Shown here one piece after another: positions 1 to 64,000 of a stretch of 64,000 nt of DNA. Numbering within the stretch: position 1 is the stretch's first letter; every line of letters starts with the position of its first letter. A program made the translations under genes and the position numbers. The stretch spans positions 1 through 64,000 of the IMG/VR virus record IMGVR_UViG_3300044691_000535, one strand, 5' to 3'. The notes beneath the pieces are model-generated. The model saw nothing but the letters and a program-made list of their open reading frames with translations. It had not been told where the DNA came from and made no database searches. Source of the DNA: a virus.

Positions 1-138
1 GGTTTCCGGCGTATCGAGTAGCTCGCGCAGACCGTCGTATTCAGACAGCAACCATTTCAGGTCAGCCCCGACTATGGAGCTACCCGCCAGAATGCGCAGG
101 CGCTTGAGCCTCTCATCTTCGGTACGAAGCTCGCTCAT
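1..138 (-). CDS. Partial small phage protein, C-terminus off window
   Basis: The first 46 codons of a leftward gene, cut by the window edge. The start ATG (136-138) overlaps the TGA of the upstream gene as ATGA, the same coupling used along this operon. The visible part is charged and helical (ends ...LLSEYDGLRELLDTPET), with no recognisable motif. Function unknown. Confidence 0.6.
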   Translation of the reverse strand, partial: MSELRTEDERLKRLRILAGSSIVGADLKWLLSEYDGLRELLDTPET

Positions 139-485
139 GACTCGTATTCCTCCAACTTGTGGCCGCAGACGCTGAGCAGGAAAATGAGTGCTTGCGGAAG
201 CGCCTCTTGCTCTGCCGTCAATGACTTCGCAGTCCACGGGCCTTCCTCGCCTCCGTCAGCAACTTCATCCCAGTTGTGGCGCCGAGGTCTACCGGGATCA
301 GGGCAGAGCGCGGGCCACCAGTTGGCGCGGATCGACGCCGCGGTATTGGCGTCGCCGCCTTGCTCGACAAAGCGCGCCAGCGACTCCCGCGCGGCCAGTA
401 ACCCGGCCCGGAACATCACCTGTGACACGGGATTCTGAAAGCGCTCTTCGACGCTCTCCTCTGCAGGGATGTGCTCTACGGTCAC
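135..485 (-). CDS. Conserved phage protein of unknown function
   Basis: 116 residues. It contains an FRAGLLAARE segment and a C-terminal LPQALIFLLSVCGHKLEEYES tail, a style seen in small early proteins of temperate phages. No catalytic motif or membrane segment. Coupled by 4-base overlaps to both neighbours, so it is translated as part of a polycistronic leftward message. Role unknown. Confidence 0.65.
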   Translation of the reverse strand: MTVEHIPAEESVEERFQNPVSQVMFRAGLLAARESLARFVEQGGDANTAASIRANWWPALCPDPGRPRRHNWDEVADGGEEGPWTAKSLTAEQEALPQALIFLLSVCGHKLEEYES

Positions 486-766
486 TTGGCTAACTCCTTC
501 AAAAGCTCATCAGCAAATTTGATCGCACCGACAGCCACGTATTGCGGATTCTCCCAATCACCGGTTGAAACGAGCGCCTGCATCGCCAGCCCAGCGAACC
601 ACTCGCGCTTCGATAGGCCCGGCTGCTGAGTCCACGAATCAACGCCATTTGAGTGGACAATCGGAAAGGCCGCAGCAGTGCGTGCCTCCTTCATCCGCTC
701 CACCATCTCCCAGCACTTCCCGCAGTCCTCGGTGAGCGGGGTGCCGTGATCGCAGTGGGAGGTCAT
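482..766 (-). CDS. Small phage protein with an N-terminal Cys/His cluster
   Basis: 94 residues from ATG 766; longer upstream starts exist, but this one gives the ATGA overlap with the preceding stop (763-765). The N-terminus has H-C-D-H and C-x2-C residues (a possible metal site). The C-terminal half has the REWFAGLAMQALVS...YVAVGAIKFADELL pattern common in small hypothetical phage proteins. Function unknown. Confidence 0.65.
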   Translation of the reverse strand: MTSHCDHGTPLTEDCGKCWEMVERMKEARTAAAFPIVHSNGVDSWTQQPGLSKREWFAGLAMQALVSTGDWENPQYVAVGAIKFADELLKELAK

Positions 767-990
767 GAGCGACTTCCCGGCTGACCCGACACAGGAATAA
801 CCCCTGATTCGCCATAGTTGCCGTACAGATGCGCACCTTCGTGCGAAGCCAGATAGACACACCGCATGATTTGCTCAGGGCGCGGATAGCTAATCGTGCA
901 GCGCTGCGGATGATCCCAGCGAACTCGATTCCCAACGTGCTCCCACGGGGCGGCGCGACGTTTCGAACGCTTCTCAGTCGTAGCACTCAT
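763..990 (-). CDS. Small hypothetical protein
   Basis: 75 residues, basic N-terminus (KRSKRRAAPWEHVGNRVRW), no known domain. Kept as real because its start and stop overlap the neighbouring genes by ATGA, continuing the operon, and because other frames here are only shadows. Confidence 0.55.
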   Translation of the reverse strand: MSATTEKRSKRRAAPWEHVGNRVRWDHPQRCTISYPRPEQIMRCVYLASHEGAHLYGNYGESGVIPVSGQPGSRS

Positions 991-1274
991 TTGAACCTCT
1001 TGGCTTGCGCCTGTTGCTCAGCCAAGGCGCTGGCGTATTCGCGACCTCTGTAACATTCGCCGTCCGGGTCGGGCGGTTCGCGGTCACACGATGGCGCCTC
1101 GTTCCGCTCCTCCTTCGGCTTCAGCTTTTCGAGGTGCCACCATTCAGCACCGTCGAACCCGCAGCGGATGCATACCGCATCCTCGTCGAAATCATGACGC
1201 TCGGCCGCTCGCTGTTGCACCGGAGTCATGACTTCCTCCTCAGTGGGACGAGCGATGTTGTCGGATGTGCTCAT
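987..1274 (-). CDS. Small acidic protein with a Cys-x2-Cys motif
   Basis: 95 residues; CIRCGFDGAEWWH in the middle and two more Cys later suggest a small zinc-binding fold. Lies directly downstream of the methyltransferase with ATGA overlap, so the two are co-translated. Function unknown. Confidence 0.6.
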   Translation of the reverse strand: MSTSDNIARPTEEEVMTPVQQRAAERHDFDEDAVCIRCGFDGAEWWHLEKLKPKEERNEAPSCDREPPDPDGECYRGREYASALAEQQAQAKRFK

Positions 1275-2038
1275 GCTGCGAGCCTCGGTTTGTAGGTGGC
1301 GGCGATGTGACGCGCCAACGGCAAGGGGATCTTGGCAATCTGGGCGGAAGCGAATTTGCGCGCTTTGCTACCGGATGCCTGCGAAGCCACTGGGTCGCGC
1401 TTCCAGAGCCGCCCGTCTGGATTCTGTCCATGGCCGCTCGTCGTGTTATGTGCGATTTTGAACCAACTGCCGCCTCCGTTCTTCGTATGGCCGACCGCAG
1501 CCGATTGGAAACTGCGGCCGCTCCCGTCAAAGCGAAAGCCGGGGACCTTTGAATCGCGCTGCACAATCATCGGCATGAGCGCCGGCACGTCGCCCCACAG
1601 ATAGAAGCTGCCGTAGTTCCAGCGAGCTCGCCCGACCCACTTTTGAGCCCCGCGTACGTTCTCGACCACCAGAGGGACGTGGCGCCCAGCCGCTTCGGAT
1701 GCTTCATGCTGGATCCGAAAGCACGATTCGAACAGTGAGTTGTCTGGCGGCGGAAGTGCCTTGGCGCGCTTCCAGGGCATCGCCCGATAGCTGTACGCCT
1801 GGCAAGGAGGCGAGGCGACAATCAATGAGGCATCTTTGAACTGCCGTCCGTGGAGCGTCAGAACGTCCTGCAGCACCAGTTGTGCCGGATAGCGGTGCTC
1901 ACCGTAGATGTGCTGCGTGTTATCGAAGCCAACCACGTAGTACCCCTCGGCGAGTAGGCCGTCAGTCCAACCACCCAGCCCGCAAAAGAGATCGATCGCG
2001 AGCGCACGCTCATCGGCCATGGGAGCACCTTCGTTCAC
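1271..2038 (-). CDS. DNA (cytosine-5) methyltransferase
   Basis: 255 residues. SAM-binding motif I (DLFCGLGGWTDGL, residues about 16-28), the catalytic motif IV PPCQ loop (ASPPCQAYS, about 75) and motif VI ENVRG (about 125) are present in order. These are the hallmarks of C5-cytosine methyltransferases, which flip a cytosine and attack C6 through the PPC cysteine. It is short for the family, and the target-recognition region between motifs VIII and IX is small. No restriction endonuclease is adjacent, so it is probably an orphan phage methylase that protects phage DNA or marks it; this is inference. Coupled to both neighbours. Confidence 0.88.
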   Translation of the reverse strand: MNEGAPMADERALAIDLFCGLGGWTDGLLAEGYYVVGFDNTQHIYGEHRYPAQLVLQDVLTLHGRQFKDASLIVASPPCQAYSYRAMPWKRAKALPPPDNSLFESCFRIQHEASEAAGRHVPLVVENVRGAQKWVGRARWNYGSFYLWGDVPALMPMIVQRDSKVPGFRFDGSGRSFQSAAVGHTKNGGGSWFKIAHNTTSGHGQNPDGRLWKRDPVASQASGSKARKFASAQIAKIPLPLARHIAATYKPRLAA

Positions 2039-2352
2039 GCCGCTGCCTGCTGCTGTCGAAGCCTCGCGACGACTCGCTCCGCCGCTCCCTGGCCGAGATC
2101 GCGGTCATAGAGGCGAGTTCCGAGAACATCACCGCCGATTCCGACCTTCATCACCCGGCCGTGCAGGTAGTCGAAGTACAGGCGATCGGGTTCAGGGTGT
2201 TTTGCAATGATCTCGCGAGCTTGTTCCACGCTCATTTCGCGGGCACCGGCGACCTGAAAGAATCCCATTCCCTGCTGCTGCGAGCCGTTGAACAGCGCGG
2301 CCAGCAATTCCGCCTTGTTGATTCCAGAGATATCAACTTCACCGTCTTTCAT
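2035..2352 (-). CDS. Conserved phage protein of unknown function
   Basis: 105 residues, preceded by an AGGAG ribosome binding site about 6 bases before ATG 2352. Contains EQAREIIAKHPEPDRLYFDYLHGRVMKVGIGGD, a mixed helix/strand segment seen in small hypothetical phage proteins. No active-site residues recognised. It is the first gene of the coupled series running to the window's left edge. Confidence 0.65.
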   Translation of the reverse strand: MKDGEVDISGINKAELLAALFNGSQQQGMGFFQVAGAREMSVEQAREIIAKHPEPDRLYFDYLHGRVMKVGIGGDVLGTRLYDRDLGQGAAERVVARLRQQQAAA

Positions 2353-2408
2353 GTTTGTCTCCTAAGTAATTGATATGTAGAGACGCTCATTCGTCCAGCG
2401 AATGACGT

Positions 2409-2501
2409 TCATGGGTGGTTGTGTGTCAGTGCCCACAGCAGGAACGCTATGACTAGCAGAACAAACACAACTGCACCGTTACTGGGCGGTCGCTGCCTCA
2501 C
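2409..2501 (-). CDS. Tiny single-span membrane protein (30 residues)
   Basis: GTG start overlapping the stop of the preceding tiny gene (GTGA). After a short basic N-terminus (VRQRPPSNG) the rest is one hydrophobic span, AVVFVLLVIAFLLWAL, ending in THNHP. Too short for usual gene callers. The coupling and clean transmembrane composition argue it is real; function unknown. Confidence 0.5.
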   Translation of the reverse strand: MRQRPPSNGAVVFVLLVIAFLLWALTHNHP

Positions 2502-2608
2502 AGCGGCAAGTCCTTCGGCAAAAAGTACATGATCGCGAGGACGATCAGGACGGCGGCTACCGCTAGCAGCCAGTCCAGGGCCTGATGTTTCTTATTGTTG
2601 TATTTCAC
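2498..2608 (-). CDS. Tiny single-span membrane protein (36 residues)
   Basis: GTG start with an AAGGA site 8 bases upstream that overlaps the stop of the secreted-protein gene. Sequence is a basic N-terminus (KYNNKKHQ) followed by one membrane span (LLAVAAVLIVLAIMYFL). Forms a coupled pair with the next 30-residue membrane gene, so the two may act together; what they do is unknown. Confidence 0.55.
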   Translation of the reverse strand: MKYNNKKHQALDWLLAVAAVLIVLAIMYFLPKDLPL

Positions 2609-2619
2609 GTGGGTTGTCC

Positions 2620-3336
2620 TTATTGAAGGCCAATCGCATCTAGCTCGAAGCCGGCTGAGGTGGCCGAGTGGTCCTGCAAGAGAAATTTGTAGAGCGTCGC
2701 ATCCCCGAGGGTGCCCAGGTCCTTCAACGGGATGACATAGGAACCCCACACCCCTGCCACACTCGCGGGTCCGTAGGCCATCAGTTCCACCGCAGGCAAT
2801 GGCTGATCTCCCACGCGCTCCATGTGCAGCCCAAAGACCTGGCCGCTTACGGTGGGTTTGAGTGAGAGCAGCAACTTCGTCCAACCGGGATTCGGCAGCT
2901 TGTAATTGGCGGCGAAGTACGGCAGGAAGTATGGCCATTGCACCCCTGCGCCACTGGTCGTGAGTTGGATGTCCTGCGTGTGTCCCTGGAACTGATTGCC
3001 GGTAACCGTATGGTTGTAGTTGACACTGGTGTTTTGACCTGTGAAATCCCCGGCGAGCGTCTTCACGCCGTTCAGATACATCCACGTGACGCCGGCGGGT
3101 GGCGGCGTAGTAACAGGTGTCGTGCAAACACCATTGACCAACACCTGTGGCGCCGTGCAGGTGGGTGGCGTGACGGTGCCGGCGGTCACGGGCAACGTAC
3201 GGGCCGGTAGCGTTACGCAGACGGTTTGCGCAGGCAGGGTGCTGCACGCGGTCTGAGCCGGGATCGTGACGGTGGTTTGCGCATCGGCCAGGGCGCCGAG
3301 GGCGAGGAGGGTGAAGAGGGCGAGGACTCGTTTCAT
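2620..3336 (-). CDS. Secreted protein sharing a domain with phage virion and right-end proteins
   Basis: 238 residues. A clear Sec signal peptide (MKRVLALFTLLALGALADA) is followed by a Thr/Pro/Cys-rich linker with CTAPQVLVNGVCTTP, then a beta-rich domain of about 150 residues ending AYGPASVAGVWGSYVIPL. The same domain, with KPTxSG and YGPxxVxxxW signatures, is found in the gene starting at 63501 and, by its YGP motif, near the C-terminus of the 28375-30870 product. The protein is therefore probably exported and may bind the cell surface or sugar. Next to a recombinase and the att site, so it could be a lysogenic-conversion gene. Function not known. Confidence 0.7.
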   Translation of the reverse strand: MKRVLALFTLLALGALADAQTTVTIPAQTACSTLPAQTVCVTLPARTLPVTAGTVTPPTCTAPQVLVNGVCTTPVTTPPPAGVTWMYLNGVKTLAGDFTGQNTSVNYNHTVTGNQFQGHTQDIQLTTSGAGVQWPYFLPYFAANYKLPNPGWTKLLLSLKPTVSGQVFGLHMERVGDQPLPAVELMAYGPASVAGVWGSYVIPLKDLGTLGDATLYKFLLQDHSATSAGFELDAIGLQ

Positions 3337-3405
3337 GTGCGATGACTCGTGGGGTAGGGTGGAGTGGTGAAAAGGTGGACGGGGCGTACTGGAGTGCGCT
3401 CTCTG

Positions 3406-4281
3406 TTATTGTTGTGTCAGTCCTAGCGCCTTCACGTGTTCGACTCCGCGACGATAGACACGCAAAGTCATTGAGATGTTTGAGTGACCGAGGAGACGCA
3501 TCGCGATCTCCGGAGTCGAGCAGCGTGTAGCCGCCAATGCGCGCAGGTCGTGGAATGTGAAGCGAGTCCCGCCGCGCGCAACGTACTTCCTCATATTCCG
3601 TTGCCACATCGCCCGGAAGCCTTCCCCGGTGTAGCGCTGCCAGTGACGCGCTGAGAGCACGTACTCGCCGCGGGTTGGCAGCTGCCAACATTTGTCGAGC
3701 GCCGCCTCGAGGTCCGGTGTGACCTCGATCGCCAGTCGCTTGCCGGTCTTCGTCTGATAGACGTGGACTTCCATCCCGCGGATATCGGCCCACTTCATGG
3801 CGAGCAAGTCGCCTTGGCGCTGCCCGGTCATTACTGCGAGGTCCATGGCAAGCTGGATCCGGTAGGGCGCCGACGATCGGACCGCGGCGAATTCCTCGGC
3901 CGTCACGAGCCGATCGCGCGGCTTCGACTTCGGCCGCTTCACATCTCGCAGAACGTTGCGCGGGATCAGATACCAGAAGCTGACGGCATGGGTGAACGCG
4001 GCCGACAGAACCGCCAGCTGCTTGACCCGCTGCACCTTGCCCTTTTTGACGTTCAGGAATTCCCCGAAATCCTTCGGCTCCAGTGCGGAGGCAATCGCGG
4101 ATCCGTAGACCGCTCGCAGCGTGACCAGGTGACGCCCGTAGTCGATTTGGGTTCGCGGTGCGAGCTCCGGCAGGCAGTCCCGTTCGTAGCGGAAGAGGAT
4201 TTCGTTGACGGTTACCGCCGTCGTCGGTGTTGTTTCGGTGTCCATCGGACAACATTCGCGCCGTGGCGATTGGCTGTCCAT
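3406..4281 (-). CDS. Tyrosine recombinase (second integrase)
   Basis: 291 residues (278 if ATG 4245 is used). The complete catalytic set is visible: Arg155 (TGQRQGD), Lys178 (QTKTGK), His244-x2-Arg247 (FHDLRALAAT), His266 (LLGHS) and nucleophile Tyr276 (RVYRRG). An N-terminal SAM-like core-binding domain precedes it. It starts about 280 bases from the tRNA-Lys att fragment and is read away from it, while the other integrase is read towards it. It could integrate a second element, act as the excision partner or resolve multimers; the sequence does not decide. Confidence 0.88.
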   Translation of the reverse strand: MDSQSPRRECCPMDTETTPTTAVTVNEILFRYERDCLPELAPRTQIDYGRHLVTLRAVYGSAIASALEPKDFGEFLNVKKGKVQRVKQLAVLSAAFTHAVSFWYLIPRNVLRDVKRPKSKPRDRLVTAEEFAAVRSSAPYRIQLAMDLAVMTGQRQGDLLAMKWADIRGMEVHVYQTKTGKRLAIEVTPDLEAALDKCWQLPTRGEYVLSARHWQRYTGEGFRAMWQRNMRKYVARGGTRFTFHDLRALAATRCSTPEIAMRLLGHSNISMTLRVYRRGVEHVKALGLTQQ

Positions 4282-4564
4282 GAAGCGAAGTTGACGCTTG
4301 AGTACTGTATGAAGCGCTCAACACGCCAGCGGCGCGGAGTTCGGTGAGTAGCCATCCGGTCCAGCGCTGAACTTGGTCGCGATCCCGGGCGAGTTTCAGC
4401 CGGCGCGCTTTCGTGCGTTGGTAGTATTCAGCTTGGTAGGCGCGGCGAGTCATGTGCGTCTTCCGCGCTGGCCCGAACCGGATCGATGTGGAACCAAACT
4501 AGCCCATTGGGAGACAGTGGGCTCTGTAAGTGTTTGATTCCAAATCAGTCGCGTGAAAAGTTGT

Positions 4565-4612
4565 GGGCTCTTAATCTCTTGGTCGTAGGTTCGACTCCTA
4601 CACGGCCCACCA
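4565..4612 (+). other. Attachment site core: 3' half of tRNA-Lys(CTT)
   Basis: From the anticodon loop (CTCTTAA, 4568-4574) through the variable loop, T-stem GTAGG / loop TTCGACT / CCTAC (4585-4601), acceptor strand ACGGCCC (4602-4608), A and CCA (4610-4612), this is the 3' portion of a bacterial tRNA-Lys. The upstream bases do not form the 5' half of the cloverleaf, so it is not a working tRNA. Phages that integrate in the anticodon loop of tRNA genes carry such a copy so that the host tRNA is restored on integration. With phage genes on both sides it is best read as attP, or as a junction between tandem elements. Confidence 0.85.
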
Positions 4613-4627
4613 AATTCAATGACTTGC

Positions 4628-4641
4628 GTTCCACGTGGAAC
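4628..4641. promoter_or_regulatory. parS-like palindrome GTTCCACGTGGAAC
   Basis: A perfect 14-base palindrome, 16 bases past the tRNA CCA end. It closely resembles chromosomal parS centromere sites (TGTTTCACGTGAAACA and the GTTCCACGTGGAAC variants known in pseudomonads), which bind ParB. A second copy, extended to 16 bases, is at 20644-20659. No parA/parB gene is seen in the window, so the host ParB would have to be the partner. Confidence 0.5.
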
Positions 4642-4653
4642 CCTTATGTCCAC

Positions 4654-4676
4654 CTGTCTCCCGTCTTGGGAGACAG
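4654..4676 (-). terminator. 9-bp stem-loop after the integrase gene
   Basis: CTGTCTCCC and GGGAGACAG form a perfect 9-bp stem with a 5-base loop, directly at the 3' end of the integrase (stop at 4677). It may end the leftward transcript before att. There is no T-tract, and one arm is also the 12-base repeat, so it may instead be a paired integrase arm site. Confidence 0.35.
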
Positions 4677-5726
4677 TCACTTCACCGCCCGGAGTTGCCG
4701 GCGGCGTAGGTACACCTCGAGCATCTGGCCCGTGTGTCCCGTGGTGGATTTTCCCTTGGCATCGGTCTGCCCCTTTGGCCGCAGTTGCCTGAATTGAAAC
4801 TCCGCATTGAAGCGCCGCAGTGCGCTTTGCAGTCCCGACTCGCTCCAAGGTAGCCCGCGCTCGCTGAGGAAAATGAACGGCTGCGCGCGCACCTGGACGG
4901 CCCGTTGCCGGCTCACTTCCGCCCGTCGCTTCTGGCTCAACTTGTCCAGCCGAACCGCGGCGATCTCGTAACGTTGGGCGACGGCCTCCTGGTGCTCGGC
5001 CGCCTTGTCCAGCATCAGCGCCACGGTCGGCGTGATCTCGTGATCGTTGTGCTTGCCGGTCTTGCTCTCGGTAATCTGCAGAATCTGCTTCTCGCCGTTT
5101 CCGTCGCGCATTCGCACCCGTTGCGGTTTCTGCACCAAGCGCAGGTCTGTCTGGCGAATCGTGAGCAGATAGGCCGTTGCCATCAGCGCATATAACTCGG
5201 GCGGCGCGCGATCCAGTTCCTTCACGAGTACCGGATGCTCGACATACACCTTGCTCGGCCGCTCCGTGTTGCGTCGCATGCCTCGCCATGGATTGTAGAG
5301 AGCCCAGCCTTTGCCCATCGCGTATTCCCACACCGATGACATGAACGAGGCTTCCCGGTTGCCGGTGGTCGCTCGGCCTTCCTCCACGCACCAGAACAGA
5401 AATTGTTTGCAGTGAGTCGGGAACACGTCCTCCCATCGGTGGTGTCCGAAGTGATGCATCATCCGCAACCCGTCGTTGCGATAGTGCTTCTGCGTCGCCT
5501 CGGCGAGCTCGCCCATCCCGTTCTTCAGATACGCGATGATCCCGAACCATACGGAGTCCTCGCAATTGCCGATGACATCCGCGAGGCGCTCGTAGAGCCG
5601 CGCACGTCCTTCGTCTATTCGACATAACTTTGTCCATTTGTGCTTTCGGACGTAGTGCCAGGAGCCGTGCTTTTCGCGCACGCCTGACGGGAGCGGGGTT
5701 GTCTGCGGCTGTTCTTCTTCGGACAC
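4677..5726 (-). CDS. int: Phage integrase, tyrosine recombinase
   Basis: 349 residues from GTG 5726. The N-terminus (GVREKHGSWHYVRKHKWTKL, about 15-34) matches the short arm-binding region of proteobacterial phage integrases. Catalytic residues: Arg191 (TIRQTDL), Lys222 (ESKTGK), Arg316 in FRQLRPKGQTD, His331 (TGHTG) and Tyr339 (VYLRRR). The first His of the usual HxxR is Arg here, a variation seen in this integrase group. It sits directly beside the tRNA-Lys att core and is read towards it, the arrangement seen in lambda, so it is the likely integrase for this att. The excisionase-like gene lies just upstream. Confidence 0.9.
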   Translation of the reverse strand: MSEEEQPQTTPLPSGVREKHGSWHYVRKHKWTKLCRIDEGRARLYERLADVIGNCEDSVWFGIIAYLKNGMGELAEATQKHYRNDGLRMMHHFGHHRWEDVFPTHCKQFLFWCVEEGRATTGNREASFMSSVWEYAMGKGWALYNPWRGMRRNTERPSKVYVEHPVLVKELDRAPPELYALMATAYLLTIRQTDLRLVQKPQRVRMRDGNGEKQILQITESKTGKHNDHEITPTVALMLDKAAEHQEAVAQRYEIAAVRLDKLSQKRRAEVSRQRAVQVRAQPFIFLSERGLPWSESGLQSALRRFNAEFQFRQLRPKGQTDAKGKSTTGHTGQMLEVYLRRRQLRAVK

Positions 5727-5914
5727 GGCGGCCTCGTGAAGGTGAGGACACGATTTTCCGGGGAGATTGCCTTATCCAGCTGCGCTTCGGTAGTCCATGG
5801 CTTGCCGTTGCCATCCAGCGACCAGTGGATGCCGCGCTGCTTCAACACCCGTTTCAGCTTCGCAGCCTGCTTGCAATCAAGCAGTTGGCACAGTTGTTTG
5901 AAGCTCAGGGCCAT
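5615..5914 (-). CDS. Excisionase-like small protein (DUF4224-type)
   Basis: 99 residues as an open frame. Residues 1-50 (FKQLCQLLDCKQAAKLKRVLKQRGIHWSLDGNGKPW) match the compact winged-helix-like DUF4224 domain that is usually encoded just before phage integrases and is thought to help direct excision. The remaining 45 residues run out of frame inside the integrase gene and look like a read-through tail, so the native stop may have been lost. Probably co-transcribed with int. Confidence 0.7.
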   Translation of the reverse strand: MALSFKQLCQLLDCKQAAKLKRVLKQRGIHWSLDGNGKPWTTEAQLDKAISPENRVLTFTRPPCPKKNSRRQPRSRQACAKSTAPGTTSESTNGQSYVE

Positions 5915-5945
5915 CTATCGGGGCTCGTCCGGGGAGAGAAGGAGG

Positions 5946-6044
5946 TCATGAGCATTTCAACACCGCAACCGCCAGCGCCGACCCCAGCAGAACGAATCCG
6001 CAGTTCCAAGCGATTTGGCGCCAGTTGGAGCGAGGAGCGGTCAT
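5946..6044 (-). CDS. Tiny membrane protein (32 residues)
   Basis: ATG 6044 overlaps the stop of the exonuclease gene (ATGA). The peptide is a short polar N-terminus (TAPRSNWRQIAWN) followed by one hydrophobic span (CGFVLLGSALAVAVL). Below usual gene-calling size; supported by the coupling. Function unknown. Confidence 0.45.
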   Translation of the reverse strand: MTAPRSNWRQIAWNCGFVLLGSALAVAVLKCS

Positions 6045-6763
6045 GACGCACCACCGAGTGCTTTTCGTAGATACGGATCATCCTTCACCTGATCGCATTT
6101 GTTCATGAGCCAGGAGAAGTAACCGGGGTCCTGCCGACGCACGTCCGCGCACTTCATCGGGCCGCCGTGCGCCTTCGCCCACGGTTCGTGCGGACCGTAT
6201 TTGCCAAAGGATAAAAAGATCGGCACGCGCGCTTTCTCGGATGCCTGCCACAGTTGGTCCCAACTCATCGTGCCGGGAATGCGTTTGAGGATCTCATCCA
6301 GCAATAACGAGCACAGATAGACATCCTGGTCCGCGCTATGGGCTCGCCGTAACAGCTCTCGGGCTTGCACCCGCCCCTGCAGGTAGTAGGTCATGGCACC
6401 GAGCGAATGAGAGTCAACTTCCGGCCACAGATGGCGCGAGAGGGCGAGCGTGCAGATGCGCTTCACATCCGGCGAGCCCACCGCCTTCCAGTCGAAATCG
6501 CAATTATGCGCAATCAGGTATTCAACACCTTCGGGCGCGGACCAGTGACCGGGCCACGGCTCGCAGTCAACCAAGTCCTCATCGATGATGTGGTGCGTTG
6601 CCATGGCGCCCAACGTGATGGGCTTGGAGGGCTTGAATTTCTGTAGGCTCATCGAGCCGCTCAGATTGGTGGGCGATTCGAAGGGGCCGGCAACGGCGAG
6701 GGAAATGACATCGGGCTCATCAATGCCGGTGGTCTCGGTGTCAATTATTATAGCGTTGCCCAT
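6041..6763 (-). CDS. DnaQ/ExoX-like 3'-5' exonuclease
   Basis: 240 residues from ATG 6763, chosen because GGGGG lies just upstream; an ATG at 6793 is possible. DEDD-type exonuclease motifs: IIIDTETTG (Exo I, D and E), LIAHNCDFD (Exo II) and the final His/Asp in RAHSADQD (Exo III, DEDDh). The C-terminal LSFGKYGPHEPWAK...DPGYFSWLM segment is the DUF3820-like tail found on phage ExoX proteins. It probably degrades or trims single-stranded 3' ends during phage recombination or replication. Coupled within the leftward operon. Confidence 0.85.
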   Translation of the reverse strand: MGNAIIIDTETTGIDEPDVISLAVAGPFESPTNLSGSMSLQKFKPSKPITLGAMATHHIIDEDLVDCEPWPGHWSAPEGVEYLIAHNCDFDWKAVGSPDVKRICTLALSRHLWPEVDSHSLGAMTYYLQGRVQARELLRRAHSADQDVYLCSLLLDEILKRIPGTMSWDQLWQASEKARVPIFLSFGKYGPHEPWAKAHGGPMKCADVRRQDPGYFSWLMNKCDQVKDDPYLRKALGGAS

Positions 6764-7314
6764 GTTGCCCCCGTGCGAGCCTTGGAAATGCAAGTCGGTG
6801 AGACATTAAACTTTGCGGCCAACGCCACATTTGTTTCAGTGGAAGACCGGATGGACCGAACATCATCAGCTGTAAGTTTCGACCATGGGGCCGCGTCGCC
6901 TCGCAATATGATTTGCCTTCCTTTCGAGATCATATCGCGGGTATTGTCAAGTTGAGTGCCCAGAAATAAATGCGCTTCATTGAAGCAAGGTGGGTTGTCA
7001 CAACGGTGTAAGCAGTCAACGCCGTCCGGTATCGTTCCATGCTCAAGTTCGAAGGCGACACGATGAGCGAGTTGAATTTGCCCATCGATTTGTAGTTGCG
7101 CGTATCCATCCCCTTCTTTAGTGCCGACCTTAACAATGCAACCCGACGGCAGCGTTACGGTATTGGCGAATAGGCGGTCCCTCACAGGTCGCCTGAAGGA
7201 TCGGACAGGAATGAAAAGCGGATCGCCATGCTTCCACCAGCGCAGGTAATGCATGGGGCACATCCCGCGCTTTTTTGCTCCGCGACCGCAACTTTCTATT
7301 TGGCACTTAGTCAC
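6748..7314 (-). CDS. HNH homing endonuclease with C-terminal HTH
   Basis: 188 residues from GTG 7314, which overlaps the stop of the coiled-coil gene (GTGA). N-terminal Cys residues (CQIESCGRGAKKRGMCPMHY) form a zinc motif. The HNH core is AHRVAFELEHG...DCLHRCDNPPCFNEAHLFLG, and the C-terminus (ADDVRSIRSS...AAKFNVSPTCISKARTG) is a helix-turn-helix DNA-binding region. This arrangement is typical of free-standing phage homing endonucleases inserted between genes. Probably selfish; it sits between recombination and exonuclease genes. Confidence 0.82.
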   Translation of the reverse strand: MTKCQIESCGRGAKKRGMCPMHYLRWWKHGDPLFIPVRSFRRPVRDRLFANTVTLPSGCIVKVGTKEGDGYAQLQIDGQIQLAHRVAFELEHGTIPDGVDCLHRCDNPPCFNEAHLFLGTQLDNTRDMISKGRQIILRGDAAPWSKLTADDVRSIRSSTETNVALAAKFNVSPTCISKARTGATWATL

Positions 7315-9071
7315 GGCAACTGTTCCACGACTGCGAGCAAATTCGCCTCCGCCTCGCGCGCAGCCGCCGCCAACTTGCGATCCTTTTTCTGATCCAACTT
7401 GCTGTCCCGCTCCTGAAAGACAGCCCATTCCTTCGCGAATTTGCACACCGATTCCATGGGCAGATATTCGGTGAGGCGGATGGTGGTGAGCAGAGAGTTA
7501 GGATCATCCTCCACCTCCAACGGCCGAGGAATGCGCAGCGCCCACAGCTTGTCGGGCCGCTCGATCCATTCGCCGGCCGAAATGCTCTTGCCGCTGGCGT
7601 CCTCGACTTCGACGAATCGCCCGCTCTCGTGACTGGGTGGGCCGTCGAACACGATGTCGATGTAGTCGGCCTCGGCTGTCGTCTCCCGTGTTGACGGTAT
7701 CGATTCGCCGCCGACTGTGACCGACACCTCGGGCAAGTCCTCGCCCACCATCAGCTTTTGTGGCAAAGGGACGACATCGGCCGTTGGTTTCTCCCGCTCT
7801 GCCTTCAGTGCCGCCTGGTCGCGTTCTAGCTGCTCGCGTGCATCGGTGATGCGCTGAGCCTCGGCCTCACGCACGGCGTCCGCTTCGGCCTGCTTGCGCA
7901 CCCGTGCTTCGTGCTCCGCGGCGAGCCGTGCGGATTCGGCCTCCTGCTCCTCTCGGCGGGCCTGCAGGTTGAAGTTTTCTTCTGCGATGCGTTGGCGTTC
8001 CGCAGCAGCCTCCGCATCCTCAGCCGCCCTGGCTTGCGCCGCAGCGAGCAGCTCGCGGATGGCCGTGAGGGCTTGATCCTTAGCGGCCTGCGCCATGCCG
8101 GTCATCGGCCCGAAGCCGGTCTCCTCGATCGGCCACACCTCGGTCTCGGCCAACGTGTCGCGGATACACTCGATGGTGCCACCCTGGCGCACGCCCAGCC
8201 GACCACACTGCGCGATGATGACTTGCTGCTGGATGCCCTGGATCTCGGACATGCGCATCTGATTCAACTCAGCAGCGGCCCGTAGTTCGGCCGCTTCCTG
8301 TTCGCGGGCTTCGCGCGCAACTCGCTCCTCTTCGGCAATGCGCGCTCGCTCCGTCGCGGCCTTGGCCTCATTCTCTTTGCGCACCCGCTCGTTTTCGGCC
8401 CGCTCCGCAGCCAAACGCGCCTGCTCGGCTTCCATCGCTTGCGCATTCGCCAGCGCCGCGCGCAGTCGGATCAGCGTGGTGGCCTTCGCGCCTTCGGCCT
8501 GCTGACGAAATTCCGCAAAGGACTCGTTGATTTCGATGGCGACGACATCCTTGATGAGAACCTCGATCTCTGCAGCCTTGCGGTTGGTTGCGGCGAATGC
8601 GGCCTGACGGATGTCGTTCTCGATACGGCTGTGGATGTCCTCGATGCGCTTGCGCTCAGCTTCCTCACGCGCTTTCTTCTCATCCTCCTTGCGCGTCTGT
8701 TCGGCCGTGATCTGCAAGTCGAGCGGGTTCTCAATCGCCAGCAGCTCGTTCGTGATGCGCTCGGCCTCGGTATCCAACTTCTTGCCCAGGTCCAGTATTG
8801 GGCGCTTGGCAGCCTTACGCAGTCGCTCTACTTCGTAGCGTGGCTCACGGATCTCGGCGCGCGCCTCGCACGCTTCCTTCATGCCCTTCACGGTCGTGAC
8901 ATCAAATACAACGCTGCCGTATTTCGCGCGAAGGTCCGCAATGCCGGCCGCGACCTTGTCGATTTTGACGAGCGCGGTGGAGACTGCTTCGAGTTGGGTC
9001 GCGAGCGCGTTGGCCTCGGCCGGTTCAGGAACCGGTGATGGTTGTTCGGCGGGGGCAGTCTTCGGACTCAT
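7311..9071 (-). CDS. Long coiled-coil protein beside RecT
   Basis: 586 residues from ATG 9071, which overlaps the RecT stop (ATGA). Residues about 60-290 and 340-430 are Glu/Arg/Ala-rich heptad sequence interrupted by a folded segment. The C-terminal 100 residues contain FVEVEDASGKSISAGEWIERPDKLW and a charged tail. Similar coiled-coil proteins (DUF1351-like) accompany RecT/exonuclease pairs in other phages and are thought to assist recombination. The exact role is not known. One of the longest genes of the operon. Confidence 0.7.
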   Translation of the reverse strand: MSPKTAPAEQPSPVPEPAEANALATQLEAVSTALVKIDKVAAGIADLRAKYGSVVFDVTTVKGMKEACEARAEIREPRYEVERLRKAAKRPILDLGKKLDTEAERITNELLAIENPLDLQITAEQTRKEDEKKAREEAERKRIEDIHSRIENDIRQAAFAATNRKAAEIEVLIKDVVAIEINESFAEFRQQAEGAKATTLIRLRAALANAQAMEAEQARLAAERAENERVRKENEAKAATERARIAEEERVAREAREQEAAELRAAAELNQMRMSEIQGIQQQVIIAQCGRLGVRQGGTIECIRDTLAETEVWPIEETGFGPMTGMAQAAKDQALTAIRELLAAAQARAAEDAEAAAERQRIAEENFNLQARREEQEAESARLAAEHEARVRKQAEADAVREAEAQRITDAREQLERDQAALKAEREKPTADVVPLPQKLMVGEDLPEVSVTVGGESIPSTRETTAEADYIDIVFDGPPSHESGRFVEVEDASGKSISAGEWIERPDKLWALRIPRPLEVEDDPNSLLTTIRLTEYLPMESVCKFAKEWAVFQERDSKLDQKKDRKLAAAAREAEANLLAVVEQLP

Positions 9072-10048
9072 GACTCTTGGGACTCCAAATGCGCCTTCCA
9101 ATCCGTGTAGGCGTTGATGACTTCCTCAGGAAGCTCCCGCTTGGTGCCATCGAAGTCCAACACGACCGACTCGTACAGCGGCGTCAGTTCAGCCAGTTTC
9201 TTGGTCGCACGAATAGCCGCCATGGCGCTGTCTTTGTCGAAGTGCGGGATCTTTCCTTCAGATTGCTGCTGCCCGCCTCCGGTTGGAGAATCCTCCGCCT
9301 CAGCCGGCGGCACCCACGTCCCCGCAGCGGCCTCGGCCATGTCGATGGTGCGACCGGACTCGGCATTGTTCTCGAGGTCCATGGCTGTTTGCAGTTCCAC
9401 GCTCTTGGGCATGTACTTGATGACCTGCAGCAACGGGATCTTGCGGCCGTACATCTCGAAGTGCTGGAAGCTGTAGTGCCGCGCGCCGACCTTATTGAAG
9501 CGGTCGCGGTGCGCCTTGATCTTCGGCACGGACCAGACTTCGATGATGGGCCACTCCGCACCCTTGACCCGACCGACCGCGTAACAATGTGTCAGCTTGT
9601 CGGGCGTCGGCAGCTCGCCGCTCTCGTTGGGCTTGTGCTTGATGAACGGACGGTCACCCAACTCGTAATCGAAGTGGTCGCCTGAGAACACGGCCCCGGT
9701 CCACACCGATGCACGACCGCCGCGCGCGACCAGGTCGACATAGCCTTGCCAGCCGGGGATGCCCTGACAGTCCTTTCCATAGGGGATGAGGTAGGCCTGC
9801 CCGAGTACCCCCGGCTCCAGTCCCAACTGTGACAGCGTGATGATGGCGCCGAACACGGTGCGTAGATTGCATTCGCCGAGCTTCGGTGACTTGCGAAATT
9901 CCGTGAGCGCGATGCGTGTCATGCGATCGGCGTTCAGGTGCTTCGGCAGCGCGCGCGCGATCTCCGGCTTCATCCGGTCCAGCAGTTCCGGGAAGCTCTG
10001 GGGTTCTTTGGCGGCACTGACTGCGCCACGGAGTTGGTTTGTCGACAT
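9068..10048 (-). CDS. recT: RecT-family single-strand annealing protein
   Basis: 326 residues. The core (MKPEIARALPKHLNADRMTRIALTEF, LGLEPG-LGQAYLIPYGKD, QGYVDLVARGG, FEYELGD-like FDYELGDRP) is the RecT/Bet-type annealase signature. It binds single-stranded DNA exposed by the YqaJ exonuclease encoded just upstream and promotes strand annealing in phage recombination. The C-terminal 60 residues are variable and acidic, as is usual for the family. The start (10048) lies 3 bases after the exonuclease stop. Confidence 0.92.
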   Translation of the reverse strand: MSTNQLRGAVSAAKEPQSFPELLDRMKPEIARALPKHLNADRMTRIALTEFRKSPKLGECNLRTVFGAIITLSQLGLEPGVLGQAYLIPYGKDCQGIPGWQGYVDLVARGGRASVWTGAVFSGDHFDYELGDRPFIKHKPNESGELPTPDKLTHCYAVGRVKGAEWPIIEVWSVPKIKAHRDRFNKVGARHYSFQHFEMYGRKIPLLQVIKYMPKSVELQTAMDLENNAESGRTIDMAEAAAGTWVPPAEAEDSPTGGGQQQSEGKIPHFDKDSAMAAIRATKKLAELTPLYESVVLDFDGTKRELPEEVINAYTDWKAHLESQES

Positions 10049-10050
10049 GG

Positions 10051-11040
10051 TTACTTCTTTGCCTTGGGGCGGGTAAGTAGGAATTTACGAATGTCTTTGG
10101 AGCGCACGAATTCCTTGTAGATATCCGGGCGCTTCTCTTTGATGGCGGTGACGTCCAGGCGGTTGTCTGCCTGCGTCTTCCACGAGCAGGCTTTGTTGCC
10201 GCCGATGGTGGCGACCGCAGCGTCTTCCATGAGGCGTTTGGCGATCTCCTCGGCGTGCTCCCAGCGCACCTTGGCGTTGTCGAAGTCCTCATCGGCTGCG
10301 CGCAACTCAACGATCGCGTCGACGAATTCCAGGTTGTCGCCCAACTCGATCTCTTTACCGCAGTCATTCGGGAAGAGGCGCGCGAGGTCGACCAGACCAC
10401 CGGGCAGCGGCGGCACGCGAGCGAGTACGTTCTCAGTCCAAAATTTGTCCGCCGTTGAGCGGATCTCGCCAATCACATCATCAGCCGCGCCCACCGGATA
10501 GATGCGAATCTCATCAGCGCCAAACAGCGGCGCGATAATGCAGCGGCGGCGGCGCGTGATCCCGAGCCCCCACATCGCCTGCGCGGTATACCAGACCGGG
10601 GATGCGTCGGTGCCTTCTTCGCCCCACTCGGCGACCTTGTAAGGATGGACAGTTTTCAATTCAACATTGGTGATGTCGGTCTCGCCGTCGAGCCGAATCT
10701 CCCAATCGATCTCGCAGGCGAAGTGCGCAAAGTCAGGATCCACGTAGCGCTCGTTGGTCTTCAGGATCTCAACGGTGTGGCCGTTGGTTTCGAGCGCCTC
10801 GACCAGCATTTCGCCCACGACGGCCTCCCAGCGCTTGCCGCGGCGTTTCACCCCGACATTCTGCGTGTCGACCGTCGGCGGCTCGACCTTGTCGAGATAC
10901 AGCGCCAGCGGCGTGTTGCGCCGCCAGGTCTTCGGAGCGATGCCGAGCAGTGCGCCGATGTCACTACCGCCTAGATATTTGCGACGTTGTTCGCGGAAGG
11001 CGAGGTCAGCGGCAATTCTTTGATCGACTGCAGCGTTCAT
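10051..11040 (-). CDS. YqaJ-like viral recombinase exonuclease
   Basis: 329 residues. YqaJ motifs: RRKYLGGSDIGALLG near residue 25, RGKRWEAVVGEMLVE (Glu), FACEIDWEI (Asp) and NVELKTVHP (E-x-K), then WYTAQAMWGLG. These form the lambda-exonuclease-type PD-(D/E)XK nuclease that resects double-stranded ends 5'-3'. It forms a two-component recombinase with the adjacent RecT. Starts 1 codon inside the preceding membrane gene (ATGA). Confidence 0.9.
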   Translation of the reverse strand: MNAAVDQRIAADLAFREQRRKYLGGSDIGALLGIAPKTWRRNTPLALYLDKVEPPTVDTQNVGVKRRGKRWEAVVGEMLVEALETNGHTVEILKTNERYVDPDFAHFACEIDWEIRLDGETDITNVELKTVHPYKVAEWGEEGTDASPVWYTAQAMWGLGITRRRRCIIAPLFGADEIRIYPVGAADDVIGEIRSTADKFWTENVLARVPPLPGGLVDLARLFPNDCGKEIELGDNLEFVDAIVELRAADEDFDNAKVRWEHAEEIAKRLMEDAAVATIGGNKACSWKTQADNRLDVTAIKEKRPDIYKEFVRSKDIRKFLLTRPKAKK

Positions 11041-11228
11041 TCTGCTTGCCTCCGCGTCATCACGCCCCTATCCGCCTCAAACGCCGGCACCCGCTGGCAC
11101 TCCGGCGCCGGCAGCCCGATGCGCTTATTGCGCCGCTTACCCTTCTTCCAAGTCCCAACCGTGACCAACGCGAAACCGGCGCCGAGCGCGAACCAGAACA
11201 GCGCGGCGGACCAAGTAAGGTCGTTCAT
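11037..11228 (-). CDS. Small single-span membrane protein
   Basis: 63 residues from ATG 11228 (ATGA with the LuxR-like gene's stop). One membrane span (AALFWFALGAGFALVTVGTW), then a very basic KKGKRRNKR stretch placing the C-terminus in the cytoplasm. Function unknown. Confidence 0.6.
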   Translation of the reverse strand: MNDLTWSAALFWFALGAGFALVTVGTWKKGKRRNKRIGLPAPECQRVPAFEADRGVMTRRQAE

Positions 11229-11422
11229 TTGCTCTCCAAATAATGCCGCGCAATCACCTCGCGGCTGGTTTCGCACCCAAACTTCTTCAAGATGTGCGTG
11301 ATGTGCTGTTTGACGGTCTTTTCGGAGGTGCCGGTCGCCGCCCCGATCTGGCGGTTACTTTTGCCGAGGATCAATTGATCGAAGACCAACTGTTGAGATT
11401 CGGTGAGTACGACGGCGTTCAC
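11225..11422 (-). CDS. Stand-alone LuxR-type helix-turn-helix protein
   Basis: 65 residues from GTG 11422, preceded by CAGGAG at correct spacing; an upstream ATG at 11443 is less likely. Almost the whole protein is a GerE/LuxR HTH: LTESQQLVFDQLILGKSNRQIG...SEKTVKQHITHILKKFG, including the recognition-helix TVKxH pattern. There is no sensor domain, so it should bind DNA without a ligand, perhaps to tune the phage's own operon or a host quorum-sensing-type promoter (inference). Confidence 0.8.
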   Translation of the reverse strand: MNAVVLTESQQLVFDQLILGKSNRQIGAATGTSEKTVKQHITHILKKFGCETSREVIARHYLESK

Positions 11423-11433
11423 TTGGGCTCCTG

Positions 11434-11778
11434 TCAGAACCATACGAGGCGGTCGGGGAACAGAACGGCCGGACCTACGATGTGCGGCAACTCTTCAGGG
11501 TCCACGCCCGGATGCTGTGTCAGCCAATTGCTCCGATAGATCTCGGTGGCTACCTCGTTGCGCGGCAGACGCTTGCTGTGCCCGTTCTCATCCACAAACA
11601 TGTCGCGCCGCTGACCCTCGTGCAAAACGGCGACGTGCTCGAGCCAGTTGCCCGCCCCGAGGATGGGCTCGATCAGCGCCTTGATGCGGTCGTAACCGGG
11701 GTCGCGCGGCCACTCCACGGTGCGGGTGGTGCGCTCGCCGTCAGTGGCCAGAATGTGGTAGGTCGTGTGTACGCTCAT
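11434..11778 (-). CDS. Phage protein, DUF3846-like
   Basis: 114 residues. The MFVDENGHSKRLPRNEVATEIY segment and flanking strands are typical of small DUF3846-type phage proteins, whose biochemical role is not known. Coupled to its upstream neighbour (ATGA); 11 bases before the LuxR-like gene. Confidence 0.6.
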   Translation of the reverse strand: MSVHTTYHILATDGERTTRTVEWPRDPGYDRIKALIEPILGAGNWLEHVAVLHEGQRRDMFVDENGHSKRLPRNEVATEIYRSNWLTQHPGVDPEELPHIVGPAVLFPDRLVWF

Positions 11779-12077
11779 GATTTCTCACTCGATGGATAAA
11801 CCGTGGGCACTTCCAACACCCGCTGCAGCCGTTCGCGCTTCTTCAGCGCCTCCAGTTCCCAGCGCATTTTGTCGACCAACTCCGCATCACTCAACCGATG
11901 CGAGGCGCGCACGTCCATCGACCAGTCGCATAGATAAGGCGATCCCACCGACTCCCTTTTGTTTGCCTGCGTTCCGCCAAGTTCGCAGAGTGGGGAGATC
12001 GGAGCCGGCGGGATCGGGTCAACCGTGGCGAGCGCTTTTTGCGCTTGCTCGTAGTAGAAATCGCTCAAGGCGCTCAT
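11775..12077 (-). CDS. Small hypothetical protein
   Basis: 100 residues from ATG 12077 (ATGA overlap chosen over longer starts). Mixed charge, with a helical segment RLSDAELVDKMRWELEALKKRERLQRVL near the C-terminus. No domain recognised. Confidence 0.55.
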   Translation of the reverse strand: MSALSDFYYEQAQKALATVDPIPPAPISPLCELGGTQANKRESVGSPYLCDWSMDVRASHRLSDAELVDKMRWELEALKKRERLQRVLEVPTVYPSSEKS

Positions 12078-12439
12078 CGTCGCGTCCTCGGTGTGACGAT
12101 CGCTCGGCTCACCGTCCGCGCATTCTTCATCAGCTGCTCGATTTTGGCAGCCAACACATCGTCGCAGTTGCAAAAGGTGCCGTGAAAAACGATCAGTCCG
12201 TCGCGCAGCGCGTAATCGCAGCTTCCGTAGCCGCTGTTCGAATACGTCAATGTCGAGTCGGCGTTCTCGATGACCCACTCATAGGCACCCCAGTCAGGCT
12301 GGCCGACGACTTTGACGGACACGTTCCAATCAACCGAGATGTCGTACAGGAGCGTGAGGTCCTTGCCATTGGTGTATTCCATCGGGAGATGGAATGGATA
12401 GGCTGGGCGCGTCGGTTCAGTCGTGACGGCGGCATTCAT
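12074..12439 (-). CDS. Hypothetical protein, beta-rich
   Basis: 121 residues. The central LTYSNSGYGSCDYALRDGLIVFHGTFCNCDD has alternating strands and three Cys. No known family. ATGA overlaps on both sides place it in the coupled operon. Confidence 0.58.
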   Translation of the reverse strand: MNAAVTTEPTRPAYPFHLPMEYTNGKDLTLLYDISVDWNVSVKVVGQPDWGAYEWVIENADSTLTYSNSGYGSCDYALRDGLIVFHGTFCNCDDVLAAKIEQLMKNARTVSRAIVTPRTRR

Positions 12440-12714
12440 GACAGCGTCACGAAGCGCTCACCGAGCTTCACGTAAAAGCGCAGGTCTGCGATGCGGTAGC
12501 GATTGTTGTTGCCCAGGACGCAGTGCGCGCCATAGGCATCGTTCACGAATTCCACATCAAAGGGCACCTTGCCGTCATGTTGGTGTCGGTATTCGCTGGA
12601 GCGCTTGATGGTGGCGTAGAGTTGAACCCGGCCGCCAATCGCACCGCCGTCCTGAGAAGGAAATGGTGAAGGCGGGTTGTGGACGGTCGGGTCCAAAGGT
12701 GTTGGGTTGCTCAT
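12436..12714 (-). CDS. Small hypothetical protein
   Basis: 92 residues from ATG 12714, the start just after the preceding small gene's stop (12716). Pro-rich N-terminus, then strands such as VQLYATIKRSSEYR and ADLRFYVKLGERFVTL. No domain recognised. Confidence 0.55.
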   Translation of the reverse strand: MSNPTPLDPTVHNPPSPFPSQDGGAIGGRVQLYATIKRSSEYRHQHDGKVPFDVEFVNDAYGAHCVLGNNNRYRIADLRFYVKLGERFVTLS

Positions 12715-12715
12715 G

Positions 12716-12856
12716 TCAATTCGCCTGCTTTCGGAACATCCACCCCGGCGCAAAGCACCACCCGGCCGGGATCGGCTCGACGGGCTTGGCGGGGGTCGCG
12801 GCCAAGGCGGCGGCGATCAGGTGGGCGACGTATTGGCGTTGGCCGGGTTTGATCAC
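12716..12856 (-). CDS. Small hypothetical protein (46 residues)
   Basis: GTG 12856 overlaps the stop of the preceding gene (GTGA), and the stop lies one base before the next ATG, so it fills an otherwise empty gap in a tightly packed operon. Sequence has an Ala-rich helix (YVAHLIAAALAATP) and a WCFAPGWMFRKQ end. Function unknown. Confidence 0.5.
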   Translation of the reverse strand: MIKPGQRQYVAHLIAAALAATPAKPVEPIPAGWCFAPGWMFRKQAN

Positions 12857-13245
12857 GACAGTTGCCCTGCTTCCCGCACCGCGGCCCGTTCCTCGCTGCG
12901 GGCCGACAGACCCTCGATGGCCTGCGCTGCGCGCTGCCGCTCAACTTCGAGTTGCACGTCGCGCAGAATGAGCGGCTTCAGGTAGCAGCGGATGGCGCCC
13001 ACGATTACTAATCCGACGTGGGAATAACGCTCCGTCATCTTCTGGGTGGTGTCGCTCAAGCGCTCGCTGCACAACTCAGCGACGGCCGGATCCCCGTCGG
13101 CGAGGGCTTCGATGAAGGCTGCGGGGTAGTGCTTCAGCGCCGCGGCGAGGTCCTCGAGGGACAAGTCGGGAAGGTCGCGGACGCTTGATGCGTCCGGGGT
13201 GGACTCGGCAATGCGCTCGAGCAGGTCGCGGTACGAGGTGCTCAT
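12853..13245 (-). CDS. Hypothetical helical protein
   Basis: 130 residues, mostly helical and charged, with [19 protein letters not shown] and a weakly hydrophobic VGLVIVGAI stretch. No known family. ATGA coupling to the HNH gene upstream. Confidence 0.55.
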
Positions 13246-13667
13246 TGCGAACTCCTTTTATTTAAAACCCGACTGGAGTTTCGTGCCTGCTGAAGTGGAG
13301 TTGCCCAGCGGCAATTGGACGGTTCGTAACCGCCATCATTGTCAATGCGGTCTATCGAATGACCATCGGGCTTTGGCCCCATGTCATCAACGAAATTCCA
13401 GAAGTTGTCCCAACGCGCACAAAGCTTGATGCCACGTCCGCCATAGCGGTGATAACTGGTCGTTGTCGGAGTAGAAGTTCTTCTGCGCATTCCCATCCAG
13501 ATCGAGAACAGAGGATGGGACTTCATCGGCTGTGTTCTCTCCGGTACAACTGGCGCTGCCAACTTCCCCTTTCGGAGTTGCTTCCAATGCATGGCGCAAC
13601 AGCCCATACCTTGATGCTTCCGAGTGCATCCGGGAACGCTGCACGTTCGTGTGGAGCGTCTCGTCAC
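13242..13667 (-). CDS. HNH-type endonuclease, YGGRGI family
   Basis: 141 residues from GTG 13667, which overlaps the stop of the lipoprotein gene (GTGA). The signature [20 protein letters not shown], followed by [18 protein letters not shown], is the conserved core of a large group of phage HNH/homing endonucleases. N-terminal Cys residues ([19 protein letters not shown]) form a probable zinc site. A probable selfish gene in the leftward operon; its cleavage site cannot be read from sequence. Confidence 0.75.
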
Positions 13668-13975
13668 GGCCGAATTCTCCACTCGTAACCCGCCTGGGCC
13701 TCGAACACTTCACGGTTGCCGCAGATGCCGCCCGCGCAGTTGTAGCCGGGGCTCTGTGACAGGTTGTAGGCCTCTTCCGCATTGGCGAACCAGCCGCCGG
13801 CCTGCCAGTGAGCGACGACGCCTACGAGCTCGGCGCCCATGTTCTGGCCGCTGCCGTCGATGTGCTGGCTGGCGTGGGAGACGTGCTCGCCTTGCAGGCG
13901 CACGGTGTTGGGGGCGAGGCAGCAGCCGCTGAGGGCGAGGGTGGCCAATGCGGAGGCGAGGGCGCGGTAGCTCAT
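13664..13975 (-). CDS. Predicted outer-membrane-directed lipoprotein
   Basis: 103 residues. Signal peptide with lipobox LALSGC, so Cys18 would be lipidated. The mature part is short and beta-like, ending with the aromatic [13 protein letters not shown] pattern of outer-membrane strands. Second gene from the leftward early promoter. It could alter the cell surface or exclude superinfecting phage, which is inference from location and type only. Confidence 0.65.
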
Positions 13976-14157
13976 GACAGAGCCAATCCCGCGAGGGATT
14001 CAGCGCGTAGGACCCAAGGCGTGTGACCCGACGCCTTGCGCGGCTTCGTGCCGTTGGTGGCGAACTGTGAGGCGGGCTGAGGTACCCCCTGCCAGCGAAA
14101 CAGGCGATTGGCTTTGGCCTTGCGGGCCGCTCGGATCTGACGTTTCTGAGTATTCAT
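13972..14157 (-). CDS. Small basic protein, first gene of the leftward operon
   Basis: 61 residues with a very basic N-terminus (KRQIRAARKAKANRLFRW). First gene after the operator-covered leftward promoter, the position of N-type antiterminators in lambdoid phages. The Arg-rich N-terminus fits an RNA-binding motif, but no boxB hairpin was found, so an antiterminator role is only a suggestion. Confidence 0.6.
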   Translation of the reverse strand: MNTQKRQIRAARKAKANRLFRWQGVPQPASQFATNGTKPRKASGHTPWVLRAESLAGLALS

Positions 14158-14182
14158 GCTGCTCTCCGGGTCGATGGAGAGC

Positions 14183-14211
14183 AGTAAACACCATGTTTAT
14201 GGCGGAGTCAA
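14183..14211 (-). promoter_or_regulatory. Predicted leftward early promoter (PL-like)
   Basis: On the minus strand, TTGACT (14206-14211) and TTTACT (14183-14188) are 17 bases apart, a good sigma-70 spacing. Two repressor-type operators overlap it. It would drive the operon starting at 14157. Confidence 0.6.
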
Positions 14212-14222
14212 CAGAATGTTTA
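14185..14222. promoter_or_regulatory. Two repressor operators (OL-like)
   Basis: TAAACA-CCA-TGTTTA (14185-14199) is a perfect 6-3-6 inverted repeat, and TCAACA-GAA-TGTTTA (14208-14222) matches at 11 of 12 half-site positions. The same pattern occurs twice between the repressor and Cro-like genes. They cover the leftward -10 and -35, so binding would block transcription. Confidence 0.7.
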
Positions 14223-14384
14223 ACGACTGTGCGCGGCGTCGCGTCATCAGCTCGGGCAGGGTCCTATTGCGGCGGTTCGGCGCCGGGGTGCTGATCGGCG
14301 GGCGGCATTGCGGTGCTCTGATGCCGTTGCGTCAGTTGCTCGTTTTGTGGTGAGCGTATTTGGGATTGGGGTTGATCCCACGTA
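14223..14384. other. Intergenic stretch with no gene seen
   Basis: Lies between the leftward promoter and the 3' end of the secreted-protein gene. I see no convincing ORF. A 6-bp stem (14371-14376 with 14384-14389) overlaps the stop of that gene but lacks a T-tract. Confidence 0.4.
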
Positions 14385-15002
14385 TCAACATGTTTGCTGC
14401 GGCACTCGTACCCACATGCCGTGATCCGTCCCGATCGGGAAGCGCCCGTCTTCTATGGGCTGGCGCATGCTGATTTGATGCGCGTAACTCTGGCAGTCGG
14501 CGAAACTACGATAGAACGTCCCAGGCATCGGGCCGCCAACGGTCATGCGTGGCGCGCCTTGCATTTGACATGTTTGTGCTACCTGAGTGCATAGAAACAG
14601 TGCGTAGACTCTGGAGTCATCCTCCTCGGGCGCATCCTTGAACGCACTGTCAGGTAATTTATCGACCATATTTTTCAGTGCCGTTATCCACTGGACGGCG
14701 AGGTCGCTCACGCCTTTAGTTCGAAAATCCTGTTCGGTGAATCCCAAGTTGTAGAACCTGGTGCGATCCGCGTCCCCAAATTTGGCCTTACAAACGTCGG
14801 AGAGTACTTTCGAAGCAGCGAAAGCAGGGCCAATTCGCACGGCGAGCGTGCCGAAACTGTTTGCATAGGCTTTGAACGCAACGTCTGAATCGCCGTAAGG
14901 AGGGGCGGTACATCGTGGGTCGGCTGCGAATGCGTTATGTGATGAAAGACTGCTCAGTAGAAGTAGGGCCGCAGTGCCGCCCCATTGGAAATGTGTGACC
15001 AT
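14385..15002 (-). CDS. Secreted Cys-containing protein encoded behind the repressor
   Basis: 205 residues from ATG 15002; an upstream ATG at 15053 would bury the signal peptide. Sec signal (HFQWGGTAALLLLSSLSSHNAFAADP) and six or so Cys residues in the mature protein suggest export and disulfides. It begins 13 bases after the repressor stop on the same strand, so it should be made together with the repressor in the lysogen. That is the pattern of a lysogenic-conversion 'moron'. No homologous family recognised. Confidence 0.68.
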   Translation of the reverse strand: MVTHFQWGGTAALLLLSSLSSHNAFAADPRCTAPPYGDSDVAFKAYANSFGTLAVRIGPAFAASKVLSDVCKAKFGDADRTRFYNLGFTEQDFRTKGVSDLAVQWITALKNMVDKLPDSAFKDAPEEDDSRVYALFLCTQVAQTCQMQGAPRMTVGGPMPGTFYRSFADCQSYAHQISMRQPIEDGRFPIGTDHGMWVRVPQQTC

Positions 15003-15015
15003 GGGGGTTGATCCC

Positions 15016-15684
15016 TCAATCTGGTGAATATAAGGCTGACTTGGAGATGCCAACGACGTAATGGACGGTGTCTATTTCAGCCTCCAATAGGGTCGTGCGC
15101 TCACCACGGATGTTTTGGACTGCTAACTGACCGTCACGTTGGTACAGGAAATCTCTGATCATGCTCTGTCCGTCCTTTGTAATTATTAAGACTTCTTCGC
15201 CCGCGACGAGCGCGTGTTCCGGCTCGATTACGACATATTCCCCGGATCTAACTCTCGAATGGGTGGTGTCGCCGACGATGCGTATCGCGTAAGCCCCTCG
15301 ATCACGTGATGGCATGTTGATATATCCGTCCCCAGTGCCCGCTGGATGTTGTGTTTGCCGCTTTCCGTAGCCCTCCTTGCCGATATGTATCGTCCCTTTC
15401 ACAGGTATGCGTAGCAAACTGTACTCCGACCGTTGAACGGATTTAGCGATTTTTGACTCGTCAAGTTTCGATCTCTCGGGAACGGCGCCGACCAACTCAT
15501 CAATGCTTCGACGGAATAGTCGTGCCGCGGCTGCGTGCCGCTCAGCAGGTAACCCGCGCTTTTTCCAATTCGTCACGTGCCCGGCCTCGACCCCCATCTT
15601 ATGCGCAAGCTGGACTTGATCCATGCCTGCATCCCTCATCCAGCGGATTAGGCGGTCAATCGGTCTTTCTTCTTTAGTTGACAT
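15016..15684 (-). CDS. CI-type repressor, S24 fold, predicted non-self-cleaving
   Basis: 222 residues. N-terminal HTH (DQVQLAHKMGVEAGHVTNWKKRG, about 22-44) binds DNA. The C-terminal half has the LexA/S24 fold (GAYAIRIVGDTTHSRVRSGEYVVIEP). At the catalytic positions the usual GDSM serine is Thr140, the catalytic Lys 37 residues later is Arg177, and the Ala-Gly cleavage site is Ile101-Gly102. The 37-residue spacing matches LexA Ser119-Lys156, which supports the alignment. Autoproteolysis is therefore unlikely. Probable targets are the TAAACA-N3-TGTTTA sites on both sides. Divergent from the Cro-like gene. Confidence 0.85.
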   Translation of the reverse strand: MSTKEERPIDRLIRWMRDAGMDQVQLAHKMGVEAGHVTNWKKRGLPAERHAAAARLFRRSIDELVGAVPERSKLDESKIAKSVQRSEYSLLRIPVKGTIHIGKEGYGKRQTQHPAGTGDGYINMPSRDRGAYAIRIVGDTTHSRVRSGEYVVIEPEHALVAGEEVLIITKDGQSMIRDFLYQRDGQLAVQNIRGERTTLLEAEIDTVHYVVGISKSALYSPD

Positions 15685-15694
15685 TATTCGAGGG

Positions 15695-15756
15695 TAAACA
15701 AGCCGTTTAGGTCTGTGTTACACGGCACGTTGACTTATCATTAAACGCCATGTTTA
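15695..15756. promoter_or_regulatory. Two repressor/Cro operators (OR-like)
   Basis: TAAACA-AGC-CGTTTA (15695-15709) and TAAACG-CCA-TGTTTA (15742-15756) share the 6-3-6 pattern of the leftward operators; the second extends to ATTAAAC/GTTTAAT arms (15740-15758). They sit between divergent repressor and Cro-like genes, and the second overlaps the rightward -10. Confidence 0.7.
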
Positions 15757-15758
15757 AT
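15730..15758 (+). promoter_or_regulatory. Predicted rightward early promoter (PR-like)
   Basis: TTGACT (15730-15735), 17-base spacer, TTTAAT (15753-15758). Expected transcription start near 15764-15766, which coincides with the ATG of the Cro-like gene at 15765. The operator at 15742-15756 covers the spacer and -10. Confidence 0.65.
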
Positions 15759-15764
15759 GGTCGT

Positions 15765-16001
15765 ATGGGCATAGACGAGACAAAGGCTTTGATCGCCGCC
15801 GCTGGCGGCATTACGGCATTCGGAAAGCTGCTGGGCATCGATGGTGACGAGGGTTTTCAGCAGCGCGTCGACAATTGGAAACGGCGCGGCCTGCCCTCCG
15901 AAGTGGTCCTCGAACACTATGAACTGATTCAGAAATTGCGCGCCGATGCTGCGGCCGCACGCGATCACGGCGCCTCTGGCGCCAGCACAGCGTCCGCCTA
16001 G
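15765..16001 (+). CDS. Cro/YdaS-like DNA-binding protein
   Basis: 78 residues from ATG 15765; the in-frame ATG at 15750 lies inside the -10/operator and upstream of the predicted transcript start. The HTH-like core (TKALIAAAGGITAFGKLLG...RVDNWKRRGLPSEVVLEHYEL) matches YdaS/Cro-type regulators. First gene of the rightward operon, so it probably represses the CI-type gene to commit to lytic growth. The message appears leaderless. Confidence 0.78.
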   Translation: MGIDETKALIAAAGGITAFGKLLGIDGDEGFQQRVDNWKRRGLPSEVVLEHYELIQKLRADAAAARDHGASGASTASA

Positions 16002-16010
16002 TTGGTTGTT

Positions 16011-16112
16011 ATGTCGACCATCGTGCCACAGCGCAGCAATCTGGGTAGCGCGACTCGACATAAGCTGCCAAACCTGGACTTTCGTCTCGGGCGTCAGAGG
16101 AGGGCCTCCTAA
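16011..16112 (+). CDS. Possible tiny basic peptide (33 residues)
   Basis: ATG 16011 to TAA 16112 in the 210-base gap after the Cro-like gene. Basic (STIVPQRSNLGSATRHKLPN...), weak ribosome binding site. A gene here would fill an otherwise empty early-operon gap, but the evidence is thin. I see nothing else in 16113-16211. Confidence 0.25.
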   Translation: MSTIVPQRSNLGSATRHKLPNLDFRLGRQRRAS

Positions 16113-16211
16113 CTCCTAGCCCGCGCCTCGCACGGCAAGCAGGCTCAAATAAACCTAACTTCGAACGAAGACTGCACGCTTGGTCGCGCTGCGGTCGGGG
16201 GATCTTAAAAC

Positions 16212-16595
16212 ATGTCGGCTGCAGACCGTCCGCACCTGGGCCAACTCAACTTGGCCGCGCAAGGGGACTACAAGCGCGTGCTGTTCGTGTGCAGCGGCGG
16301 CATGCTCCGAAGCGCCACGGCCGCTCAGTGGGCAGCCACCGTGCTCGACTGGAACACGCGCAGTTGCGGCACGCTGGAGTGCGCGTTGCCGCCGCCGCAC
16401 GCCAATCTCATCGAGTGGGCGCAAGTCATCTACTGCATGGAGCCGCACCATCGGGATGCGCTGGCTTACAAGTTTCCATGGGCGCTCGACAAGATGGAAG
16501 TGCTCGACATCCCGGACCGGTTTGAGTACCGGCACCCGGAGTTGGTCGCGTGGCTGGAGACGCGGTTTGCGGCAGAGATGGAGAAGGCGTCGTGA
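16212..16595 (+). CDS. Low-molecular-weight protein-tyrosine-phosphatase-like protein
   Basis: 127 residues. The active-site P-loop C-x5-R-S is present at Cys27-Arg33-Ser34 (VLFVCSGGMLRSATAAQ). The downstream VIYCMEPHHRDALAYKFP and VLDIPDRFEYRHPELVAWL segments fit the compact LMW-phosphatase-like fold seen in bacteria and some phages. It would hydrolyse phosphotyrosine or a small phosphoester by a cysteine-phosphate intermediate; the substrate is unknown. An early position suggests a host-takeover role (inference). Confidence 0.75.
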   Translation: MSAADRPHLGQLNLAAQGDYKRVLFVCSGGMLRSATAAQWAATVLDWNTRSCGTLECALPPPHANLIEWAQVIYCMEPHHRDALAYKFPWALDKMEVLDIPDRFEYRHPELVAWLETRFAAEMEKAS

Positions 16596-16786
16596 GAGCC
16601 ATCATTCCGCCCATGCGACGAGTACCCGAGGGCGCCTCGGATCAAGTACGCCGCGCGATGCATCGTCAGGCCGTCGCAGAGTTGGTTCGCTACAACCCGC
16701 ATAGCTTTCTACCGCCCGGTGTGAAGCGGCGCTGGTGGCATCGGTTGATTGGGCTGAATGAGTATCCGAAGGTGCTACTGCCATGA
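16592..16786 (+). CDS. Small basic hypothetical protein
   Basis: 64 residues from GTG 16592, overlapping the phosphatase stop (GTGA). Rich in Arg/His/Pro (MRRVPEGASDQVRRAMHRQ, PPGVKRRWWHRLIG). No domain recognised. Confidence 0.55.
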   Translation: MRAIIPPMRRVPEGASDQVRRAMHRQAVAELVRYNPHSFLPPGVKRRWWHRLIGLNEYPKVLLP

Positions 16787-16917
16787 ACCCGCCGCACCTG
16801 CCGCGCGATCCGCCGCCCTCAATTGCCTTGGTGTTGGTCACCTTGCTGGTGGGCGTTGCGGTGTGTTTTGGCAGCGTGTTGGTGGCGATTCGGGTGGTGG
16901 ACTGGTGGCGCGGATGA
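16783..16917 (+). CDS. Small membrane protein (44 residues)
   Basis: ATG 16783 overlaps the preceding stop (ATGA). Pro-rich N-terminus, then a membrane span (ALVLVTLLVGVAVCFGSVLVAI) and a short RVVDWWRG end. Last gene before the opposite-strand toxin-antitoxin pair. Function unknown. Confidence 0.55.
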   Translation: MNPPHLPRDPPPSIALVLVTLLVGVAVCFGSVLVAIRVVDWWRG

Positions 16918-16922
16918 ATATC

Positions 16923-17231
16923 TCAGGCCGCCTCAGCCCGAAAGCGCAGGCCCAGCGCCTTCATCACCTTGAGCACCGTGTCCCAACTCGGGTTGCCGTC
17001 CTTCGAGAGCGCCTTGTAGAGCGCCTGGCGGGTGAGGCCGGTGTCCTTCGCGAGCTGAATCATGCCACGCGCGCGCGCCACGGTGCCCAGGGCGCTCGCG
17101 AGGAATGCCACATCATCGGGGGCTTCCTCGAGGGCCGCCCCGAGATAAGCGAGGATGTCTTCTTCCGATTTCAGATAGTCCGCACTGTCATAGCGCGTGA
17201 AGACTTCCGGGGTCCGTTTCTTTGCTGTCAT
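16923..17231 (-). CDS. Antitoxin, HTH addiction-module antidote
   Basis: 102 residues. The pattern FTRYDSADYLKSEEDILAYL...GTVARARGMIQLAKDTGLTRQALYKAL...GNPSWDTVLKVMKALGL is the HTH antidote family that pairs with RelE-fold killers of the HI1419/HI1420 type. It would neutralise the toxin encoded just upstream and repress their shared promoter. Starts 3 bases after the toxin stop. Toxin-first order is usual for this subfamily. Confidence 0.85.
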   Translation of the reverse strand: MTAKKRTPEVFTRYDSADYLKSEEDILAYLGAALEEAPDDVAFLASALGTVARARGMIQLAKDTGLTRQALYKALSKDGNPSWDTVLKVMKALGLRFRAEAA

Positions 17232-17234
17232 GTG

Positions 17235-17528
17235 TCATCTCCAACTTTTGAGCAACTGAATGGCGCGCTTGATATCGGCATTCTGCGTACGCTTATCGCC
17301 ACCGGCCAGCAACAACAATGTTGTGTTGCCCCGTTGCGCGAAGTACACGCGGTAGCCTGGGCCGTAGTCGATTCGCATCTCGCTCACGCCTGCACCCACC
17401 GGCTTGACGTCCCCGGGGTTACCGAAGCCCAAGCGGTCCACGCGCACAGCAATCCGAGCCCGTGCCTGCCGATCTCGGAGCCCCTCGAACCAGTCGTTGT
17501 AGGTGGCGGATTTCAGGACTTCGAGCAT
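17235..17528 (-). CDS. RelE/HigB-like toxin, addiction-module killer
   Basis: 97 residues. Typical features are TYNDWFEGLRDRQARARI near the N-terminus, GNPGDVKPVGAGVSEMRIDYGPGYRVYF in the core and GGDKRTQNADIKRAIQLLKSW at the C-terminus, the Gp49/HI1419-type RelE fold. Such toxins cleave mRNA on the ribosome. Read against the surrounding rightward genes, so it is an independently expressed stability or abortive-infection cassette. Confidence 0.85.
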   Translation of the reverse strand: MLEVLKSATYNDWFEGLRDRQARARIAVRVDRLGFGNPGDVKPVGAGVSEMRIDYGPGYRVYFAQRGNTTLLLLAGGDKRTQNADIKRAIQLLKSWR

Positions 17529-17596
17529 GGGACGAGTGTAAACCGCAGTTGTCTGTTTGTCAACTGTAAGAGACAGATGGCACGTAGGTGGTGGGG

Positions 17597-17698
17597 ATGA
17601 GCCACGAAGAATTTGACCCTATTCGCCGCGTCCATACGAGACACCATGCTCGTGCCCGGGATGACTCGGGCCGCGGCGATCTCATTCGAGGCGGATGA
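17597..17698 (+). CDS. Tiny hypothetical protein (33 residues)
   Basis: ATG 17597 follows a GGTGGTGGGG run; the stop overlaps the nuclease start (ATGA at 17695). His/Arg-rich (FDPIRRVHTRHHARARDD). Coupling suggests it is translated; function unknown. The toxin promoter region lies just upstream. Confidence 0.4.
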   Translation: MSHEEFDPIRRVHTRHHARARDDSGRGDLIRGG

Positions 17699-18195
17699 TG
17701 GATACGCTCACACCCATTCCAACACGCTTCGATGGCATCCTGTTTCGTTCGCGCACCGAAGCTCGGTGGGCTGTTCTGTTCAAGCATTTAGACCTTAAGT
17801 ATCGATACGAGGACGAGGGTTTTCAACTTCCCTCATTCTGGTACCTGCCGGACTTTTGGCTGCCTGAGTGGCGCGCGTTCGCTGAGGTCAAGGGTAGTTG
17901 GGAGCAGTGGGATGCTATCGCCTTGGGGAAGGCTCGCGAACTGGCGGTTGGTTCGGGTCGACCGGTTCTCCTATTGGACGAGCTCGAGCCCAACAATCTC
18001 TATGTGCGCACGCTGGCGCAAGACGGTTGTGAATTTCTCGCGGACATTCCTAATTCAATGGTGCGGGGTCGTCTGTGGTACGAAACTGAGGCGGTTGCGA
18101 ATCGCGATGAATGGTCCATCGCTTCCGATACCGACTGGCAGGAAGCCGTCTCCCGAGCCGCGCTCTGGCGGTTTGATCATCGTGCGCGCCGTTAA
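17695..18195 (+). CDS. PD-(D/E)XK-type nuclease-like protein
   Basis: 166 residues. RSRTEARWAVLFKHL (Glu), then YLPDFWLPEWRAFAEVKGSW gives the D...E-x-K active site of the restriction-endonuclease fold. The C-terminal half is variable. Similar single-domain nucleases occur near phage replication genes; cleavage target unknown. Its stop overlaps the primase-helicase start by one base. Confidence 0.72.
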   Translation: MMDTLTPIPTRFDGILFRSRTEARWAVLFKHLDLKYRYEDEGFQLPSFWYLPDFWLPEWRAFAEVKGSWEQWDAIALGKARELAVGSGRPVLLLDELEPNNLYVRTLAQDGCEFLADIPNSMVRGRLWYETEAVANRDEWSIASDTDWQEAVSRAALWRFDHRARR

Positions 18196-20039
18196 TGGTG
18201 GCGCGAGCACAGGAGGGCGCCTGGTCGGCCGAGCGCTGTGCGAGGCTGTTGAGCAAGCCCAAGAAGAGTCCCACGGGCTGGAAGGCCTGCTGCCCCGCGC
18301 ACGAGGATTCAGAACCCTCCTTGTTCCTGGCGGATGGAGACGACGGGCTCGCGCTGGTGTGTTACGCCGGCTGCGACTATCGCAACATCGTGCAGGCGCT
18401 CGAGGCGAAGGGCGCGGTGGTCAATCCGTCGCACGATCGCTCCATTATTCCTGCAGAGCATTTCCAACTCGGCGGCTACCACAGTTACTGGGATTACCGG
18501 GATGCCAGCGGCCGACTGCTGATGCGGATCTGTCGCTGGGAACAGCCGGACGGCAAGAAGGATATCCGCCCGCTGATTCGCGATATCGACGGATGGAAGT
18601 GGGGGCATCACCCCAATCCAAGACCGCTGTTCCAACTCGACAGGCTGGCGAACGAGCCGGATGCGCCGGTGATCATTACCGAGGGCGAGAAGACCGCCAG
18701 CGCGGCGCAGAAGCTCTTCCCGGAACACGTTTCGACGACGTGGCCGGGCGGCGCGCAGGCGATGGGGCAGGCGGATTGGTCGCCGCTCACCGGCCGCACG
18801 GTTGTCATCGTGCCGGACTGCGATTCACCTGGGCGCAAAGCCATGGCCTGGGTGGTGCAACATCTCAAGGCCGTCGCGCAAAACGTGCGGGTCGTCGATC
18901 CGGGGCGCCTCGCCAAGGACTTGCCCAAGGGCTGGGATTTGGCGGATGCGCTATACGAGGGACGAGATGTCTCGCAGTGGTTGCTGCCCGAGAAGGCACC
19001 CCCGCCGCGGCTCATCGAGTTGGGTTTCACGGTCAAGGAAGCCTGCGCGCATACCGACCTGCCGTATCTGGTCAAGGAGATGTTCGACCGCGGTCAGGTC
19101 ATCGTGTTGTGGGGCGCACCCGGCAGCGGCAAAACCTTCGTAGCGCTGCATTTGGCGTCCCACATCGGCGCGGGTCTCGCCTGGGCCGGGCGACGCGTGA
19201 AGCGCGGAATTGTGTTCTACATTTGCGCGGAATCGACGCGCAAACGGTTGGAAAATCGAGTGATCGTCTTGCGGGAGAAGTATCCCGAGCTCACCGATGC
19301 TCTGGTCTTTTTCGTCCCCGTTCAACTCAACCTGCTCAGTGGTGCGTCCGATCTCGAAGATGTCCTTGCTGCGTGCAAGGCGCTCGAATCCCAGATGGGA
19401 GAGCAGGTGGCTTTGATCGTCGTCGATACGCTCTCCGTGACGTTCGGCGGTGGGGACGAGAACGGACCTGAGGATATGGGCTTGTACGTCTCCAACATCA
19501 AACGATTGAAGGACATCACCGGGGCGGCGGTGCTCATTGTGCACCATTCCGGCAAGGATGAATCCCGCGGGATGCGGGGGCACTCTGCGTTGCTGGGAGC
19601 CTTGGATGCGGAGTTGATTGTCGAGAAACTGGATGCGACCCCAGGGTGGCCGTCGCGAATGTTGAAGTCCGGCAAGTTGCGCGAAGGCCAGTCCAATGCG
19701 GATATCTTCCCGTTCGACCTCGAGGTGCGCTCCTTGGGGTTAGACCCAGATGGTGATGTCGTGAGTACCTGCGTAGTGATGCCTGCGAGCGTCAGCGCCG
19801 AGAGGTTACGGCGTCCGTCAGTGGGAACACAGGCGAAGCTGTTGAGCGCTCTAGAACGAGCTCACCGGGGCGGGCAGCCGGTGTGGACGGACAAGGAAAT
19901 TCGGGAGATCGCTAAAGCCCATATGGGTCGCAATGCCATCACCCAAGCCATCCTGGCCTTGGCGGACGGTGGATTCCTCAGGCAATCAGTCGGTGGATTT
20001 ATTTTGGCTTCGCCCCCTGAATTAAGGGGTCAGCCTTGA
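18195..20039 (+). CDS. Phage primase-helicase (zinc finger, TOPRIM, RepA-like ATPase)
   Basis: 614 residues. N-terminal CHC2-like zinc site (Cys33-His36...Cys56, Cys60). TOPRIM domain around residues 155-230 (VIITEGEKTASAAQKLFP and VVIVPDCDSPGRKAM). A RecA-fold ATPase follows, with Walker A LWGAPGSGKTFVAL near residue 313 and Walker B VALIVVDTLSV near 415, ending in a winged-helix-like tail (KEIREIAKAHMGRNAITQAI). Combines primer synthesis and fork unwinding, as in T7 gp4-type proteins. The repeat cluster immediately downstream is a plausible loading site. Confidence 0.88.
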   Translation: MVARAQEGAWSAERCARLLSKPKKSPTGWKACCPAHEDSEPSLFLADGDDGLALVCYAGCDYRNIVQALEAKGAVVNPSHDRSIIPAEHFQLGGYHSYWDYRDASGRLLMRICRWEQPDGKKDIRPLIRDIDGWKWGHHPNPRPLFQLDRLANEPDAPVIITEGEKTASAAQKLFPEHVSTTWPGGAQAMGQADWSPLTGRTVVIVPDCDSPGRKAMAWVVQHLKAVAQNVRVVDPGRLAKDLPKGWDLADALYEGRDVSQWLLPEKAPPPRLIELGFTVKEACAHTDLPYLVKEMFDRGQVIVLWGAPGSGKTFVALHLASHIGAGLAWAGRRVKRGIVFYICAESTRKRLENRVIVLREKYPELTDALVFFVPVQLNLLSGASDLEDVLAACKALESQMGEQVALIVVDTLSVTFGGGDENGPEDMGLYVSNIKRLKDITGAAVLIVHHSGKDESRGMRGHSALLGALDAELIVEKLDATPGWPSRMLKSGKLREGQSNADIFPFDLEVRSLGLDPDGDVVSTCVVMPASVSAERLRRPSVGTQAKLLSALERAHRGGQPVWTDKEIREIAKAHMGRNAITQAILALADGGFLRQSVGGFILASPPELRGQP

Positions 20040-20045
20040 TATATC

Positions 20046-20285
20046 TGCACGATTTGCACTTTTGGTGTTGGTCTAAATCGACCCACTTGTGACTTCTTTA
20101 AAACATGGCAATTAGGATTTAAATCAATGACTTATGATTTGTGTGTTGGGGTGTTTCGGGGTATGCACGATCTGCACGCCCCCTTTAGGGGGAGCGTGCA
20201 TATGCAGGATCGTGCATGCCCCCGAGTACACCGGATGCACGATTTGCACTATTTCCAACAGTGCAGACACCGTGCAGATCGTGCA
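20046..20285. repeat. Iteron-like repeat cluster, candidate replication origin
   Basis: The 14-mer TGCACGAT(T/C)TGCAC occurs at 20046-20059, 20164-20177 and 20236-20249, and inverted at 20272-20285. A degenerate inverted copy with one extra base lies at 20203-20216. The interval is the largest non-coding gap in the rightward early region, contains an AT-rich stretch (20095-20145) and follows the primase-helicase gene. This fits an iteron origin. Binding sites of a transcription factor are the main alternative. Confidence 0.65.
20173..20200. other. Strong inverted repeat inside the iteron cluster
   Basis: TGCACGC (20173-20179) pairs with GCGTGCA (20194-20200), and CCCC (20180-20183) with GGGG (20189-20192), with one bulged base and a short loop. 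It could extrude as a cruciform or mark the initiation point; the outer arms share the TGCACG element of the iterons. Confidence 0.5.
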
Positions 20286-20302
20286 CAGGTGGAAATCACC
20301 CC

Positions 20303-20683
20303 ATGAGCGGGGAACTGAAACAGCGCTTCGGGTCCGCGGTCGGCGGGGAACGGAAGGAAACCTCATCGGCGCAGCCAGCTCCCGGGGAAACCCTGCCGCT
20401 GCTGTTCAATCTCGAGGCGGAAGCCTGGCTCACCGAGCGGCTGAAGGATCACGGGGTAGATCTCTACGCCGATGGTCCGGTCTTCACGCACTTTCGCGAC
20501 CGGCTGCGCAAGGTCATCACGGACAACCGGATCGAGTCCGTCATCATCGGTCGTCGTGAAGGCAAGCCTGAGACCTATGCCGCCTGTTTCGAGCGACTCT
20601 ACGAGCAGCCGCTGAAGGTGAAGGCGAGTAAACAACAATCGAAGGTTCCACGTGGAACCAACACACTCCAGGAATCAACATGA
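20303..20683 (+). CDS. Hypothetical protein after the origin-like region
   Basis: 126 residues from ATG 20303 with AGGTGG upstream. An upstream in-frame ATG at 20216 lies within the repeats and is less likely. Contains LEAEAWLTERLKDHGVDLYADGPVFTHFRDRLRKVI and TYAACFERLYEQPL, a mostly helical protein found near replication genes. The parS-like palindrome overlaps its 3' end. Function unknown. Confidence 0.6.
   Translation: MSGELKQRFGSAVGGERKETSSAQPAPGETLPLLFNLEAEAWLTERLKDHGVDLYADGPVFTHFRDRLRKVITDNRIESVIIGRREGKPETYAACFERLYEQPLKVKASKQQSKVPRGTNTLQEST
20644..20659. promoter_or_regulatory. parS-like palindrome GGTTCCACGTGGAACC
   Basis: A 16-base perfect palindrome inside the 3' end of the preceding gene, 20 bases before the metallopeptidase ATG. 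Its 14-base core is identical to the site at 4628-4641. Confidence 0.5.
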
Positions 20684-21516
20684 AAACCTATTCTCCCGCT
20701 CCCGATGTTCACGATGTGCTCAACCACATCGCCTACGAGTATCACATCGAGTTGGCTGGCGTAAAAATCGCGACGTTGTTCGCGTTTGATGATGAAAGCT
20801 CGCTGCCGACTCTCAAGCATCAGGGCTATCCGGCGCAGGCCATCGCACGCATCGTCTCGGTGCGGGACCGCGCACTCGGAATGGCGGATGCCAACATCAT
20901 CGTAGACCGGGCCAGTTGGCTCACGCTTTCGCAGCCTCAGCGCGAGGCGCTCCTCGACCATGAACTGACGCATCTCACGCGCAAGCTAGACGATGAATCC
21001 GGACAGCCGCTCGCCGACGTGCTGGGGCGCCCGAAGCTGGCAATACGACAGCATGACCACCAGTTTGGTTGGTTCGATGAGATTGCGCAGCGGCATGGCG
21101 ATGCAAGTCCGGAAGTCAGGCAGGCCAAGCGCTTGATGGAATCCTCGGGGCAGTTGTATTTCAATTTCGGCCCGCGCACCACTACCCCGCTCTACGGCAA
21201 TGTCCCCGTTCGCGATGAGACACACGTCTGGTGGCAGCACGGCACAAGTGGCGAGCAATCCAACGGCCCGCGCTGCGACTTACCGCAAGGCTGTGTTGAG
21301 ATCGACCCACCGGCGGGCAGCCAGAGCGAAGCGCAGCAAACCGCGGAGCGCATCGCCGCCGCGGCCGGTGAGGGCGGCACACCGGATGACTCAGCCGACT
21401 TCGAGGCGGGGCTTGCCAAACAGGTGGGTGCCCGCAAGAAACGCGGCAGCCACGTGATCGATGGGCGCTCGGAGCGGGTGAAGCATCAGGACAGCAAACG
21501 CGATGGGGCGCACTAA
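20680..21516 (+). CDS. Putative phage metallopeptidase
   Basis: 278 residues. Zinc-protease motif HExxH at His94-Glu95-x2-His98 (LLDHELTHL), preceded by DRALGMADANIIVDRASW, the pattern of the phage metallopeptidase domain (PF18894-type). The C-terminal 100 residues are low complexity and basic. Substrate unknown; a role in processing host or phage proteins is possible. Starts with ATGA overlap on the preceding gene. Confidence 0.75.
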   Translation: MKTYSPAPDVHDVLNHIAYEYHIELAGVKIATLFAFDDESSLPTLKHQGYPAQAIARIVSVRDRALGMADANIIVDRASWLTLSQPQREALLDHELTHLTRKLDDESGQPLADVLGRPKLAIRQHDHQFGWFDEIAQRHGDASPEVRQAKRLMESSGQLYFNFGPRTTTPLYGNVPVRDETHVWWQHGTSGEQSNGPRCDLPQGCVEIDPPAGSQSEAQQTAERIAAAAGEGGTPDDSADFEAGLAKQVGARKKRGSHVIDGRSERVKHQDSKRDGAH

Positions 21517-21517
21517 C

Positions 21518-21976
21518 ATGGACGCCGCACTGATGCATCAGACCGCGCCCTTTCCACAGGCGCTCGCGGATCTGGTGTTGCGCCTGTCGTATCGTCCCGG
21601 CTGGGGGTTCCGGCTCGCCAACATCGATCGCGACAAGGACGGCGAGGGGAGCGTTGTTGGCTCGGGACTGACACTCGATGTCCTCACGCGCGGCTACAAC
21701 AGTTACCAACCCAGTGACGGGGAGACGTACCGGGTCCACCATTACTTCATCGTTCCGGCGGCGACGTACGATGCACACGCTTGGCGGCGCTGGCTGTTCG
21801 ACCGTCTCGTGGATGTCGAGACCCACGAGTGCATGGAATTTTTCAAGATCGACTCAAGTCGGCCGTTCGCGCCTTCACACGGCCCGGGTAACAGTCCATA
21901 TACGGTCAGAGAGCGCCAGACCGAGGCCGATGCCCATACGATGTTTGATGGCACTGCGACGCAGGGGACGGTATGA
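21518..21976 (+). CDS. Conserved phage protein of unknown function
   Basis: 152 residues from ATG 21518 (just after the previous stop; ATG 21503 possible). Segment YRVHHYFIVPAATYDAHAWRRWLFD and VETHECMEFF...RPFAPSHGPGNSPY is well conserved among small proteins of diverse actinobacterial and proteobacterial phages as I recall them, but none has an assigned function. Confidence 0.65.
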   Translation: MDAALMHQTAPFPQALADLVLRLSYRPGWGFRLANIDRDKDGEGSVVGSGLTLDVLTRGYNSYQPSDGETYRVHHYFIVPAATYDAHAWRRWLFDRLVDVETHECMEFFKIDSSRPFAPSHGPGNSPYTVRERQTEADAHTMFDGTATQGTV

Positions 21977-22004
21977 ATAAAACTCATAGTCGAGGAGCAC
22001 TAAC

Positions 22005-22208
22005 ATGGGCGTAGTCAACTTGCCGAAAGTCGAAGTGGTCACGTGGGCCGTGTACCAACCCGGTCAGTTCTCACCGGTCGCCTGGGTCGAGGCGAGCAGC
22101 TATGAGGTCGACGCGGAGACGCACATCCTGACCTTCCATCGTGACGGCAAGGTGCAGAGCGTATGGCATAGTTGGTGTCACATCGAGAGACAGGAGGAGT
22201 CGCACTGA
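22005..22208 (+). CDS. Small hypothetical protein
   Basis: 67 residues, beta-rich (VEVVTWAVYQPGQFSPVAWVEASSYE). GAGGAG lies 8 bases before the ATG. No domain recognised. Confidence 0.5.
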   Translation: MGVVNLPKVEVVTWAVYQPGQFSPVAWVEASSYEVDAETHILTFHRDGKVQSVWHSWCHIERQEESH

Positions 22209-22209
22209 G

Positions 22210-22701
22210 ATGACAAAGCCAATTCCCTTGACGCAATGGCAAGCAGCAACATTGCCAGAAGAATTACCGCGTCACATACGTCGTAGCATCGCCAAAGGTC
22301 CGGATGGATGTTGGCTGTGGATTCGATCAAAGAGTCGCGATGGATACGGCTGGACGAGTTTCGATAACAAAACATACCAAGCGCATCGGTTGGTTTATAC
22401 GCTTTTGCGTGGCAAGCCACGTAAGGACTTGCAACTGGACCATCTATGCAGAGTGCGTCACTGTGTCAATCCAAATCATCTGGAGCCGGTAACATGTCTG
22501 AAAAATCTCATGAGGTCTCCACTGACTCCGGCTGGAATGGAGACATGCGCGAAAGGTCATCAGTTCATACACAACGGTCATCAGCGCCGATGCCCAACAT
22601 GTCTAGCGGAATACGAGGCAACGGAAGAAAGGCGGCAGAAACGGCGCAGGGATTGGAGGAATTGGTTTGCCCGTCAAAAAGCCAAACAAGCAACTGTGTG
22701 A
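22210..22701 (+). CDS. HNH endonuclease (probable homing type)
   Basis: 163 residues. GCWLWIRSKSRDGYGWTSF, AHRLVYTLLRGK, then DHLCRVRHCVNPNHLEPVT gives the HNH core common to phage homing endonucleases. A C-terminal C-x2-G-H...C-x2-C set (CAKGHQFIHNGHQRRCPTC) is a zinc finger. Its AT-richer codons and Lys content differ from neighbours, suggesting recent arrival. Overlaps RusA by GTGA. Confidence 0.82.
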   Translation: MTKPIPLTQWQAATLPEELPRHIRRSIAKGPDGCWLWIRSKSRDGYGWTSFDNKTYQAHRLVYTLLRGKPRKDLQLDHLCRVRHCVNPNHLEPVTCLKNLMRSPLTPAGMETCAKGHQFIHNGHQRRCPTCLAEYEATEERRQKRRRDWRNWFARQKAKQATV

Positions 22702-23162
22702 TTATCATCGTCTACGGTTCGCCAGCCGCTCAGGGCTCGAAGCGTTTCGTCGGAATCGCGAAGACAACAGGGCGTGGCATCATGGTGGAGATGTCCAAGA
22801 AAGTTGCCCCTTGGCGGCAGGACGTCAAGGCGGCTGCTGAACTAGTCAGGGCTGGCGCAGAGCCGATTGATGCGCCGCTGACAGTGCGCATGGTGTTCAC
22901 AATGCCGAAGCCTGCCAGCGCTCCTAAGCGGCGCCGGACGTGGCCAATGCGTACGCCTGACTTGTCGAAATTGTGCCGCTCAACAGAGGATGCGCTCACA
23001 CAAGCGGGGGTTTGGCGGGACGATGCGCGTGTGGTGGAATACGATCGCCTCGCCAAAGTGTTTCCCAACGAAGATCCCGAAGCGCTGTCATCGCCAGGTG
23101 TACGGATTGAGATTCGACGGTTGGAGGATGCCCCGCAGCAAGCCACGCTGGCAGTCGCCTGA
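22698..23162 (+). CDS. RusA-like Holliday junction resolvase
   Basis: 154 residues from GTG 22698, which overlaps the HNH stop. The N-terminus IIIVYGSPAAQGSKRFVG, the PDLSKLCRSTEDALTQAGVWRDDARVVEY segment with Asp residues, and the KVF...PGVRIEIRRLE end match RusA crossover-junction endonucleases. It resolves branched DNA before packaging, fitting its place between replication and terminase genes. Confidence 0.85.
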   Translation: MIIIVYGSPAAQGSKRFVGIAKTTGRGIMVEMSKKVAPWRQDVKAAAELVRAGAEPIDAPLTVRMVFTMPKPASAPKRRRTWPMRTPDLSKLCRSTEDALTQAGVWRDDARVVEYDRLAKVFPNEDPEALSSPGVRIEIRRLEDAPQQATLAVA

Positions 23163-23389
23163 TGCCCAACCAAACCCCACCGCGTCCCCCGGTCCGCTGC
23201 CTGTGCTGCGAGAAGCCCGTGCCCCACTATCGCCGCGGTATCAACATGCTCACCGAGTACTGCGACTGTGTTTGTCTAGCGGCTCACCAGACACTGCAAC
23301 CCATGGCGCTCGAATTCTGGCGCGCGCACTGCGAGAAGTTGCCGGTGAGTCGGCATCAGGCGCGGTTTGATGCGGCGGTGGTGTCATGA
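23162..23389 (+). CDS. Small Cys-rich, zinc-ribbon-like protein
   Basis: 75 residues. C-x-C-C near the start (VRCLCCEKPVPHYRR) and YCDCVCLAAH form a likely zinc site. One-base overlap with RusA and ATGA with the next gene. Function unknown. Confidence 0.6.
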   Translation: MPNQTPPRPPVRCLCCEKPVPHYRRGINMLTEYCDCVCLAAHQTLQPMALEFWRAHCEKLPVSRHQARFDAAVVS

Positions 23390-23595
23390 CTGACGAACTG
23401 TCGTTCAACCCCGCCCAGGACTCGCAATGCCTACGCCGCGACATTGCCCTGGCGTTGCTGCTGCGGTCGTTCTCAACGCTGTTGACGCAGACCTCCCGCC
23501 ACGAAGACATCTCCGATTCGGTGGGCGCGTTGATTCCTGCGTGTTGGAAGATTGCGGATCAGTTCATGGCGGCGGGGCAGAGGCTGACTCCATGA
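23386..23595 (+). CDS. Small helical hypothetical protein
   Basis: 69 residues; CLRRDIALALLLRSFSTLL suggests an amphipathic or weakly hydrophobic helix. Coupled by ATGA on both sides. Unknown function. Confidence 0.55.
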   Translation: MTDELSFNPAQDSQCLRRDIALALLLRSFSTLLTQTSRHEDISDSVGALIPACWKIADQFMAAGQRLTP

Positions 23596-23792
23596 GCACC
23601 CTCGAAATCCTCGCCTACGACCACATCCTATGGCGCAATCAAACACCGCAGCAGGTGCGAGACAAGTTGTATCCGACGGTGCATTTGAGCCAGATTGGTT
23701 ATCCGCACCGCTCGCTGGATCCGCAGGCGGTGTTTTGTCAGGGGTGGAGCGTGGATGGCAAGGGGGTGACGCTGGTGGAGATAACACCATGA
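23592..23792 (+). CDS. Small hypothetical protein
   Basis: 66 residues from ATG 23592 (ATGA). EILAYDHILWRNQTPQQVRDKLYPTVHL is helical and charged. No domain recognised. Confidence 0.55.
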   Translation: MSTLEILAYDHILWRNQTPQQVRDKLYPTVHLSQIGYPHRSLDPQAVFCQGWSVDGKGVTLVEITP

Positions 23793-23902
23793 CGCGCTGG
23801 TCACGGTATGAGTGGTTTGAGATATGGGCGTTCGTCGGATGTGTAGTGTTGGTGGTCGTAATGTTGGTTGTGTTGATTCACTTTGTTGTCAAGTTTTGGT
23901 GA
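23789..23902 (+). CDS. Tiny membrane protein (37 residues)
   Basis: ATG 23789 overlaps the preceding stop (ATGA). Short N-terminus MTRWSRYEWFEIW, then a long hydrophobic span (FVGCVVLVVVMLVVLIHFVV). Unknown function. Confidence 0.55.
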   Translation: MTRWSRYEWFEIWAFVGCVVLVVVMLVVLIHFVVKFW

Positions 23903-23905
23903 CCT

Positions 23906-24778
23906 ATGAAAGCAGCGGAATTAATTTCCATGTGCACCGCCCACGGAATCAGTTTGCCAGAAGTGGCAGGCTCCGCAAGCAACACCCACGGCCTCGCCAA
24001 GCAGCGCGTGATGAGCGGCAAGGAGCGCAAGGCGGCTCAGGAGGCGCACCTGAGTTGCGAAGTCGTGCCCAGCGCACGCGGCGCCGGCTCGCGCGTCTAC
24101 CGCCGCCCTCAATGGTCGCTGGCCGAGCTCGGGCAGGCGGCCAAGGACGTGCCGGCCGTCCCCTGGCTAGCCGCTCAATACAGCTTCGCGCAGGATGTGA
24201 GTGCCTACGAGGCGCTGTGGAACGTGTTGGCGTTGAGAGCGCACGAAATCAGTCGCCGGGAAGCCTGGTCGCCGCGGGTGCGCGATACGGCGGGCAAGCC
24301 GCAGTTCTACCACGGCACCCTAGCTGCCCTGGTACTGGATGCGGAGATGCATCGGCCGATCTTCCTGGCCGGCGGTTCGGCGCTGTTTGCGATCTACCTG
24401 AACGTGCCCACGGACACGTGGGAGCAGGTGTTATTCGGGCGGTATATCTCGCTGCAGGTGGTGTATGAGCGGTGGCTTGGAACCGCTCTGCGCAAGATCC
24501 AGCGGGCGCTGTCGCAACCGCAGGAGGTAAGCCCCGGATTTGACAATGGGAAACCGCTCAGCGTAGGGTCCGCTCCTACAACTTGCGGCCCATCGGGGCC
24601 AACCGCGAAGGCAGTGCCTGGCGACGTTTCTGGTCCCCACGCTCGCCTCGAAGAAATACCTCCCTTGCAAGTTGTTGAAATCCCTGAAGATCGAATTGCG
24701 GTGGCGCCGGCGTTAACGGTCAATGGATACCGTGTTTTGGGGGTAGGGGGCATCAAGCCTCTGGTTCCGAATCCTTAA
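23906..24778 (+). CDS. Hypothetical protein upstream of terminase
   Basis: 290 residues, no family recognised. Features: a basic segment near residues 30-45 (KQRVMSGKERKAAQEAHLS), Trp-containing helices in the middle (NVLALRAHEISRREAWSPRVRD) and an unstructured Pro/Thr-rich C-terminus. Its place just before the late genes is where antiterminators or late regulators are often found, but nothing in the sequence shows that role. Confidence 0.55.
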   Translation: MKAAELISMCTAHGISLPEVAGSASNTHGLAKQRVMSGKERKAAQEAHLSCEVVPSARGAGSRVYRRPQWSLAELGQAAKDVPAVPWLAAQYSFAQDVSAYEALWNVLALRAHEISRREAWSPRVRDTAGKPQFYHGTLAALVLDAEMHRPIFLAGGSALFAIYLNVPTDTWEQVLFGRYISLQVVYERWLGTALRKIQRALSQPQEVSPGFDNGKPLSVGSAPTTCGPSGPTAKAVPGDVSGPHARLEEIPPLQVVEIPEDRIAVAPALTVNGYRVLGVGGIKPLVPNP

Positions 24779-24807
24779 GAAATCAACTTCGATGACCTCA
24801 CCGGAGA

Positions 24808-25311
24808 ATGGCTGAAACGCCCAAATTGTTCATGTCCGAGACGACACGCGAACCGACGAAAGCGACACCTGAAAAGCTCGATGAGTTTTTGTCTGCGCTG
24901 GCGGAAACCGCGAACGTCTCAGCAGCGGCGCTTCAGGTCGGGATCAATCGGCAGTACCTGTACCACCTGCGAGATAACGACCTGGTGTTCCAAGGCCGCT
25001 GGGAAGCCGCCGTCAAACTCGGTACCGCCGCCCTCGAGGACGAAGCCGCACGCCGCGCGAAGGACGGCTGGGACGAGCCCGTGTTCTACCAGGGCGAGCA
25101 GTGCGGACTGGTCCGCAAATTCTCCGACACGCTGCTGATCTTTTTGCTCAAAGCCCGGGACCCCAAATATCGCGAGCGTCTGGCTCTCAGTACGCCGCCC
25201 GGTGAACCGCTGCAATTCCAACATGTCGATGCCCTCACCGATGCGGAACTCGCGCTTATCGCCAGCCGAGGCCGCGCAACACCTGCTGAACCGCAGACGA
25301 GCGAGGACTGA
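24808..25311 (+). CDS. terS: Putative terminase small subunit
   Basis: 167 residues. The N-terminal half has an HTH-like segment (LAETANVSAAALQVGINRQYLYHLR) followed by RWEAAVKLGTAALEDEAARRAKDGWDEPVFYQGE, a pattern common in small terminase subunits. Directly precedes the large subunit. Would recognise phage packaging sites (pac/cos) and load the motor. Confidence 0.75.
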   Translation: MAETPKLFMSETTREPTKATPEKLDEFLSALAETANVSAAALQVGINRQYLYHLRDNDLVFQGRWEAAVKLGTAALEDEAARRAKDGWDEPVFYQGEQCGLVRKFSDTLLIFLLKARDPKYRERLALSTPPGEPLQFQHVDALTDAELALIASRGRATPAEPQTSED

Positions 25312-26839
25312 TCCGGAAACCTTCGCCGGGATTATCGATGTCCCCGGTCGCCCGCTGTCAGACGATCCTGACACGGAGTTGTTCGCGCCCGTCGAAACCA
25401 ACCTCGCGGTCCACCACATCCTGATGCTGGCCGCGATGGAGCGCATCTCGGGGAGACGCTACGGACGGGGCATGTTCTTCATGCCGCCCGGTAGCGCGAA
25501 GACGACTTACGCGTCGGTCGTTTATCCCAGCCACTACATGGGGAAGCGTCCGCGCTCGCGACTGGGTGTGATCAGCTACGGTCAGGACCTGGCCAAGAAG
25601 ATGGGCCGCCGGACGCGCGCCATTTGCCGACAGCCGCGCTACAACGCGATATTCAACACCACCATCTCACCTGACTCGCACGCAGGTGACCTGTTTTCGC
25701 TGACCAATGGTAGCGAGTACATGGCCTCGGGTTGGTCTGGTATCACGGGCAATCGCTTTGATGGCGCGATTGTGGATGATCCGGTCAGCGGCCGTGCGTC
25801 TGCCGAGTCAGAGCCCGATCGAGAATCTACTTGGAACGCCTACACCGACGACCTGTTGTATCGGTTGGTTCCGGGCGGCTGGCTCGTGATCATCATGACA
25901 CGCTGGCACCAGGAGGATATCGCCGGGCGCATCCTTCCTGAAGATTGGCAGGGCGACTCAGGGATGTTTGAATGCCGCGATGGCCGGCAGTGGGAAGTGT
26001 TGAATCTGCAGGCCAAGTGCGAGACCACCACGGATCCACTGGGCCGCAAGATCGGTGAGTACCTGTGGCCTGAATGGTTCGATCAGTCGCATTGGGTGCC
26101 CTTCGAGCGGATCCCACGCTCATGGAATTCGCAGTGCCAGGGCCGGCCGCGTGCGGTGGAGGGCGCGTTCTTTCACGAGAACGACTTGTTGGTACGGACG
26201 GATATTGTGGGCGCGGATGGGCAGCCGATCTATGTGCCCATCGAGACGCCGACCCGTGTTGACTTCGTGTATGCCGTGATCGACTCGGCCATGAAAACGG
26301 GCCGGGCGCATGACGGTCTGGCCGTCACGTTCTTTGCGCGTTCGATCCTCAACACGGCCAACCCGCCGCTGGCGATTTGCGATTGGGATTACACGCAGAT
26401 TCAGGGCGCGTTCCTGAACAAGTGGCTGCCCAGCGTATTCACCCGTCTTGAAGCGCTAGCCCGTCAGTGCCAAGCCTTCAAGGGCAGTGCAGGCGCGTTC
26501 ATCGAGGACAAGGTCTCGGGTACGATCCTGTTGCAACAGTCGACGCAGCAACCGGATTGGAATCCGGACTGGGTCACGCATGCCATCGATTCGAAGCTCA
26601 CGATGTTGGGCAAGAAGGAACGCGCGCTCAATGTGTCCGGCCACGTCGCAGCCGGTGAAGTGAAGATGACGCGGCAAGCGTACGAGCGCGTCGTCACGTT
26701 CAAAAACTCCACCAAGAATCACATGCTCTCACAGGTGTTGAATATGTCCATGGAAAGCAAGGACACTGACCCGGACGATTTGCTCGACTGCTTTTCTTAC
26801 TCGATTGCCATTGGTTTGGGAAATTCTGACGGCTTCTGA
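25223..26839 (+). CDS. terL: Terminase large subunit
   Basis: About 538 residues; the exact start is uncertain (Met codons at 25223, 25229, 25241), overlapping the small subunit. ATPase: Walker A-like FFMPPGSAKTTYA and Walker B FDGAIVDDPV, with a coupling-type MTRWHQEDIAGR. C-terminal RNase H-like nuclease with acidic residues in VYAVIDSAMK, ICDWDYTQ and DPDDLLDCF. Pumps DNA into the prohead and makes the cuts. Unusually, the next rightward late gene is not the portal, which lies 7.6 kb further on. Confidence 0.9.
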   Translation: MSMPSPMRNSRLSPAEAAQHLLNRRRARTDPETFAGIIDVPGRPLSDDPDTELFAPVETNLAVHHILMLAAMERISGRRYGRGMFFMPPGSAKTTYASVVYPSHYMGKRPRSRLGVISYGQDLAKKMGRRTRAICRQPRYNAIFNTTISPDSHAGDLFSLTNGSEYMASGWSGITGNRFDGAIVDDPVSGRASAESEPDRESTWNAYTDDLLYRLVPGGWLVIIMTRWHQEDIAGRILPEDWQGDSGMFECRDGRQWEVLNLQAKCETTTDPLGRKIGEYLWPEWFDQSHWVPFERIPRSWNSQCQGRPRAVEGAFFHENDLLVRTDIVGADGQPIYVPIETPTRVDFVYAVIDSAMKTGRAHDGLAVTFFARSILNTANPPLAICDWDYTQIQGAFLNKWLPSVFTRLEALARQCQAFKGSAGAFIEDKVSGTILLQQSTQQPDWNPDWVTHAIDSKLTMLGKKERALNVSGHVAAGEVKMTRQAYERVVTFKNSTKNHMLSQVLNMSMESKDTDPDDLLDCFSYSIAIGLGNSDGF

Positions 26840-26989
26840 TTAGAGAAGTAATCCGTTCTTTTGCGCGAACGCAATCGGATCTTTATTGTGTTTCTGTAGA
26901 TTGCATTTCTGGCATGTTAGCTGAAGATTAGACCGGCCATTGCCGCCGCCTTTCGATACGGCAGTCCTGTGGTTCAACATGATATCCAT
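26840..26989 (-). pseudogene. HNH endonuclease remnant
   Basis: On the minus strand, the C-terminal part of an HNH nuclease remains: MLNHRTAVSKGGGNGRSNLQ then LTCQKCNLQKHNKDP, with the second H, the N and a C-x2-C. The N-terminal half is missing; the upstream sequence merges with the next gene's leader. It lies exactly at the left edge of the block between terminase and portal. AT-richer than its neighbours. Confidence 0.7.
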
Positions 26990-27051
26990 CGCTAATGTTG
27001 TAGAAATCGCCATCGGTCTAGACAACCCCTTTTCTCGAAGGAGCTTTCCTC

Positions 27052-27648
27052 ATGCTGACCCAGTTCCGAAAACTCGTGATGCCGCTGCTGCTCGTTGCGC
27101 TGGGCGTGTTGTCGGTGGTGTCTGCGCCGCCGGTGCAGGCTGCGGCGACGTCGAATTATTTCCAAAATCATGTTTTGGACGCCACGTTTCGCGGTCAGAC
27201 TGCATTGACCCCGGCGACGGTCTATGTGGGGCTCTATACCGCGACCGCGACCGCGCAGAGCTGCACAGGTGAGGTATCTGGCGGTTCGTACGCTCGTCAA
27301 GGCGTCACAAGTTCCCTCGCCAACTGGGCGGGTACCCAGGGAGCGGGCACAACTTCGGCCTCGAGTAACGCGAGCGGATCCACTGGGACGACCAGCAACA
27401 ACGCGGCAATTACATTTCCAGCGCCAACGGCAAATTGGACGACAATCACAACGTTCTGCCTATACGACGCTGTTTCCGGCGGCAACGAACTGATCTACAG
27501 TGCATTAACGACCCCGAAGACAGTCAACTCCGGGGATGCTGCCCCGGCCTTCGCAGCCGGAGCCCTAACGATAACAATCGGCGCTAACCTGCACGACCAC
27601 TGGGCTCTGCAAGCTGCCAATGACGACACGTTCGCGCAGGCAGCCTAA
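27052..27648 (+). CDS. Signal-peptide protein with a phage structural-type domain
   Basis: 198 residues. The N-terminus is a Sec signal (RKLVMPLLLVALGVLSVV...VQA-AA). The remainder (NHVLDATFRGQTALTPATVYVGLYTATAT...GGSYARQGVT) is a domain usually found without signal in phage tail/fibre-type proteins. If exported, it could decorate the cell surface rather than the virion. It follows the HNH remnant with a GAAGGAG site just before the start. Confidence 0.68.
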   Translation: MLTQFRKLVMPLLLVALGVLSVVSAPPVQAAATSNYFQNHVLDATFRGQTALTPATVYVGLYTATATAQSCTGEVSGGSYARQGVTSSLANWAGTQGAGTTSASSNASGSTGTTSNNAAITFPAPTANWTTITTFCLYDAVSGGNELIYSALTTPKTVNSGDAAPAFAAGALTITIGANLHDHWALQAANDDTFAQAA

Positions 27649-27661
27649 CTTCGAGGTTCCC

Positions 27662-28093
27662 ATGAAACTCGCCATCCTGACTGCTGTTGTCCTTGCCGCT
27701 AGCGCTCTCAGTAGCTGTGGCCAATCCGACGCCAAGCCCAAAACCCATCACGACGTCACCGCGCTCGCCGCCCAGGCCAAAGGCGAAGTCATCGTCATCG
27801 GCACGCTCGCCACACTGGGCTCGTTTGAATGGACAGCCAGTCCGTTGAAGACGCACGCCGCCGCAGGCCTCAAACACATCCCCCAACTCCTGCATGACCA
27901 CAAGCTCACCAAGGAACAAGCGCAGGCGAAGCTCGACCAGATCGACGCCGCGCACGACTTGATTGAGCAAGCGCTGAAGGTATGTAAGCAGAACGATCAC
28001 ACGGGCAAGTGCGCGGGCGATACCGTTAAAGCGCAGGCATTACTCGATCAGGCACGAAATGACTTGGCCATCGCCGACCAGGGGTTGAACTGA
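27662..28093 (+). CDS. Predicted lipoprotein
   Basis: 143 residues from ATG 27662 (GAGG upstream). Signal peptide MKLAILTAVVLAASALSSC ends in a lipobox (ALSSC). The mature protein is helical and charged (LTKEQAQAKLDQIDAAHDLIEQALKVC), with two Cys. Probably anchored in the inner or outer membrane of a Gram-negative host. Function unknown. Confidence 0.7.
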   Translation: MKLAILTAVVLAASALSSCGQSDAKPKTHHDVTALAAQAKGEVIVIGTLATLGSFEWTASPLKTHAAAGLKHIPQLLHDHKLTKEQAQAKLDQIDAAHDLIEQALKVCKQNDHTGKCAGDTVKAQALLDQARNDLAIADQGLN

Positions 28094-28094
28094 C

Positions 28095-28319
28095 ATGAGC
28101 AAAATCGCAGTCTCTGACGCCGCCGAGTACGCCAAGATGTTGGTGAACGGTATAGCAGGCATCGCGGGAAGTGATCCGAACGCGGTGACTGAATCCATCG
28201 ACCAACTGGCTGCCGCAACTCCAGCCGGCGCGAGCTTCGATCTCGATGCGACGGCGGAAGCGGACTATCAGGCCGCCAAGAAAGCAGCCCAGGCCGCCAT
28301 CGACGCCGCCGGCCAGTAA
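28095..28319 (+). CDS. Small hypothetical helical protein
   Basis: 74 residues, Ala-rich (ADYQAAKKAAQAAIDAAGQ at the end). One base after the lipoprotein stop, so co-translated. No domain recognised. A 7-bp inverted repeat (CCGGATG...CATCCGG, 28334-28356) lies in the short gap that follows. Confidence 0.5.
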   Translation: MSKIAVSDAAEYAKMLVNGIAGIAGSDPNAVTESIDQLAAATPAGASFDLDATAEADYQAAKKAAQAAIDAAGQ

Positions 28320-28374
28320 CCCCATGCCCCGGTCCGGATGCCTGACCCCCATCCGGCGCATGTCGAGTTGACTC

Positions 28375-30870
28375 GTGACCGCTGCGATTCGACAAGTCTT
28401 CCTCTACGATCCCGGCAACGGCATCTCGTCCTCGTCGCCCAAGAGTTTCAGTGTGTCCGCATTGCCTCAGGGCAATGTGTTGGCCGGCTCCACGCTCATT
28501 GGAATGCCGACCTGCAGCAATTTTGTTGGCATCATTGTCTGGCAGGTCAACGACTCTCAGAACGGCATCTACGCGCCGCTAGATGTGGAGCGAGATCCGG
28601 CCAATGTCAGTTTCGGCAGTTACTACCAGAAGAACTGCGCCGCGTTGTCCTCGACGGATACGGTCACACTTCATTTCGGCCCATCCAATGGAACCGATGG
28701 CACCGAAGATTTTTACGGGATGGTCTTCATCGAAGTCACGGGTGTCACCGCGACTCCGCTGTTGGATCACAAAGGTAACCTTCAGACCGTAGCCTCAACC
28801 ACCGCCGATGGCGTGACCAGCACTGCTCTGACCTGCGGGGCGGTCGCCGGCATCCTCATTGCCGCGTCCTACCAGACCACGCAAAACGGCTCAACACCCT
28901 TTGAGCCCAATGCGGGTACGGGCTTTACCAGCGGCGGCACCGGCTTTGTATGGAGCCTTGCAGGTCCGGTGGTGAGAGTCGAATCGCTGCACTCGACGAA
29001 CCTCGGCACACGCGCGGCGACCTTCACGCCCTCAAGTGCGACCTCTGACAACTATGTAACGCTCGCGGTCGCGTTGCTAGAGACGACGACGGGCGCAGCT
29101 GCGTTAGCCGGGACGCCTGCCGTGGCCAGTGCCGCGACCGGTGCGCTGTCTACAGGCATTGCTTTGAGCGGCACGCCCGCAGCCTCGGTCGCCGCCAGTG
29201 GAACGCTGCACGGCGTGAGTGCGGCCCTGGCTGGTGGCGCGGTGGCATCGAGTGCAGCCACCGCAGGGCTGAGCACGGCCATCCAAGCGGCCGGCAGCGC
29301 ATCTGTTGGGGTCGCAGCCTCGAGCAGCTTTGCGGTGCGTGCCTATCGGCCCTCGCGTGTCGACGTCGCGATCTACAAGCCCAGCTACGACGGTCAGTAC
29401 TGGGGACGGTATCCGAATGGGGATAAGCCGCAGATGGCGGGGGCGGTTTCGATCGCCGCGGCCGTCAGTGGGGCGCTCAGTACGGGCATCAAGATGGCCG
29501 GTGGGGCTGCCGCAGCGGTAGCGGCGAGCGGCGCTTTGACGACGGGCGGGGGCGGCAGTCTGGGCGCCGTGTCCAACTTCCAACTCGTCAACCAGGGCGG
29601 CACGACCAACAGTGCAGGGACCGTCACGTCCCCCTTGATGCAGCAGACGATCGTGTGGACGGCCGCAACGGGTCCTGTCGATCACTACCAGATCATTCGG
29701 CGCACGAACTACGGGGCGGATGTGGACTATGCCACCGTCGCGTCCACACAGCTCTACTACACGGACACGGCGTGCACTAACTTCTTCAGCGCCGGCAACA
29801 TCGATCAGGGCGCAGGTGCGGCAGCCACGGGTCCCACGACAGTCTATGACTACGATGTGGTGGCCGTCGATGCCAGCGGTACCCGTGGGGCCAAGCCTGC
29901 GCAGTTCACCATGTGGGCTTATCGCGGTGGCATCTCGGGCACGGCAACCAGTGGCAGCACGACGACGATTGTCGATACGGGCAAGAGTTGGACGGTCGAC
30001 CAGTGGGTCGGCTATCACGTCTTCGATAAGACGGCCGGTACCGATAGCATCGTCCTGACCAACACCTCGAACACGCTGACGATGGTGCCGGGATTCGCGT
30101 TCGTCGCCTCGACCTCGGGTCACGGCTACCAGATCGGCGGCGACTACTTCAGCGGCGTCGGAGACCTCTCCTTCGGCATCGTGGTGCCGAATGACTTTGC
30201 GAATGCCGGGGGGTCACCGATCGCCCCGCATGCGTTCTGTTTGAAGATGACCCACGATGCCACGGGTTCCGACAACGCAGCGTTGCAGCGACCGTCTGCC
30301 AGTCCCGCCAGTTTCATCTATGGGGCGGAGATTGGTGCGTTCAACTACACCCAATTCAATCAGCGGCCGAGCCTGACCAATCAAGCCGGCGGCTTTGCAC
30401 TGCATCACCGCGGGCCCATTGGCGACCTGGCCGGGCCGCATACCTTCATCGACTCGGTAGCGATCCTGGCGTATGGACCGACCCCGGTGGCCAACACCTG
30501 GGCTACCTACAAGATCCCTTTCTCGGCCATCCAATGCAGTTCCCCGTTGGGAGGAGTGACCAACTTCTCAGGGTCCATCACCGGCTCGACATTGACCGTC
30601 ACCAGCATTGCCTCCGGTCCCGGCATCGACAACGGCTGTTGGATCACCGGCACTGGCGTACCGACCGCCACCTACGTGAATCCATCGCCGTCGCAGACCG
30701 GGGTGGGCACCTACACGGTGGCCGGCGCCGGTATTCCGGTCACCGGCACGGTGAGCTTCACGAATGGACAGGCCTGGGCAACCAACTGGTACAAGGGCCA
30801 GTACTACGATCGCGCGAATGTGGCGGGGAATGTGACCTATCTGGATGACATCGGCCACACGAGAAGCTGA
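28375..30870 (+). CDS. Large modular repeat protein with surface-binding-type domains
   Basis: 831 residues from GTG 28375. N-terminal jelly-roll-like domain (1-240). Then 20-residue Ala/Gly repeats (GALSTGIALSGTPAASVAAS type, about 245-320). A linker carrying YWGRYPNGDKP follows, more repeats (about 360-385), an FnIII-like domain (NFQLVNQGG...YDYDVVAVDASG), a WTVDQWVGY domain, and a C-terminal domain with LAYGPTPVANTWATYKIPF. The YGP part is shared with the products at 2620-3336 and 63501, and the QWVGY part with 41934-42611. Likely a virion-associated or secreted adhesin; not a known family. Confidence 0.65.
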   Translation: MTAAIRQVFLYDPGNGISSSSPKSFSVSALPQGNVLAGSTLIGMPTCSNFVGIIVWQVNDSQNGIYAPLDVERDPANVSFGSYYQKNCAALSSTDTVTLHFGPSNGTDGTEDFYGMVFIEVTGVTATPLLDHKGNLQTVASTTADGVTSTALTCGAVAGILIAASYQTTQNGSTPFEPNAGTGFTSGGTGFVWSLAGPVVRVESLHSTNLGTRAATFTPSSATSDNYVTLAVALLETTTGAAALAGTPAVASAATGALSTGIALSGTPAASVAASGTLHGVSAALAGGAVASSAATAGLSTAIQAAGSASVGVAASSSFAVRAYRPSRVDVAIYKPSYDGQYWGRYPNGDKPQMAGAVSIAAAVSGALSTGIKMAGGAAAAVAASGALTTGGGGSLGAVSNFQLVNQGGTTNSAGTVTSPLMQQTIVWTAATGPVDHYQIIRRTNYGADVDYATVASTQLYYTDTACTNFFSAGNIDQGAGAAATGPTTVYDYDVVAVDASGTRGAKPAQFTMWAYRGGISGTATSGSTTTIVDTGKSWTVDQWVGYHVFDKTAGTDSIVLTNTSNTLTMVPGFAFVASTSGHGYQIGGDYFSGVGDLSFGIVVPNDFANAGGSPIAPHAFCLKMTHDATGSDNAALQRPSASPASFIYGAEIGAFNYTQFNQRPSLTNQAGGFALHHRGPIGDLAGPHTFIDSVAILAYGPTPVANTWATYKIPFSAIQCSSPLGGVTNFSGSITGSTLTVTSIASGPGIDNGCWITGTGVPTATYVNPSPSQTGVGTYTVAGAGIPVTGTVSFTNGQAWATNWYKGQYYDRANVAGNVTYLDDIGHTRS

Positions 30871-32363
30871 TGCCCACCCCCCCGTACTCTCCCGCGCGGA
30901 TCGAGATCTCGATCCCGAAGGCAAGCTCCGACGGGCTATATTGGGGTCGCTATCCGAACGGAGATCATCCAGGCGGTTTAGCAGGATCCGCAGGAGCGGG
31001 GATATCGGCGGGTGGCATTCTGACCACCGGCTCGCGGGTGTCGGGCGCAGCCTCAGTAGGTTCGGCGGCGAGTGGAATCCTGACAGGCGGCAGCCCTGGC
31101 TCAACCCTGAAGTTTCATCCGGGCTTCTATGGCTCGTTTGACTATTCCGGCAGTGTGAACGCCACGCGCTTCAATGGCAGCGATCACAGCGTCATCAATG
31201 CGACGGTCACCAACCCGTCCGTGGGGGTGGCCACCGATAACCTGATGGGCTTTGCATTCATCCTGCAGTGGCCCGCCATCGACACCGGAACCTCGGCGCC
31301 GAACTACGATTGGACCGTCGTCGACCTGTATGCGAATGCGATCAAGGCTAAGAACAAACAGTGGTGGCTGTGGATCAACTGGTCCGGCTTCGTCGCCAAC
31401 AACTCCAATGCGAGTGTGACCACCGGGGCCAGCTGTGTGCCGCAGTGGCTGCTCAACAGCCAGGGCGCTTTCGCCACGCTGGGGAATTATCGGCGCTCGG
31501 ATTTGAATCCGCCGAGTGCCCCGGGCGCGGGCGTGTTCGCGAAGCTCTATAACGCGCCGGTGTTGAATGCCTACATCGCGTTCATGCAAGCGGCAGCCGC
31601 ACGCTACGACAACGATCCGAATTTCGAAGGCTTCATCCACGGGATCGGGACCGCTAATCCGTCCTTCAACGGCGTGGATACGCTGGGTACCCATCAGGCG
31701 CAAATCAACTACAACTCGGATTACACCGATGCAGGCATGGTGGCGGCCTTCAAGTCGATCATGTCGCGTGGACGCGCGGCCTTTGCGAAGTCCAACATCT
31801 GGCTCACGACGGACTATCTGTTCAATGAGGCAGGTTCCAGCAGTTACAGCGGGCAGGATGTCAGTTGGACTGACGTCTGTAACACCGCCGTCGTCAACAA
31901 ATGCATCCTGGGAGGCGTGGATAGTTGGACTAAAAACTGGATTTACCTGCAAACGCCCTTCACCTCGACCGGTCAGAACGCCTATGCGACCGTCACCAAC
32001 ACGAATTTCCACCGCGGCGTGTATTCGGATCAGGTGATTCGCGGCTGGCGTAGTGCGACGCCGGGGGTAGGCTTAGGCTTTCGCGGCCGGATGCTGTTCG
32101 CCGGCTGCCAGGAACTGACCGAGATGGGGGGCTACATCGGCCAGTTCTCAGCGGCCGATATCTGGAGCTACCGCGGCGCCGCCCTCGATAACGTGCATTA
32201 CATGTTCTATGACGTGGGCACCGCGCAATCGGGTAACTACGGCCTGAACAAGGCGCCCAACACGTTCTGGAATGCCGCCACGTCCTACGATGCGACGTAC
32301 GGCCAAAGTGTCTATCGCTTCATCCAAGGGGCTGGGCGGACCAACACAGTGAATCCATATTGA
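30870..32363 (+). CDS. Glycosidase-like protein with the shared YWGRYPNGD linker
   Basis: 497 residues; ATG overlaps the preceding stop. Residues 1-75 repeat the linker and Ala/Gly modules of the previous gene. From about 75 the sequence looks like a TIM-barrel glycoside hydrolase: FAFILQWPAIDT, NKQWWLWINWSG, AAAARYDNDPNFEGFIHG, WLTTDYLFNEAG. The last two hold candidate catalytic Glu residues. It could depolymerise capsule or lipopolysaccharide sugars, but the class and activity are inferred from pattern only. Confidence 0.6.
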   Translation: MPTPPYSPARIEISIPKASSDGLYWGRYPNGDHPGGLAGSAGAGISAGGILTTGSRVSGAASVGSAASGILTGGSPGSTLKFHPGFYGSFDYSGSVNATRFNGSDHSVINATVTNPSVGVATDNLMGFAFILQWPAIDTGTSAPNYDWTVVDLYANAIKAKNKQWWLWINWSGFVANNSNASVTTGASCVPQWLLNSQGAFATLGNYRRSDLNPPSAPGAGVFAKLYNAPVLNAYIAFMQAAAARYDNDPNFEGFIHGIGTANPSFNGVDTLGTHQAQINYNSDYTDAGMVAAFKSIMSRGRAAFAKSNIWLTTDYLFNEAGSSSYSGQDVSWTDVCNTAVVNKCILGGVDSWTKNWIYLQTPFTSTGQNAYATVTNTNFHRGVYSDQVIRGWRSATPGVGLGFRGRMLFAGCQELTEMGGYIGQFSAADIWSYRGAALDNVHYMFYDVGTAQSGNYGLNKAPNTFWNAATSYDATYGQSVYRFIQGAGRTNTVNPY

Positions 32364-32378
32364 GGAGGGCGTGAATTC

Positions 32379-34454
32379 GTGAGCATCACGCCGGTCCAAG
32401 TATCGACGCCCGGGTCCTTTAACGGCAGTCTCACGACGACCACGACGTTGACTGGAGTCACGGCCGGCAACCACATCCTCGTGGCGGCGATGCATGGGGA
32501 CACGGGGGGCACGGGCCCGAGCCTCTCAGCTTCGGATGCGCAGGGCGCCTATGCGTCCGATGTGCTCGTGACGGAATTGGGTGTTGCGACAGCGCAGATT
32601 TTCAGACTGGCTGCGGCGACTGCGGGCACGCATACCATCAGCGTGGTGGCCAGCGGGGGATTGGCGGCCAACAGCGAAGGCGAGATTGTCGCATTTGAGG
32701 TGCCCCCGGTCGCGCTCGACCAAAGCAACACGGGTGGGGCCAGCTCCACCACGCCGAGCGTAGCGGCCACGGCGGCGCTGGCTGCGAGCGGTGACCTTGC
32801 CATTGCCGCGCTCTTTCACGTGAATATGAGTAGCGGCGGGGGCACCTTCCCGCCCACGGGTGGCACGGGCACCTACACTGCCGCCGTTGCGCACACCAAC
32901 CAGAGTGATGCGGACTATCAGACCCTGAGCAGCACCGCCGGGGTGGGCGCGAACTGGGGCACGATGAGTGTCACCGGCAAGTGGGCCGCTGCGGTAGCGG
33001 CTTATAAGGCCGGCGTGAATCCGATTGCAGGCACGGCCACAGTCGCCACGAGCGCGGCCGGCAATCTGCAGGCACTCTCGGGCGCCCCCTCGGTGACGAG
33101 CTCGGCCAGCGCCGCCCTGACCACGGCCATCCGGGCCGCCGCCAATGCCACGGTGACCACCGGCGTCGTGGGAGCGCTGACCAATTGGGCCACCGTGACG
33201 CTCGCCGGGACGCTGTACACCGGCACCGGCGGCATCCTGGATCCGAATTTCTGGCTGGACGTGCTGCCGACCGACGGCTCGGTGCTGTTTTACGACGCCA
33301 CCAACATCACGATCTACGCCAATGGCGAGATCAGTTCCACGAGCAACAACTGCTCGGCCGTGGTGCAGTTCTTCGACGGCACCGCCTGGTCGTACGGCCT
33401 GGTCATCCTCACGCCCAACATGGTCTCCTATGCCCATGTGCTGACCGCTGCGGCGGGGGCGCTCAGTACGGGCATCGCGATTGCGGGCGCGGCGCTCGTG
33501 GCCGCCCAGGCCGCAGGCGGGCTCTCCACGGCCATTCACCTGGCCTCCATTGCACTCGGGGTGACGAACGCCGGAGCAGCGCTCACCACGTCGATTCAGT
33601 TGAATGCGGCGGCGAATGCCAATACGGCGGCCACGGGGGCGCTCTCCGGCGGCGTCGCCTCTTTGCAGGGCTCCGCCGCGGCGCTGTCCACCGCCTTCGG
33701 TGCGCTCACGACGAAGATCCAGGACGCCGGCCAGGTCCTCATCAACTCGCAGGCCACCGGATCCCTGACCGCGCAGATCGTTTTCTCGGGGGCCGTGACG
33801 GCGCTTACGATGGCGAGCGGCCAGTTGACTGCGGCGATTCAGTTCGCCGGCAACGCCAATATCGTGGTGACGGCGGCCGGGGCTGCATTGATTCAAAGCG
33901 CATTCGCAGGCGCGGCCAACGTCGCCTCCACGGCCATGGGCTCGTTGGTGACCGGCCTCTTGATCGCCGGCCAAGCGCTGGTGAGTGTCACGGGAACGGG
34001 GGACCTGAGTACCGGCATCACCTTGGGCGGTGCGGCGGTGGTCGATACGGCCGCCTCGCTCAAACCGGTGGGCCTCGAAGGGCAGTTCGGCCGGGCCGAC
34101 ATCAACATATTCAGCAATACCGGACTACCGGTGGCGCTCGCAACCTTCCCCGCCAATTCGGCCTGCATTGTCAGCATCGCGTATTTCAACGCCCAAGGAC
34201 TGCCGTTCGTGCCCAATCAGGTCAGCTACCGGGTGGATGATGTGGCGAGCGGGAGCAACCTCGTGCCGTTGACCGCGATCTCGCTCGTCGCGCTGTCCAA
34301 TGCGATCACGATCGCGGCCGCGCAGAATTCGATGGTCAACAACACGCGATCATCCGAGTTGCACCAGATTGTGTTTGAGATCATGGATGGGCTGGGTAAT
34401 GAGAGTCTGGCCTCTGAGGTGTATGGGTTGATTCGGTTGGCGGGGATGAATTAG
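32379..34454 (+). CDS. Large solenoid repeat protein
   Basis: 691 residues from GTG 32379 (GGAGGG upstream). The N-terminal 200 residues form a jelly-roll-like domain (NHILVAAMHGDTGG...WAAAVAAYKAG), similar in kind to the start of the 28375 product. A WLDVLPTDGSVLFYDATNITIYANG domain follows. Ten consecutive 20-residue repeats occupy about residues 360-560. The C-terminal Ig-like domain (INIFSNTGLPVALATFPANS) resembles polymer-binding virion domains. Probably a fibrous surface or tail-associated protein. Confidence 0.62.
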   Translation: MSITPVQVSTPGSFNGSLTTTTTLTGVTAGNHILVAAMHGDTGGTGPSLSASDAQGAYASDVLVTELGVATAQIFRLAAATAGTHTISVVASGGLAANSEGEIVAFEVPPVALDQSNTGGASSTTPSVAATAALAASGDLAIAALFHVNMSSGGGTFPPTGGTGTYTAAVAHTNQSDADYQTLSSTAGVGANWGTMSVTGKWAAAVAAYKAGVNPIAGTATVATSAAGNLQALSGAPSVTSSASAALTTAIRAAANATVTTGVVGALTNWATVTLAGTLYTGTGGILDPNFWLDVLPTDGSVLFYDATNITIYANGEISSTSNNCSAVVQFFDGTAWSYGLVILTPNMVSYAHVLTAAAGALSTGIAIAGAALVAAQAAGGLSTAIHLASIALGVTNAGAALTTSIQLNAAANANTAATGALSGGVASLQGSAAALSTAFGALTTKIQDAGQVLINSQATGSLTAQIVFSGAVTALTMASGQLTAAIQFAGNANIVVTAAGAALIQSAFAGAANVASTAMGSLVTGLLIAGQALVSVTGTGDLSTGITLGGAAVVDTAASLKPVGLEGQFGRADINIFSNTGLPVALATFPANSACIVSIAYFNAQGLPFVPNQVSYRVDDVASGSNLVPLTAISLVALSNAITIAAAQNSMVNNTRSSELHQIVFEIMDGLGNESLASEVYGLIRLAGMN
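33458..34060 (+). repeat. Ten tandem 60-base coding repeats
   Basis: Each unit encodes about 20 residues of the form L(S/T)TxIxLAGxAxVxxxAxGx, for example LSTGIAIAGAALVAAQAAGG, LTTSIQLNAAANANTAATGA and LTAAIQFAGNANIVVTAAGA. One unit has 21 residues. The regular hydrophobic spacing suggests a beta-solenoid or fibre shaft. Two further weaker units lie before the inserted domain (33040-33180). Confidence 0.75.
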
Positions 34455-34456
34455 CC

Positions 34457-35980
34457 GTGGCGAGCGAAGTTGGAATCAGCGGCTCGAAGCTCAGTACGCC
34501 GCTGCTCGAAATTTTGATGGCGGATGAGATTCAGCCGGGCTCGGAAGTTTCATACCAGTTAGCAAAAACGATCTATACACATCATCCGCTGGGCCAAAAA
34601 ATGGCCGAAGCACCGATCACGGTGGCGCAGAGCCAGGATCGCAAGATTACGGTGCAGAATGCGCCCGAAGAGGTGCCGAAGGACTATCTGTCGGAGTGGG
34701 AGCGAATCGGCGCCAACGACTACATCAAGAATACGGGCGCGTTGTCGCGTGTGTACGGCATCGCTTCCATCGTGTTGGGCTGCACAGGAAAGTCATCCGA
34801 ACTGCCACTCGACATGGATAAGATTTGGGACCTGCCGATTTTCTTCAACGTGTTGGACCCTCTGAACACAGCGGGCTCGATGGTGCTGAATCAGATACCG
34901 AATTCGTCAGATTTCCAAAAGCCCATCCGGGTGACGACCAACGGGGAGACCTATCACGGTTCGCGCTTCCGGGTGCTAATGAACGAGGCGCCGGTGTACA
35001 TCGAGTACACGTCCTCGGGATTCGGCTACGTGGGGCGCTCGGTGTATCAGCGCGCGTTGTATCCGCTGAAGTCGTTCATTGGAACGATGATCGCGGATGA
35101 CATGATCTCGACGAAGCTGGGGCTGCTCATCGCCAAGATGAAGTCACCTGGCTCAATCGTCGACGGCATTATGTTGAGGGTCGCCGGCATCAAACGCTTC
35201 TTCCTGAAGCAAGGTCACACCGGCAACGTCATGGCGATCGGTCACGACGAGGCGATCGAGACGCTGAACATGCAGAATGTGGAGGGCGCCGGCGGTTTTG
35301 CGCGCACCAACATCCTGAAGAACATCGCCACCGCTGCCGACATGCCGGCGAAGCTCCTTGAAAACGAGACTATGGTGTCCGGGTTCGGTGAAGGCACCGA
35401 GGATGCGAAGAACAACGCGCGCTACATCGACGGGATTCGAAAGAAGTTGGGGCCGCTATATCAGTGGTTTGACAACATCGTGCAGTACCGCGCGTGGAAC
35501 CCTGAGTTTTACAAGCGCATGCAGGCGAACTACCCGGAACAGTACGGGAATCGCGAGTACTTGGATGTGTTCAGCGAGTGGCGGCGCAATTTCTCGGCTG
35601 AGTGGCCTTCGCTGTTGATAGAACCCGAAAGTGAGCTTTCCAAGGTCGACGCGGTCAAGTTTGAGATGTTGATTGCCACCGTGCAGACCGCGTTGCCCGT
35701 TCTCGATCCGGTCAACAAGGCCATTGCGATTCAGTGGCTGGCCGACAGTGTGAGCCAGAATAAGCGTCTGTTCCCGCTCGGCCTGGACTTGGATGGCGAC
35801 GAGTTAAAAGCGTTTCTCATCGAGGAAAAAGACCGCTCGAATGAGCAGCAGGACGCCGCCCTTGAGCCTGATGCCGTGGCCAGCAAGATGGGCAAGTTTG
35901 ATTCGGCGCGGCCTGTCCTGAGCAATCTGCGGCGGGCTGTGGGGCAGCTGCCAGCCAGAATTACAGGTGCACGAGCATGA
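34457..35980 (+). CDS. Portal protein
   Basis: 507 residues from GTG 34457. Belongs by pattern to the DUF1073-type portals: EWERIGANDYIKNTGALSRVYGIASIVLG, FNVLDPLNT near 130, RFRVLMNEAPVYIEYTSSGFGYVGRSVYQRAL, and GAGGFARTNILKNIATAADMPAKLL followed by GFGEGTEDAKNNARYIDGIR. Forms the dodecameric DNA channel in the prohead and docks the terminase. Overlaps the next gene by ATGA. Confidence 0.85.
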   Translation: MASEVGISGSKLSTPLLEILMADEIQPGSEVSYQLAKTIYTHHPLGQKMAEAPITVAQSQDRKITVQNAPEEVPKDYLSEWERIGANDYIKNTGALSRVYGIASIVLGCTGKSSELPLDMDKIWDLPIFFNVLDPLNTAGSMVLNQIPNSSDFQKPIRVTTNGETYHGSRFRVLMNEAPVYIEYTSSGFGYVGRSVYQRALYPLKSFIGTMIADDMISTKLGLLIAKMKSPGSIVDGIMLRVAGIKRFFLKQGHTGNVMAIGHDEAIETLNMQNVEGAGGFARTNILKNIATAADMPAKLLENETMVSGFGEGTEDAKNNARYIDGIRKKLGPLYQWFDNIVQYRAWNPEFYKRMQANYPEQYGNREYLDVFSEWRRNFSAEWPSLLIEPESELSKVDAVKFEMLIATVQTALPVLDPVNKAIAIQWLADSVSQNKRLFPLGLDLDGDELKAFLIEEKDRSNEQQDAALEPDAVASKMGKFDSARPVLSNLRRAVGQLPARITGARA

Positions 35981-36375
35981 CGCAGAGAGTTGGCATTCAT
36001 CACGTACCCGCTGGCAAAGCCCAGGCATGCGAGTGGCCGGCATACGATGTCATCAGGATCGAAGTGCCAGAAGTGCCCGTGCTCGGACAGATGCGGTTTG
36101 AGGCTGACCAACTTCCAACTGATCTGGCTGCTTTCAATAAAGAGATGCAGCGCGAGATTTCAAAGGCCGTTGCGTGTGGTTACGACCACGGAGTGATGGC
36201 CTGTAGGGCTGATCCGAACACGCCATTTATCGACAAGGGATACGAGCGCATTTTTCAAATAATGCACTCGGACGACCCTGCCAAGCACACGGAGCACGTC
36301 GAGCGCAGTACAAAATCTTGGCGCGAAGAAACCCACGAGAGCATCGAATGGGTTGAGTTCCCCGACCGGGGGTAG
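35977..36375 (+). CDS. Hypothetical protein between portal and head morphogenesis genes
   Basis: 132 residues, acidic and mixed, with no known motif (AFNKEMQREISKAVACGYDHGVMACR). Coupled to the portal gene. Its lower GC and codon use differ slightly from its neighbours, so it may be a later insertion. Function unknown. Confidence 0.55.
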   Translation: MTQRVGIHHVPAGKAQACEWPAYDVIRIEVPEVPVLGQMRFEADQLPTDLAAFNKEMQREISKAVACGYDHGVMACRADPNTPFIDKGYERIFQIMHSDDPAKHTEHVERSTKSWREETHESIEWVEFPDRG

Positions 36376-36381
36376 GTCCTC

Positions 36382-37230
36382 ATGCCTCCGCCGCCACCCC
36401 GTAGCCAGTTCTATCAGGTTGTTTCGGAGGCCATCAACGACCTGATCGAGCACGGCTTCGACTCGCAGGAGCGCCTCGATGAGTGGCTACGCCGTCTTGA
36501 GATGGCAGCGCATGCGCTACTGGTGCCGCGCTCGGTGCTGGAAAACGCCCTGCGCGACGGCCTGCAGCGGGTGTTTGCCCGCACGACCACCACCGCAAAC
36601 CTGCTGAAAGTCCACCAGGGCATCAGCCAGTACACGTTGGAGATGATCAAGCCGAAGCTGCGGGCGGAGTTGGATCGGCGGATTCTGGCGAGCGCGAGCT
36701 TGATCAAGTTGAATCGCGAAGCCTCGGTTCAGCGGACCTTGCAACGCTTTGCCGGCTGGGCCACGTCGATCCCCATTGGCGGCACTGACGTGGCTCAACG
36801 GCAGGAAGTCAAAGAGACCGTGCGACGGGGGATTGCGGCGCTGCCGTTTGAAGAACGGCGAGTTGTGATCGACCAGGGGCACAAGCTTTCGGCCGCAATC
36901 AACGAGATCGTTTCCCGCGATGGCGGCGCGATTGCGGGTCGCTGGCGGCATGTGATGGAAGGCGGCGGATATCAGGCACGGCCTGAGCATGTTGCGCGCA
37001 ACAACCATATCTACGTGCTGCGCGACAACTGGGCCATGCAACAGGGCCTGATGAAGTTGGCGGGGCGTCAGTACTACGACGAGATCACGGCAGCGGGCCA
37101 AGAAGTTTACTGCCGTTGCACGGTCGTATGGATGCACGCGCTCAGAGATTTGCCGCCCGAAATGCTTACCACCAAAGGCCGCGACGAACTGGCGCGGGTG
37201 CGAGAACAGATTGCGAGGATGAAAGCGTGA
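36382..37230 (+). CDS. MuF/SPP1 gp7-like head morphogenesis protein
   Basis: 282 residues. Helical N-terminal two thirds; the C-terminal domain has the typical RWRHVMEGGGYQARPEHVARNNHIYVLRDNWA and YCRCTVVWMHALRDLPPEM, the zinc-linked minor capsid motif of the MuF/gp7 family. A few copies sit inside the head near the portal and may help DNA exit. Ends with GTGA overlap to the next gene. Confidence 0.82.
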   Translation: MPPPPPRSQFYQVVSEAINDLIEHGFDSQERLDEWLRRLEMAAHALLVPRSVLENALRDGLQRVFARTTTTANLLKVHQGISQYTLEMIKPKLRAELDRRILASASLIKLNREASVQRTLQRFAGWATSIPIGGTDVAQRQEVKETVRRGIAALPFEERRVVIDQGHKLSAAINEIVSRDGGAIAGRWRHVMEGGGYQARPEHVARNNHIYVLRDNWAMQQGLMKLAGRQYYDEITAAGQEVYCRCTVVWMHALRDLPPEMLTTKGRDELARVREQIARMKA

Positions 37231-37472
37231 AAAAGTCTGTTGCGGTTCGCCTCGATGTATCGCTTTACGTTCTGATCGCGGAACTCGCACAAAAGGAGAT
37301 GCGCACGGTCCCCAATTTCATCGATCAACTGTTGCGCGTCTCGCTGGCAGATCCATCGGAAAGGCAAGCACTCTTCGAGAAAATGAATCCCGCATACACG
37401 GCCGCATTGCCGGCCATCCGCAAAGAGCGCGACAGACTCGCCAGTCTCATGCAGGAGCAGCCGAAATGCTGA
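37227..37472 (+). CDS. Small ribbon-helix-helix-like protein
   Basis: 81 residues from GTG 37227. KKSVAVRLDVSLYVLIAELAQKEMRTVPNFIDQLLRVSL fits an Arc/MetJ-type ribbon-helix-helix, a dimeric DNA-binding fold. Encoded in the head operon, so it might regulate late genes; target unknown. Confidence 0.6.
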   Translation: MKKSVAVRLDVSLYVLIAELAQKEMRTVPNFIDQLLRVSLADPSERQALFEKMNPAYTAALPAIRKERDRLASLMQEQPKC

Positions 37473-37687
37473 CCTTCGACGAACGCCGCCGCCTCGAAGT
37501 GCTGTTGACCGAATACGCCAATGCGAGCGCGGAGAACACACCGAGTGCCATGGCGAAGGTCATCGACTTCGTGGAGGCGCTCACAGATGGCCTGACCACG
37601 CGCGCGCGCTCAATGGGCCAGTTCAACGAGCAGCGCGACACAGCTATTGAGCGGGTCTCCCCTGGGTTCAAGGCGCGGCACGGCTAA
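37466..37687 (+). CDS. Small hypothetical protein
   Basis: 73 residues, helical and charged (FDERRRLEVLLTEYANASAEN). Overlaps the preceding gene by 7 bases and the Nudix gene by 1. No domain recognised. Confidence 0.55.
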   Translation: MLTFDERRRLEVLLTEYANASAENTPSAMAKVIDFVEALTDGLTTRARSMGQFNEQRDTAIERVSPGFKARHG

Positions 37688-38763
37688 TGATTCGCGCCGC
37701 CGGCATCCTCTACCTGTCTGCCGCTGGCCACGTTCTGTTGGTCCACCGCACAGACGGCCAAGGCTGGGCATTCCCCGGCGGGGGCATTGAAGACGGCGAG
37801 TCTGCAGAAGATGCCGCACGGCGCGAGTTCCTCGAGGAAACGGGCGAGAAGCTTGAGGGTTCGCTGACGCTGTGGACGCGGCGGGTTCAGACGAGCCCAG
37901 CGCCTGTTGATGCGCCGGCCGGCACTGAGGCTGACGGGGTGGACTTCACCACGTTTCTCGCGAAGGGCGCGGAATTTGAGCCGAAGCTGAATGGGGAGCA
38001 CGACGCCTATCAGTGGGTCGATCGCGCGTTTGCGCTCAACTCCCCGCTGTTGCATCCGGGCGTGCCGATTGCCTTGCGCCGGTTTGACATGCACGAGTTG
38101 GATATAGCCAAGGCCATCGTGTCCTGCGAGTTGGTTTCTCCGCAGCGCTACGAAAACCTGCTGTTGGTCGCAATCCGCGTTACAGGAACCGGCGTCGCTT
38201 ACCGTGGCTCGCACGACGAATTCCCCTGGCGCGACTCAGCGCTGTATCTGACGGATGAGTTTCTCGCACGCTGCAATGGGCTGCCCGTGATCCTCGAGCA
38301 CCCGAAAAAGAACGTGCTCAACACCAAGGAATTCAAGGATCGTATCGTGGGCACGGTCTTTTTGCCCTATATCCAGGGCGATGAGGTCTGGTCCATCGCC
38401 AAAATTTGGGACGAAGAAGTCTCCAGCATGTTGGAAGTGGAGAAGATGTCTACCTCTCCGGGCATCGTCTGCGGCGGAACCAAATTCAAGATGCGCGACG
38501 GCACCAACCTGTTGATCGAGGACATGCCGAGCTTGGTCGATCATTTGGCGCTTTTGTATGCGGACCCTGATCCAAACGGAGACGGTAGCGGCGGCGGCCC
38601 GACCGGCGAGGGTGTGTGGGATAAAGCGGCTGGCATGGCCGGTGTTGAATCCATTGATGCCGTGTTGGTAGCCGATAGCGCCTCCCAATCACCCGATGCG
38701 CTGGATGTGATCCTGCGCAAGTTGAAAGTTGATCAAATTGACCGGCTTGCCAGCCGGCTATAA
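37687..38763 (+). CDS. Nudix hydrolase fused to a DUF2213-type prohead protease-like domain
   Basis: 358 residues. Residues 1-130 carry a full Nudix box: Gly32, Glu38, Arg46-Glu47 and Glu50-Glu51 in GGGIEDGESAEDAARREFLE. From about 150, GVAYRGSHDEFPWRDSALYLTDEFLARCNGLPVILEHP is the DUF2213 domain, linked to phage head maturation proteases, ending in an Asp/Ser-rich tail. Located just before scaffold and capsid genes, the usual place for a prohead protease. The Nudix part would hydrolyse a nucleoside-diphosphate derivative; why it is fused here is unclear. Confidence 0.82.
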   Translation: MIRAAGILYLSAAGHVLLVHRTDGQGWAFPGGGIEDGESAEDAARREFLEETGEKLEGSLTLWTRRVQTSPAPVDAPAGTEADGVDFTTFLAKGAEFEPKLNGEHDAYQWVDRAFALNSPLLHPGVPIALRRFDMHELDIAKAIVSCELVSPQRYENLLLVAIRVTGTGVAYRGSHDEFPWRDSALYLTDEFLARCNGLPVILEHPKKNVLNTKEFKDRIVGTVFLPYIQGDEVWSIAKIWDEEVSSMLEVEKMSTSPGIVCGGTKFKMRDGTNLLIEDMPSLVDHLALLYADPDPNGDGSGGGPTGEGVWDKAAGMAGVESIDAVLVADSASQSPDALDVILRKLKVDQIDRLASRL

Positions 38764-38785
38764 CCCCCTGTAGGAGCATCGAGCA

Positions 38786-39592
38786 ATGGGCGACGAGACA
38801 AAGAACGACTCTGAGAAAGAGGGCGGCAAGCTCGATAAGATCTTGTCGCACCTGGATTCCTTCAAGGCGCGGATGGACGCAGCAGACGATGAGCGCAAGG
38901 CCGACAAGGCGCGCCTCGATGCGGCGTGCGCGAAGTTGGATGCGGCGGAGGATGAGAAGAAAAAGGCCGACGCAGCGAAAAAGGATGCCGACGAGAAGGA
39001 GGAGAAGGAGAAAGCCGACAAGGCCAAGGCCGATGCTGCCGAGGAAGAGGAAAAGGCCAAAAAGGACGCGGCCGAGAAAGAAGAGAAGGCCAAGGCCGAT
39101 GCAGCGCGCGCAACCGACTCCAACGCCGACGTGCGCCGAATGATCGCCGACATGGAAAAGCGTCTGCCGGCCAACATGACCTCCGCCGACATAACCCTCT
39201 TCACAGGCGCGCAACGCCGGGCCGAAAAGGTCGTACAGGCCTTTGGTGACTCAGCCGGTGCTGACCGGTGGGCCAATGGCGAGACCTACGATGCGTACCG
39301 CCGCCGCCTTCTGGGCACCGTCAAGAGTCATAGCGCGCAGTGGAAAGATGTGGATCTCACGGCGTTCGGCGACAAGGCGCTGGACACCGTCGAGGCACAG
39401 ATTTATGCGGATGCGTACCAGACTGCGATCTCGCCGGCCAGCGTTCCGGTTGGCACCTTGCGCGAACACATCTCGATGGATGATACCGGGCGCAAAATCA
39501 AGACCTACACGGGCGATCCGGGCGCGTGCTGGGACATGTTCAAAGCACAGCCGCGTCTCGTAGCCGGTCTCACCGTCAAATTCCCGCACTAA
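38786..39592 (+). CDS. Coiled-coil scaffold-like protein
   Basis: 268 residues. Residues 15-110 are almost pure Lys/Glu/Asp/Ala heptads (ADKARLDAACAKLDAAEDEK). The C-terminal 150 residues are folded (YDAYRRRLLGTVKSHSAQWKD), with a TYTGDPGACWDMFKAQPRLV end. Position between protease and capsid and the coiled coil suit a head scaffold. A terminator follows. Confidence 0.65.
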   Translation: MGDETKNDSEKEGGKLDKILSHLDSFKARMDAADDERKADKARLDAACAKLDAAEDEKKKADAAKKDADEKEEKEKADKAKADAAEEEEKAKKDAAEKEEKAKADAARATDSNADVRRMIADMEKRLPANMTSADITLFTGAQRRAEKVVQAFGDSAGADRWANGETYDAYRRRLLGTVKSHSAQWKDVDLTAFGDKALDTVEAQIYADAYQTAISPASVPVGTLREHISMDDTGRKIKTYTGDPGACWDMFKAQPRLVAGLTVKFPH

Positions 39593-39617
39593 CACCCTTA
39601 CCTCACACGCTGCTCTA

Positions 39618-39642
39618 GCCGCCCTTGAGAGGCGGCTTTTTT
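39618..39642 (+). terminator. Rho-independent terminator
   Basis: GCCGCC (39618-39623), 7-base loop, GGCGGC (39631-39636) and TTTTTT. Ends or attenuates the portal-scaffold transcript upstream of the capsid genes. Confidence 0.8.
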
Positions 39643-39676
39643 GTGTCCGGCGCGCGCTGGGCCAGGAGATCTTTCA

Positions 39677-40306
39677 ATGTCAGGCATTAGCATCAACCCG
39701 GCGCAAGTCACCAATGCGCCCGGACTTTTCTCCTTATCGTCCGAGGGGTACACCCAAGGTACGGCGCTGAATGATCCGGCCGTTCGCAACGAGTTGGTCT
39801 CGGGCGTCGTCGCGCCGGCCACGACGGTGCCGATGTGGGGCGGCGAGGCGATCACTGATTCGCTGTGGACCGCAGGCGTAGAATCGAGCGCGATCGGCTC
39901 GGTGTTGGCGCTTGCGACCGCGCAAGCCAACATCACCGGGTTCACCGTATTCGATCAGTCCTCAGCGATGTATACGTCGCCGCAGTCACCGGTTCCGTTG
40001 GCACCCGCAGGCGATGGCACACGGCCGGGAGGCGCGATCAACTTCTACCGCTTGGGCTCGGGCGCGCGCATCGCGGTGCCCTGCTCACAGGCCGTGGCTG
40101 CAGCACTAGCCCACGGTGCGAGCAACATCGCCGTGTATTGGGACTATACCAATCAAGTGCTCCTGTCGGCCCCGGGTGGCACGGCGCTGGCGGTCAAGTT
40201 GGTCGGCCTGGACATGAGCGGCACTTCCAAGGTTGTGGTCTACAACAGCGGTACCGGGTACGCAACTTGGAATACCTCCGGCTACACGGCCATCATCCAG
40301 ATCTAA
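39677..40306 (+). CDS. Head decoration-like structural protein
   Basis: 209 residues from ATG 39677 (AGGAG 10 bases upstream). No catalytic motif. Ala/Gly/Thr-rich beta protein with GYTQGTALNDPAVRNELVSGV and VKLVGLDMSGTSKVVVYNSGTGY. Placed directly before the major capsid gene, typical of decoration or stabilisation proteins. Confidence 0.62.
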   Translation: MSGISINPAQVTNAPGLFSLSSEGYTQGTALNDPAVRNELVSGVVAPATTVPMWGGEAITDSLWTAGVESSAIGSVLALATAQANITGFTVFDQSSAMYTSPQSPVPLAPAGDGTRPGGAINFYRLGSGARIAVPCSQAVAAALAHGASNIAVYWDYTNQVLLSAPGGTALAVKLVGLDMSGTSKVVVYNSGTGYATWNTSGYTAIIQI

Positions 40307-40336
40307 CTCGCATTGCCCTTTTAAGGAGCTTCTTCC

Positions 40337-41359
40337 ATGCCGAATATCGCGACGTCCTGGGTGCAGACACACCCCTCCTTCATGGAGCCGGATTTCATCG
40401 TCCAATACAACCAGGCGTCCGGAGCATTCAACGCACTGGCGGGCGGTAATCCGCGTGTCAAAATCGGGTCCGAAGACAAACAAGTCTTCATCAAGACCCT
40501 CATGCTGAGCTCGAAAGTCAGTTCGAGCGCCGGTTGGGCGAACCAGTTGCCGAGCGCAACCGTGGTTCCGGCCATGATCAGCTTCCCCACGTATCTGAAC
40601 CGCACCCGCGCAGAATACGACCATCACGACACCGCGCAGATGGGTATCTGGGGGCTGAACATTGCCCTGGCGCAGAGCCTTGCCATGCGCCAGGGTCACT
40701 TCCAGCACCTGCGCTATATGCTGCTGAACGGCAACTTGCCGGGTAATGGCGAAGGGCTGCTCAACACCAATGCTGCGACCTCGGTCAATCTGCCGTCGGA
40801 CTCGTTCGGTAACAGCTCCGTGCGCACCTACGACAACGGTCAGATGGCGCAGTTCTTTCTGTCGCAACTCTTGGCGACGAAGCAGCGCACGTACCAGTTA
40901 GGCCAGCCGGCGCGATTCACGATCCTGGGACCGCAGCGCACCTTGGGTCAGTTCGAGTACAACATCGTGCAGTTGACCTCCTATCAGAGGGTCGGCGCCG
41001 GTACGGACTCGACCAAGGGCGTGTTGGTGAACGTGGCGGGCATGAACGGCGACACCATCGAGTGGTGCTACGACGACACGCTGCAGAACCAGAGCGGCGC
41101 AGGCGTCGATACGGTGCTCATCGTGATGCCGGAAGTCGAGAAGCCGAAGATCCAGAATCCGACCATCAACACCAATGCCTTTGCGGAACTGACTCCGTCC
41201 ATGAATGCGTGCACGCTGATGTACACGGACATGGCCGCGCCTCGCGAGATCCCCACCCCGATTCCCGGGGGTGCAATTGACATCGTGTCGGAGATTCGCG
41301 CCTCCCCCGGCGTGGGTGTCCGTCCGGAAGGCGTCACGATTGTGTTCATGACCTATTGA
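40337..41359 (+). CDS. Major capsid protein (DUF2184 type)
   Basis: 340 residues, AAGGAG 10 bases before the ATG. Pattern: HPSFMEPDFIVQYNQASGAF, KVSSSAGWANQLPSATVVPA and LNGNLPGNGEGLLN, with a C-terminal DIVSEIRASPGVGVRPEGVTI that is typical of the HK97-fold DUF2184 capsids. A terminator lies right after the gene, as expected for a highly expressed unit. Confidence 0.83.
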   Translation: MPNIATSWVQTHPSFMEPDFIVQYNQASGAFNALAGGNPRVKIGSEDKQVFIKTLMLSSKVSSSAGWANQLPSATVVPAMISFPTYLNRTRAEYDHHDTAQMGIWGLNIALAQSLAMRQGHFQHLRYMLLNGNLPGNGEGLLNTNAATSVNLPSDSFGNSSVRTYDNGQMAQFFLSQLLATKQRTYQLGQPARFTILGPQRTLGQFEYNIVQLTSYQRVGAGTDSTKGVLVNVAGMNGDTIEWCYDDTLQNQSGAGVDTVLIVMPEVEKPKIQNPTINTNAFAELTPSMNACTLMYTDMAAPREIPTPIPGGAIDIVSEIRASPGVGVRPEGVTIVFMTY

Positions 41360-41368
41360 TCCCAACCC

Positions 41369-41398
41369 GCGCCGCGGATGCGCGTGGCGCTCTCTTTT
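41369..41398 (+). terminator. Terminator after the capsid gene
   Basis: GCGCCGCG (41369-41376) pairs with CGTGGCGC (41383-41390), one G-U pair, 6-base loop, followed by TCTCTTTT. Confidence 0.65.
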
Positions 41399-41409
41399 GC
41401 GGAGTTCAT

Positions 41410-41934
41410 ATGCCCCGACTATTTATCTGTAACACCTCGAAGCAGCACCACGATTTCACCTACAAGCTGCCGCACGAAAACACCTTTCGCATGGAGTCCA
41501 TCCGCTCCGGATCGCAGATTCGTCTGGCCGTGGACATGACACCCGATGTGATTGCGGAGATCATTCATCAGCACACGCCCTACGGCCTGAAGGACGCTAC
41601 CAAGCTCTCCAACGTCAAGGAGTACGTGGGCTTGTGCTACAGCATCGACAAGCCGGTGCCGTTGGATAATCTGCTGTACCTGTTCGAGACCAATGGCCCG
41701 AAGCTCAACGAGCGCGCGCAGGCCAAGCGCGAGGAGGTCGCCGTCGCCACTGCCGAGCAGCTGTCCGACAAGATGCAGGAGTTGGGTGTCAGCGTACCGC
41801 GCACGGAAGTCACCATGGAGGAGGATACCAAAGGGACGCAATCGATCAATGAGGGCTACGAGGTGACGCAGTCCGGAGTGGCATCCAAGCACGGCAGTGC
41901 GCGCAGCAAGCGAGCTGACCGCCGCGCCGGCTGA
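41410..41934 (+). CDS. Hypothetical head protein
   Basis: 174 residues from ATG 41410 (GGAG upstream). Basic middle (KEYVGLCYSIDKPVPLDNLL) and a charged C-terminus. No domain recognised. Placed after the capsid gene, where head-tail connector genes are found. Overlaps the next ATG by one base. Confidence 0.58.
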   Translation: MPRLFICNTSKQHHDFTYKLPHENTFRMESIRSGSQIRLAVDMTPDVIAEIIHQHTPYGLKDATKLSNVKEYVGLCYSIDKPVPLDNLLYLFETNGPKLNERAQAKREEVAVATAEQLSDKMQELGVSVPRTEVTMEEDTKGTQSINEGYEVTQSGVASKHGSARSKRADRRAG

Positions 41935-42611
41935 TGTTCGCGAATTCCACCACCCCCAACCTGCCCGACTACCTCTTCTTCCTGTCAGCCGTGGCCGGGA
42001 TTCCGCCGGTCGCCACCCCGGCTGTCTTCCCCACGTTGGTCAGTACCACCACGGGCGGCGACACGCTCACGCTGATTGATGTGTCGCAGAATTGGGAGCC
42101 TGCTCAGTGGGTCGGGTATTCGGCCGTGGACTCGACGCAAAACGAGGCGGCGTCCATTGCCTCCAATGCCATTACCTCGCTGACCTTTACGATGCCGCTC
42201 GCCAATCCGATTGCGCCAGGGGATCAGTACCTGATTGCGCCGGACATCGTGCTGAGCTCGCTGGCTATTGCGCTGGAGATCGTGAACGAGGTGTTGGCCT
42301 GCGCGTCGCCCCGCATCTACACGCTGGCGGTGTACAACCTGGCGACGGATCGGTTGATCAACTTTGCGCCGGATGTGCCGGGGCAGACGTTCTTTCAGGA
42401 CTTGCGCGGGCCTAAGAAGTTGAACCTCACGAGCGTGAGTGTTGGCGTGCCATCTCAGGCGAGTGATCAGGGCACCGCCACCGGTATCCTAAATCCGGAG
42501 CAGATGAAGACCTTCACACTGCAGGACCTGCAAACATTGAAGACCCCGTGGGGGAGGGCGTACATGGGGTTTGCTTCGGCATATGGGCCGAGTTTGTGGG
42601 GACTCTCGTGA
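41934..42611 (+). CDS. Head-tail connector-region protein with a shared module
   Basis: 225 residues. The segment LIDVSQNWEPAQWVGYSAVD, followed by a strand pair, repeats a module in the 28375-30870 product (DTGKSWTVDQWVGYHVFD). The C-terminus (LNPEQMKTFTLQDLQTLKTPWGRAYM) is helical and conserved-looking. Probably a structural component near the neck; function not proven. Confidence 0.58.
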   Translation: MFANSTTPNLPDYLFFLSAVAGIPPVATPAVFPTLVSTTTGGDTLTLIDVSQNWEPAQWVGYSAVDSTQNEAASIASNAITSLTFTMPLANPIAPGDQYLIAPDIVLSSLAIALEIVNEVLACASPRIYTLAVYNLATDRLINFAPDVPGQTFFQDLRGPKKLNLTSVSVGVPSQASDQGTATGILNPEQMKTFTLQDLQTLKTPWGRAYMGFASAYGPSLWGLS

Positions 42612-43111
42612 GCCCCGATGACCACAAGACAATCGGCGATTTCGGAGCCAGTCAGAGCAGCCCCGTTCGTTCACGACTGACATTACACCTAGGAGTAATC
42701 GAGCAGCCGTATCGTTCACGCAGTGCCAAAGCCGGGGCGATGACCACGGGCGATGTGGCTACTATCCTGGAAGCCAAATACGGAATCCTGGCGGCCTTCT
42801 GGCGGATGCACGACCAGGATTGCGCAGGTGACTTCGAAGTGTCGTTGGGCGGCGCCATGGAGTCGCTGCTGATGGGTCGCGCGGTCGATCCGTGGGGCCG
42901 CGCCACGCAGGCGATCCAACAACGCATGAAGGACTTTATCAACTCCAAAGAGGTGGAGATGGCGGGCATTCCGGGCGTGCCGACAAAGGCGGCGCTCGCA
43001 GGGGTCTCGCATAGGCGAAAACATCCGTACGCACGAAGTAACCCGCGACGACCCAGTTTTAGGGATTCGGGCACGATGGTCGGTTCATATCGCGCCTGGA
43101 TGTCGAGCTGA
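42608..43111 (+). CDS. Neck/tail completion-type protein
   Basis: 167 residues from GTG 42608 (GTGA overlap). Contains TGDVATILEAKYGILAAFWRMH, an AMESLLMGR helix and KAALAGVSHRRKHPYARSNP, a pattern seen in small neck or tail completion proteins of myophages. Assignment rests on order: connector, this gene, next structural protein. Confidence 0.6.
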   Translation: MSPDDHKTIGDFGASQSSPVRSRLTLHLGVIEQPYRSRSAKAGAMTTGDVATILEAKYGILAAFWRMHDQDCAGDFEVSLGGAMESLLMGRAVDPWGRATQAIQQRMKDFINSKEVEMAGIPGVPTKAALAGVSHRRKHPYARSNPRRPSFRDSGTMVGSYRAWMSS

Positions 43112-44082
43112 TGGCCCAGATCGGCGAATTAGGCGCGAACCCAACCGCATTCGCGGGCGCTCTAAGTGATGGCCGGGCGCAAATCAGCTTCGACGACGAC
43201 GTCACGTTCATGGGCTACACGCGCACGGTATTGCCGCTCGATGGCTTCGTGTTCTGGATACCGACCGGCATTACGACGGATGTCAAGGGATCATTGCACT
43301 ACACGCAAAATATCCAGCAGGTCGAAGACGAGACGCAAGGACTGGCGACAGTCACCTTCACGAGCCAGGAGCCCGTCACACTGTTCAGCGACGCCCCGAT
43401 CAACACGCTCTACATCGCCAGCATCGGCGGTTTCCGCTTCTCGTTCTCGCAGCAGCAGGTCTACCCGCAGGCCGGGATTTGGCACTACTTCGGCCACTCG
43501 ATCCAACCTGCGTTTGCCTCGCAACTGCTCGATCAGGCCAACGGCCTCAAGATTGATCTTGCGCAGACGGTAACGACCAACAGTCTGGCGCTGTGGCTGG
43601 CGCTGAACAACTATCAGTCACCGTTCTACGATGGCTTCTCGAACGTGGGCGTACCGTTCTATCAGGCGCCGATTCAGTTGTATCCGTCGGACATGCTGCC
43701 GGCGAATCTGGTGCCGCCGTATGGGTCGGTGCGCATTGGGGATGACGATACGGAAGCCTTGCAGCCGGTCCCATTTTTGGATGCCGAGCGCAACCACTAC
43801 CAGCTCGTGGCGGATCGTGTGCGCATCACGCTGTATGGCGTGCAGAACAACTTGGCGCTGGACTTTCAGGACACGGTCAATCAGTACAGCGTGCAGACGG
43901 GCAATTTTGGCGTCATGACCGCGACGCCGTTTCGCGATGCGATTCGCACGCAGGCGGAGTTGCAGACGCGGGCCATGAAGAAAGTGGCGGACTTTAGAAT
44001 TTCTTACAACCAGCAGCGCGTGGCCCACGTCGCGCGCCAACTGATCCTGTCGTGCGTTCCAACGTATCTCATCGCGCCATAA
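43111..44082 (+). CDS. Structural protein of the neck/tail region
   Basis: 323 residues, beta-rich, no catalytic motif. Contains VLPLDGFVFWIPTG, RFSFSQQQVYPQAGIWHYFG and RNHYQLVADRVRITLYG. Located between connector genes and a terminator, so made with the head-tail module. Exact role unknown. Confidence 0.6.
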   Translation: MAQIGELGANPTAFAGALSDGRAQISFDDDVTFMGYTRTVLPLDGFVFWIPTGITTDVKGSLHYTQNIQQVEDETQGLATVTFTSQEPVTLFSDAPINTLYIASIGGFRFSFSQQQVYPQAGIWHYFGHSIQPAFASQLLDQANGLKIDLAQTVTTNSLALWLALNNYQSPFYDGFSNVGVPFYQAPIQLYPSDMLPANLVPPYGSVRIGDDDTEALQPVPFLDAERNHYQLVADRVRITLYGVQNNLALDFQDTVNQYSVQTGNFGVMTATPFRDAIRTQAELQTRAMKKVADFRISYNQQRVAHVARQLILSCVPTYLIAP

Positions 44083-44124
44083 CGCATTCCGCTTTAGCTG
44101 ACAGAACATCTCCCCTCGATATTG

Positions 44125-44153
44125 GCCCCGCCGCGTGCGGGGCTTTCTTTTTT
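44125..44153 (+). terminator. Rho-independent terminator
   Basis: GCCCCGC (44125-44131) and GCGGGGC (44137-44143), 5-base loop, then TTTCTTTTTT. Separates the connector genes from the next transcript; AGGAG for the next gene follows. Confidence 0.82.
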
Positions 44154-44166
44154 AGGAGTTTTACTC

Positions 44167-44484
44167 ATGGGTCAGAATTTTGCCACGACCATCACGGGAC
44201 TGGGCGGCATCAGCTCGTCGCTGAATATCGCGGCAGCGAAGGTTGTCAAACCCACGCTGGGGACGTTGTTTCGCGTTCTGGTGCAGGCGGTAGGTACAAC
44301 CGGCACGCTGACCCTCAATGATTGCGCAACCGTCGCAGCTGCGGCCGCAGGCAATCAGATTCTCACTCTCCTTACTGCCAATCTGACCGTCGGCCAAGTC
44401 ATCACGCTCGACTGGCCGTGTCAGACCGGCATCGTCGTTTCGGTTTGCAGCGGCGGTATCGTCGTATCCATCGCCTTCGCGTAA
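44167..44484 (+). CDS. Small hydrophobic beta protein
   Basis: 105 residues from ATG 44167 (AGGAG). Almost free of charged residues (TLGTLFRVLVQAVGTTGTLT, ending GIVVSVCSGGIVVSIAFA). Directly before the tail spike and after a terminator. May be a minor virion or decoration protein; unknown. Confidence 0.55.
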   Translation: MGQNFATTITGLGGISSSLNIAAAKVVKPTLGTLFRVLVQAVGTTGTLTLNDCATVAAAAAGNQILTLLTANLTVGQVITLDWPCQTGIVVSVCSGGIVVSIAFA

Positions 44485-44490
44485 CCCGCG

Positions 44491-46524
44491 ATGTTCCTCC
44501 CCGCCGCCCTCATTGGTCTTGCGACCCCGGTCGCAGCCAGTACGACGGGCAACTCGCTCGTCATCAACTGCCAAGGCCTGTCCAGTGGCAGCGCGGGTCT
44601 TACGAGTGACCACGCCGGCACGTTGAGCGTTCAGCGCTACGTCGATGCCCTAGGGGTAATCCCGCTGGGACCTGCATTGACCGCGGCGTTGACTGCGACG
44701 GTACCCGGATCCGTCACCTGGGCGGATGGTTTCGCCTCCGGCTCGATTGTGGTCAGCTTTGTCAACTCGGCGGGCGCCATTGCGAACCTGAGCAATGTCA
44801 CGGTCAATATGCAGGCCGGCGGCAGCCAGACACCGAGCGCCGGTAACTCGATCCTGTTGAAGTCCAGTGCCAACTTTGCCACGGCCTTTCAAGCGGCTAA
44901 CGATGCGCTGCGTGATGCGGGTAGCGGCACGATCGTGCTGCAGGCGGGTGGTGTGTATACGCTGCCGGCGAACGTCACGCTCATTCAGGATATCGGCAGC
45001 GGCGTGAGTCTCGATGGAAACGGCGCCATTATCTACGCGCCCAATCACACGACTGCGCCCGCCCTGCTTCTGACCTCGCGCGCCCCCACGAACGGCTTTC
45101 CGATCTCTGGTTACGACACAAACACTAACAATTACTTTCAGAAGCGCGCCAGCGCCCGCAACTTCGCGATCATTGGCCCCGGCGATGGCATCGGCGTCGG
45201 CACCACGAACGGTATCGACGTCAATATGACGGTGCTGGTGGTGAATCGCTCGCCGCGTCCCACGGTCACCAACTTTGCGGTCTACGGCTTCAACAAGGGC
45301 ATTTGCCTGCGAAACGAAGGCTACCTATGCGAGTTCACGAGCGGCATCGTCAACAATTGCTTCAACGCCCTCTACCTGAACGGCGGCAATACCAGTGCCG
45401 AAAATCAGGTCTTTCGCAATGTCACCTTCGGCAACAGTAACATCGGCCTGAACATCGACACGGCGGCGGAGAACGGTACCGCCCAGACCACCCGCGTGTA
45501 CTTCGATACCTGCTCCTTCGATTACAACGGCGTGCAGATCAAGCTGACCGGCGGCAACGGGGAGCTGCGCTTCAACGGCGGCAACATCGAGAACAATGGC
45601 GTTGCGACCTACATCTGTGACCTCACCGCCACGGCCAACAACGTCCTGACGCTGACATTTCGCGACCTGATCCTGAATTACACGGGTGTGGCGGCCACTG
45701 GCTTTACGAACTATTTTGGCATCGCCAACAACGTGCAGGTGCGCATCGAAGAATGCTGGATGAACAACATCTTAGGATCGGGCCAGCTGATCAATGGCCT
45801 GCACTATCCGGCATTGGCGAACATCACCGGTGCCACGCTGAGCGGCATCGAGGTGACCGGCACGCGGCTGTTCAACGTGCCCACGGTCGCGCCGCTAGTC
45901 AGCCTGAGCAACAACAACTCGTTGCTGGCCGATCCGCTGTTTGCGCAGTCATTTTTGGTCGACGAGTGGTTCATTTATAGATTGAACGGGACGTTCTTCT
46001 CGCCCGTCAGCCTGAACGATCGGCTGACTCCGACCTCGCAGGCCACGCCCAATATTGTGTCCATGCAGAAGGACACCTATTTGTCGCAGCCATGTCTGTC
46101 GATCACGCTGGATGCAAACGGAGCACTGGGCGCGAATAATCGCACCATCGGCTTGATCATCCCACGCCGCGACCGGCGGCTCTTCGGCATCTGGCAGCAC
46201 GCGGTCTCGGCCGGCAGCGGCACGTATGCCTGGAACATTGCACCGTGCCGGGTGGATGAGGCCTCCGGCTCCCAAGCGGCGGCGGGCACGGCCTACGGCT
46301 TCAATCCGCGCGTTTTCAACATAGGCACTTCGTTCGCGAACGGCACCGCAACTCCGACAACCGCCTGGGCGAGGCAAGCGTGGAAGGGCGGCGCGTTCAC
46401 CAACGACCCGAGAATGGTGTTGCCGGACTGGGCCTCACACATTTTCGTGACGCTGGATTGCTCTGCGATTAACAACGCGAGTGGCAAGGTCTACTTCACG
46501 GGGCTTTTCGCCAACATCTGGTAG
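44491..46524 (+). CDS. Tail spike with right-handed beta-helix
   Basis: 677 residues. N-terminal Ser/Ala beta region (1-110), then a pectate-lyase-like parallel beta-helix from about 120 (GSGTIVLQAGGVYTLPANVTL, VSLDGNGAIIYAPN, NNCFNALYLNGGNTS, TCSFDYNGVQIKL), with a C-terminal jelly-roll-like domain from about 490. The architecture fits a phage spike that binds or cleaves host polysaccharide. Unusual position: before the sheath gene, away from the fibre genes at 56-60 kb. Confidence 0.75.
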   Translation: MFLPAALIGLATPVAASTTGNSLVINCQGLSSGSAGLTSDHAGTLSVQRYVDALGVIPLGPALTAALTATVPGSVTWADGFASGSIVVSFVNSAGAIANLSNVTVNMQAGGSQTPSAGNSILLKSSANFATAFQAANDALRDAGSGTIVLQAGGVYTLPANVTLIQDIGSGVSLDGNGAIIYAPNHTTAPALLLTSRAPTNGFPISGYDTNTNNYFQKRASARNFAIIGPGDGIGVGTTNGIDVNMTVLVVNRSPRPTVTNFAVYGFNKGICLRNEGYLCEFTSGIVNNCFNALYLNGGNTSAENQVFRNVTFGNSNIGLNIDTAAENGTAQTTRVYFDTCSFDYNGVQIKLTGGNGELRFNGGNIENNGVATYICDLTATANNVLTLTFRDLILNYTGVAATGFTNYFGIANNVQVRIEECWMNNILGSGQLINGLHYPALANITGATLSGIEVTGTRLFNVPTVAPLVSLSNNNSLLADPLFAQSFLVDEWFIYRLNGTFFSPVSLNDRLTPTSQATPNIVSMQKDTYLSQPCLSITLDANGALGANNRTIGLIIPRRDRRLFGIWQHAVSAGSGTYAWNIAPCRVDEASGSQAAAGTAYGFNPRVFNIGTSFANGTATPTTAWARQAWKGGAFTNDPRMVLPDWASHIFVTLDCSAINNASGKVYFTGLFANIW

Positions 46525-46590
46525 CGCTGCCAGAGGGCAGGCGCATCTGGTTCGTACACCGACATCACAGAAGTTTCTCGGAGTTAGATA

Positions 46591-47979
46591 ATGTCTTACT
46601 CGATTGTCCAAGAGATCGTCTCCGAGACCGTCGCTCCTGCGCCGATCACCTATCAGGCCACCGGCGCGATCGTGTCCCAAGGCGCGACCACGATCCCGAC
46701 GGGTACGTCTCAACTGCTCACGCAGAAGTCTGACCTGACGCAATACCTACCCGCTCCCTTAACGATTTCCAGCATCACGTGGAGTTCCGGTACGGCCCTC
46801 GTCACCGCAGGCGCCACCATCCCCGGTCGCACCGCAGGCGACGTGTTCACGACCACCATCGCAGGCGTTACGCCGGCCGGCTACAACGGCTTGGTCCGCG
46901 CAACCGTGACGGGCGCGAACACGCTCACCTATGCGCTGCTCTCCAATCCCGGCGCTCAGACGGTGGCGGGCACCTACACGGTACCTGGCGTAGGCGAGCT
47001 CGTGGCGCAGATGAATACGTTTTATGCGCAGGGCAGTCAGCAGTCGGTCTACGTGCTCGAGCTGGGGGCCGGGGACCAAACCACGGGACCTGCCGCGCTC
47101 GGTACGTGGGATGCGACGAACCCGGACATTTTCTACAGCTATCTGGTGCCGAAGGGCTGGGATGCGAGCGCGGGCCTCACGGCCCTGATGGCGAGCTACC
47201 AAGCGCTCAACGCACAGAAATACTTCTTCATTACCTCGAAAGTGAGCACGTACGCCGCCGCATACTCCGCTTTGCAGAAGTGCGGCTATGTGCTGATTGA
47301 AGCCCCTGGCACGCCGCTCACCGAATTCAGTTGCGCCGCCCCGTTCCAGCGCTCGTTGGCCTATGCGCCGTCTACCACTAACCGCATGACGCAGTTCCGG
47401 TATGCGTTCCTGTTCGGTGTGACCCCATACCCGACGTTCAGCAACGGCACGCTGCTCACCACCTTGCAGAACGCCAAGGTCAACGTTATTGGGACGGGTG
47501 CCGAAGGCGGCATCAGTACGGCGGTCAACTGGTGGGGCACGATGCTGGACGGAAACGATTTCTCCGTCTGGTACGAAATCGACTGGATCCAGCTTCAGTG
47601 CGATCAGGCCGTTGCAAATGCCGTGATCAACGGCTCCAACGATCCTCTCAATCCGCTGTACTACAACCAGCCTGGCATCAATCAGTTGCAGGACGTCACA
47701 GTCCAGACGGTGCAGAACGCGATCACCTTTGGCCTTGCGAACGGGACCTCAGCGCGTGCAGCGATGGATGGCCCCGTGTTCTCCAATGCACTGGCGACGG
47801 GTCAGTTTCTGGATCAGGACGTGGTCAACGCGGTGCCGTTCATCACGTACATCCAGGAGAACCCGGCGAACTACGAGGCAGGGTTGTATGGAGGGCTGTC
47901 GGTGGTGTTTATTCCACAGAAGGGGTTTTCGAAAGTGATTTTCAACATCAACGTCAACTTCAACCCCGGCGCAGCCTGA
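46591..47979 (+). CDS. Contractile tail sheath protein (DUF3383-like)
   Basis: 462 residues, GGAG before the ATG. The ends fit DUF3383-type sheath: SIVQEIVSETVAPAPITYQATGA at the start and FVPFITYIQENPANY-like (VPFITYIQENPANYEAG) with IPQKGFSKVIFNINVNF at the end. A beta-sandwich insert (SSGTALVTAGATIPGRTAGD to VAGTYTVPG) occupies residues 58-130. Gene order sheath, tube, chaperones, tape measure supports contractile-tail identity. Confidence 0.8.
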   Translation: MSYSIVQEIVSETVAPAPITYQATGAIVSQGATTIPTGTSQLLTQKSDLTQYLPAPLTISSITWSSGTALVTAGATIPGRTAGDVFTTTIAGVTPAGYNGLVRATVTGANTLTYALLSNPGAQTVAGTYTVPGVGELVAQMNTFYAQGSQQSVYVLELGAGDQTTGPAALGTWDATNPDIFYSYLVPKGWDASAGLTALMASYQALNAQKYFFITSKVSTYAAAYSALQKCGYVLIEAPGTPLTEFSCAAPFQRSLAYAPSTTNRMTQFRYAFLFGVTPYPTFSNGTLLTTLQNAKVNVIGTGAEGGISTAVNWWGTMLDGNDFSVWYEIDWIQLQCDQAVANAVINGSNDPLNPLYYNQPGINQLQDVTVQTVQNAITFGLANGTSARAAMDGPVFSNALATGQFLDQDVVNAVPFITYIQENPANYEAGLYGGLSVVFIPQKGFSKVIFNINVNFNPGAA

Positions 47980-47992
47980 CAGGAGTTGATTC

Positions 47993-48433
47993 GTGTCAAA
48001 CCCTAATGTGATCCTTGGCAACCTAAATCGCTTGGTCTCTAGCCTTTCTTGGCCGAGTTTTCCATCGTTGAATGTGACCCCGCCCTATCTCGGGCGCGCC
48101 GGTATCCGATTCTCACGCGCAGGCGGAGCTACTGCGATGTTGCCGCAGATGACCGGTGTTGTACTGTCACCCGAACCATTCATGTTAGTGACCGTGTCAC
48201 TCGCATTGCTGAAGACACAGGGATTGTGCCAAGCCTATGAAGCTGCGCTTCAGACGAATTCGATTCTTGGAAACGGTGTGGTTCGCGCGGATGTGACGCA
48301 GGGACTTCAGCCACTCGATATCGTGAATTGCGCGATTGAGAACATTGGCGACCTGTCATTCGCGGGCGATGATGCGGTGTATCCGGTCAGCATCCAAGGG
48401 ACGCTGTATATAAATAACAATTTGTGGCCGTGA
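47993..48433 (+). CDS. Tail tube protein
   Basis: 146 residues from GTG 47993 with AGGAG upstream. Compact beta protein (GATAMLPQMTGVVLSPEPFMLV, VYPVSIQGTLYINNNLWP), the right size for a tail tube and placed directly after the sheath. Overlaps the next gene by TGATG. Confidence 0.72.
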   Translation: MSNPNVILGNLNRLVSSLSWPSFPSLNVTPPYLGRAGIRFSRAGGATAMLPQMTGVVLSPEPFMLVTVSLALLKTQGLCQAYEAALQTNSILGNGVVRADVTQGLQPLDIVNCAIENIGDLSFAGDDAVYPVSIQGTLYINNNLWP

Positions 48434-48993
48434 TGCATATCGACAAACGCTTGAATCTCTTGATTCCAATCGAGCGCGCGGATAAATCTAAGATGTTCGT
48501 TCACTCGACGCCGATCTCATCTCAGATTTTCGACACGTACTTTCTGCCGATCGCCAAAGCATTCTCGTCCATCTACACGGAAGGACTTGGCCCGGTCGCC
48601 GGCCCCCGCATCGCCGACAAGATGCTGAAGAAAGTTTCTATGGAATTGGGCGTGTGGGAAGGCTCGGCGGGCGTGCAGAACGGGCTCGTCAACCACATCG
48701 AGCACGCGACCAACATCCTCATGGTCGGAAAGTCGGGATGGGAAATGATTCCCTACTACGATGCAAAGGCCGGCGGCCTCATAGATCCGGACGACGTCTC
48801 GGAGGTGGACGCCGCAATTACCTTTTTTATCTTGGCCTCGGCGATGCACAGACGGGCCGAACTGAAGGGGATTCTGGATGGGGCGATGTCACTCTGGGGT
48901 GCGCAGACCGAATCGTTGAACTGTACGGAGTATCTGAGCTCCTTGCGGACATCGACCGCAGCCGCGAATTCTGGCGCGATGGCGGCGGCTTAG
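48433..48993 (+). CDS. Tail assembly chaperone (frame-0 product)
   Basis: 186 residues from ATG 48433. Contains IADKMLKKVSMELGVWEG, SGWEMIPYYDAKAGGLIDPD and VDAAITFFILASAM. It lies between tube and tape measure, where myo- and siphophages encode paired chaperones. A second open frame in -1 phase overlaps its 3' part. Confidence 0.7.
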   Translation: MHIDKRLNLLIPIERADKSKMFVHSTPISSQIFDTYFLPIAKAFSSIYTEGLGPVAGPRIADKMLKKVSMELGVWEGSAGVQNGLVNHIEHATNILMVGKSGWEMIPYYDAKAGGLIDPDDVSEVDAAITFFILASAMHRRAELKGILDGAMSLWGAQTESLNCTEYLSSLRTSTAAANSGAMAAA

Positions 48994-49133
48994 TCGCGGA
49001 CGTTCTCGACTGGGTGTCGGGGAAAGGGTTTCGCAAATTCTTCGAGCGCCTCGATGAGTTTGATTTCAGATCCGCTCAGGAATACAGGCAACGTCACATC
49101 ATTCAGGCGATGAAAGGGATGATGCAAATGTGA
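48903..49133 (+). CDS. Tail chaperone extension in the -1 frame
   Basis: An open -1 frame with coding-like sequence (ADRIVELYGVSELLADIDRS, LVADVLDWVSGKGFRKFFER, QEYRQRHIIQAMKGM) has no good start of its own and ends just before the tape measure. It is likely made as a fusion by programmed -1 frameshifting, as in lambda G-GT. Possible slip points are AAGGGGA at 48865 and TGGGGT at 48895; neither is a textbook heptamer. Left edge approximate. Confidence 0.55.
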   Translation, partial: ADRIVELYGVSELLADIDRSREFWRDGGGLVADVLDWVSGKGFRKFFERLDEFDFRSAQEYRQRHIIQAMKGMMQM

Positions 49134-49144
49134 GGAGTTAGCAC

Positions 49145-50800
49145 TTGACCGTCAAAAGTATCGTCGACGTCGAGATGCGGACGGCCCAATGGGACGAATA
49201 CCAAGCTAACTTCCAGAAGTATCAGGCCCAGGTTGAGAAGAATCCGTCGCTATGGGCCAAGTCGGGCAAAGAGCTAAAGAACGTCGCGTCCGGCTTCCAG
49301 AAAGTGGTCGCCGGCATGTTCGTCCAGACCCAACTCAACCGCGAGATGGGCGAGGCGCACAAAAATCAGGCGAAGCACCTGACGCAATCCGAGAAGCTCT
49401 GGACCTCGATCTCGAAATCCGCTAAGTCAGTCTCCTCCAGCATCCTAGGTGCGACGCGCTCGCTGCTGCATTGGACGCGCATTCTCACCGAAATAGGCGG
49501 CTTTCTCGGCGCTGGCGGTCTGTGGGGCATCGATCGCATCGCAGGCGGGGTGGCCAACCAACGTCAATCGGCCATGGGCCTCGGGATGTCGATTGGGGGC
49601 CAGTCAGCCTTCAAAACCTACTTCGAGCGGCTGGGGGATCCGAACCAGTTTCTCGACATGGTCAACCAGATTGAGACCGATCCGCGCGCCTGGGCTGGCG
49701 CGGCGCTGGGCGTAGCTAAGACGGGCAATGCGGACCGAGACTCCATTGCGCTGCTGAAGTCCATGCGCGCGCACGCGTTGGCGACGCCGACCTCGCAACT
49801 AGGCTTGATGGACACGCAGTACGGTACGAAGGTCGGTGAGGAGTACTGGCGGCGGTTGAAAGACACGCCCACGGAAGAATTCAACAAACTCATTCAGCAG
49901 TATCAGGCCAACCAGGGCCAGATGCAGATTCCGAACGCGGGCGCATGGCAGGGGCTCAAGACGCAACTCGGCGCCAACTGGAACAAGGTTGGGGCGGCAT
50001 TCGACACGCGACTCGGCGAACTGGCACCCAACCTGAGCAAGCTCAGCGATAGCTTCACGAAGCTCGCGATTGCCGTGATCAACAGTCCTGAGATCGAGAA
50101 GGGACTGACTGCAGTAGGCAAGTGGATGGACAAGGTGTCTGATGTAGTCGGTAGCCCCGGATTCATCGATAAAGTCGAACAGTTCATATTTGACTTCGGT
50201 GAGGGCGTCAGCAAGTTTGTCGATGGCATCGAGCGCGTGGCCGCGGCGATTCAGAAGATCGCGAGCTATCTGCCCGGTTACGACAGCGGCGCGGGCGCAT
50301 CGGGCACGAAAGGGCGGTATTTCGACAAGCTCTCCACGCTGGAATCAAACTCGAATCTGAAGAAAGGTCTGTTGGGTTACCAGTTCCAACGTGAGTCTGG
50401 TGGCTCGTTCAATCCGGCTGACAACAAAGGCCACGTCGGCGCCTTTCAGTTTGACCCGGCGACGGCTGACTGGCTCAACAAGAAGTATCACAAGCATCTG
50501 GACCCGCGTAATCCTGAGCAGGCGGCGATCCTGGCGGACTACTACGACGAGTACCTGTCGCAAAAATATGGCGGCGATACGGGGAAGATGATCGCGGGTT
50601 GGAATTATGGAGAAGGGCGCCTCGATGCCTTGATGAAGAAGCACCCGAAAGACTGGGGTAAATACTTGCCGCAAGAGACGAAGGATTACATCAGCGGCGC
50701 CCCGCAGAATCTGAATGCGCACGCTCCAGGACTCGTGATCAGAATGGAGAATGCAACGGGCGGCTCTGCGATTGCGTCCGCGAGCGCGTTGCCGCACTAA
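49145..50800 (+). CDS. Tape measure protein with C-terminal lytic transglycosylase domain
   Basis: 551 residues from TTG 49145 (GAGGAG 8 bases upstream). Residues 1-380 are helical with a hydrophobic Gly-rich patch (LTEIGGFLGAGGLWGIDRIA), as in tape measures. From about 400 the SLT motif QRESGGSFNPADNKGHVGAF gives catalytic Glu, and MIAGWNYGEGRLDAL the second SLT element. It would set a short tail length and locally cut peptidoglycan at injection. Confidence 0.82.
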   Translation: MTVKSIVDVEMRTAQWDEYQANFQKYQAQVEKNPSLWAKSGKELKNVASGFQKVVAGMFVQTQLNREMGEAHKNQAKHLTQSEKLWTSISKSAKSVSSSILGATRSLLHWTRILTEIGGFLGAGGLWGIDRIAGGVANQRQSAMGLGMSIGGQSAFKTYFERLGDPNQFLDMVNQIETDPRAWAGAALGVAKTGNADRDSIALLKSMRAHALATPTSQLGLMDTQYGTKVGEEYWRRLKDTPTEEFNKLIQQYQANQGQMQIPNAGAWQGLKTQLGANWNKVGAAFDTRLGELAPNLSKLSDSFTKLAIAVINSPEIEKGLTAVGKWMDKVSDVVGSPGFIDKVEQFIFDFGEGVSKFVDGIERVAAAIQKIASYLPGYDSGAGASGTKGRYFDKLSTLESNSNLKKGLLGYQFQRESGGSFNPADNKGHVGAFQFDPATADWLNKKYHKHLDPRNPEQAAILADYYDEYLSQKYGGDTGKMIAGWNYGEGRLDALMKKHPKDWGKYLPQETKDYISGAPQNLNAHAPGLVIRMENATGGSAIASASALPH

Positions 50801-50803
50801 ATC

Positions 50804-51583
50804 ATGGCCAGCAACGCCAGTCGGACCGCGTGGGCCATAGCGTTCCAGAAGACCCCCATCCTCTTGACACGCGGCATCGCCACTAATCTCCCCGGCGGCA
50901 TCCTGCCAATTGTGGCGCTCACGGAGGCCGCCAATTTCGCGACGGGACTTCTCCAGGGAAAAATCAACATCGACCTGGACAACTTCTTCGCGAACTGGAA
51001 GCCGATGCCGGGTTCGGCTCTGATCTCATTTCAAGCCGCTACCTACCCATTCGCGAATCAGGCGATAGCTGCGAACGCGATCATCTCGCAGCCACTGCCA
51101 ATCTCGATGCTGATGACGTGCCCAGCGCAGTTACCGCCCGCGAGCGGGAATGTGCAGCTCGCGCCCACATTGCCGGGCCAGACCGCGCTCGCTCAGAAGA
51201 GCGGCGGCTATCCCGGCAAGCTCGCGGTCATTACGGCCTTGCAGACCACGCTGGCGCTGCACAGCGGCCTCGGCGGTACGTATTCGGTCATGACGCCGTC
51301 GTTCATCTACACCGACTGTCTGCTGCTCAACATGCGCGATGTGTCAGGCGGCGAGAGTCAGCAGGTGCAGTACACGTACCAGTTTGACTTCCTGCAGCCG
51401 CTGGTGTCGCTCGCTTCCGCGCAGTCGGCGCTGAATAGCTTGATGCAGAAGCTCACCAATAACACACCGATTTCCGGCGCGACCAATACGCCTCTACCGA
51501 CCGCGTTGCCCTCCAGCATTCCGTCGCCTCTGGTGGCGAGCTATCCGAGCGTGCAGGGCATCACGGGACCGAGCGCGTTCTGA
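50804..51583 (+). CDS. Baseplate/tail protein
   Basis: 259 residues, beta-rich with a Pro/Ser-rich C-terminus (LPTALPSSIPSPLVASYPSV). Starts 3 bases after the tape measure and overlaps the next ATG. The position corresponds to the baseplate/hub entry gene of myophages. No motif decides the role. Confidence 0.6.
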   Translation: MASNASRTAWAIAFQKTPILLTRGIATNLPGGILPIVALTEAANFATGLLQGKINIDLDNFFANWKPMPGSALISFQAATYPFANQAIAANAIISQPLPISMLMTCPAQLPPASGNVQLAPTLPGQTALAQKSGGYPGKLAVITALQTTLALHSGLGGTYSVMTPSFIYTDCLLLNMRDVSGGESQQVQYTYQFDFLQPLVSLASAQSALNSLMQKLTNNTPISGATNTPLPTALPSSIPSPLVASYPSVQGITGPSAF

Positions 51584-52062
51584 TGAGCACGTTCGTTGAC
51601 TTCGCGCCCAACCTGCTCGCGCCGTTTCAGTTTCAGCCGACGTTGGCGAACGGCCAGCAGTATCTCGTGACCGTGCCGTGGAACGAATTTGGGCAGCGCT
51701 ATTACATCAACGTGACAGACCTGTCGGGCAACCCGATCCTGTACCGCGGATTGTCGGCGACCGGTCCGACACTACAGGCGTTGCTGGTGTGGAATGAGGG
51801 CGTGGTGACCGCGACCATGCAATTACCGCACAACGTGCCGATCGCCTCGGTGGCCAATATTCGCATCACCGGTGATAACGGATTTGACGGGGTCTACCAG
51901 GCGCTTTCAACGGGACCTAGCACGCTGACCTATCCGTTGCTGGTCAATCCGCAGGAGGCGTTGCCCATTTCGGGGAAGGTCAACTTCGATTTGGATTTGT
52001 TGGCAGGGTACGGGATTGGGTTCCTCGTTTGGCACGAGGACACTGGCCAGTTCGAATTCTGA
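51583..52062 (+). CDS. Baseplate-region protein with Ig-like insert
   Basis: 159 residues. Residues about 75-130 (VTATMQLPHNVPIASVANIR, DGVYQALSTGPSTLTYPLL) repeat the beta-sandwich insert of the sheath, which has NGLVRATVTGANTLTYALL. Otherwise a small beta protein with GYGIGFLVWHEDTGQFEF end. Probably a baseplate component. Confidence 0.6.
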   Translation: MSTFVDFAPNLLAPFQFQPTLANGQQYLVTVPWNEFGQRYYINVTDLSGNPILYRGLSATGPTLQALLVWNEGVVTATMQLPHNVPIASVANIRITGDNGFDGVYQALSTGPSTLTYPLLVNPQEALPISGKVNFDLDLLAGYGIGFLVWHEDTGQFEF

Positions 52063-52063
52063 C

Positions 52064-53158
52064 ATGCGCTATTACTCGATATTGTTGTCGGACCCCATCA
52101 CCGGGAATGTCTACCAGATAAACCAGAAGGGCGACGGCTTCACGCTGAAAGCGGGCGGTGCGTTTACCTTCGCGAGCACCACCACGGGCGGTGTCAGTGG
52201 TGGCACGATTCTAGGGGCTCTCAATGTCGGGTTCGATATTCCGGCCGCTCCGTTCAACCAGCCACAAGGCCAAGCGCGCTTAAAGATTTGGGGCGTGGGG
52301 CTGAACATGATCAGCCAGTCAGCCAACTTCAACCCGAATCCGCTGGCCACTCCGTACAAGCCGGGAGCCAACATTTCGATCAGCGCCGGCATGCAGAAAG
52401 GCTTGCCGCTGGCCAATCCCGCACAGGCCGGGCTGCTCGTGCAAGGGACCGTCTTCCAAGCGTGGGGTAACTGGCAACTGACCGAGCAGACGTTGGAGTT
52501 CCTCTTCAATCCCGGCTCCATGCAGCAGAACCAGCAAATCCAATGGAAGTGGCCGGCCGGGATGCCACTCGCAACCGCACTGCAGACCACGTTCCAACAG
52601 GCGTTCTCTCAATACAAGCTTGTGGTCGATCCTGCAAATATCACGATTGCACCCGATATCCAGCAGGCGAGTGAAGAAAGCGGCACGTACGACAACATTT
52701 TTCAGTTTGCGGCCTACATTCAGGATCGCAGCCAGACCATTGGCGCACAGACCCACGGCAGCGATTACTCAGGCGTGCTCATTACCATTACGGGAAACTC
52801 GATCTTCGCCTACGACAGTTTGAATCCACGCAAGACGATCACGCTGAATTTTCAGGACCTCATCGGGCAGCCGACATGGGTTGAGCCTAGAACGATCAGC
52901 TTCAAGACCGTGCTGCGTTCGGATATCGCGATCGGCAACCTGATTAAATTCCCGGTGGATAGTCAAGGCCAGCCCGTCATCGTGGCGCCGTACGCGCTGA
53001 CGAGTCAGGCGGCAGCAACGCCCGGATTCCCTGCTCGCAGCCAGACCGCCTTTCAAGGCCAGTTCAGCGTCAGCCGAGTCCAACACTTCGCCAATTTCCG
53101 CCAGGCTGATGCGGATAGTTGGGTCACCGCTTTCGAGGCTGTCTCGCTGACCACGTAA
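52064..53158 (+). CDS. Baseplate hub-like protein
   Basis: 364 residues from ATG 52064. Large beta-rich protein (ILGALNVGFDIPAAPFNQP, GQARLKIWGVGL) with SVSRVQHFANFRQADADSW near the end. Size and position before the spike gene match gpD/gp27-type hubs, which bind the tube end and the central spike. Confidence 0.65.
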   Translation: MRYYSILLSDPITGNVYQINQKGDGFTLKAGGAFTFASTTTGGVSGGTILGALNVGFDIPAAPFNQPQGQARLKIWGVGLNMISQSANFNPNPLATPYKPGANISISAGMQKGLPLANPAQAGLLVQGTVFQAWGNWQLTEQTLEFLFNPGSMQQNQQIQWKWPAGMPLATALQTTFQQAFSQYKLVVDPANITIAPDIQQASEESGTYDNIFQFAAYIQDRSQTIGAQTHGSDYSGVLITITGNSIFAYDSLNPRKTITLNFQDLIGQPTWVEPRTISFKTVLRSDIAIGNLIKFPVDSQGQPVIVAPYALTSQAAATPGFPARSQTAFQGQFSVSRVQHFANFRQADADSWVTAFEAVSLTT

Positions 53159-53171
53159 TGAGGGCCTGATT

Positions 53172-53837
53172 TTGTCTGACGCGCAGAAAATACCGTTCCT
53201 CAAGAGCATGAACGCGTTCGCGCAGCAGAAGGCTGTGGACGAGATCATGAAGCGAGGACAGGCGCTGCCGGGCAAAGTCGTGGCCGTAGAAGGCGCGATT
53301 GTGACGGTGAACTTTCAGGTGACCGGGCTCGTGGCACCTAATGTCACCATGCCACTGTTTGGACCGGAGTACATCCGGTACCCCATACAAGTGGGCGATT
53401 TGGGCGTCGCATTTCCGGCGGCCGTATACCTGGGTGGCGTGTCGGGATTGGGTGGCGGAACGGCTGATACCTCGTTACGAGGGAATCTTTCGACGCTGGT
53501 GTTTTTCCCGATCGGCAATACCAACTGGGCGACGCCCCCCGGTAGTGATGCCAACACGCTCGCGCTCTACGGAAAGCTGGCGCTGTTGCTGCTCGATTCA
53601 CTCGCCGGACATGGCAGCCTGAAACTCACCGCCTCCGGCATCACGCTCACCTTCGGTAGTGGCAGTCTGACGATGAACAGCAGCGGCGTCACCCTGGCCT
53701 TCGGGAGCCACAGCATCGTGATCACCTCTTCAGGGGTCACGCTCGGGCCCGATACGACGATTGATGCAAAGAGTTTCCTGCCGCACGAGCACAGTGGAGT
53801 GCAGGCCGGTGGAAGCAACACGGGCGGGGTGGTGTGA
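53172..53837 (+). CDS. Baseplate central spike (gpV/gp45-like)
   Basis: 221 residues from TTG 53172. Residues 30-110 look like an OB-fold (GKVVAVEGAIVTVNFQVTG, YPIQVGDLGVAFPAAVYLGG). Then strands of a triangular beta-helix (TASGITLTFGSGSLTMNSSG) repeat about every 12 residues, ending with HEHSGVQ. The HxH motif near the tip is where P2/phi92-type spikes bind an iron ion. Punctures the outer membrane. Confidence 0.78.
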   Translation: MSDAQKIPFLKSMNAFAQQKAVDEIMKRGQALPGKVVAVEGAIVTVNFQVTGLVAPNVTMPLFGPEYIRYPIQVGDLGVAFPAAVYLGGVSGLGGGTADTSLRGNLSTLVFFPIGNTNWATPPGSDANTLALYGKLALLLLDSLAGHGSLKLTASGITLTFGSGSLTMNSSGVTLAFGSHSIVITSSGVTLGPDTTIDAKSFLPHEHSGVQAGGSNTGGVV

Positions 53838-54184
53838 TGCGCGTCTATGGGCGCGCGATGGTCAATGGCGTGTTGACTTGGCTGGTCGTAGAGACCGACG
53901 CTAACGGGGACAGCAGTCTCGTCTACGTCACTGCACTGTGCCAATGTCTGAAACTCTCCACGAACGAAAGTCCTTTCTGGAGCACCTCGGGCATACCCGC
54001 CGCGCAAAGTGTCATCCAGCAGGTCGCTCCTGACTACTACGTAACCCTCACGCAGCAAGCCTTCGCCGGCTACTTCGCCTCGCTTGTGATCAGCCGATTG
54101 AACAACCCGACACCGACTTACCAGGTGTCCATCGTGACCAAGCAGGGTGCCGTCATTAACGCCAGCATTCCGATTCCGACATGA
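53837..54184 (+). CDS. Baseplate wedge-like protein
   Basis: 115 residues from ATG 53837 (overlaps the spike stop). Small alpha/beta protein with YYVTLTQQAFAGYFASLVIS. Placed between spike and gpJ-like genes, as gp25/W-type wedge proteins are. ATGA overlap with the next gene. Confidence 0.6.
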   Translation: MRVYGRAMVNGVLTWLVVETDANGDSSLVYVTALCQCLKLSTNESPFWSTSGIPAAQSVIQQVAPDYYVTLTQQAFAGYFASLVISRLNNPTPTYQVSIVTKQGAVINASIPIPT

Positions 54185-55395
54185 GCAGTTTCGACTTCCC
54201 CGTGATCCTGGGCGCGAACGGTCTGCAGCCGCAGGACCCGACTTCGCTCAAGGATCAGCTGCTGGCGAATGTGGCGGCCACCAATCCCGGCTACACCGCC
54301 AACCTCCCCGGCATCCTGATCGAGGACGTCAGCAGCACCGATGTGGCGGCCATCGTGCTGTGCGATCAGGCCAAAGTCGAGCTCGTCAATTCGCTGACCC
54401 CCAATGGCGCGAACGAGTTTTTGCTCGGACAGCTCGGCACGATCTACTTAGGCGAGGGCGCGCCCGGCAAGCCCACCAATACCAGCGTGCTGGTTGTGTT
54501 CACGGGCACCGTGGGTTACGTGATCCCCAACGGCATGCTGGTCTCCGACGGCACCAATACGTATCAGGTGCAGGGCGGCGGGGTTATAGCCGGCGGTGGC
54601 AGTTCCTCGCCCATCAATGCTATCGCGGTGCAGAGCGGCTCGTTCGGTGTGGCAGCCAATACGGTCAACCAGATCCAGACCTCCGTTCCTTCGAGTGTCA
54701 GTTTAACGGTCAACAACCCGATCGCCGGCACCCCCGCCGGCCAGACCGAAACGTGGTCGTCCTTTCGCGCCCGCGTGCTGCAGGCGGGACTCGTGGCTTG
54801 CTCGAGCAGCGCGCGCGGCATTAAAACGCTCGTCGGTCTCGTGACCGGGGTGCAGCCCAATCTGATCTCCGTGCGACTCGCGTCCGGCGGTTTCGAGGTC
54901 ATCGTGGGCGGCGGCGATCCTTATCAGGTCGCCTACGCCATTTTCTCGGCCGTCGACAATCCGGCCGCCTTGCAGGGCTCAGCCACCACGATCCGCAATG
55001 TGACGGTCTCGCTGATCGACCCGCCGAACACCTACAACATCATTCGCGTCAATCCCCCGCAGCAGGTGGTCACGCTGACAGCGACCTGGAACACGGTGCT
55101 TACCAGTTTCACGGGCGGCGGCGCCTTTGCAAGCCTGGTGCAGCCGGCGCTGGTCGCGTACCTCAACTCGATTCCGGCGGGCCAGCCCATCAACATCCTC
55201 GAGATTAACCAACTCTTTCAGCAGGCGATTGCTTCCGTACTGGATCCGACCTTGCTCACGCGACTCGTCTTTTCAGTCGACATCAACGGGACACCGACGT
55301 CGCCCACGAGTGGCACCTATGCGATCCCCGGAGATCCAGAAAGCTACTTCTTTACGGCAGTAGATGGCAGCGGTATCACGGTGGTGCAGGGCTGA
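54181..55395 (+). CDS. Baseplate J-like protein
   Basis: 404 residues. The N-terminal NPGYTANLPGILIEDVSSTD and NGANEFLLGQLGTIYLGE, central GYVIPNGMLVSDGTNTYQVQ and ETWSSFRARVLQAGL are standard baseplate J (P2 gpJ, gp6-like) signatures. It forms the outer baseplate ring that triggers contraction. Confidence 0.85.
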   Translation: MSSFDFPVILGANGLQPQDPTSLKDQLLANVAATNPGYTANLPGILIEDVSSTDVAAIVLCDQAKVELVNSLTPNGANEFLLGQLGTIYLGEGAPGKPTNTSVLVVFTGTVGYVIPNGMLVSDGTNTYQVQGGGVIAGGGSSSPINAIAVQSGSFGVAANTVNQIQTSVPSSVSLTVNNPIAGTPAGQTETWSSFRARVLQAGLVACSSSARGIKTLVGLVTGVQPNLISVRLASGGFEVIVGGGDPYQVAYAIFSAVDNPAALQGSATTIRNVTVSLIDPPNTYNIIRVNPPQQVVTLTATWNTVLTSFTGGGAFASLVQPALVAYLNSIPAGQPINILEINQLFQQAIASVLDPTLLTRLVFSVDINGTPTSPTSGTYAIPGDPESYFFTAVDGSGITVVQG

Positions 55396-55398
55396 TCG

Positions 55399-56433
55399 AT
55401 GCTGGCGACCACGCTCAAATCATACGTCTACCAGGAGTATGCGGACGACGATGATTTGCAGGCCTTTGCAGGCGCCTACAACGGCGCCACGCAGGCGTAC
55501 GTCGATTGGTTCAATCAGGTAGGTCTACCCTACTATCCGGGCCTGACGGGTCCCTTGCTCAACTGGGTGGCCGAGGGGCTCTATGGGTTGAAGCGCAACT
55601 CGCTAGCCTCGCCGTTCTCGCCCGCCTTGGGGCCGCCCAATACGTTCGCGCCCAATACCCTGGTGCCCAATGGGTACACACCTTCGAGCCAGACGTTCTA
55701 CACCCTTAGCGATGATGTCTTTCAGCGCATTCTCACCTGGGATTTATTCAAGGGCGACGGCAAGCGCTTTTCGATTCGCTGGCTCAAGCGCCGCATCATG
55801 CGGTTCATCTTAGGAACCAATGGCATCGATCCGCAGCCGGGCCAACCGGGGTTCGTGATCGGCACGGAGAATACCCAGGCCATCGGGGTGCTGATCTCCA
55901 CTTCGACGAACATCTGCACGGTCTCGATCAACCAGACCCTGCTGTCGGCGCTCGTGCAGGTGGACCCCGGCATCCTGAGTCTGTTCAAGTTGGCCTTTCA
56001 GGGCGCAGCGCTCGACCTGCCGGTGCAGTACACCTACGTCTGCAACATCATCAGCGCCTTCACAGCGCTGAGTGCTCCCAATATCCAGAGCAGTACGGAT
56101 TCCGCACTGTCGCAGACGACGGGCGTGGCGACGGCACTCGTCACGGGTGGCACGAGCTTTTACACCTACGCGTGGGTCTGGGCCAGTGGCGGCGCGGGGA
56201 TCACGATCAATTCCCCTTCTGCGGCCTCCACGAGCTTCAGCGCTTCAGGCCTCACGTGGGGGCAAACGGTCAGCGGACTGGCGCAGTGCACGGTCACCGA
56301 CACAGTCTCGAGTCTCACGGCGGTGGCGACCTGTCTGGTGACCATCAACTGCATACCGCCTCCCAGCATTCTGGCCGAGAACGTCAATTGGCTGCTCACT
56401 GAGTCCGGTATTCCGATCGTCCTGGAGCCTTGA
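55399..56433 (+). CDS. gpI-like baseplate/fibre-attachment protein with Ig-like C-terminus
   Basis: 344 residues. N-terminal two thirds (DDDLQAFAGAYNGATQAYVDWF, PLLNWVAEGLYGLKRN, FSIRWLKRRIMRFILG) follow gpI/DUF2612-type tail proteins encoded after J. The last 100 residues are a Thr/Ser-rich Ig-like domain (TYAWVWASGGAGITINSPSA). Probably anchors the fibres encoded next. Confidence 0.72.
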   Translation: MLATTLKSYVYQEYADDDDLQAFAGAYNGATQAYVDWFNQVGLPYYPGLTGPLLNWVAEGLYGLKRNSLASPFSPALGPPNTFAPNTLVPNGYTPSSQTFYTLSDDVFQRILTWDLFKGDGKRFSIRWLKRRIMRFILGTNGIDPQPGQPGFVIGTENTQAIGVLISTSTNICTVSINQTLLSALVQVDPGILSLFKLAFQGAALDLPVQYTYVCNIISAFTALSAPNIQSSTDSALSQTTGVATALVTGGTSFYTYAWVWASGGAGITINSPSAASTSFSASGLTWGQTVSGLAQCTVTDTVSSLTAVATCLVTINCIPPPSILAENVNWLLTESGIPIVLEP

Positions 56434-57416
56434 TGTCGATCCAACTATTCGCCAACAATCCCACGACGACGCTTGCCGCCAACATTACCTCCGGCTCTAC
56501 GAGCTTGCAGGTACAGACCGGGTCCGGCGCGCTGTTCCCCGTCATTGCCGGCGGCAGTGGCAATTGGTTCGTCCTGACGCTGATGAAAGCGGGCGCCCCG
56601 GCGACGCTCGAAATCGTCAGAGCGACCGCAACAGCCACCGATACATTCGCCATTGCGCGCGCGCAGGAAAGCACCGCCGCTCTTGCGTGGAATACGGGTG
56701 ATACGGTTGCGCTCCTGATCACAGCCGGTGCGCTGAACGGTTTCGTGCAGCCCGCGCAACTTCAGCAGCAGGGCGGTAGTTATGCGATCGATACGGGAGC
56801 CGCCAATGCGTATGTGGTGGGGCTGACGCCGGTACTCACCGCCCATGTCGTGGGCATGCCGATTCGCTGGATGGCCGCGCATGGCAGTGGTCCGGGCACC
56901 TGCACGTTCAATGATGGCGCCGGTGTCGGTTCGATGGTGGCGCAGATAGGCCCGTTGGCCCAGGGCATGATCACCGCAGGCGACATTTATACCTGTGTGT
57001 GGGATGGGGGCCGATTCCAACTCCTGAATCCGACGATCTACGCAAGCCGAGGGCAGTTCACCGGTATCCTCAGCGACGTGAGCGGCGCGGGCACGCTCAC
57101 CATCAATTGGTCTCGTGTGTTTGACATGGTGACGCTGTTCAATTCCACGAGTTGGGTCTCCAGCAGTACGAGCAACATCCTGTCGCTGACCAAGAGTGGT
57201 GGTTTTCCGCCCGACATCATCCCGGTGACGAGCAAAATTGTGTCCGCGTCAGGTTTGGCCTTTGAGGACAACAGCGTGGTCGGTGGATTTACGGTGGATG
57301 CGGAGATCTTCAACACAGGGTTCATCACGTTCTTTAAGAACGGCGGAGGCGTATGGACCGTTGGTGGCAGTAAGGGAATCAACGGCACCATGTGTATTAG
57401 TTACTCCGTGTCATAG
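56433..57416 (+). CDS. Tail fibre protein
   Basis: 327 residues from ATG 56433 (overlaps the preceding stop). SIQLFANNPTTTLAANITSG, FVLTLMKAG...ATLEIVRATATA is the common N-terminal phage tail-fibre domain. A Ser/Thr-rich middle and a C-terminal receptor-type domain (FTVDAEIFNTGFITFFKNGG) follow. Receptor binding role inferred. Confidence 0.7.
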   Translation: MSIQLFANNPTTTLAANITSGSTSLQVQTGSGALFPVIAGGSGNWFVLTLMKAGAPATLEIVRATATATDTFAIARAQESTAALAWNTGDTVALLITAGALNGFVQPAQLQQQGGSYAIDTGAANAYVVGLTPVLTAHVVGMPIRWMAAHGSGPGTCTFNDGAGVGSMVAQIGPLAQGMITAGDIYTCVWDGGRFQLLNPTIYASRGQFTGILSDVSGAGTLTINWSRVFDMVTLFNSTSWVSSSTSNILSLTKSGGFPPDIIPVTSKIVSASGLAFEDNSVVGGFTVDAEIFNTGFITFFKNGGGVWTVGGSKGINGTMCISYSVS

Positions 57417-57428
57417 GATCAACAACGC

Positions 57429-59726
57429 ATGCCAGTCGGTGTTCAAATCTCAGTGCTGCCGGTGTCACCGCTCCTCACAGGCACGGAACTGCTGCCGCTC
57501 GTGACCGTCGGAGTGATCACGGCTCTCACGCAGGCCTCTTCCGTGGTGGCGACATTCAACACGGTCTCACCCAGCAATCCGTTCTCCATAGGCCAGGATG
57601 TGGCGTTTTCAGGCGTCACCGGCATGACGCAGATCAATTCCCTGCACGGCATCGTGAGCGCCATTGGAGGAGCCTCGGGTGCTTGGACGGTCACGGTCCC
57701 GATCAACTCGACCGCTTTCTCGGCCTACACCTCCGGTGGCGAACTCACGAGCACGGTGGCTGTCACCAGTGCTGCGCTCGGTCTGCCTGCGCTCGATCCC
57801 TTGCGCTTTGGCGCGATCGGCGATGGGGTCACGGATGACACAGCGGCCCTGAATGCCTGGGTCGCGGCCGTCAATGCGAGCACCAATCCACAATCCGTCT
57901 GGTCTTTTGGAAAGACCTTCCTGTGCAGCGGGCTCAATCCGATCACGGCCAATAACTTCACACTGCAGGCGAACGGCTCGACGATCAAGATCAAGACCAA
58001 CAGTTGGATCACGACCGGCGATGGCACCACCCATCTGGCCTTGAGCGCAACGACCGGGGCTCGTCTATACAACCTCACTATGGACGGTAATCAGGCCGCG
58101 TGGTCTGTGTCCGGGTGGGTGGGACGATTCCTGCAACTCGGCAACGACACCCTCCTGGTGGGATGTACGTTTCATAACAGCCCCAGCAGTTCCATCCGCT
58201 CGGGCGCTGCGCAGGGTCGTTTCGTGGCGTGTCACTTCGATGACAACGCGGGCTCCGGATTCGAGATGAACATCGTGAGCTACCTCAAGTTCACGGATTG
58301 CACCTTTAACCGCAACGGCTACGGATTCCAGAAGACCCTGGCTACCAACGTGTTTGCGTCGTTCGGGCTCTCGATCCGGTTTCGCTCGCATCACTTGACT
58401 TTTGTGAATTGCGAGGCGATGCAGAATGGTCGTGACGGGATGAACGTCAATCAGGGTAGCTATGCGATCAAGTTTATCGGCTGCACGTGTTGGATGAATG
58501 GCGACGGCGGTTTCACGGTTGCGGCCGACAGCACCTCCGTCGGCACGGCGGGCGATGCGGAAAGCCCTTACGATTTGGAGTACGTTGACTGCGAGTCCTA
58601 TAACAACCTGACCAGCGGGTTGGCGATCTACCCTACGGCATACAACGTCACCGTGGAGGGGGGGCGCTACTACAACAACAACCGTACGGCAGGACTCATC
58701 GCTCAGCAAAGCAGTTTCACCAATGGGATTTATGTGGCCGCCGGATCCTTAGGGGTTCGCATCCGCACCAAGGCGTACGATGACCGGCAGTTCTGCGCAA
58801 TCACCGCTAACGCCGCCGGTGTGTTGAGCGCGACCAACTGGGGCTCGACGGCCAATTGGGGGCCCGGTACGGGGGTGACGTTCAGTCCCACGGCGGCCAA
58901 CTATCCGCGCGTGGCGCTCTACAGTCCCGCGGTCAGTGGTCCGGGCCTGACCTTCCAGGGCTACGGCACCATCACGGCGGAATCCGCAGGTTCCGTGACC
59001 ATCGCGACCACCGCTTTCAATGGCGTGACGATTGCCAGCATCGTCGCGGGGTGGTATGTCACGCAACGAGTGCAGCACAACGGTGTCTTTATCGACAACG
59101 GCTGCACCGCGAGCGCAGACGTGGATGGCTTCGGTCAATTGCCTGGGCCGCAACTGTACATGGGTTTCAAGACGATTTCGGGGTACAACAACTCCAATCA
59201 GAATGTCCTTCTGCCCGCCGCTCCCCTGGACTACACCGAACTGCTTTCCAACCCCACGTGGGATGCGGCGACGACCGGGTGGACGTATAGCACCCCGGGC
59301 GGCGGCAGTCCGACTTTATTCACCACGGCCGGGCCCTTGTTGCGCAGTGCCGGCTGCCTGCAACTGATCGCCGGCACCAGCGCGGCGGGCGCTCAGTCCA
59401 CCCTCATCACAAACGGGTTGTCCTATGTTGCTAATGGCGCGTGGGTGGAGGGTACCGTTTGGGCGTATGCCACACTGCCCAATCAGTGCGCGTTGGTCCT
59501 GATTTGGGGGGCCGGCGCCTTGAATACGACCGTCATTCATCCGGGCGGCGGATGGCGACAGTTGCGCATCGGCGCTTACATCCCTCCCGGTACATCGACA
59601 TTTCTCATGCAGTTGAATGTGAGCGCGGGGGCTACGGTCTATTTCGATACGGCCTCCCTGCGGGTGCGAAACGAGACCTTCGACAGCCGCGACTTCTCGT
59701 ATCCATCCAGATTCCTATCCGTGTAG
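57429..59726 (+). CDS. Second tail spike with pectate-lyase-type beta-helix
   Basis: 765 residues. Residues about 5-110 are the virion-anchor and a beta-sandwich. From about 120, LRFGAIGDGVTDDTAALNAW begins the right-handed beta-helix signature of phage depolymerase spikes, with rungs such as TLLVGCTFHNSPSSSIRSG and LKFTDCTFNRNGYGF. A C-terminal carbohydrate-binding-like domain starts near 610. Likely recognises or degrades host surface glycan. Confidence 0.82.
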   Translation: MPVGVQISVLPVSPLLTGTELLPLVTVGVITALTQASSVVATFNTVSPSNPFSIGQDVAFSGVTGMTQINSLHGIVSAIGGASGAWTVTVPINSTAFSAYTSGGELTSTVAVTSAALGLPALDPLRFGAIGDGVTDDTAALNAWVAAVNASTNPQSVWSFGKTFLCSGLNPITANNFTLQANGSTIKIKTNSWITTGDGTTHLALSATTGARLYNLTMDGNQAAWSVSGWVGRFLQLGNDTLLVGCTFHNSPSSSIRSGAAQGRFVACHFDDNAGSGFEMNIVSYLKFTDCTFNRNGYGFQKTLATNVFASFGLSIRFRSHHLTFVNCEAMQNGRDGMNVNQGSYAIKFIGCTCWMNGDGGFTVAADSTSVGTAGDAESPYDLEYVDCESYNNLTSGLAIYPTAYNVTVEGGRYYNNNRTAGLIAQQSSFTNGIYVAAGSLGVRIRTKAYDDRQFCAITANAAGVLSATNWGSTANWGPGTGVTFSPTAANYPRVALYSPAVSGPGLTFQGYGTITAESAGSVTIATTAFNGVTIASIVAGWYVTQRVQHNGVFIDNGCTASADVDGFGQLPGPQLYMGFKTISGYNNSNQNVLLPAAPLDYTELLSNPTWDAATTGWTYSTPGGGSPTLFTTAGPLLRSAGCLQLIAGTSAAGAQSTLITNGLSYVANGAWVEGTVWAYATLPNQCALVLIWGAGALNTTVIHPGGGWRQLRIGAYIPPGTSTFLMQLNVSAGATVYFDTASLRVRNETFDSRDFSYPSRFLSV

Positions 59727-59743
59727 CGATGGCGTGAACCACG

Positions 59744-60079
59744 ATGCCAGTATGGTTAGGGGCGATCCTTGGCATGGTGACCTTCCTGATTGGAGGGTTG
59801 GTCACTGCGGTATGGCTGTTTTCTGGAATCAACAAAGATGTGGAGCGTATGAAGCAGGATATCGGCACATCCGAATTCGGTATGCGCTATCAGGGGCTCA
59901 AGAATTCCATTGAACTGACCACACTCCAAGCACAGTTCGTGGCTGCCGTCCAACGGCTGGACAACCTGCACGATTGGAAGCACGAGACCGGGGAGGCGTA
60001 TCTGCCGCGCGCCGTGGATGAGCACGAGCGGCGGTTGAATCGAATTGAGGCCAAAGTGTTCAACGGGCATGGTCACTGA
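59744..60079 (+). CDS. Membrane-anchored coiled-coil protein
   Basis: 111 residues. N-terminal membrane span (LGAILGMVTFLIGGLVTAVWL), then a charged coiled coil. Start of the lysis region. Could be a spanin or XhlA-like lysis accessory; neither is proven by sequence. Confidence 0.55.
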   Translation: MPVWLGAILGMVTFLIGGLVTAVWLFSGINKDVERMKQDIGTSEFGMRYQGLKNSIELTTLQAQFVAAVQRLDNLHDWKHETGEAYLPRAVDEHERRLNRIEAKVFNGHGH

Positions 60080-60080
60080 G

Positions 60081-60752
60081 ATGACCAACCGCGCTTCCTC
60101 CGCTGGGTCAGGTTATGCCGGCGGGGGAGGTGCTGTGCCCACGATTCGCCCGGATCCAGATCCGACGATCCTAACGACCAATCAGCTGCTGCGTGAGATT
60201 GCCAATCTTGAAACGCGCTTCATGGAACGGATTGAGAGCATCGAGAAATCCATCGAGGTCGCTCATCAGGACTTAGTGCGCGTACCGACGGACGTGGACA
60301 AATCAGTCGACGGGTTGGCTCAACTGGTATGGGAGCGTTTTAAGACTCTCAATGCAGTCATCGGAGGAATCGAGAAAACCCGTTTAGAACAGTTTAGTAA
60401 CATTCAAACTCAGTTTGTCGAACGCGACACGCGCACCGGACAGGCGGCCAAGGCCAGCGCCGAGGCGTTGGCGGCTGCGTTGCAGGCAGCCAAGGAAGCC
60501 GTTGGTACCCAGCAGCTTAGCAACATCACTGCGATTCAGAAGCAGGAGACCACGACTAAGGAACAGATCATTTCACTGGGCAACCTGATCACCCAGATGA
60601 CCGTGAACATCGATGACCGGATCAGCGACCTGAAGGGTCGCATGGACAAACTGCAGGGTAGCGGCAGCGGCCGTCAGGATGTCGTGGCGTGGATTATTGC
60701 CGGGTTCAGTCTGTTGGCCAACATTCTACTGATCAGCAGGACGTTCAAATGA
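60081..60752 (+). CDS. Coiled-coil protein with C-terminal membrane anchor
   Basis: 223 residues from ATG 60081. Gly/Pro-rich start, long coiled coil (EIANLETRFMERIESIEKSI and further heptads) and a C-terminal membrane span (VVAWIIAGFSLLANILLI). Topology is a tail-anchored rod facing the cytoplasm. Together with the previous gene it may form a lysis or envelope-spanning device; function unknown. Confidence 0.55.
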   Translation: MTNRASSAGSGYAGGGGAVPTIRPDPDPTILTTNQLLREIANLETRFMERIESIEKSIEVAHQDLVRVPTDVDKSVDGLAQLVWERFKTLNAVIGGIEKTRLEQFSNIQTQFVERDTRTGQAAKASAEALAAALQAAKEAVGTQQLSNITAIQKQETTTKEQIISLGNLITQMTVNIDDRISDLKGRMDKLQGSGSGRQDVVAWIIAGFSLLANILLISRTFK

Positions 60753-60910
60753 GCCTGCGTGACTGGTGGGAAGAGCTGAAAGACCTGTTCGGCAAACCCA
60801 AGTCGCCGCCCAATCCTGAGCCCAAGCCCGATGAGCCGCGCACGGTGCGCCATCCGTGGGGTCCGCAGAAGGAGTCGCCGGTGTGGTCGCAGAAGAAGGA
60901 TGAGGAATGA
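60749..60910 (+). CDS. Small Pro/charged protein
   Basis: 53 residues from ATG 60749 (ATGA overlap). WWEELKDLFGKPKSPPNPEP, then a disordered charged tail. Coupled to the lysozyme gene. Unknown function. Confidence 0.5.
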   Translation: MSLRDWWEELKDLFGKPKSPPNPEPKPDEPRTVRHPWGPQKESPVWSQKKDEE

Positions 60911-61347
60911 CAAGCCTACTTGAGCAACTTCTTGGGGAAGAAGAGGATCGCAGTCCGACGGTGTATCCCGACACCTCGCCGCGAAAGTTGATGACCATCG
61001 CGATTGGCTGTGTCGTCGACTCGCGTGTACCCGGCGCAGGCCTGTGCGATGCCGCGATCGATGCCCAGTTTGCGCATGACTCGGCCAACGCGCGCGACAT
61101 CGCAGCAGCGTGGCCCAACTTCACGCAGATGAACCCGGTGCGTCAAGCGGTCCTCATCTCGATGGCTTTCCAACTCGGCAACAAGCCCGGCGGCTGGCCT
61201 AACTTCATGGCCGCGCTGAGTCGGCAGGATTACCAGGCCGCCGCGGCTGCCGGACTCGATAGCGAGTGGGCTCACGAGCAGACGCCCAAGCGAGCGCAGC
61301 GCGAGATGGCTATGTTGGCGAGTGGCGAATGGATCGCGCACTCGTGA
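60907..61347 (+). CDS. T4-type lysozyme (endolysin)
   Basis: 146 residues, muramidase of the GH24 family. The catalytic Glu13, Asp22 and Thr30 can be aligned with T4 lysozyme Glu11, Asp20 and Thr26 (EEEDRSPTVYPDTSPRKLMT). Downstream NPVRQAVLISMAFQLGN and QTPKRAQREMAMLASGEW are conserved. There is no signal peptide, so release needs a holin. Overlaps the preceding gene by ATGA. Confidence 0.9.
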   Translation: MTSLLEQLLGEEEDRSPTVYPDTSPRKLMTIAIGCVVDSRVPGAGLCDAAIDAQFAHDSANARDIAAAWPNFTQMNPVRQAVLISMAFQLGNKPGGWPNFMAALSRQDYQAAAAAGLDSEWAHEQTPKRAQREMAMLASGEWIAHS

Positions 61348-61364
61348 AAGCACTGTGAGGCTCT

Positions 61365-61709
61365 ATGAAATTAGATGTTGACGTGCATCTGTACATACAC
61401 GATGCACACGATGAAAGCCCGTTACTCAAGCTCATACTCGAGAGGATTACTCAAATGGCTGTTGATCTAACTGCACTGACCGCCGCTGTGGCGGCCGAAG
61501 ATACCGTGATTGATTCTGCGATTGCACTCATCGGGGGAATCCCAGCGGTGGTGTCCCAAGCCGTCGCTGCCGCACTGACAGCCAACGGAGTAGCCGATGC
61601 CGCTGCTCAGACGGCGGCGGACGCGGCGGCGGCGGACGTCCAGGCAAAGACCACCGCGTTGCAAGCGGCGCTGACGGCGAATACGCCGACGCCGCCTGTT
61701 ACGCCGTAA
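61365..61709 (+). CDS. Small phage protein with Ala-rich coiled C-terminus
   Basis: 114 residues. N-terminal strand-helix (KLDVDVHLYIHDAHDESPLL), then an Ala-rich helix. No enzyme motif. Position between lysozyme and holin candidate suggests lysis or a structural accessory; unknown. Confidence 0.5.
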   Translation: MKLDVDVHLYIHDAHDESPLLKLILERITQMAVDLTALTAAVAAEDTVIDSAIALIGGIPAVVSQAVAAALTANGVADAAAQTAADAAAADVQAKTTALQAALTANTPTPPVTP

Positions 61710-61739
61710 ATCGGCCCGCGCTCACTGAAAGGGCGGCGC

Positions 61740-62075
61740 ATGAGCGTCGCCCGAGGGTTATTGATGATGAGCGACGTTACCGCCATTCCCTTTTACAAGA
61801 GCCGCATTCTGCAAGGACTGTTGACCATCGTCGTGACCCAAGTCATCGCGAAGGTGACCGCGCAGTACCACATCGATTTCGCCGTCTTGGGTCTAACCGC
61901 CGACAACATCGTGCAGTGGATCATGGATGGCATCTCGGCCGGCGCCGTCTATTGGGCTACGCATGCGCGCGTCGCTCCGCAAGTGCCTATTCCTCCGGTC
62001 GTCACGCTCACTCAAACAGGCGCCGATAAGGCCAATCTGACCGTTCCCCCTTTTTCTCCCAAGGAAACACCATGA
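61740..62075 (+). CDS. Holin-like membrane protein
   Basis: 111 residues if ATG 61740 is used (AAAGGG upstream); ATG 61764/61767 are alternatives, which would give a dual-start layout. Two membrane segments: ILQGLLTIVVTQVIAKVTA and VQWIMDGISAGAVYWAT, with a short charged tail. The FYKSR...IL entry is common in phage holin-type proteins. Likely permits lysozyme access to the wall. Confidence 0.6.
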   Translation: MSVARGLLMMSDVTAIPFYKSRILQGLLTIVVTQVIAKVTAQYHIDFAVLGLTADNIVQWIMDGISAGAVYWATHARVAPQVPIPPVVTLTQTGADKANLTVPPFSPKETP

Positions 62076-62350
62076 GCAATCCAACCTTTGGACAAGCCCT
62101 TCTTTCCATGCTCGAAAGCGACCTTGCGACCGTCGGCGGTCAGCCGTTGATCACGCTGCTGACGGCTCTGCAGTCCGCCAAGGGCAATGTGTTGCTACAG
62201 CAAGGCGCCATACTGCAGTTCGTGGCCGCAGCCCCGACGGCCGGCATTACGCTCGAAGTCGAGATTGAGGGGCAACTGCTAACGTTGGCAATCAGCAAGG
62301 TGCAGGCGTTCATTGCATCGAAATCGGGTGCGGTGGCGCCTGCGGCCTGA
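62072..62350 (+). CDS. Small helical hypothetical protein
   Basis: 92 residues, helical and weakly hydrophobic (ATVGGQPLITLLTALQSAKG). ATGA overlap with the holin-like gene. No domain recognised. Confidence 0.5.
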   Translation: MSNPTFGQALLSMLESDLATVGGQPLITLLTALQSAKGNVLLQQGAILQFVAAAPTAGITLEVEIEGQLLTLAISKVQAFIASKSGAVAPAA

Positions 62351-62354
62351 TTCG

Positions 62355-63212
62355 ATGATTCCCGATCCGAAAGCTGACGCGCGACTCGGCTGGCCGGTCC
62401 TACTGGCCTTCGACACCCACGCTGCGGCGCCGACTCTACTCGAGCCGCCACCGGATCCGCGGTTGGCGCCGGACTGGACGCTGCGTGGCTACGTCACCGG
62501 ATTCGACGCCATCTTCAGGACCGAGGCGGCGCTCGAGATGGGCGAACGCGTCTGTTACGGACTGCTACTCGAGGCGGTGGCGCAACCCGGGGAATTCGTG
62601 GTCGCGATCCGGGGGACCAACGGCCTGCTCGAGTGGATCGACGATGGAATCGTGGAACCGATCATCCATCCGCTTGGGGGTACGGTCGAAGCGGGCTTCT
62701 GGGCGATCTTCATGTCCATGAGCTTTCGCACTCCGGGCGGAAAGGATGTGCCGCTCGCGGGCGGGATTGCGCATGCCGTAGGCGAGGGTACGGTGACCGT
62801 GGCGGGCCACAGCCTCGGGGCGGCACTGGCCACCTTCCTGACCCTGGACCTGGCTGAGCGTCCGGGGCTGCGCGTCAGGGGGCGCTTCTTCGCCTCACCG
62901 CGGCCCGGTAACGGTGCGTTCGCGGATGTGTTCGACCGGACGGTGGCTGACTACTGCGTCTACAACTATTTGCTGGATGCGGTCCCACACACGCCGTTCG
63001 GATTGGGATACGAGCCGTTGCACAAGCTGGTGGAGATTCGACCGAGTGAAGCGCAGGCCAGGATCGGGTTCAGCGTTGCCTGCTTTCATCATCTTGTGTG
63101 CTATCTCGCGGAGCTCGACTTCGCTTTCAAAGACTGGCACGCCATGGCCGCCATCGATCAACCCTGTGCGGCCTGTATCAAAGGTCCCACTGCCCAAGGA
63201 GTCTCGCCATGA
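62355..63212 (+). CDS. Class 3 lipase-like alpha/beta hydrolase
   Basis: 285 residues from ATG 62355. Nucleophile elbow TVAGHSLGAALATF (Ser153), oxyanion/early motif FVVAIRGTNGLLEWIDDG, Asp208 in DAVPHTP and His245/246 in CFHHLVCYL match the lipase-3 triad. No signal peptide. In the lysis module it could cleave membrane lipids to help lysis, or modify host lipids; LysB-type mycolate esterases are a different family and host. Overlaps the next small membrane gene. Confidence 0.82.
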   Translation: MIPDPKADARLGWPVLLAFDTHAAAPTLLEPPPDPRLAPDWTLRGYVTGFDAIFRTEAALEMGERVCYGLLLEAVAQPGEFVVAIRGTNGLLEWIDDGIVEPIIHPLGGTVEAGFWAIFMSMSFRTPGGKDVPLAGGIAHAVGEGTVTVAGHSLGAALATFLTLDLAERPGLRVRGRFFASPRPGNGAFADVFDRTVADYCVYNYLLDAVPHTPFGLGYEPLHKLVEIRPSEAQARIGFSVACFHHLVCYLAELDFAFKDWHAMAAIDQPCAACIKGPTAQGVSP

Positions 63213-63394
63213 TCGTAACGATTCTGCTTCTGCTAATCCTGCTGGCCGCCTTCAGTCTCGTATGGTGGGGCGTCAATCGGATGGCAGTCCCCGAGCCCAT
63301 CAAGACGATTGTGCTCGTGATCTTGGGGCTGCTCGCGTTGCTGTTCATCTACAACATGGTTGCCGGCGGCGGTCTGCACCTGACGATGCGCTAA
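63209..63394 (+). CDS. Small two-span membrane protein
   Basis: 61 residues from ATG 63209 (ATGA). Spans IVTILLLLILLAAFSLVWWG and IKTIVLVILGLLALLFIYNM. Size and pattern resemble Thivi_2564-type phage membrane proteins found near lysis genes. An additional holin or antiholin is possible. Confidence 0.58.
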   Translation: MIVTILLLLILLAAFSLVWWGVNRMAVPEPIKTIVLVILGLLALLFIYNMVAGGGLHLTMR

Positions 63395-63402
63395 TCAAAA
63401 CC

Positions 63403-63434
63403 CCCGGCCTGCGGCTACGCGGTAAGCCACCGGG
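63403..63434. other. Stem-loop after the lysis genes
   Basis: CCCGG (63403-63407) with CCGGG (63430-63434) and inner GGCT/AGCC (63413-63416, 63425-63428). No T-tract on the plus strand. On the minus strand the stem is followed by GTTTTG, so any terminator activity would be for leftward transcription. Confidence 0.25.
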
Positions 63435-63500
63435 AGCGCCGGTCACCGCGTTCCGGTCCGAATCTTATCACGCCGCACATCGTTCACTAGGAGAGCCCCC

Positions 63501-64000
63501 ATGGCCAGCATCACCTTCACGCCCGCCGAGCTCACAGCCCTCGCCAAACAGATTCCTACCCCTGACATCAACGCGCTCGCCAAGGCGGTGGCCGCGATCC
63601 TAGGCACGTCTGTCGTTCCGCCTGTAGTGACTCCACCGGTCGCAGGGGCTCTGTGGCTGTTCAACGCCGGCAAGATGTACGGAGGTCCGCCCAATGACTA
63701 CAGCTTCGGCAATCAGCCGTACTCCGTCGTCTACAACAACCCCGCCGTTGGCGCCTCGGGCCCCGTTGACGTGCTCGCCAAGGGCGATGTGGGCTGGCAG
63801 CCTCTGTGGCCCGGTAGTCACATCGATACCACGGGCTTTGCCTTCGTCACGGTCTCAATCAAGCCTACCCAAGTATCCGGCTGGATCTCCGGCATGGAAG
63901 CGGTGGGGGATATAGCTGTTCCCGGCAACACCGGCCCGGTCAATATTCTGCAGTACGGACCCAACCCGCCGGTCGTCGGGCAGTGGAATACCTACAAGAT
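63501..64000 (+). CDS. Partial module protein related to the 2620-3336 product
   Basis: Open to the window end; 166 residues visible. N-terminal helices (FTPAELTALAKQIPTPDINA), a Pro linker, then a beta domain with KPTQVSGWISGMEAVGD and YGPNPPVVGQWNTYKI. That domain aligns with the secreted protein at 2620-3336 (KPTVSGQVFGLHMERVGD, YGPASVAGVWGSYVI). It lacks a signal peptide here. Likely surface- or virion-associated; a GGAG site precedes the ATG by 10 bases. Confidence 0.65.
   Translation, partial: MASITFTPAELTALAKQIPTPDINALAKAVAAILGTSVVPPVVTPPVAGALWLFNAGKMYGGPPNDYSFGNQPYSVVYNNPAVGASGPVDVLAKGDVGWQPLWPGSHIDTTGFAFVTVSIKPTQVSGWISGMEAVGDIAVPGNTGPVNILQYGPNPPVVGQWNTYK

Follow-up and report, generated by a model that had tools for sequence, protein, structure and literature searches.

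What occupies the 7,617 bp that separate the gene of the large terminase subunit (TerL) from the portal gene in this virus, and how did it come to be there? The window considered here, i.e. the whole stretch of DNA that was analysed, comprises bases 1–64000 of a 65,252-base virus record, and its tail sheath (46591–47979) and baseplate wedge (54181–55395) genes show that the phage is contractile-tailed. Both borders of the interval, TerL ending at 26839 and the portal starting at 34457, were confirmed by Pfam and PHROGs where the original prediction had placed them, and an HNH remnant, a signal-peptide protein, a lipoprotein and three large modular proteins were indeed found in between. A 74-aa ORF was missing from that first list and is included in Table 1. 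Labels such as L017, L025 and L295 denote loci that were compared in the analysis.

Table 1. Features of the block between the terminase and portal genes (positions in the window).
Feature	Position	Strand	Evidence
Terminase large subunit (TerL), left border	25202..26839	+	PF03237, E 3.5e-8; phrog_38, E 5.6e-62
HNH endonuclease fragment, N-terminally truncated	26840..27025	-	PF01844, E 1.6e-8
Gp80-family fibre, Sec signal peptide at its N-terminus	27052..27648	+	PF23140, E 9.6e-38; PDB 8jou, E 4.5e-11
Predicted lipoprotein	27662..28093	+	lipobox; homologues in L025, L017, L019, L128
74-aa ORF	28095..28319	+	ORF list
p831, 831-aa modular fibre-like protein	28375..30870	+	phmmer to L025 and L017 proteins
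p497, 497-aa protein with RYPNG N-terminal module	30870..32363	+	sequence comparison
p691, 691-aa repeat protein with C-terminal p120 domain	32379..34454	+	relatives in L025, L017, L019
p120 domain, Ig-like beta sandwich	34068..34451	+	AlphaFold pLDDT 92, pTM 0.84
Portal, right border	34457..35980	+	PF06381, E 2.4e-14; phrog_146, E 8.8e-46

The genes of the block are all co-directional except for the HNH fragment, and no promoter-like site was seen within it. Their third-codon GC (0.67–0.82) is like that of the adjacent head genes, and the composition of the block gives no sign of recent foreign import.

To place the interval among its relatives, about 120 loci were gathered, nearly all of them with related portals. 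That terminase and portal genes are normally adjacent, as the original prediction assumed, holds in most of these: the interval is 0–755 bp, with a gap of 0 bp in the cultured Shewanella phage QDWS and of 12 bp in the cultured Yersinia phage 06.16-1, and the distance in the window is far outside this range. The portal tree comprises 81 sequences, of which 16 have long intervals of differing content, spanning 1.3 to at least 10 kb (the length being a lower bound where TerL lies beyond the locus end). Fourteen of these 16 fall into one supported clade of 23 portals, which also holds nine short intervals, and a minimum of four switches between the short and the long state is required by supported branches. 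The junction is thus a variable locus in this clade and not the site of a single insertion.

Cassette parts of the window's block recur in other phages. The closest in layout is the block of L035/L017, which is colinear and runs from gp80 through a lipoprotein, a 74-aa ORF, three signal-peptide proteins, a RYPNG protein and a repeat-p120 protein to the portal; between the 74-aa ORF of the window and the one at the same place in L017/L035 no sequence match was found. The comparison did not reveal one and the same block in all relatives, nor ordinary packaging or head proteins in it. The expectation of surface or virion-type proteins undescribed as a unit is borne out, in that the block, an additional and variable element, codes for surface or virion-fibre proteins. 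Judged by its predicted products, it is a re-shuffled fibre/spike cassette rather than random cargo.

Some further observations concern the two border genes. TerL is a mosaic, whose C-terminal nuclease half is conserved with the portal relatives and whose ATPase half comes from other lineages: Pan3/Mwe-JY13 match its residues 23–327 only, and QDWS residues 321–545 only. Such mosaics were noted in L006, L009, L010 and L012, the two halves being separate ORFs in L010. As to the portal, L050:3813-4703 is, by eye, an N-terminal piece of a portal joined to a GIY-YIG-like domain, with a full portal gene following immediately, and the portal of L016:792-2170 lies in two frames, from either a frameshift or a sequencing error.

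We now turn our attention to the way in which the block arose. The original prediction was that it is cargo carried in by a homing endonuclease, of which the HNH fragment would be the remnant. The fragment does stand at the block border, and homing-type genes recur in the interval of relatives (HNH in L124/L025, HNH/AP2-like in L027, GIY-YIG-like in L050), so that the interval may be a hotspot for them. However, the 61-aa piece is truncated, since its match begins at position 12 of PF01844 (positions 12–47 of 47) and the N-terminus of the HNH domain is thus missing; the ORFs read in the blocks of L017/L035, L019, L040 and L002 include no homing gene; and the third-codon GC resembles that of the neighbours. 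Entry by homing is thus highly improbable. A second HNH endonuclease (PF13392) is encoded at 22141–22701, upstream of the packaging genes.

The description of the block as inserted cargo stands as far as its extra and variable nature is concerned, but it is too simple, because the C-terminus of p691 exists in simpler relatives as a small resident gene beside the portal. This part, p120, comprises the last 120 residues of the protein. In simpler relatives (L005, L010, L029, L097, L027, L028) it is a stand-alone gene directly before the portal, which indicates that the block grew at, and was partly fused to, a resident gene. It forms the C-terminus of other long proteins in L002, L017, L019, L025 and L096, and is also found before TerL in L089 and downstream of the portal in L050. 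In the PDB the p120 model resembles nothing more specific than Ig/macroglobulin-like folds of a generic kind (TM not above 0.61), and in BFVD an unnamed 118-aa viral protein (TM 0.79/0.85). The only hint that it could be an adaptor between fibre and tail of the GP4 kind is a p120-like gene before a leaderless Gp80 in L022. Elsewhere in p691, at aa 245–560, a 20-aa repeat occurs about 12 times (period 20, z 3.7), and no match to the protein was found among phages.

The two other large proteins are modular as well. Both contain a module recognisable by the signature xDGxYWGRYPNGDKP, and a version of this module is likewise found after the signal-peptide Gp80 genes of L130, L133, L141, L128 and L019. 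In p831 this RYPNG module (aa 323–396) is accompanied by an N-terminal beta region, repeats, an Fn3-like stretch and, as judged by eye, a jelly-roll/CBM-like C-terminal region. The protein has no match in the PDB. Its domain at aa 520–591 is shared with the gene at 41934–42611 of the window (phmmer), a 225-aa gene of the head/tail region whose positional counterparts in relatives carry the domain too. In p497 the module is conserved at aa 5–79 and is the main part in common with the relatives in L025 and L017, while the remainder is largely private, as is commonly seen where a binding or enzyme domain has been swapped. Searches of Pfam, the PDB, PHROGs and phages gave no match and no further viral relatives for p497, and its AlphaFold model is unusable (pLDDT 30). 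The homologue in L035 matches GH42 at only E 0.067, a faint sign that the private C-terminal region might be a glycosidase-type barrel. None of p831, p497 and p691 has a signal peptide.

The protein that had been listed simply as carrying a signal peptide is a Gp80 fibre (PF23140, 129.9 bits against a cutoff of 27), present in one copy in the window. It also matches the phrog_240 head protein, and its residues 31–174 align to residues 2–137 of the 8jou chain, the solved member of the family and a virion protein of the Ralstonia podophage GP4. Directly before the fibre domain is a 30-residue signal peptide (27052–27141), MLTQFRKLVMPLLLVALGVLSVVSAPPVQA, with A as the next residue, which has a basic n-region, a hydrophobic h-region and an AxA-type site, and whose start codon is preceded by the Shine-Dalgarno (SD) sequence AAGGAG. 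The signal peptide stops where family members usually start (MxAxSDYL...). A leaderless start at the fibre domain is a usual, not a family-defining, trait of PF23140, and the window protein departs from it.

The window protein has a cysteine pair, Cys71 and Cys136. Among the 69 distinct Gp80 domains sampled at first, exactly two cysteines were present in 19 of 19 with a leader and in 0 of 50 without. A second scan, seeded from a different Gp80 branch, raised the total to 117 distinct domains from viral contigs, and the pair was found in 48 of the 50 with a signal peptide and in 1 of the 67 without; these counts, from metagenomic contigs with identical domains merged and signal peptides called by a home-made rule, are not independent, the Gp80 sequences being related; near-copies inflate them, and starred branches give just two independent pairs. 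The sole leaderless domain with the pair (L285) has its N-terminus cut by the contig end. The two signal-peptide members that lack it are L273, where one cysteine is gone by an internal deletion, and L244, which has no cysteine. Among bacterial genomes Pfam gave one Gp80 with both leader and pair and three with neither, so that the association agrees in 4 of 4, and five cultured-phage or plasmid-borne homologues have no leader and at most one cysteine each. PF23140 matched in one genome among eight hosts of the portal relatives, and the signal-peptide form was not found there.

The pairs occupy three arrangements of alignment columns, 51 and 123 (n = 14), 45 and 121 (n = 22), and 46 and 138 (n = 12), and with the columns of the first arrangement removed an AU test rejects a single origin of the signal-peptide group (p 0.033). 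Between close relatives, the codon changes in the leader at positions 1, 2 and 3 number 77, 49 and 131, counted over 14 pairs some of whose members are shared; the signal-peptide codons are, by this kind of comparison, translated and under purifying selection. Our search of open-access papers returned none on signal peptides in tailed-phage fibres. As far as the predicted leaders go, the signal-peptide Gp80 proteins are a previously unnoticed branch of a virion-fibre family, and this branch seems to have acquired its export signals on more than one occasion.

The next gene encodes the predicted lipoprotein. Its ORF opens at 27620 (27620–28093), and the real start is probably at 27662. The signal peptide leads into a lipobox (MKLAILTAVVLAASALSSC; LSSC, lipid Cys19), and both Cys19 and a Cys108/Cys117 pair are conserved in the homologues. 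Gp80 and lipoprotein neighbours recur in L017, L025/L124, L019 and L128, and in L132, another phage type, a different lipoprotein (8511-8933) directly follows a signal-peptide Gp80. We have also considered an o-spanin (Rz1-like) role and rejected it: the protein has 143 aa, no i-spanin neighbour was seen, and the sole phrog lysis match has E 0.22. An endolysin-like gene lies apart from it, near 60.9 kb. Just past the lysis region is a class 3 lipase gene (62313–63212; PF01764, E 1.9e-16), followed from 63501 to about 64124 (L295:3802-4425) by a 207-aa leaderless protein that by eye resembles the signal-peptide CBM-like L025:5569-6264. At the record end, L295:4928-5542 on the minus strand looks by eye like a fragment of an acyltransferase-3-like membrane protein, which may modify the O-antigen or may belong to host DNA at the flank.

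Export signals are not confined to these two genes. With a home-made rule in place of SignalP, signal peptides were called in 16 of 49 block genes and 5 of 86 downstream genes of nine phages (p 6e-5) when an SD was demanded; without the SD demand the figures are 23 of 49 and 8 of 86. The signal-peptide block proteins contain 1.6 Cys per 100 aa against 0.93 downstream. The mature cysteine count is even in 17 of the 21 that bear cysteines, compared to 36 of 70 controls, and in 19 of 21 once the lipid cysteine of two lipoproteins is disregarded. All block genes of L040 pass the rule, among them that of a p120 protein and that of a protein ending in an S74 tail-spike chaperone, and a signal-peptide protein in L042 carries a pectate-lyase spike domain. 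These domains, known from tailspikes and fibres, differ from the known cases in that a signal peptide precedes them and their genes lie in the TerL-portal interval, and they point to a virion ancestry of the signal-peptide block proteins.

Our preferred explanation, which we hold with somewhat more confidence than doubt, is that one phage clade built up a fibre/spike cassette within its late operon, at the terminase-portal junction, with the Gp80 fibre and the lipoprotein exported, disulfide-bonded and used around lysis. The two would cross the membrane via Sec late in infection and become disulfide-bonded in the periplasm, whereas p831, p497 and p691 would stay cytoplasmic as virion fibres attached through p120. 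The fibre would be produced and oxidised away from the compartment of virion assembly and would serve during or after release, most likely meeting the virion or host surface glycans as the envelope opens at lysis. Export, oxidation and timing are here inferred from sequence features. It is important to note that the leaderless large proteins split the block between two compartments, which counts against this explanation.

If the hydrophobic N-termini were start-site artefacts or uncleaved anchors, the block would simply encode ordinary virion fibres, in keeping with the virion association of the Gp80 family and the members without signal peptide. The SD upstream of the Gp80 leader, its conservation at the codon level and the cysteine pairs found with it make this unlikely. 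A surface-modifying moron, causing lysogenic conversion in which adhesins or glycan-active proteins appear on the lysogen surface, would account for the lipoprotein and the exported fibre, and an S24/YdaS-type regulator (15016–15684) suggests a temperate phage; yet the block has no promoter-like site, lies inside the late head operon, includes several proteins without signals and is linked by p120 to portal-proximal genes, so that we consider this scenario very unlikely.

A more serious competitor, possible and on balance doubtful, is that the exported Gp80 fibre and lipoprotein are not virion parts and act in the host envelope by masking or blocking receptors, serving superinfection exclusion or shielding progeny from debris. 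T5 Llp, a lipoprotein, and T4 Spackle are phage proteins sent to the envelope; they are likened to the window proteins by function alone, being small inhibitors without a virion-fibre domain, unlike Gp80. This proposal gains from the export of a receptor-type domain beside a lipoprotein, from the recurrence of the pair and its different partner in L132, and from the precedent of exported exclusion proteins such as T4 gp61.3 (PMC7650644) and T5 Llp. Against the proposal are the single Gp80 copy, its place among co-directional late genes lacking a promoter-like site, and the L040 and L042 blocks, where whole spike/fibre gene sets with signal peptides exceed the need of an exclusion factor. Of the two readings, fibres that mature in the periplasm and attach to virions upon lysis or exported fibres acting on the envelope (exclusion, receptor masking), the leaderless p831, p497 and p691 are a better fit to the virion-joining one, provided that p120 serves as a virion anchor.

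Tailed-phage virions are held to assemble in the reducing cytoplasm. GP4 fibre I (8jou) shares the full-length Gp80 domain with the window protein, and differs in that the latter and about 50 relatives have a Sec-type signal peptide at the start, almost all of them together with the cysteine pair. The neck fibre of Anabaena phage A-1(L), formed by gp80–gp82, is portrayed in PMC10966104 as a multi-gene, bead-like structure with a distal carbohydrate-binding module that attaches to the neck near the portal. The window block is likened to it by description, the shared name gp80 being a coincidence of gene numbering, and the parts of PMC10966104 that describe it mention no signal peptide.

In a broader and only tentative proposal, some of the receptor-binding fibre parts of tailed phages would be put together beyond the cytoplasm, with Sec export, periplasmic disulfides and attachment only at lysis, a signal peptide having been joined several times to the Gp80 domain with a new cysteine-pair arrangement in each main group. 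The terminase-portal junction is a marked site of fibre diversification. If export holds, either virion maturation has a stage outside the cytoplasm or phage fibres have been re-used as envelope proteins, and either outcome would change the reading of late phage genes.
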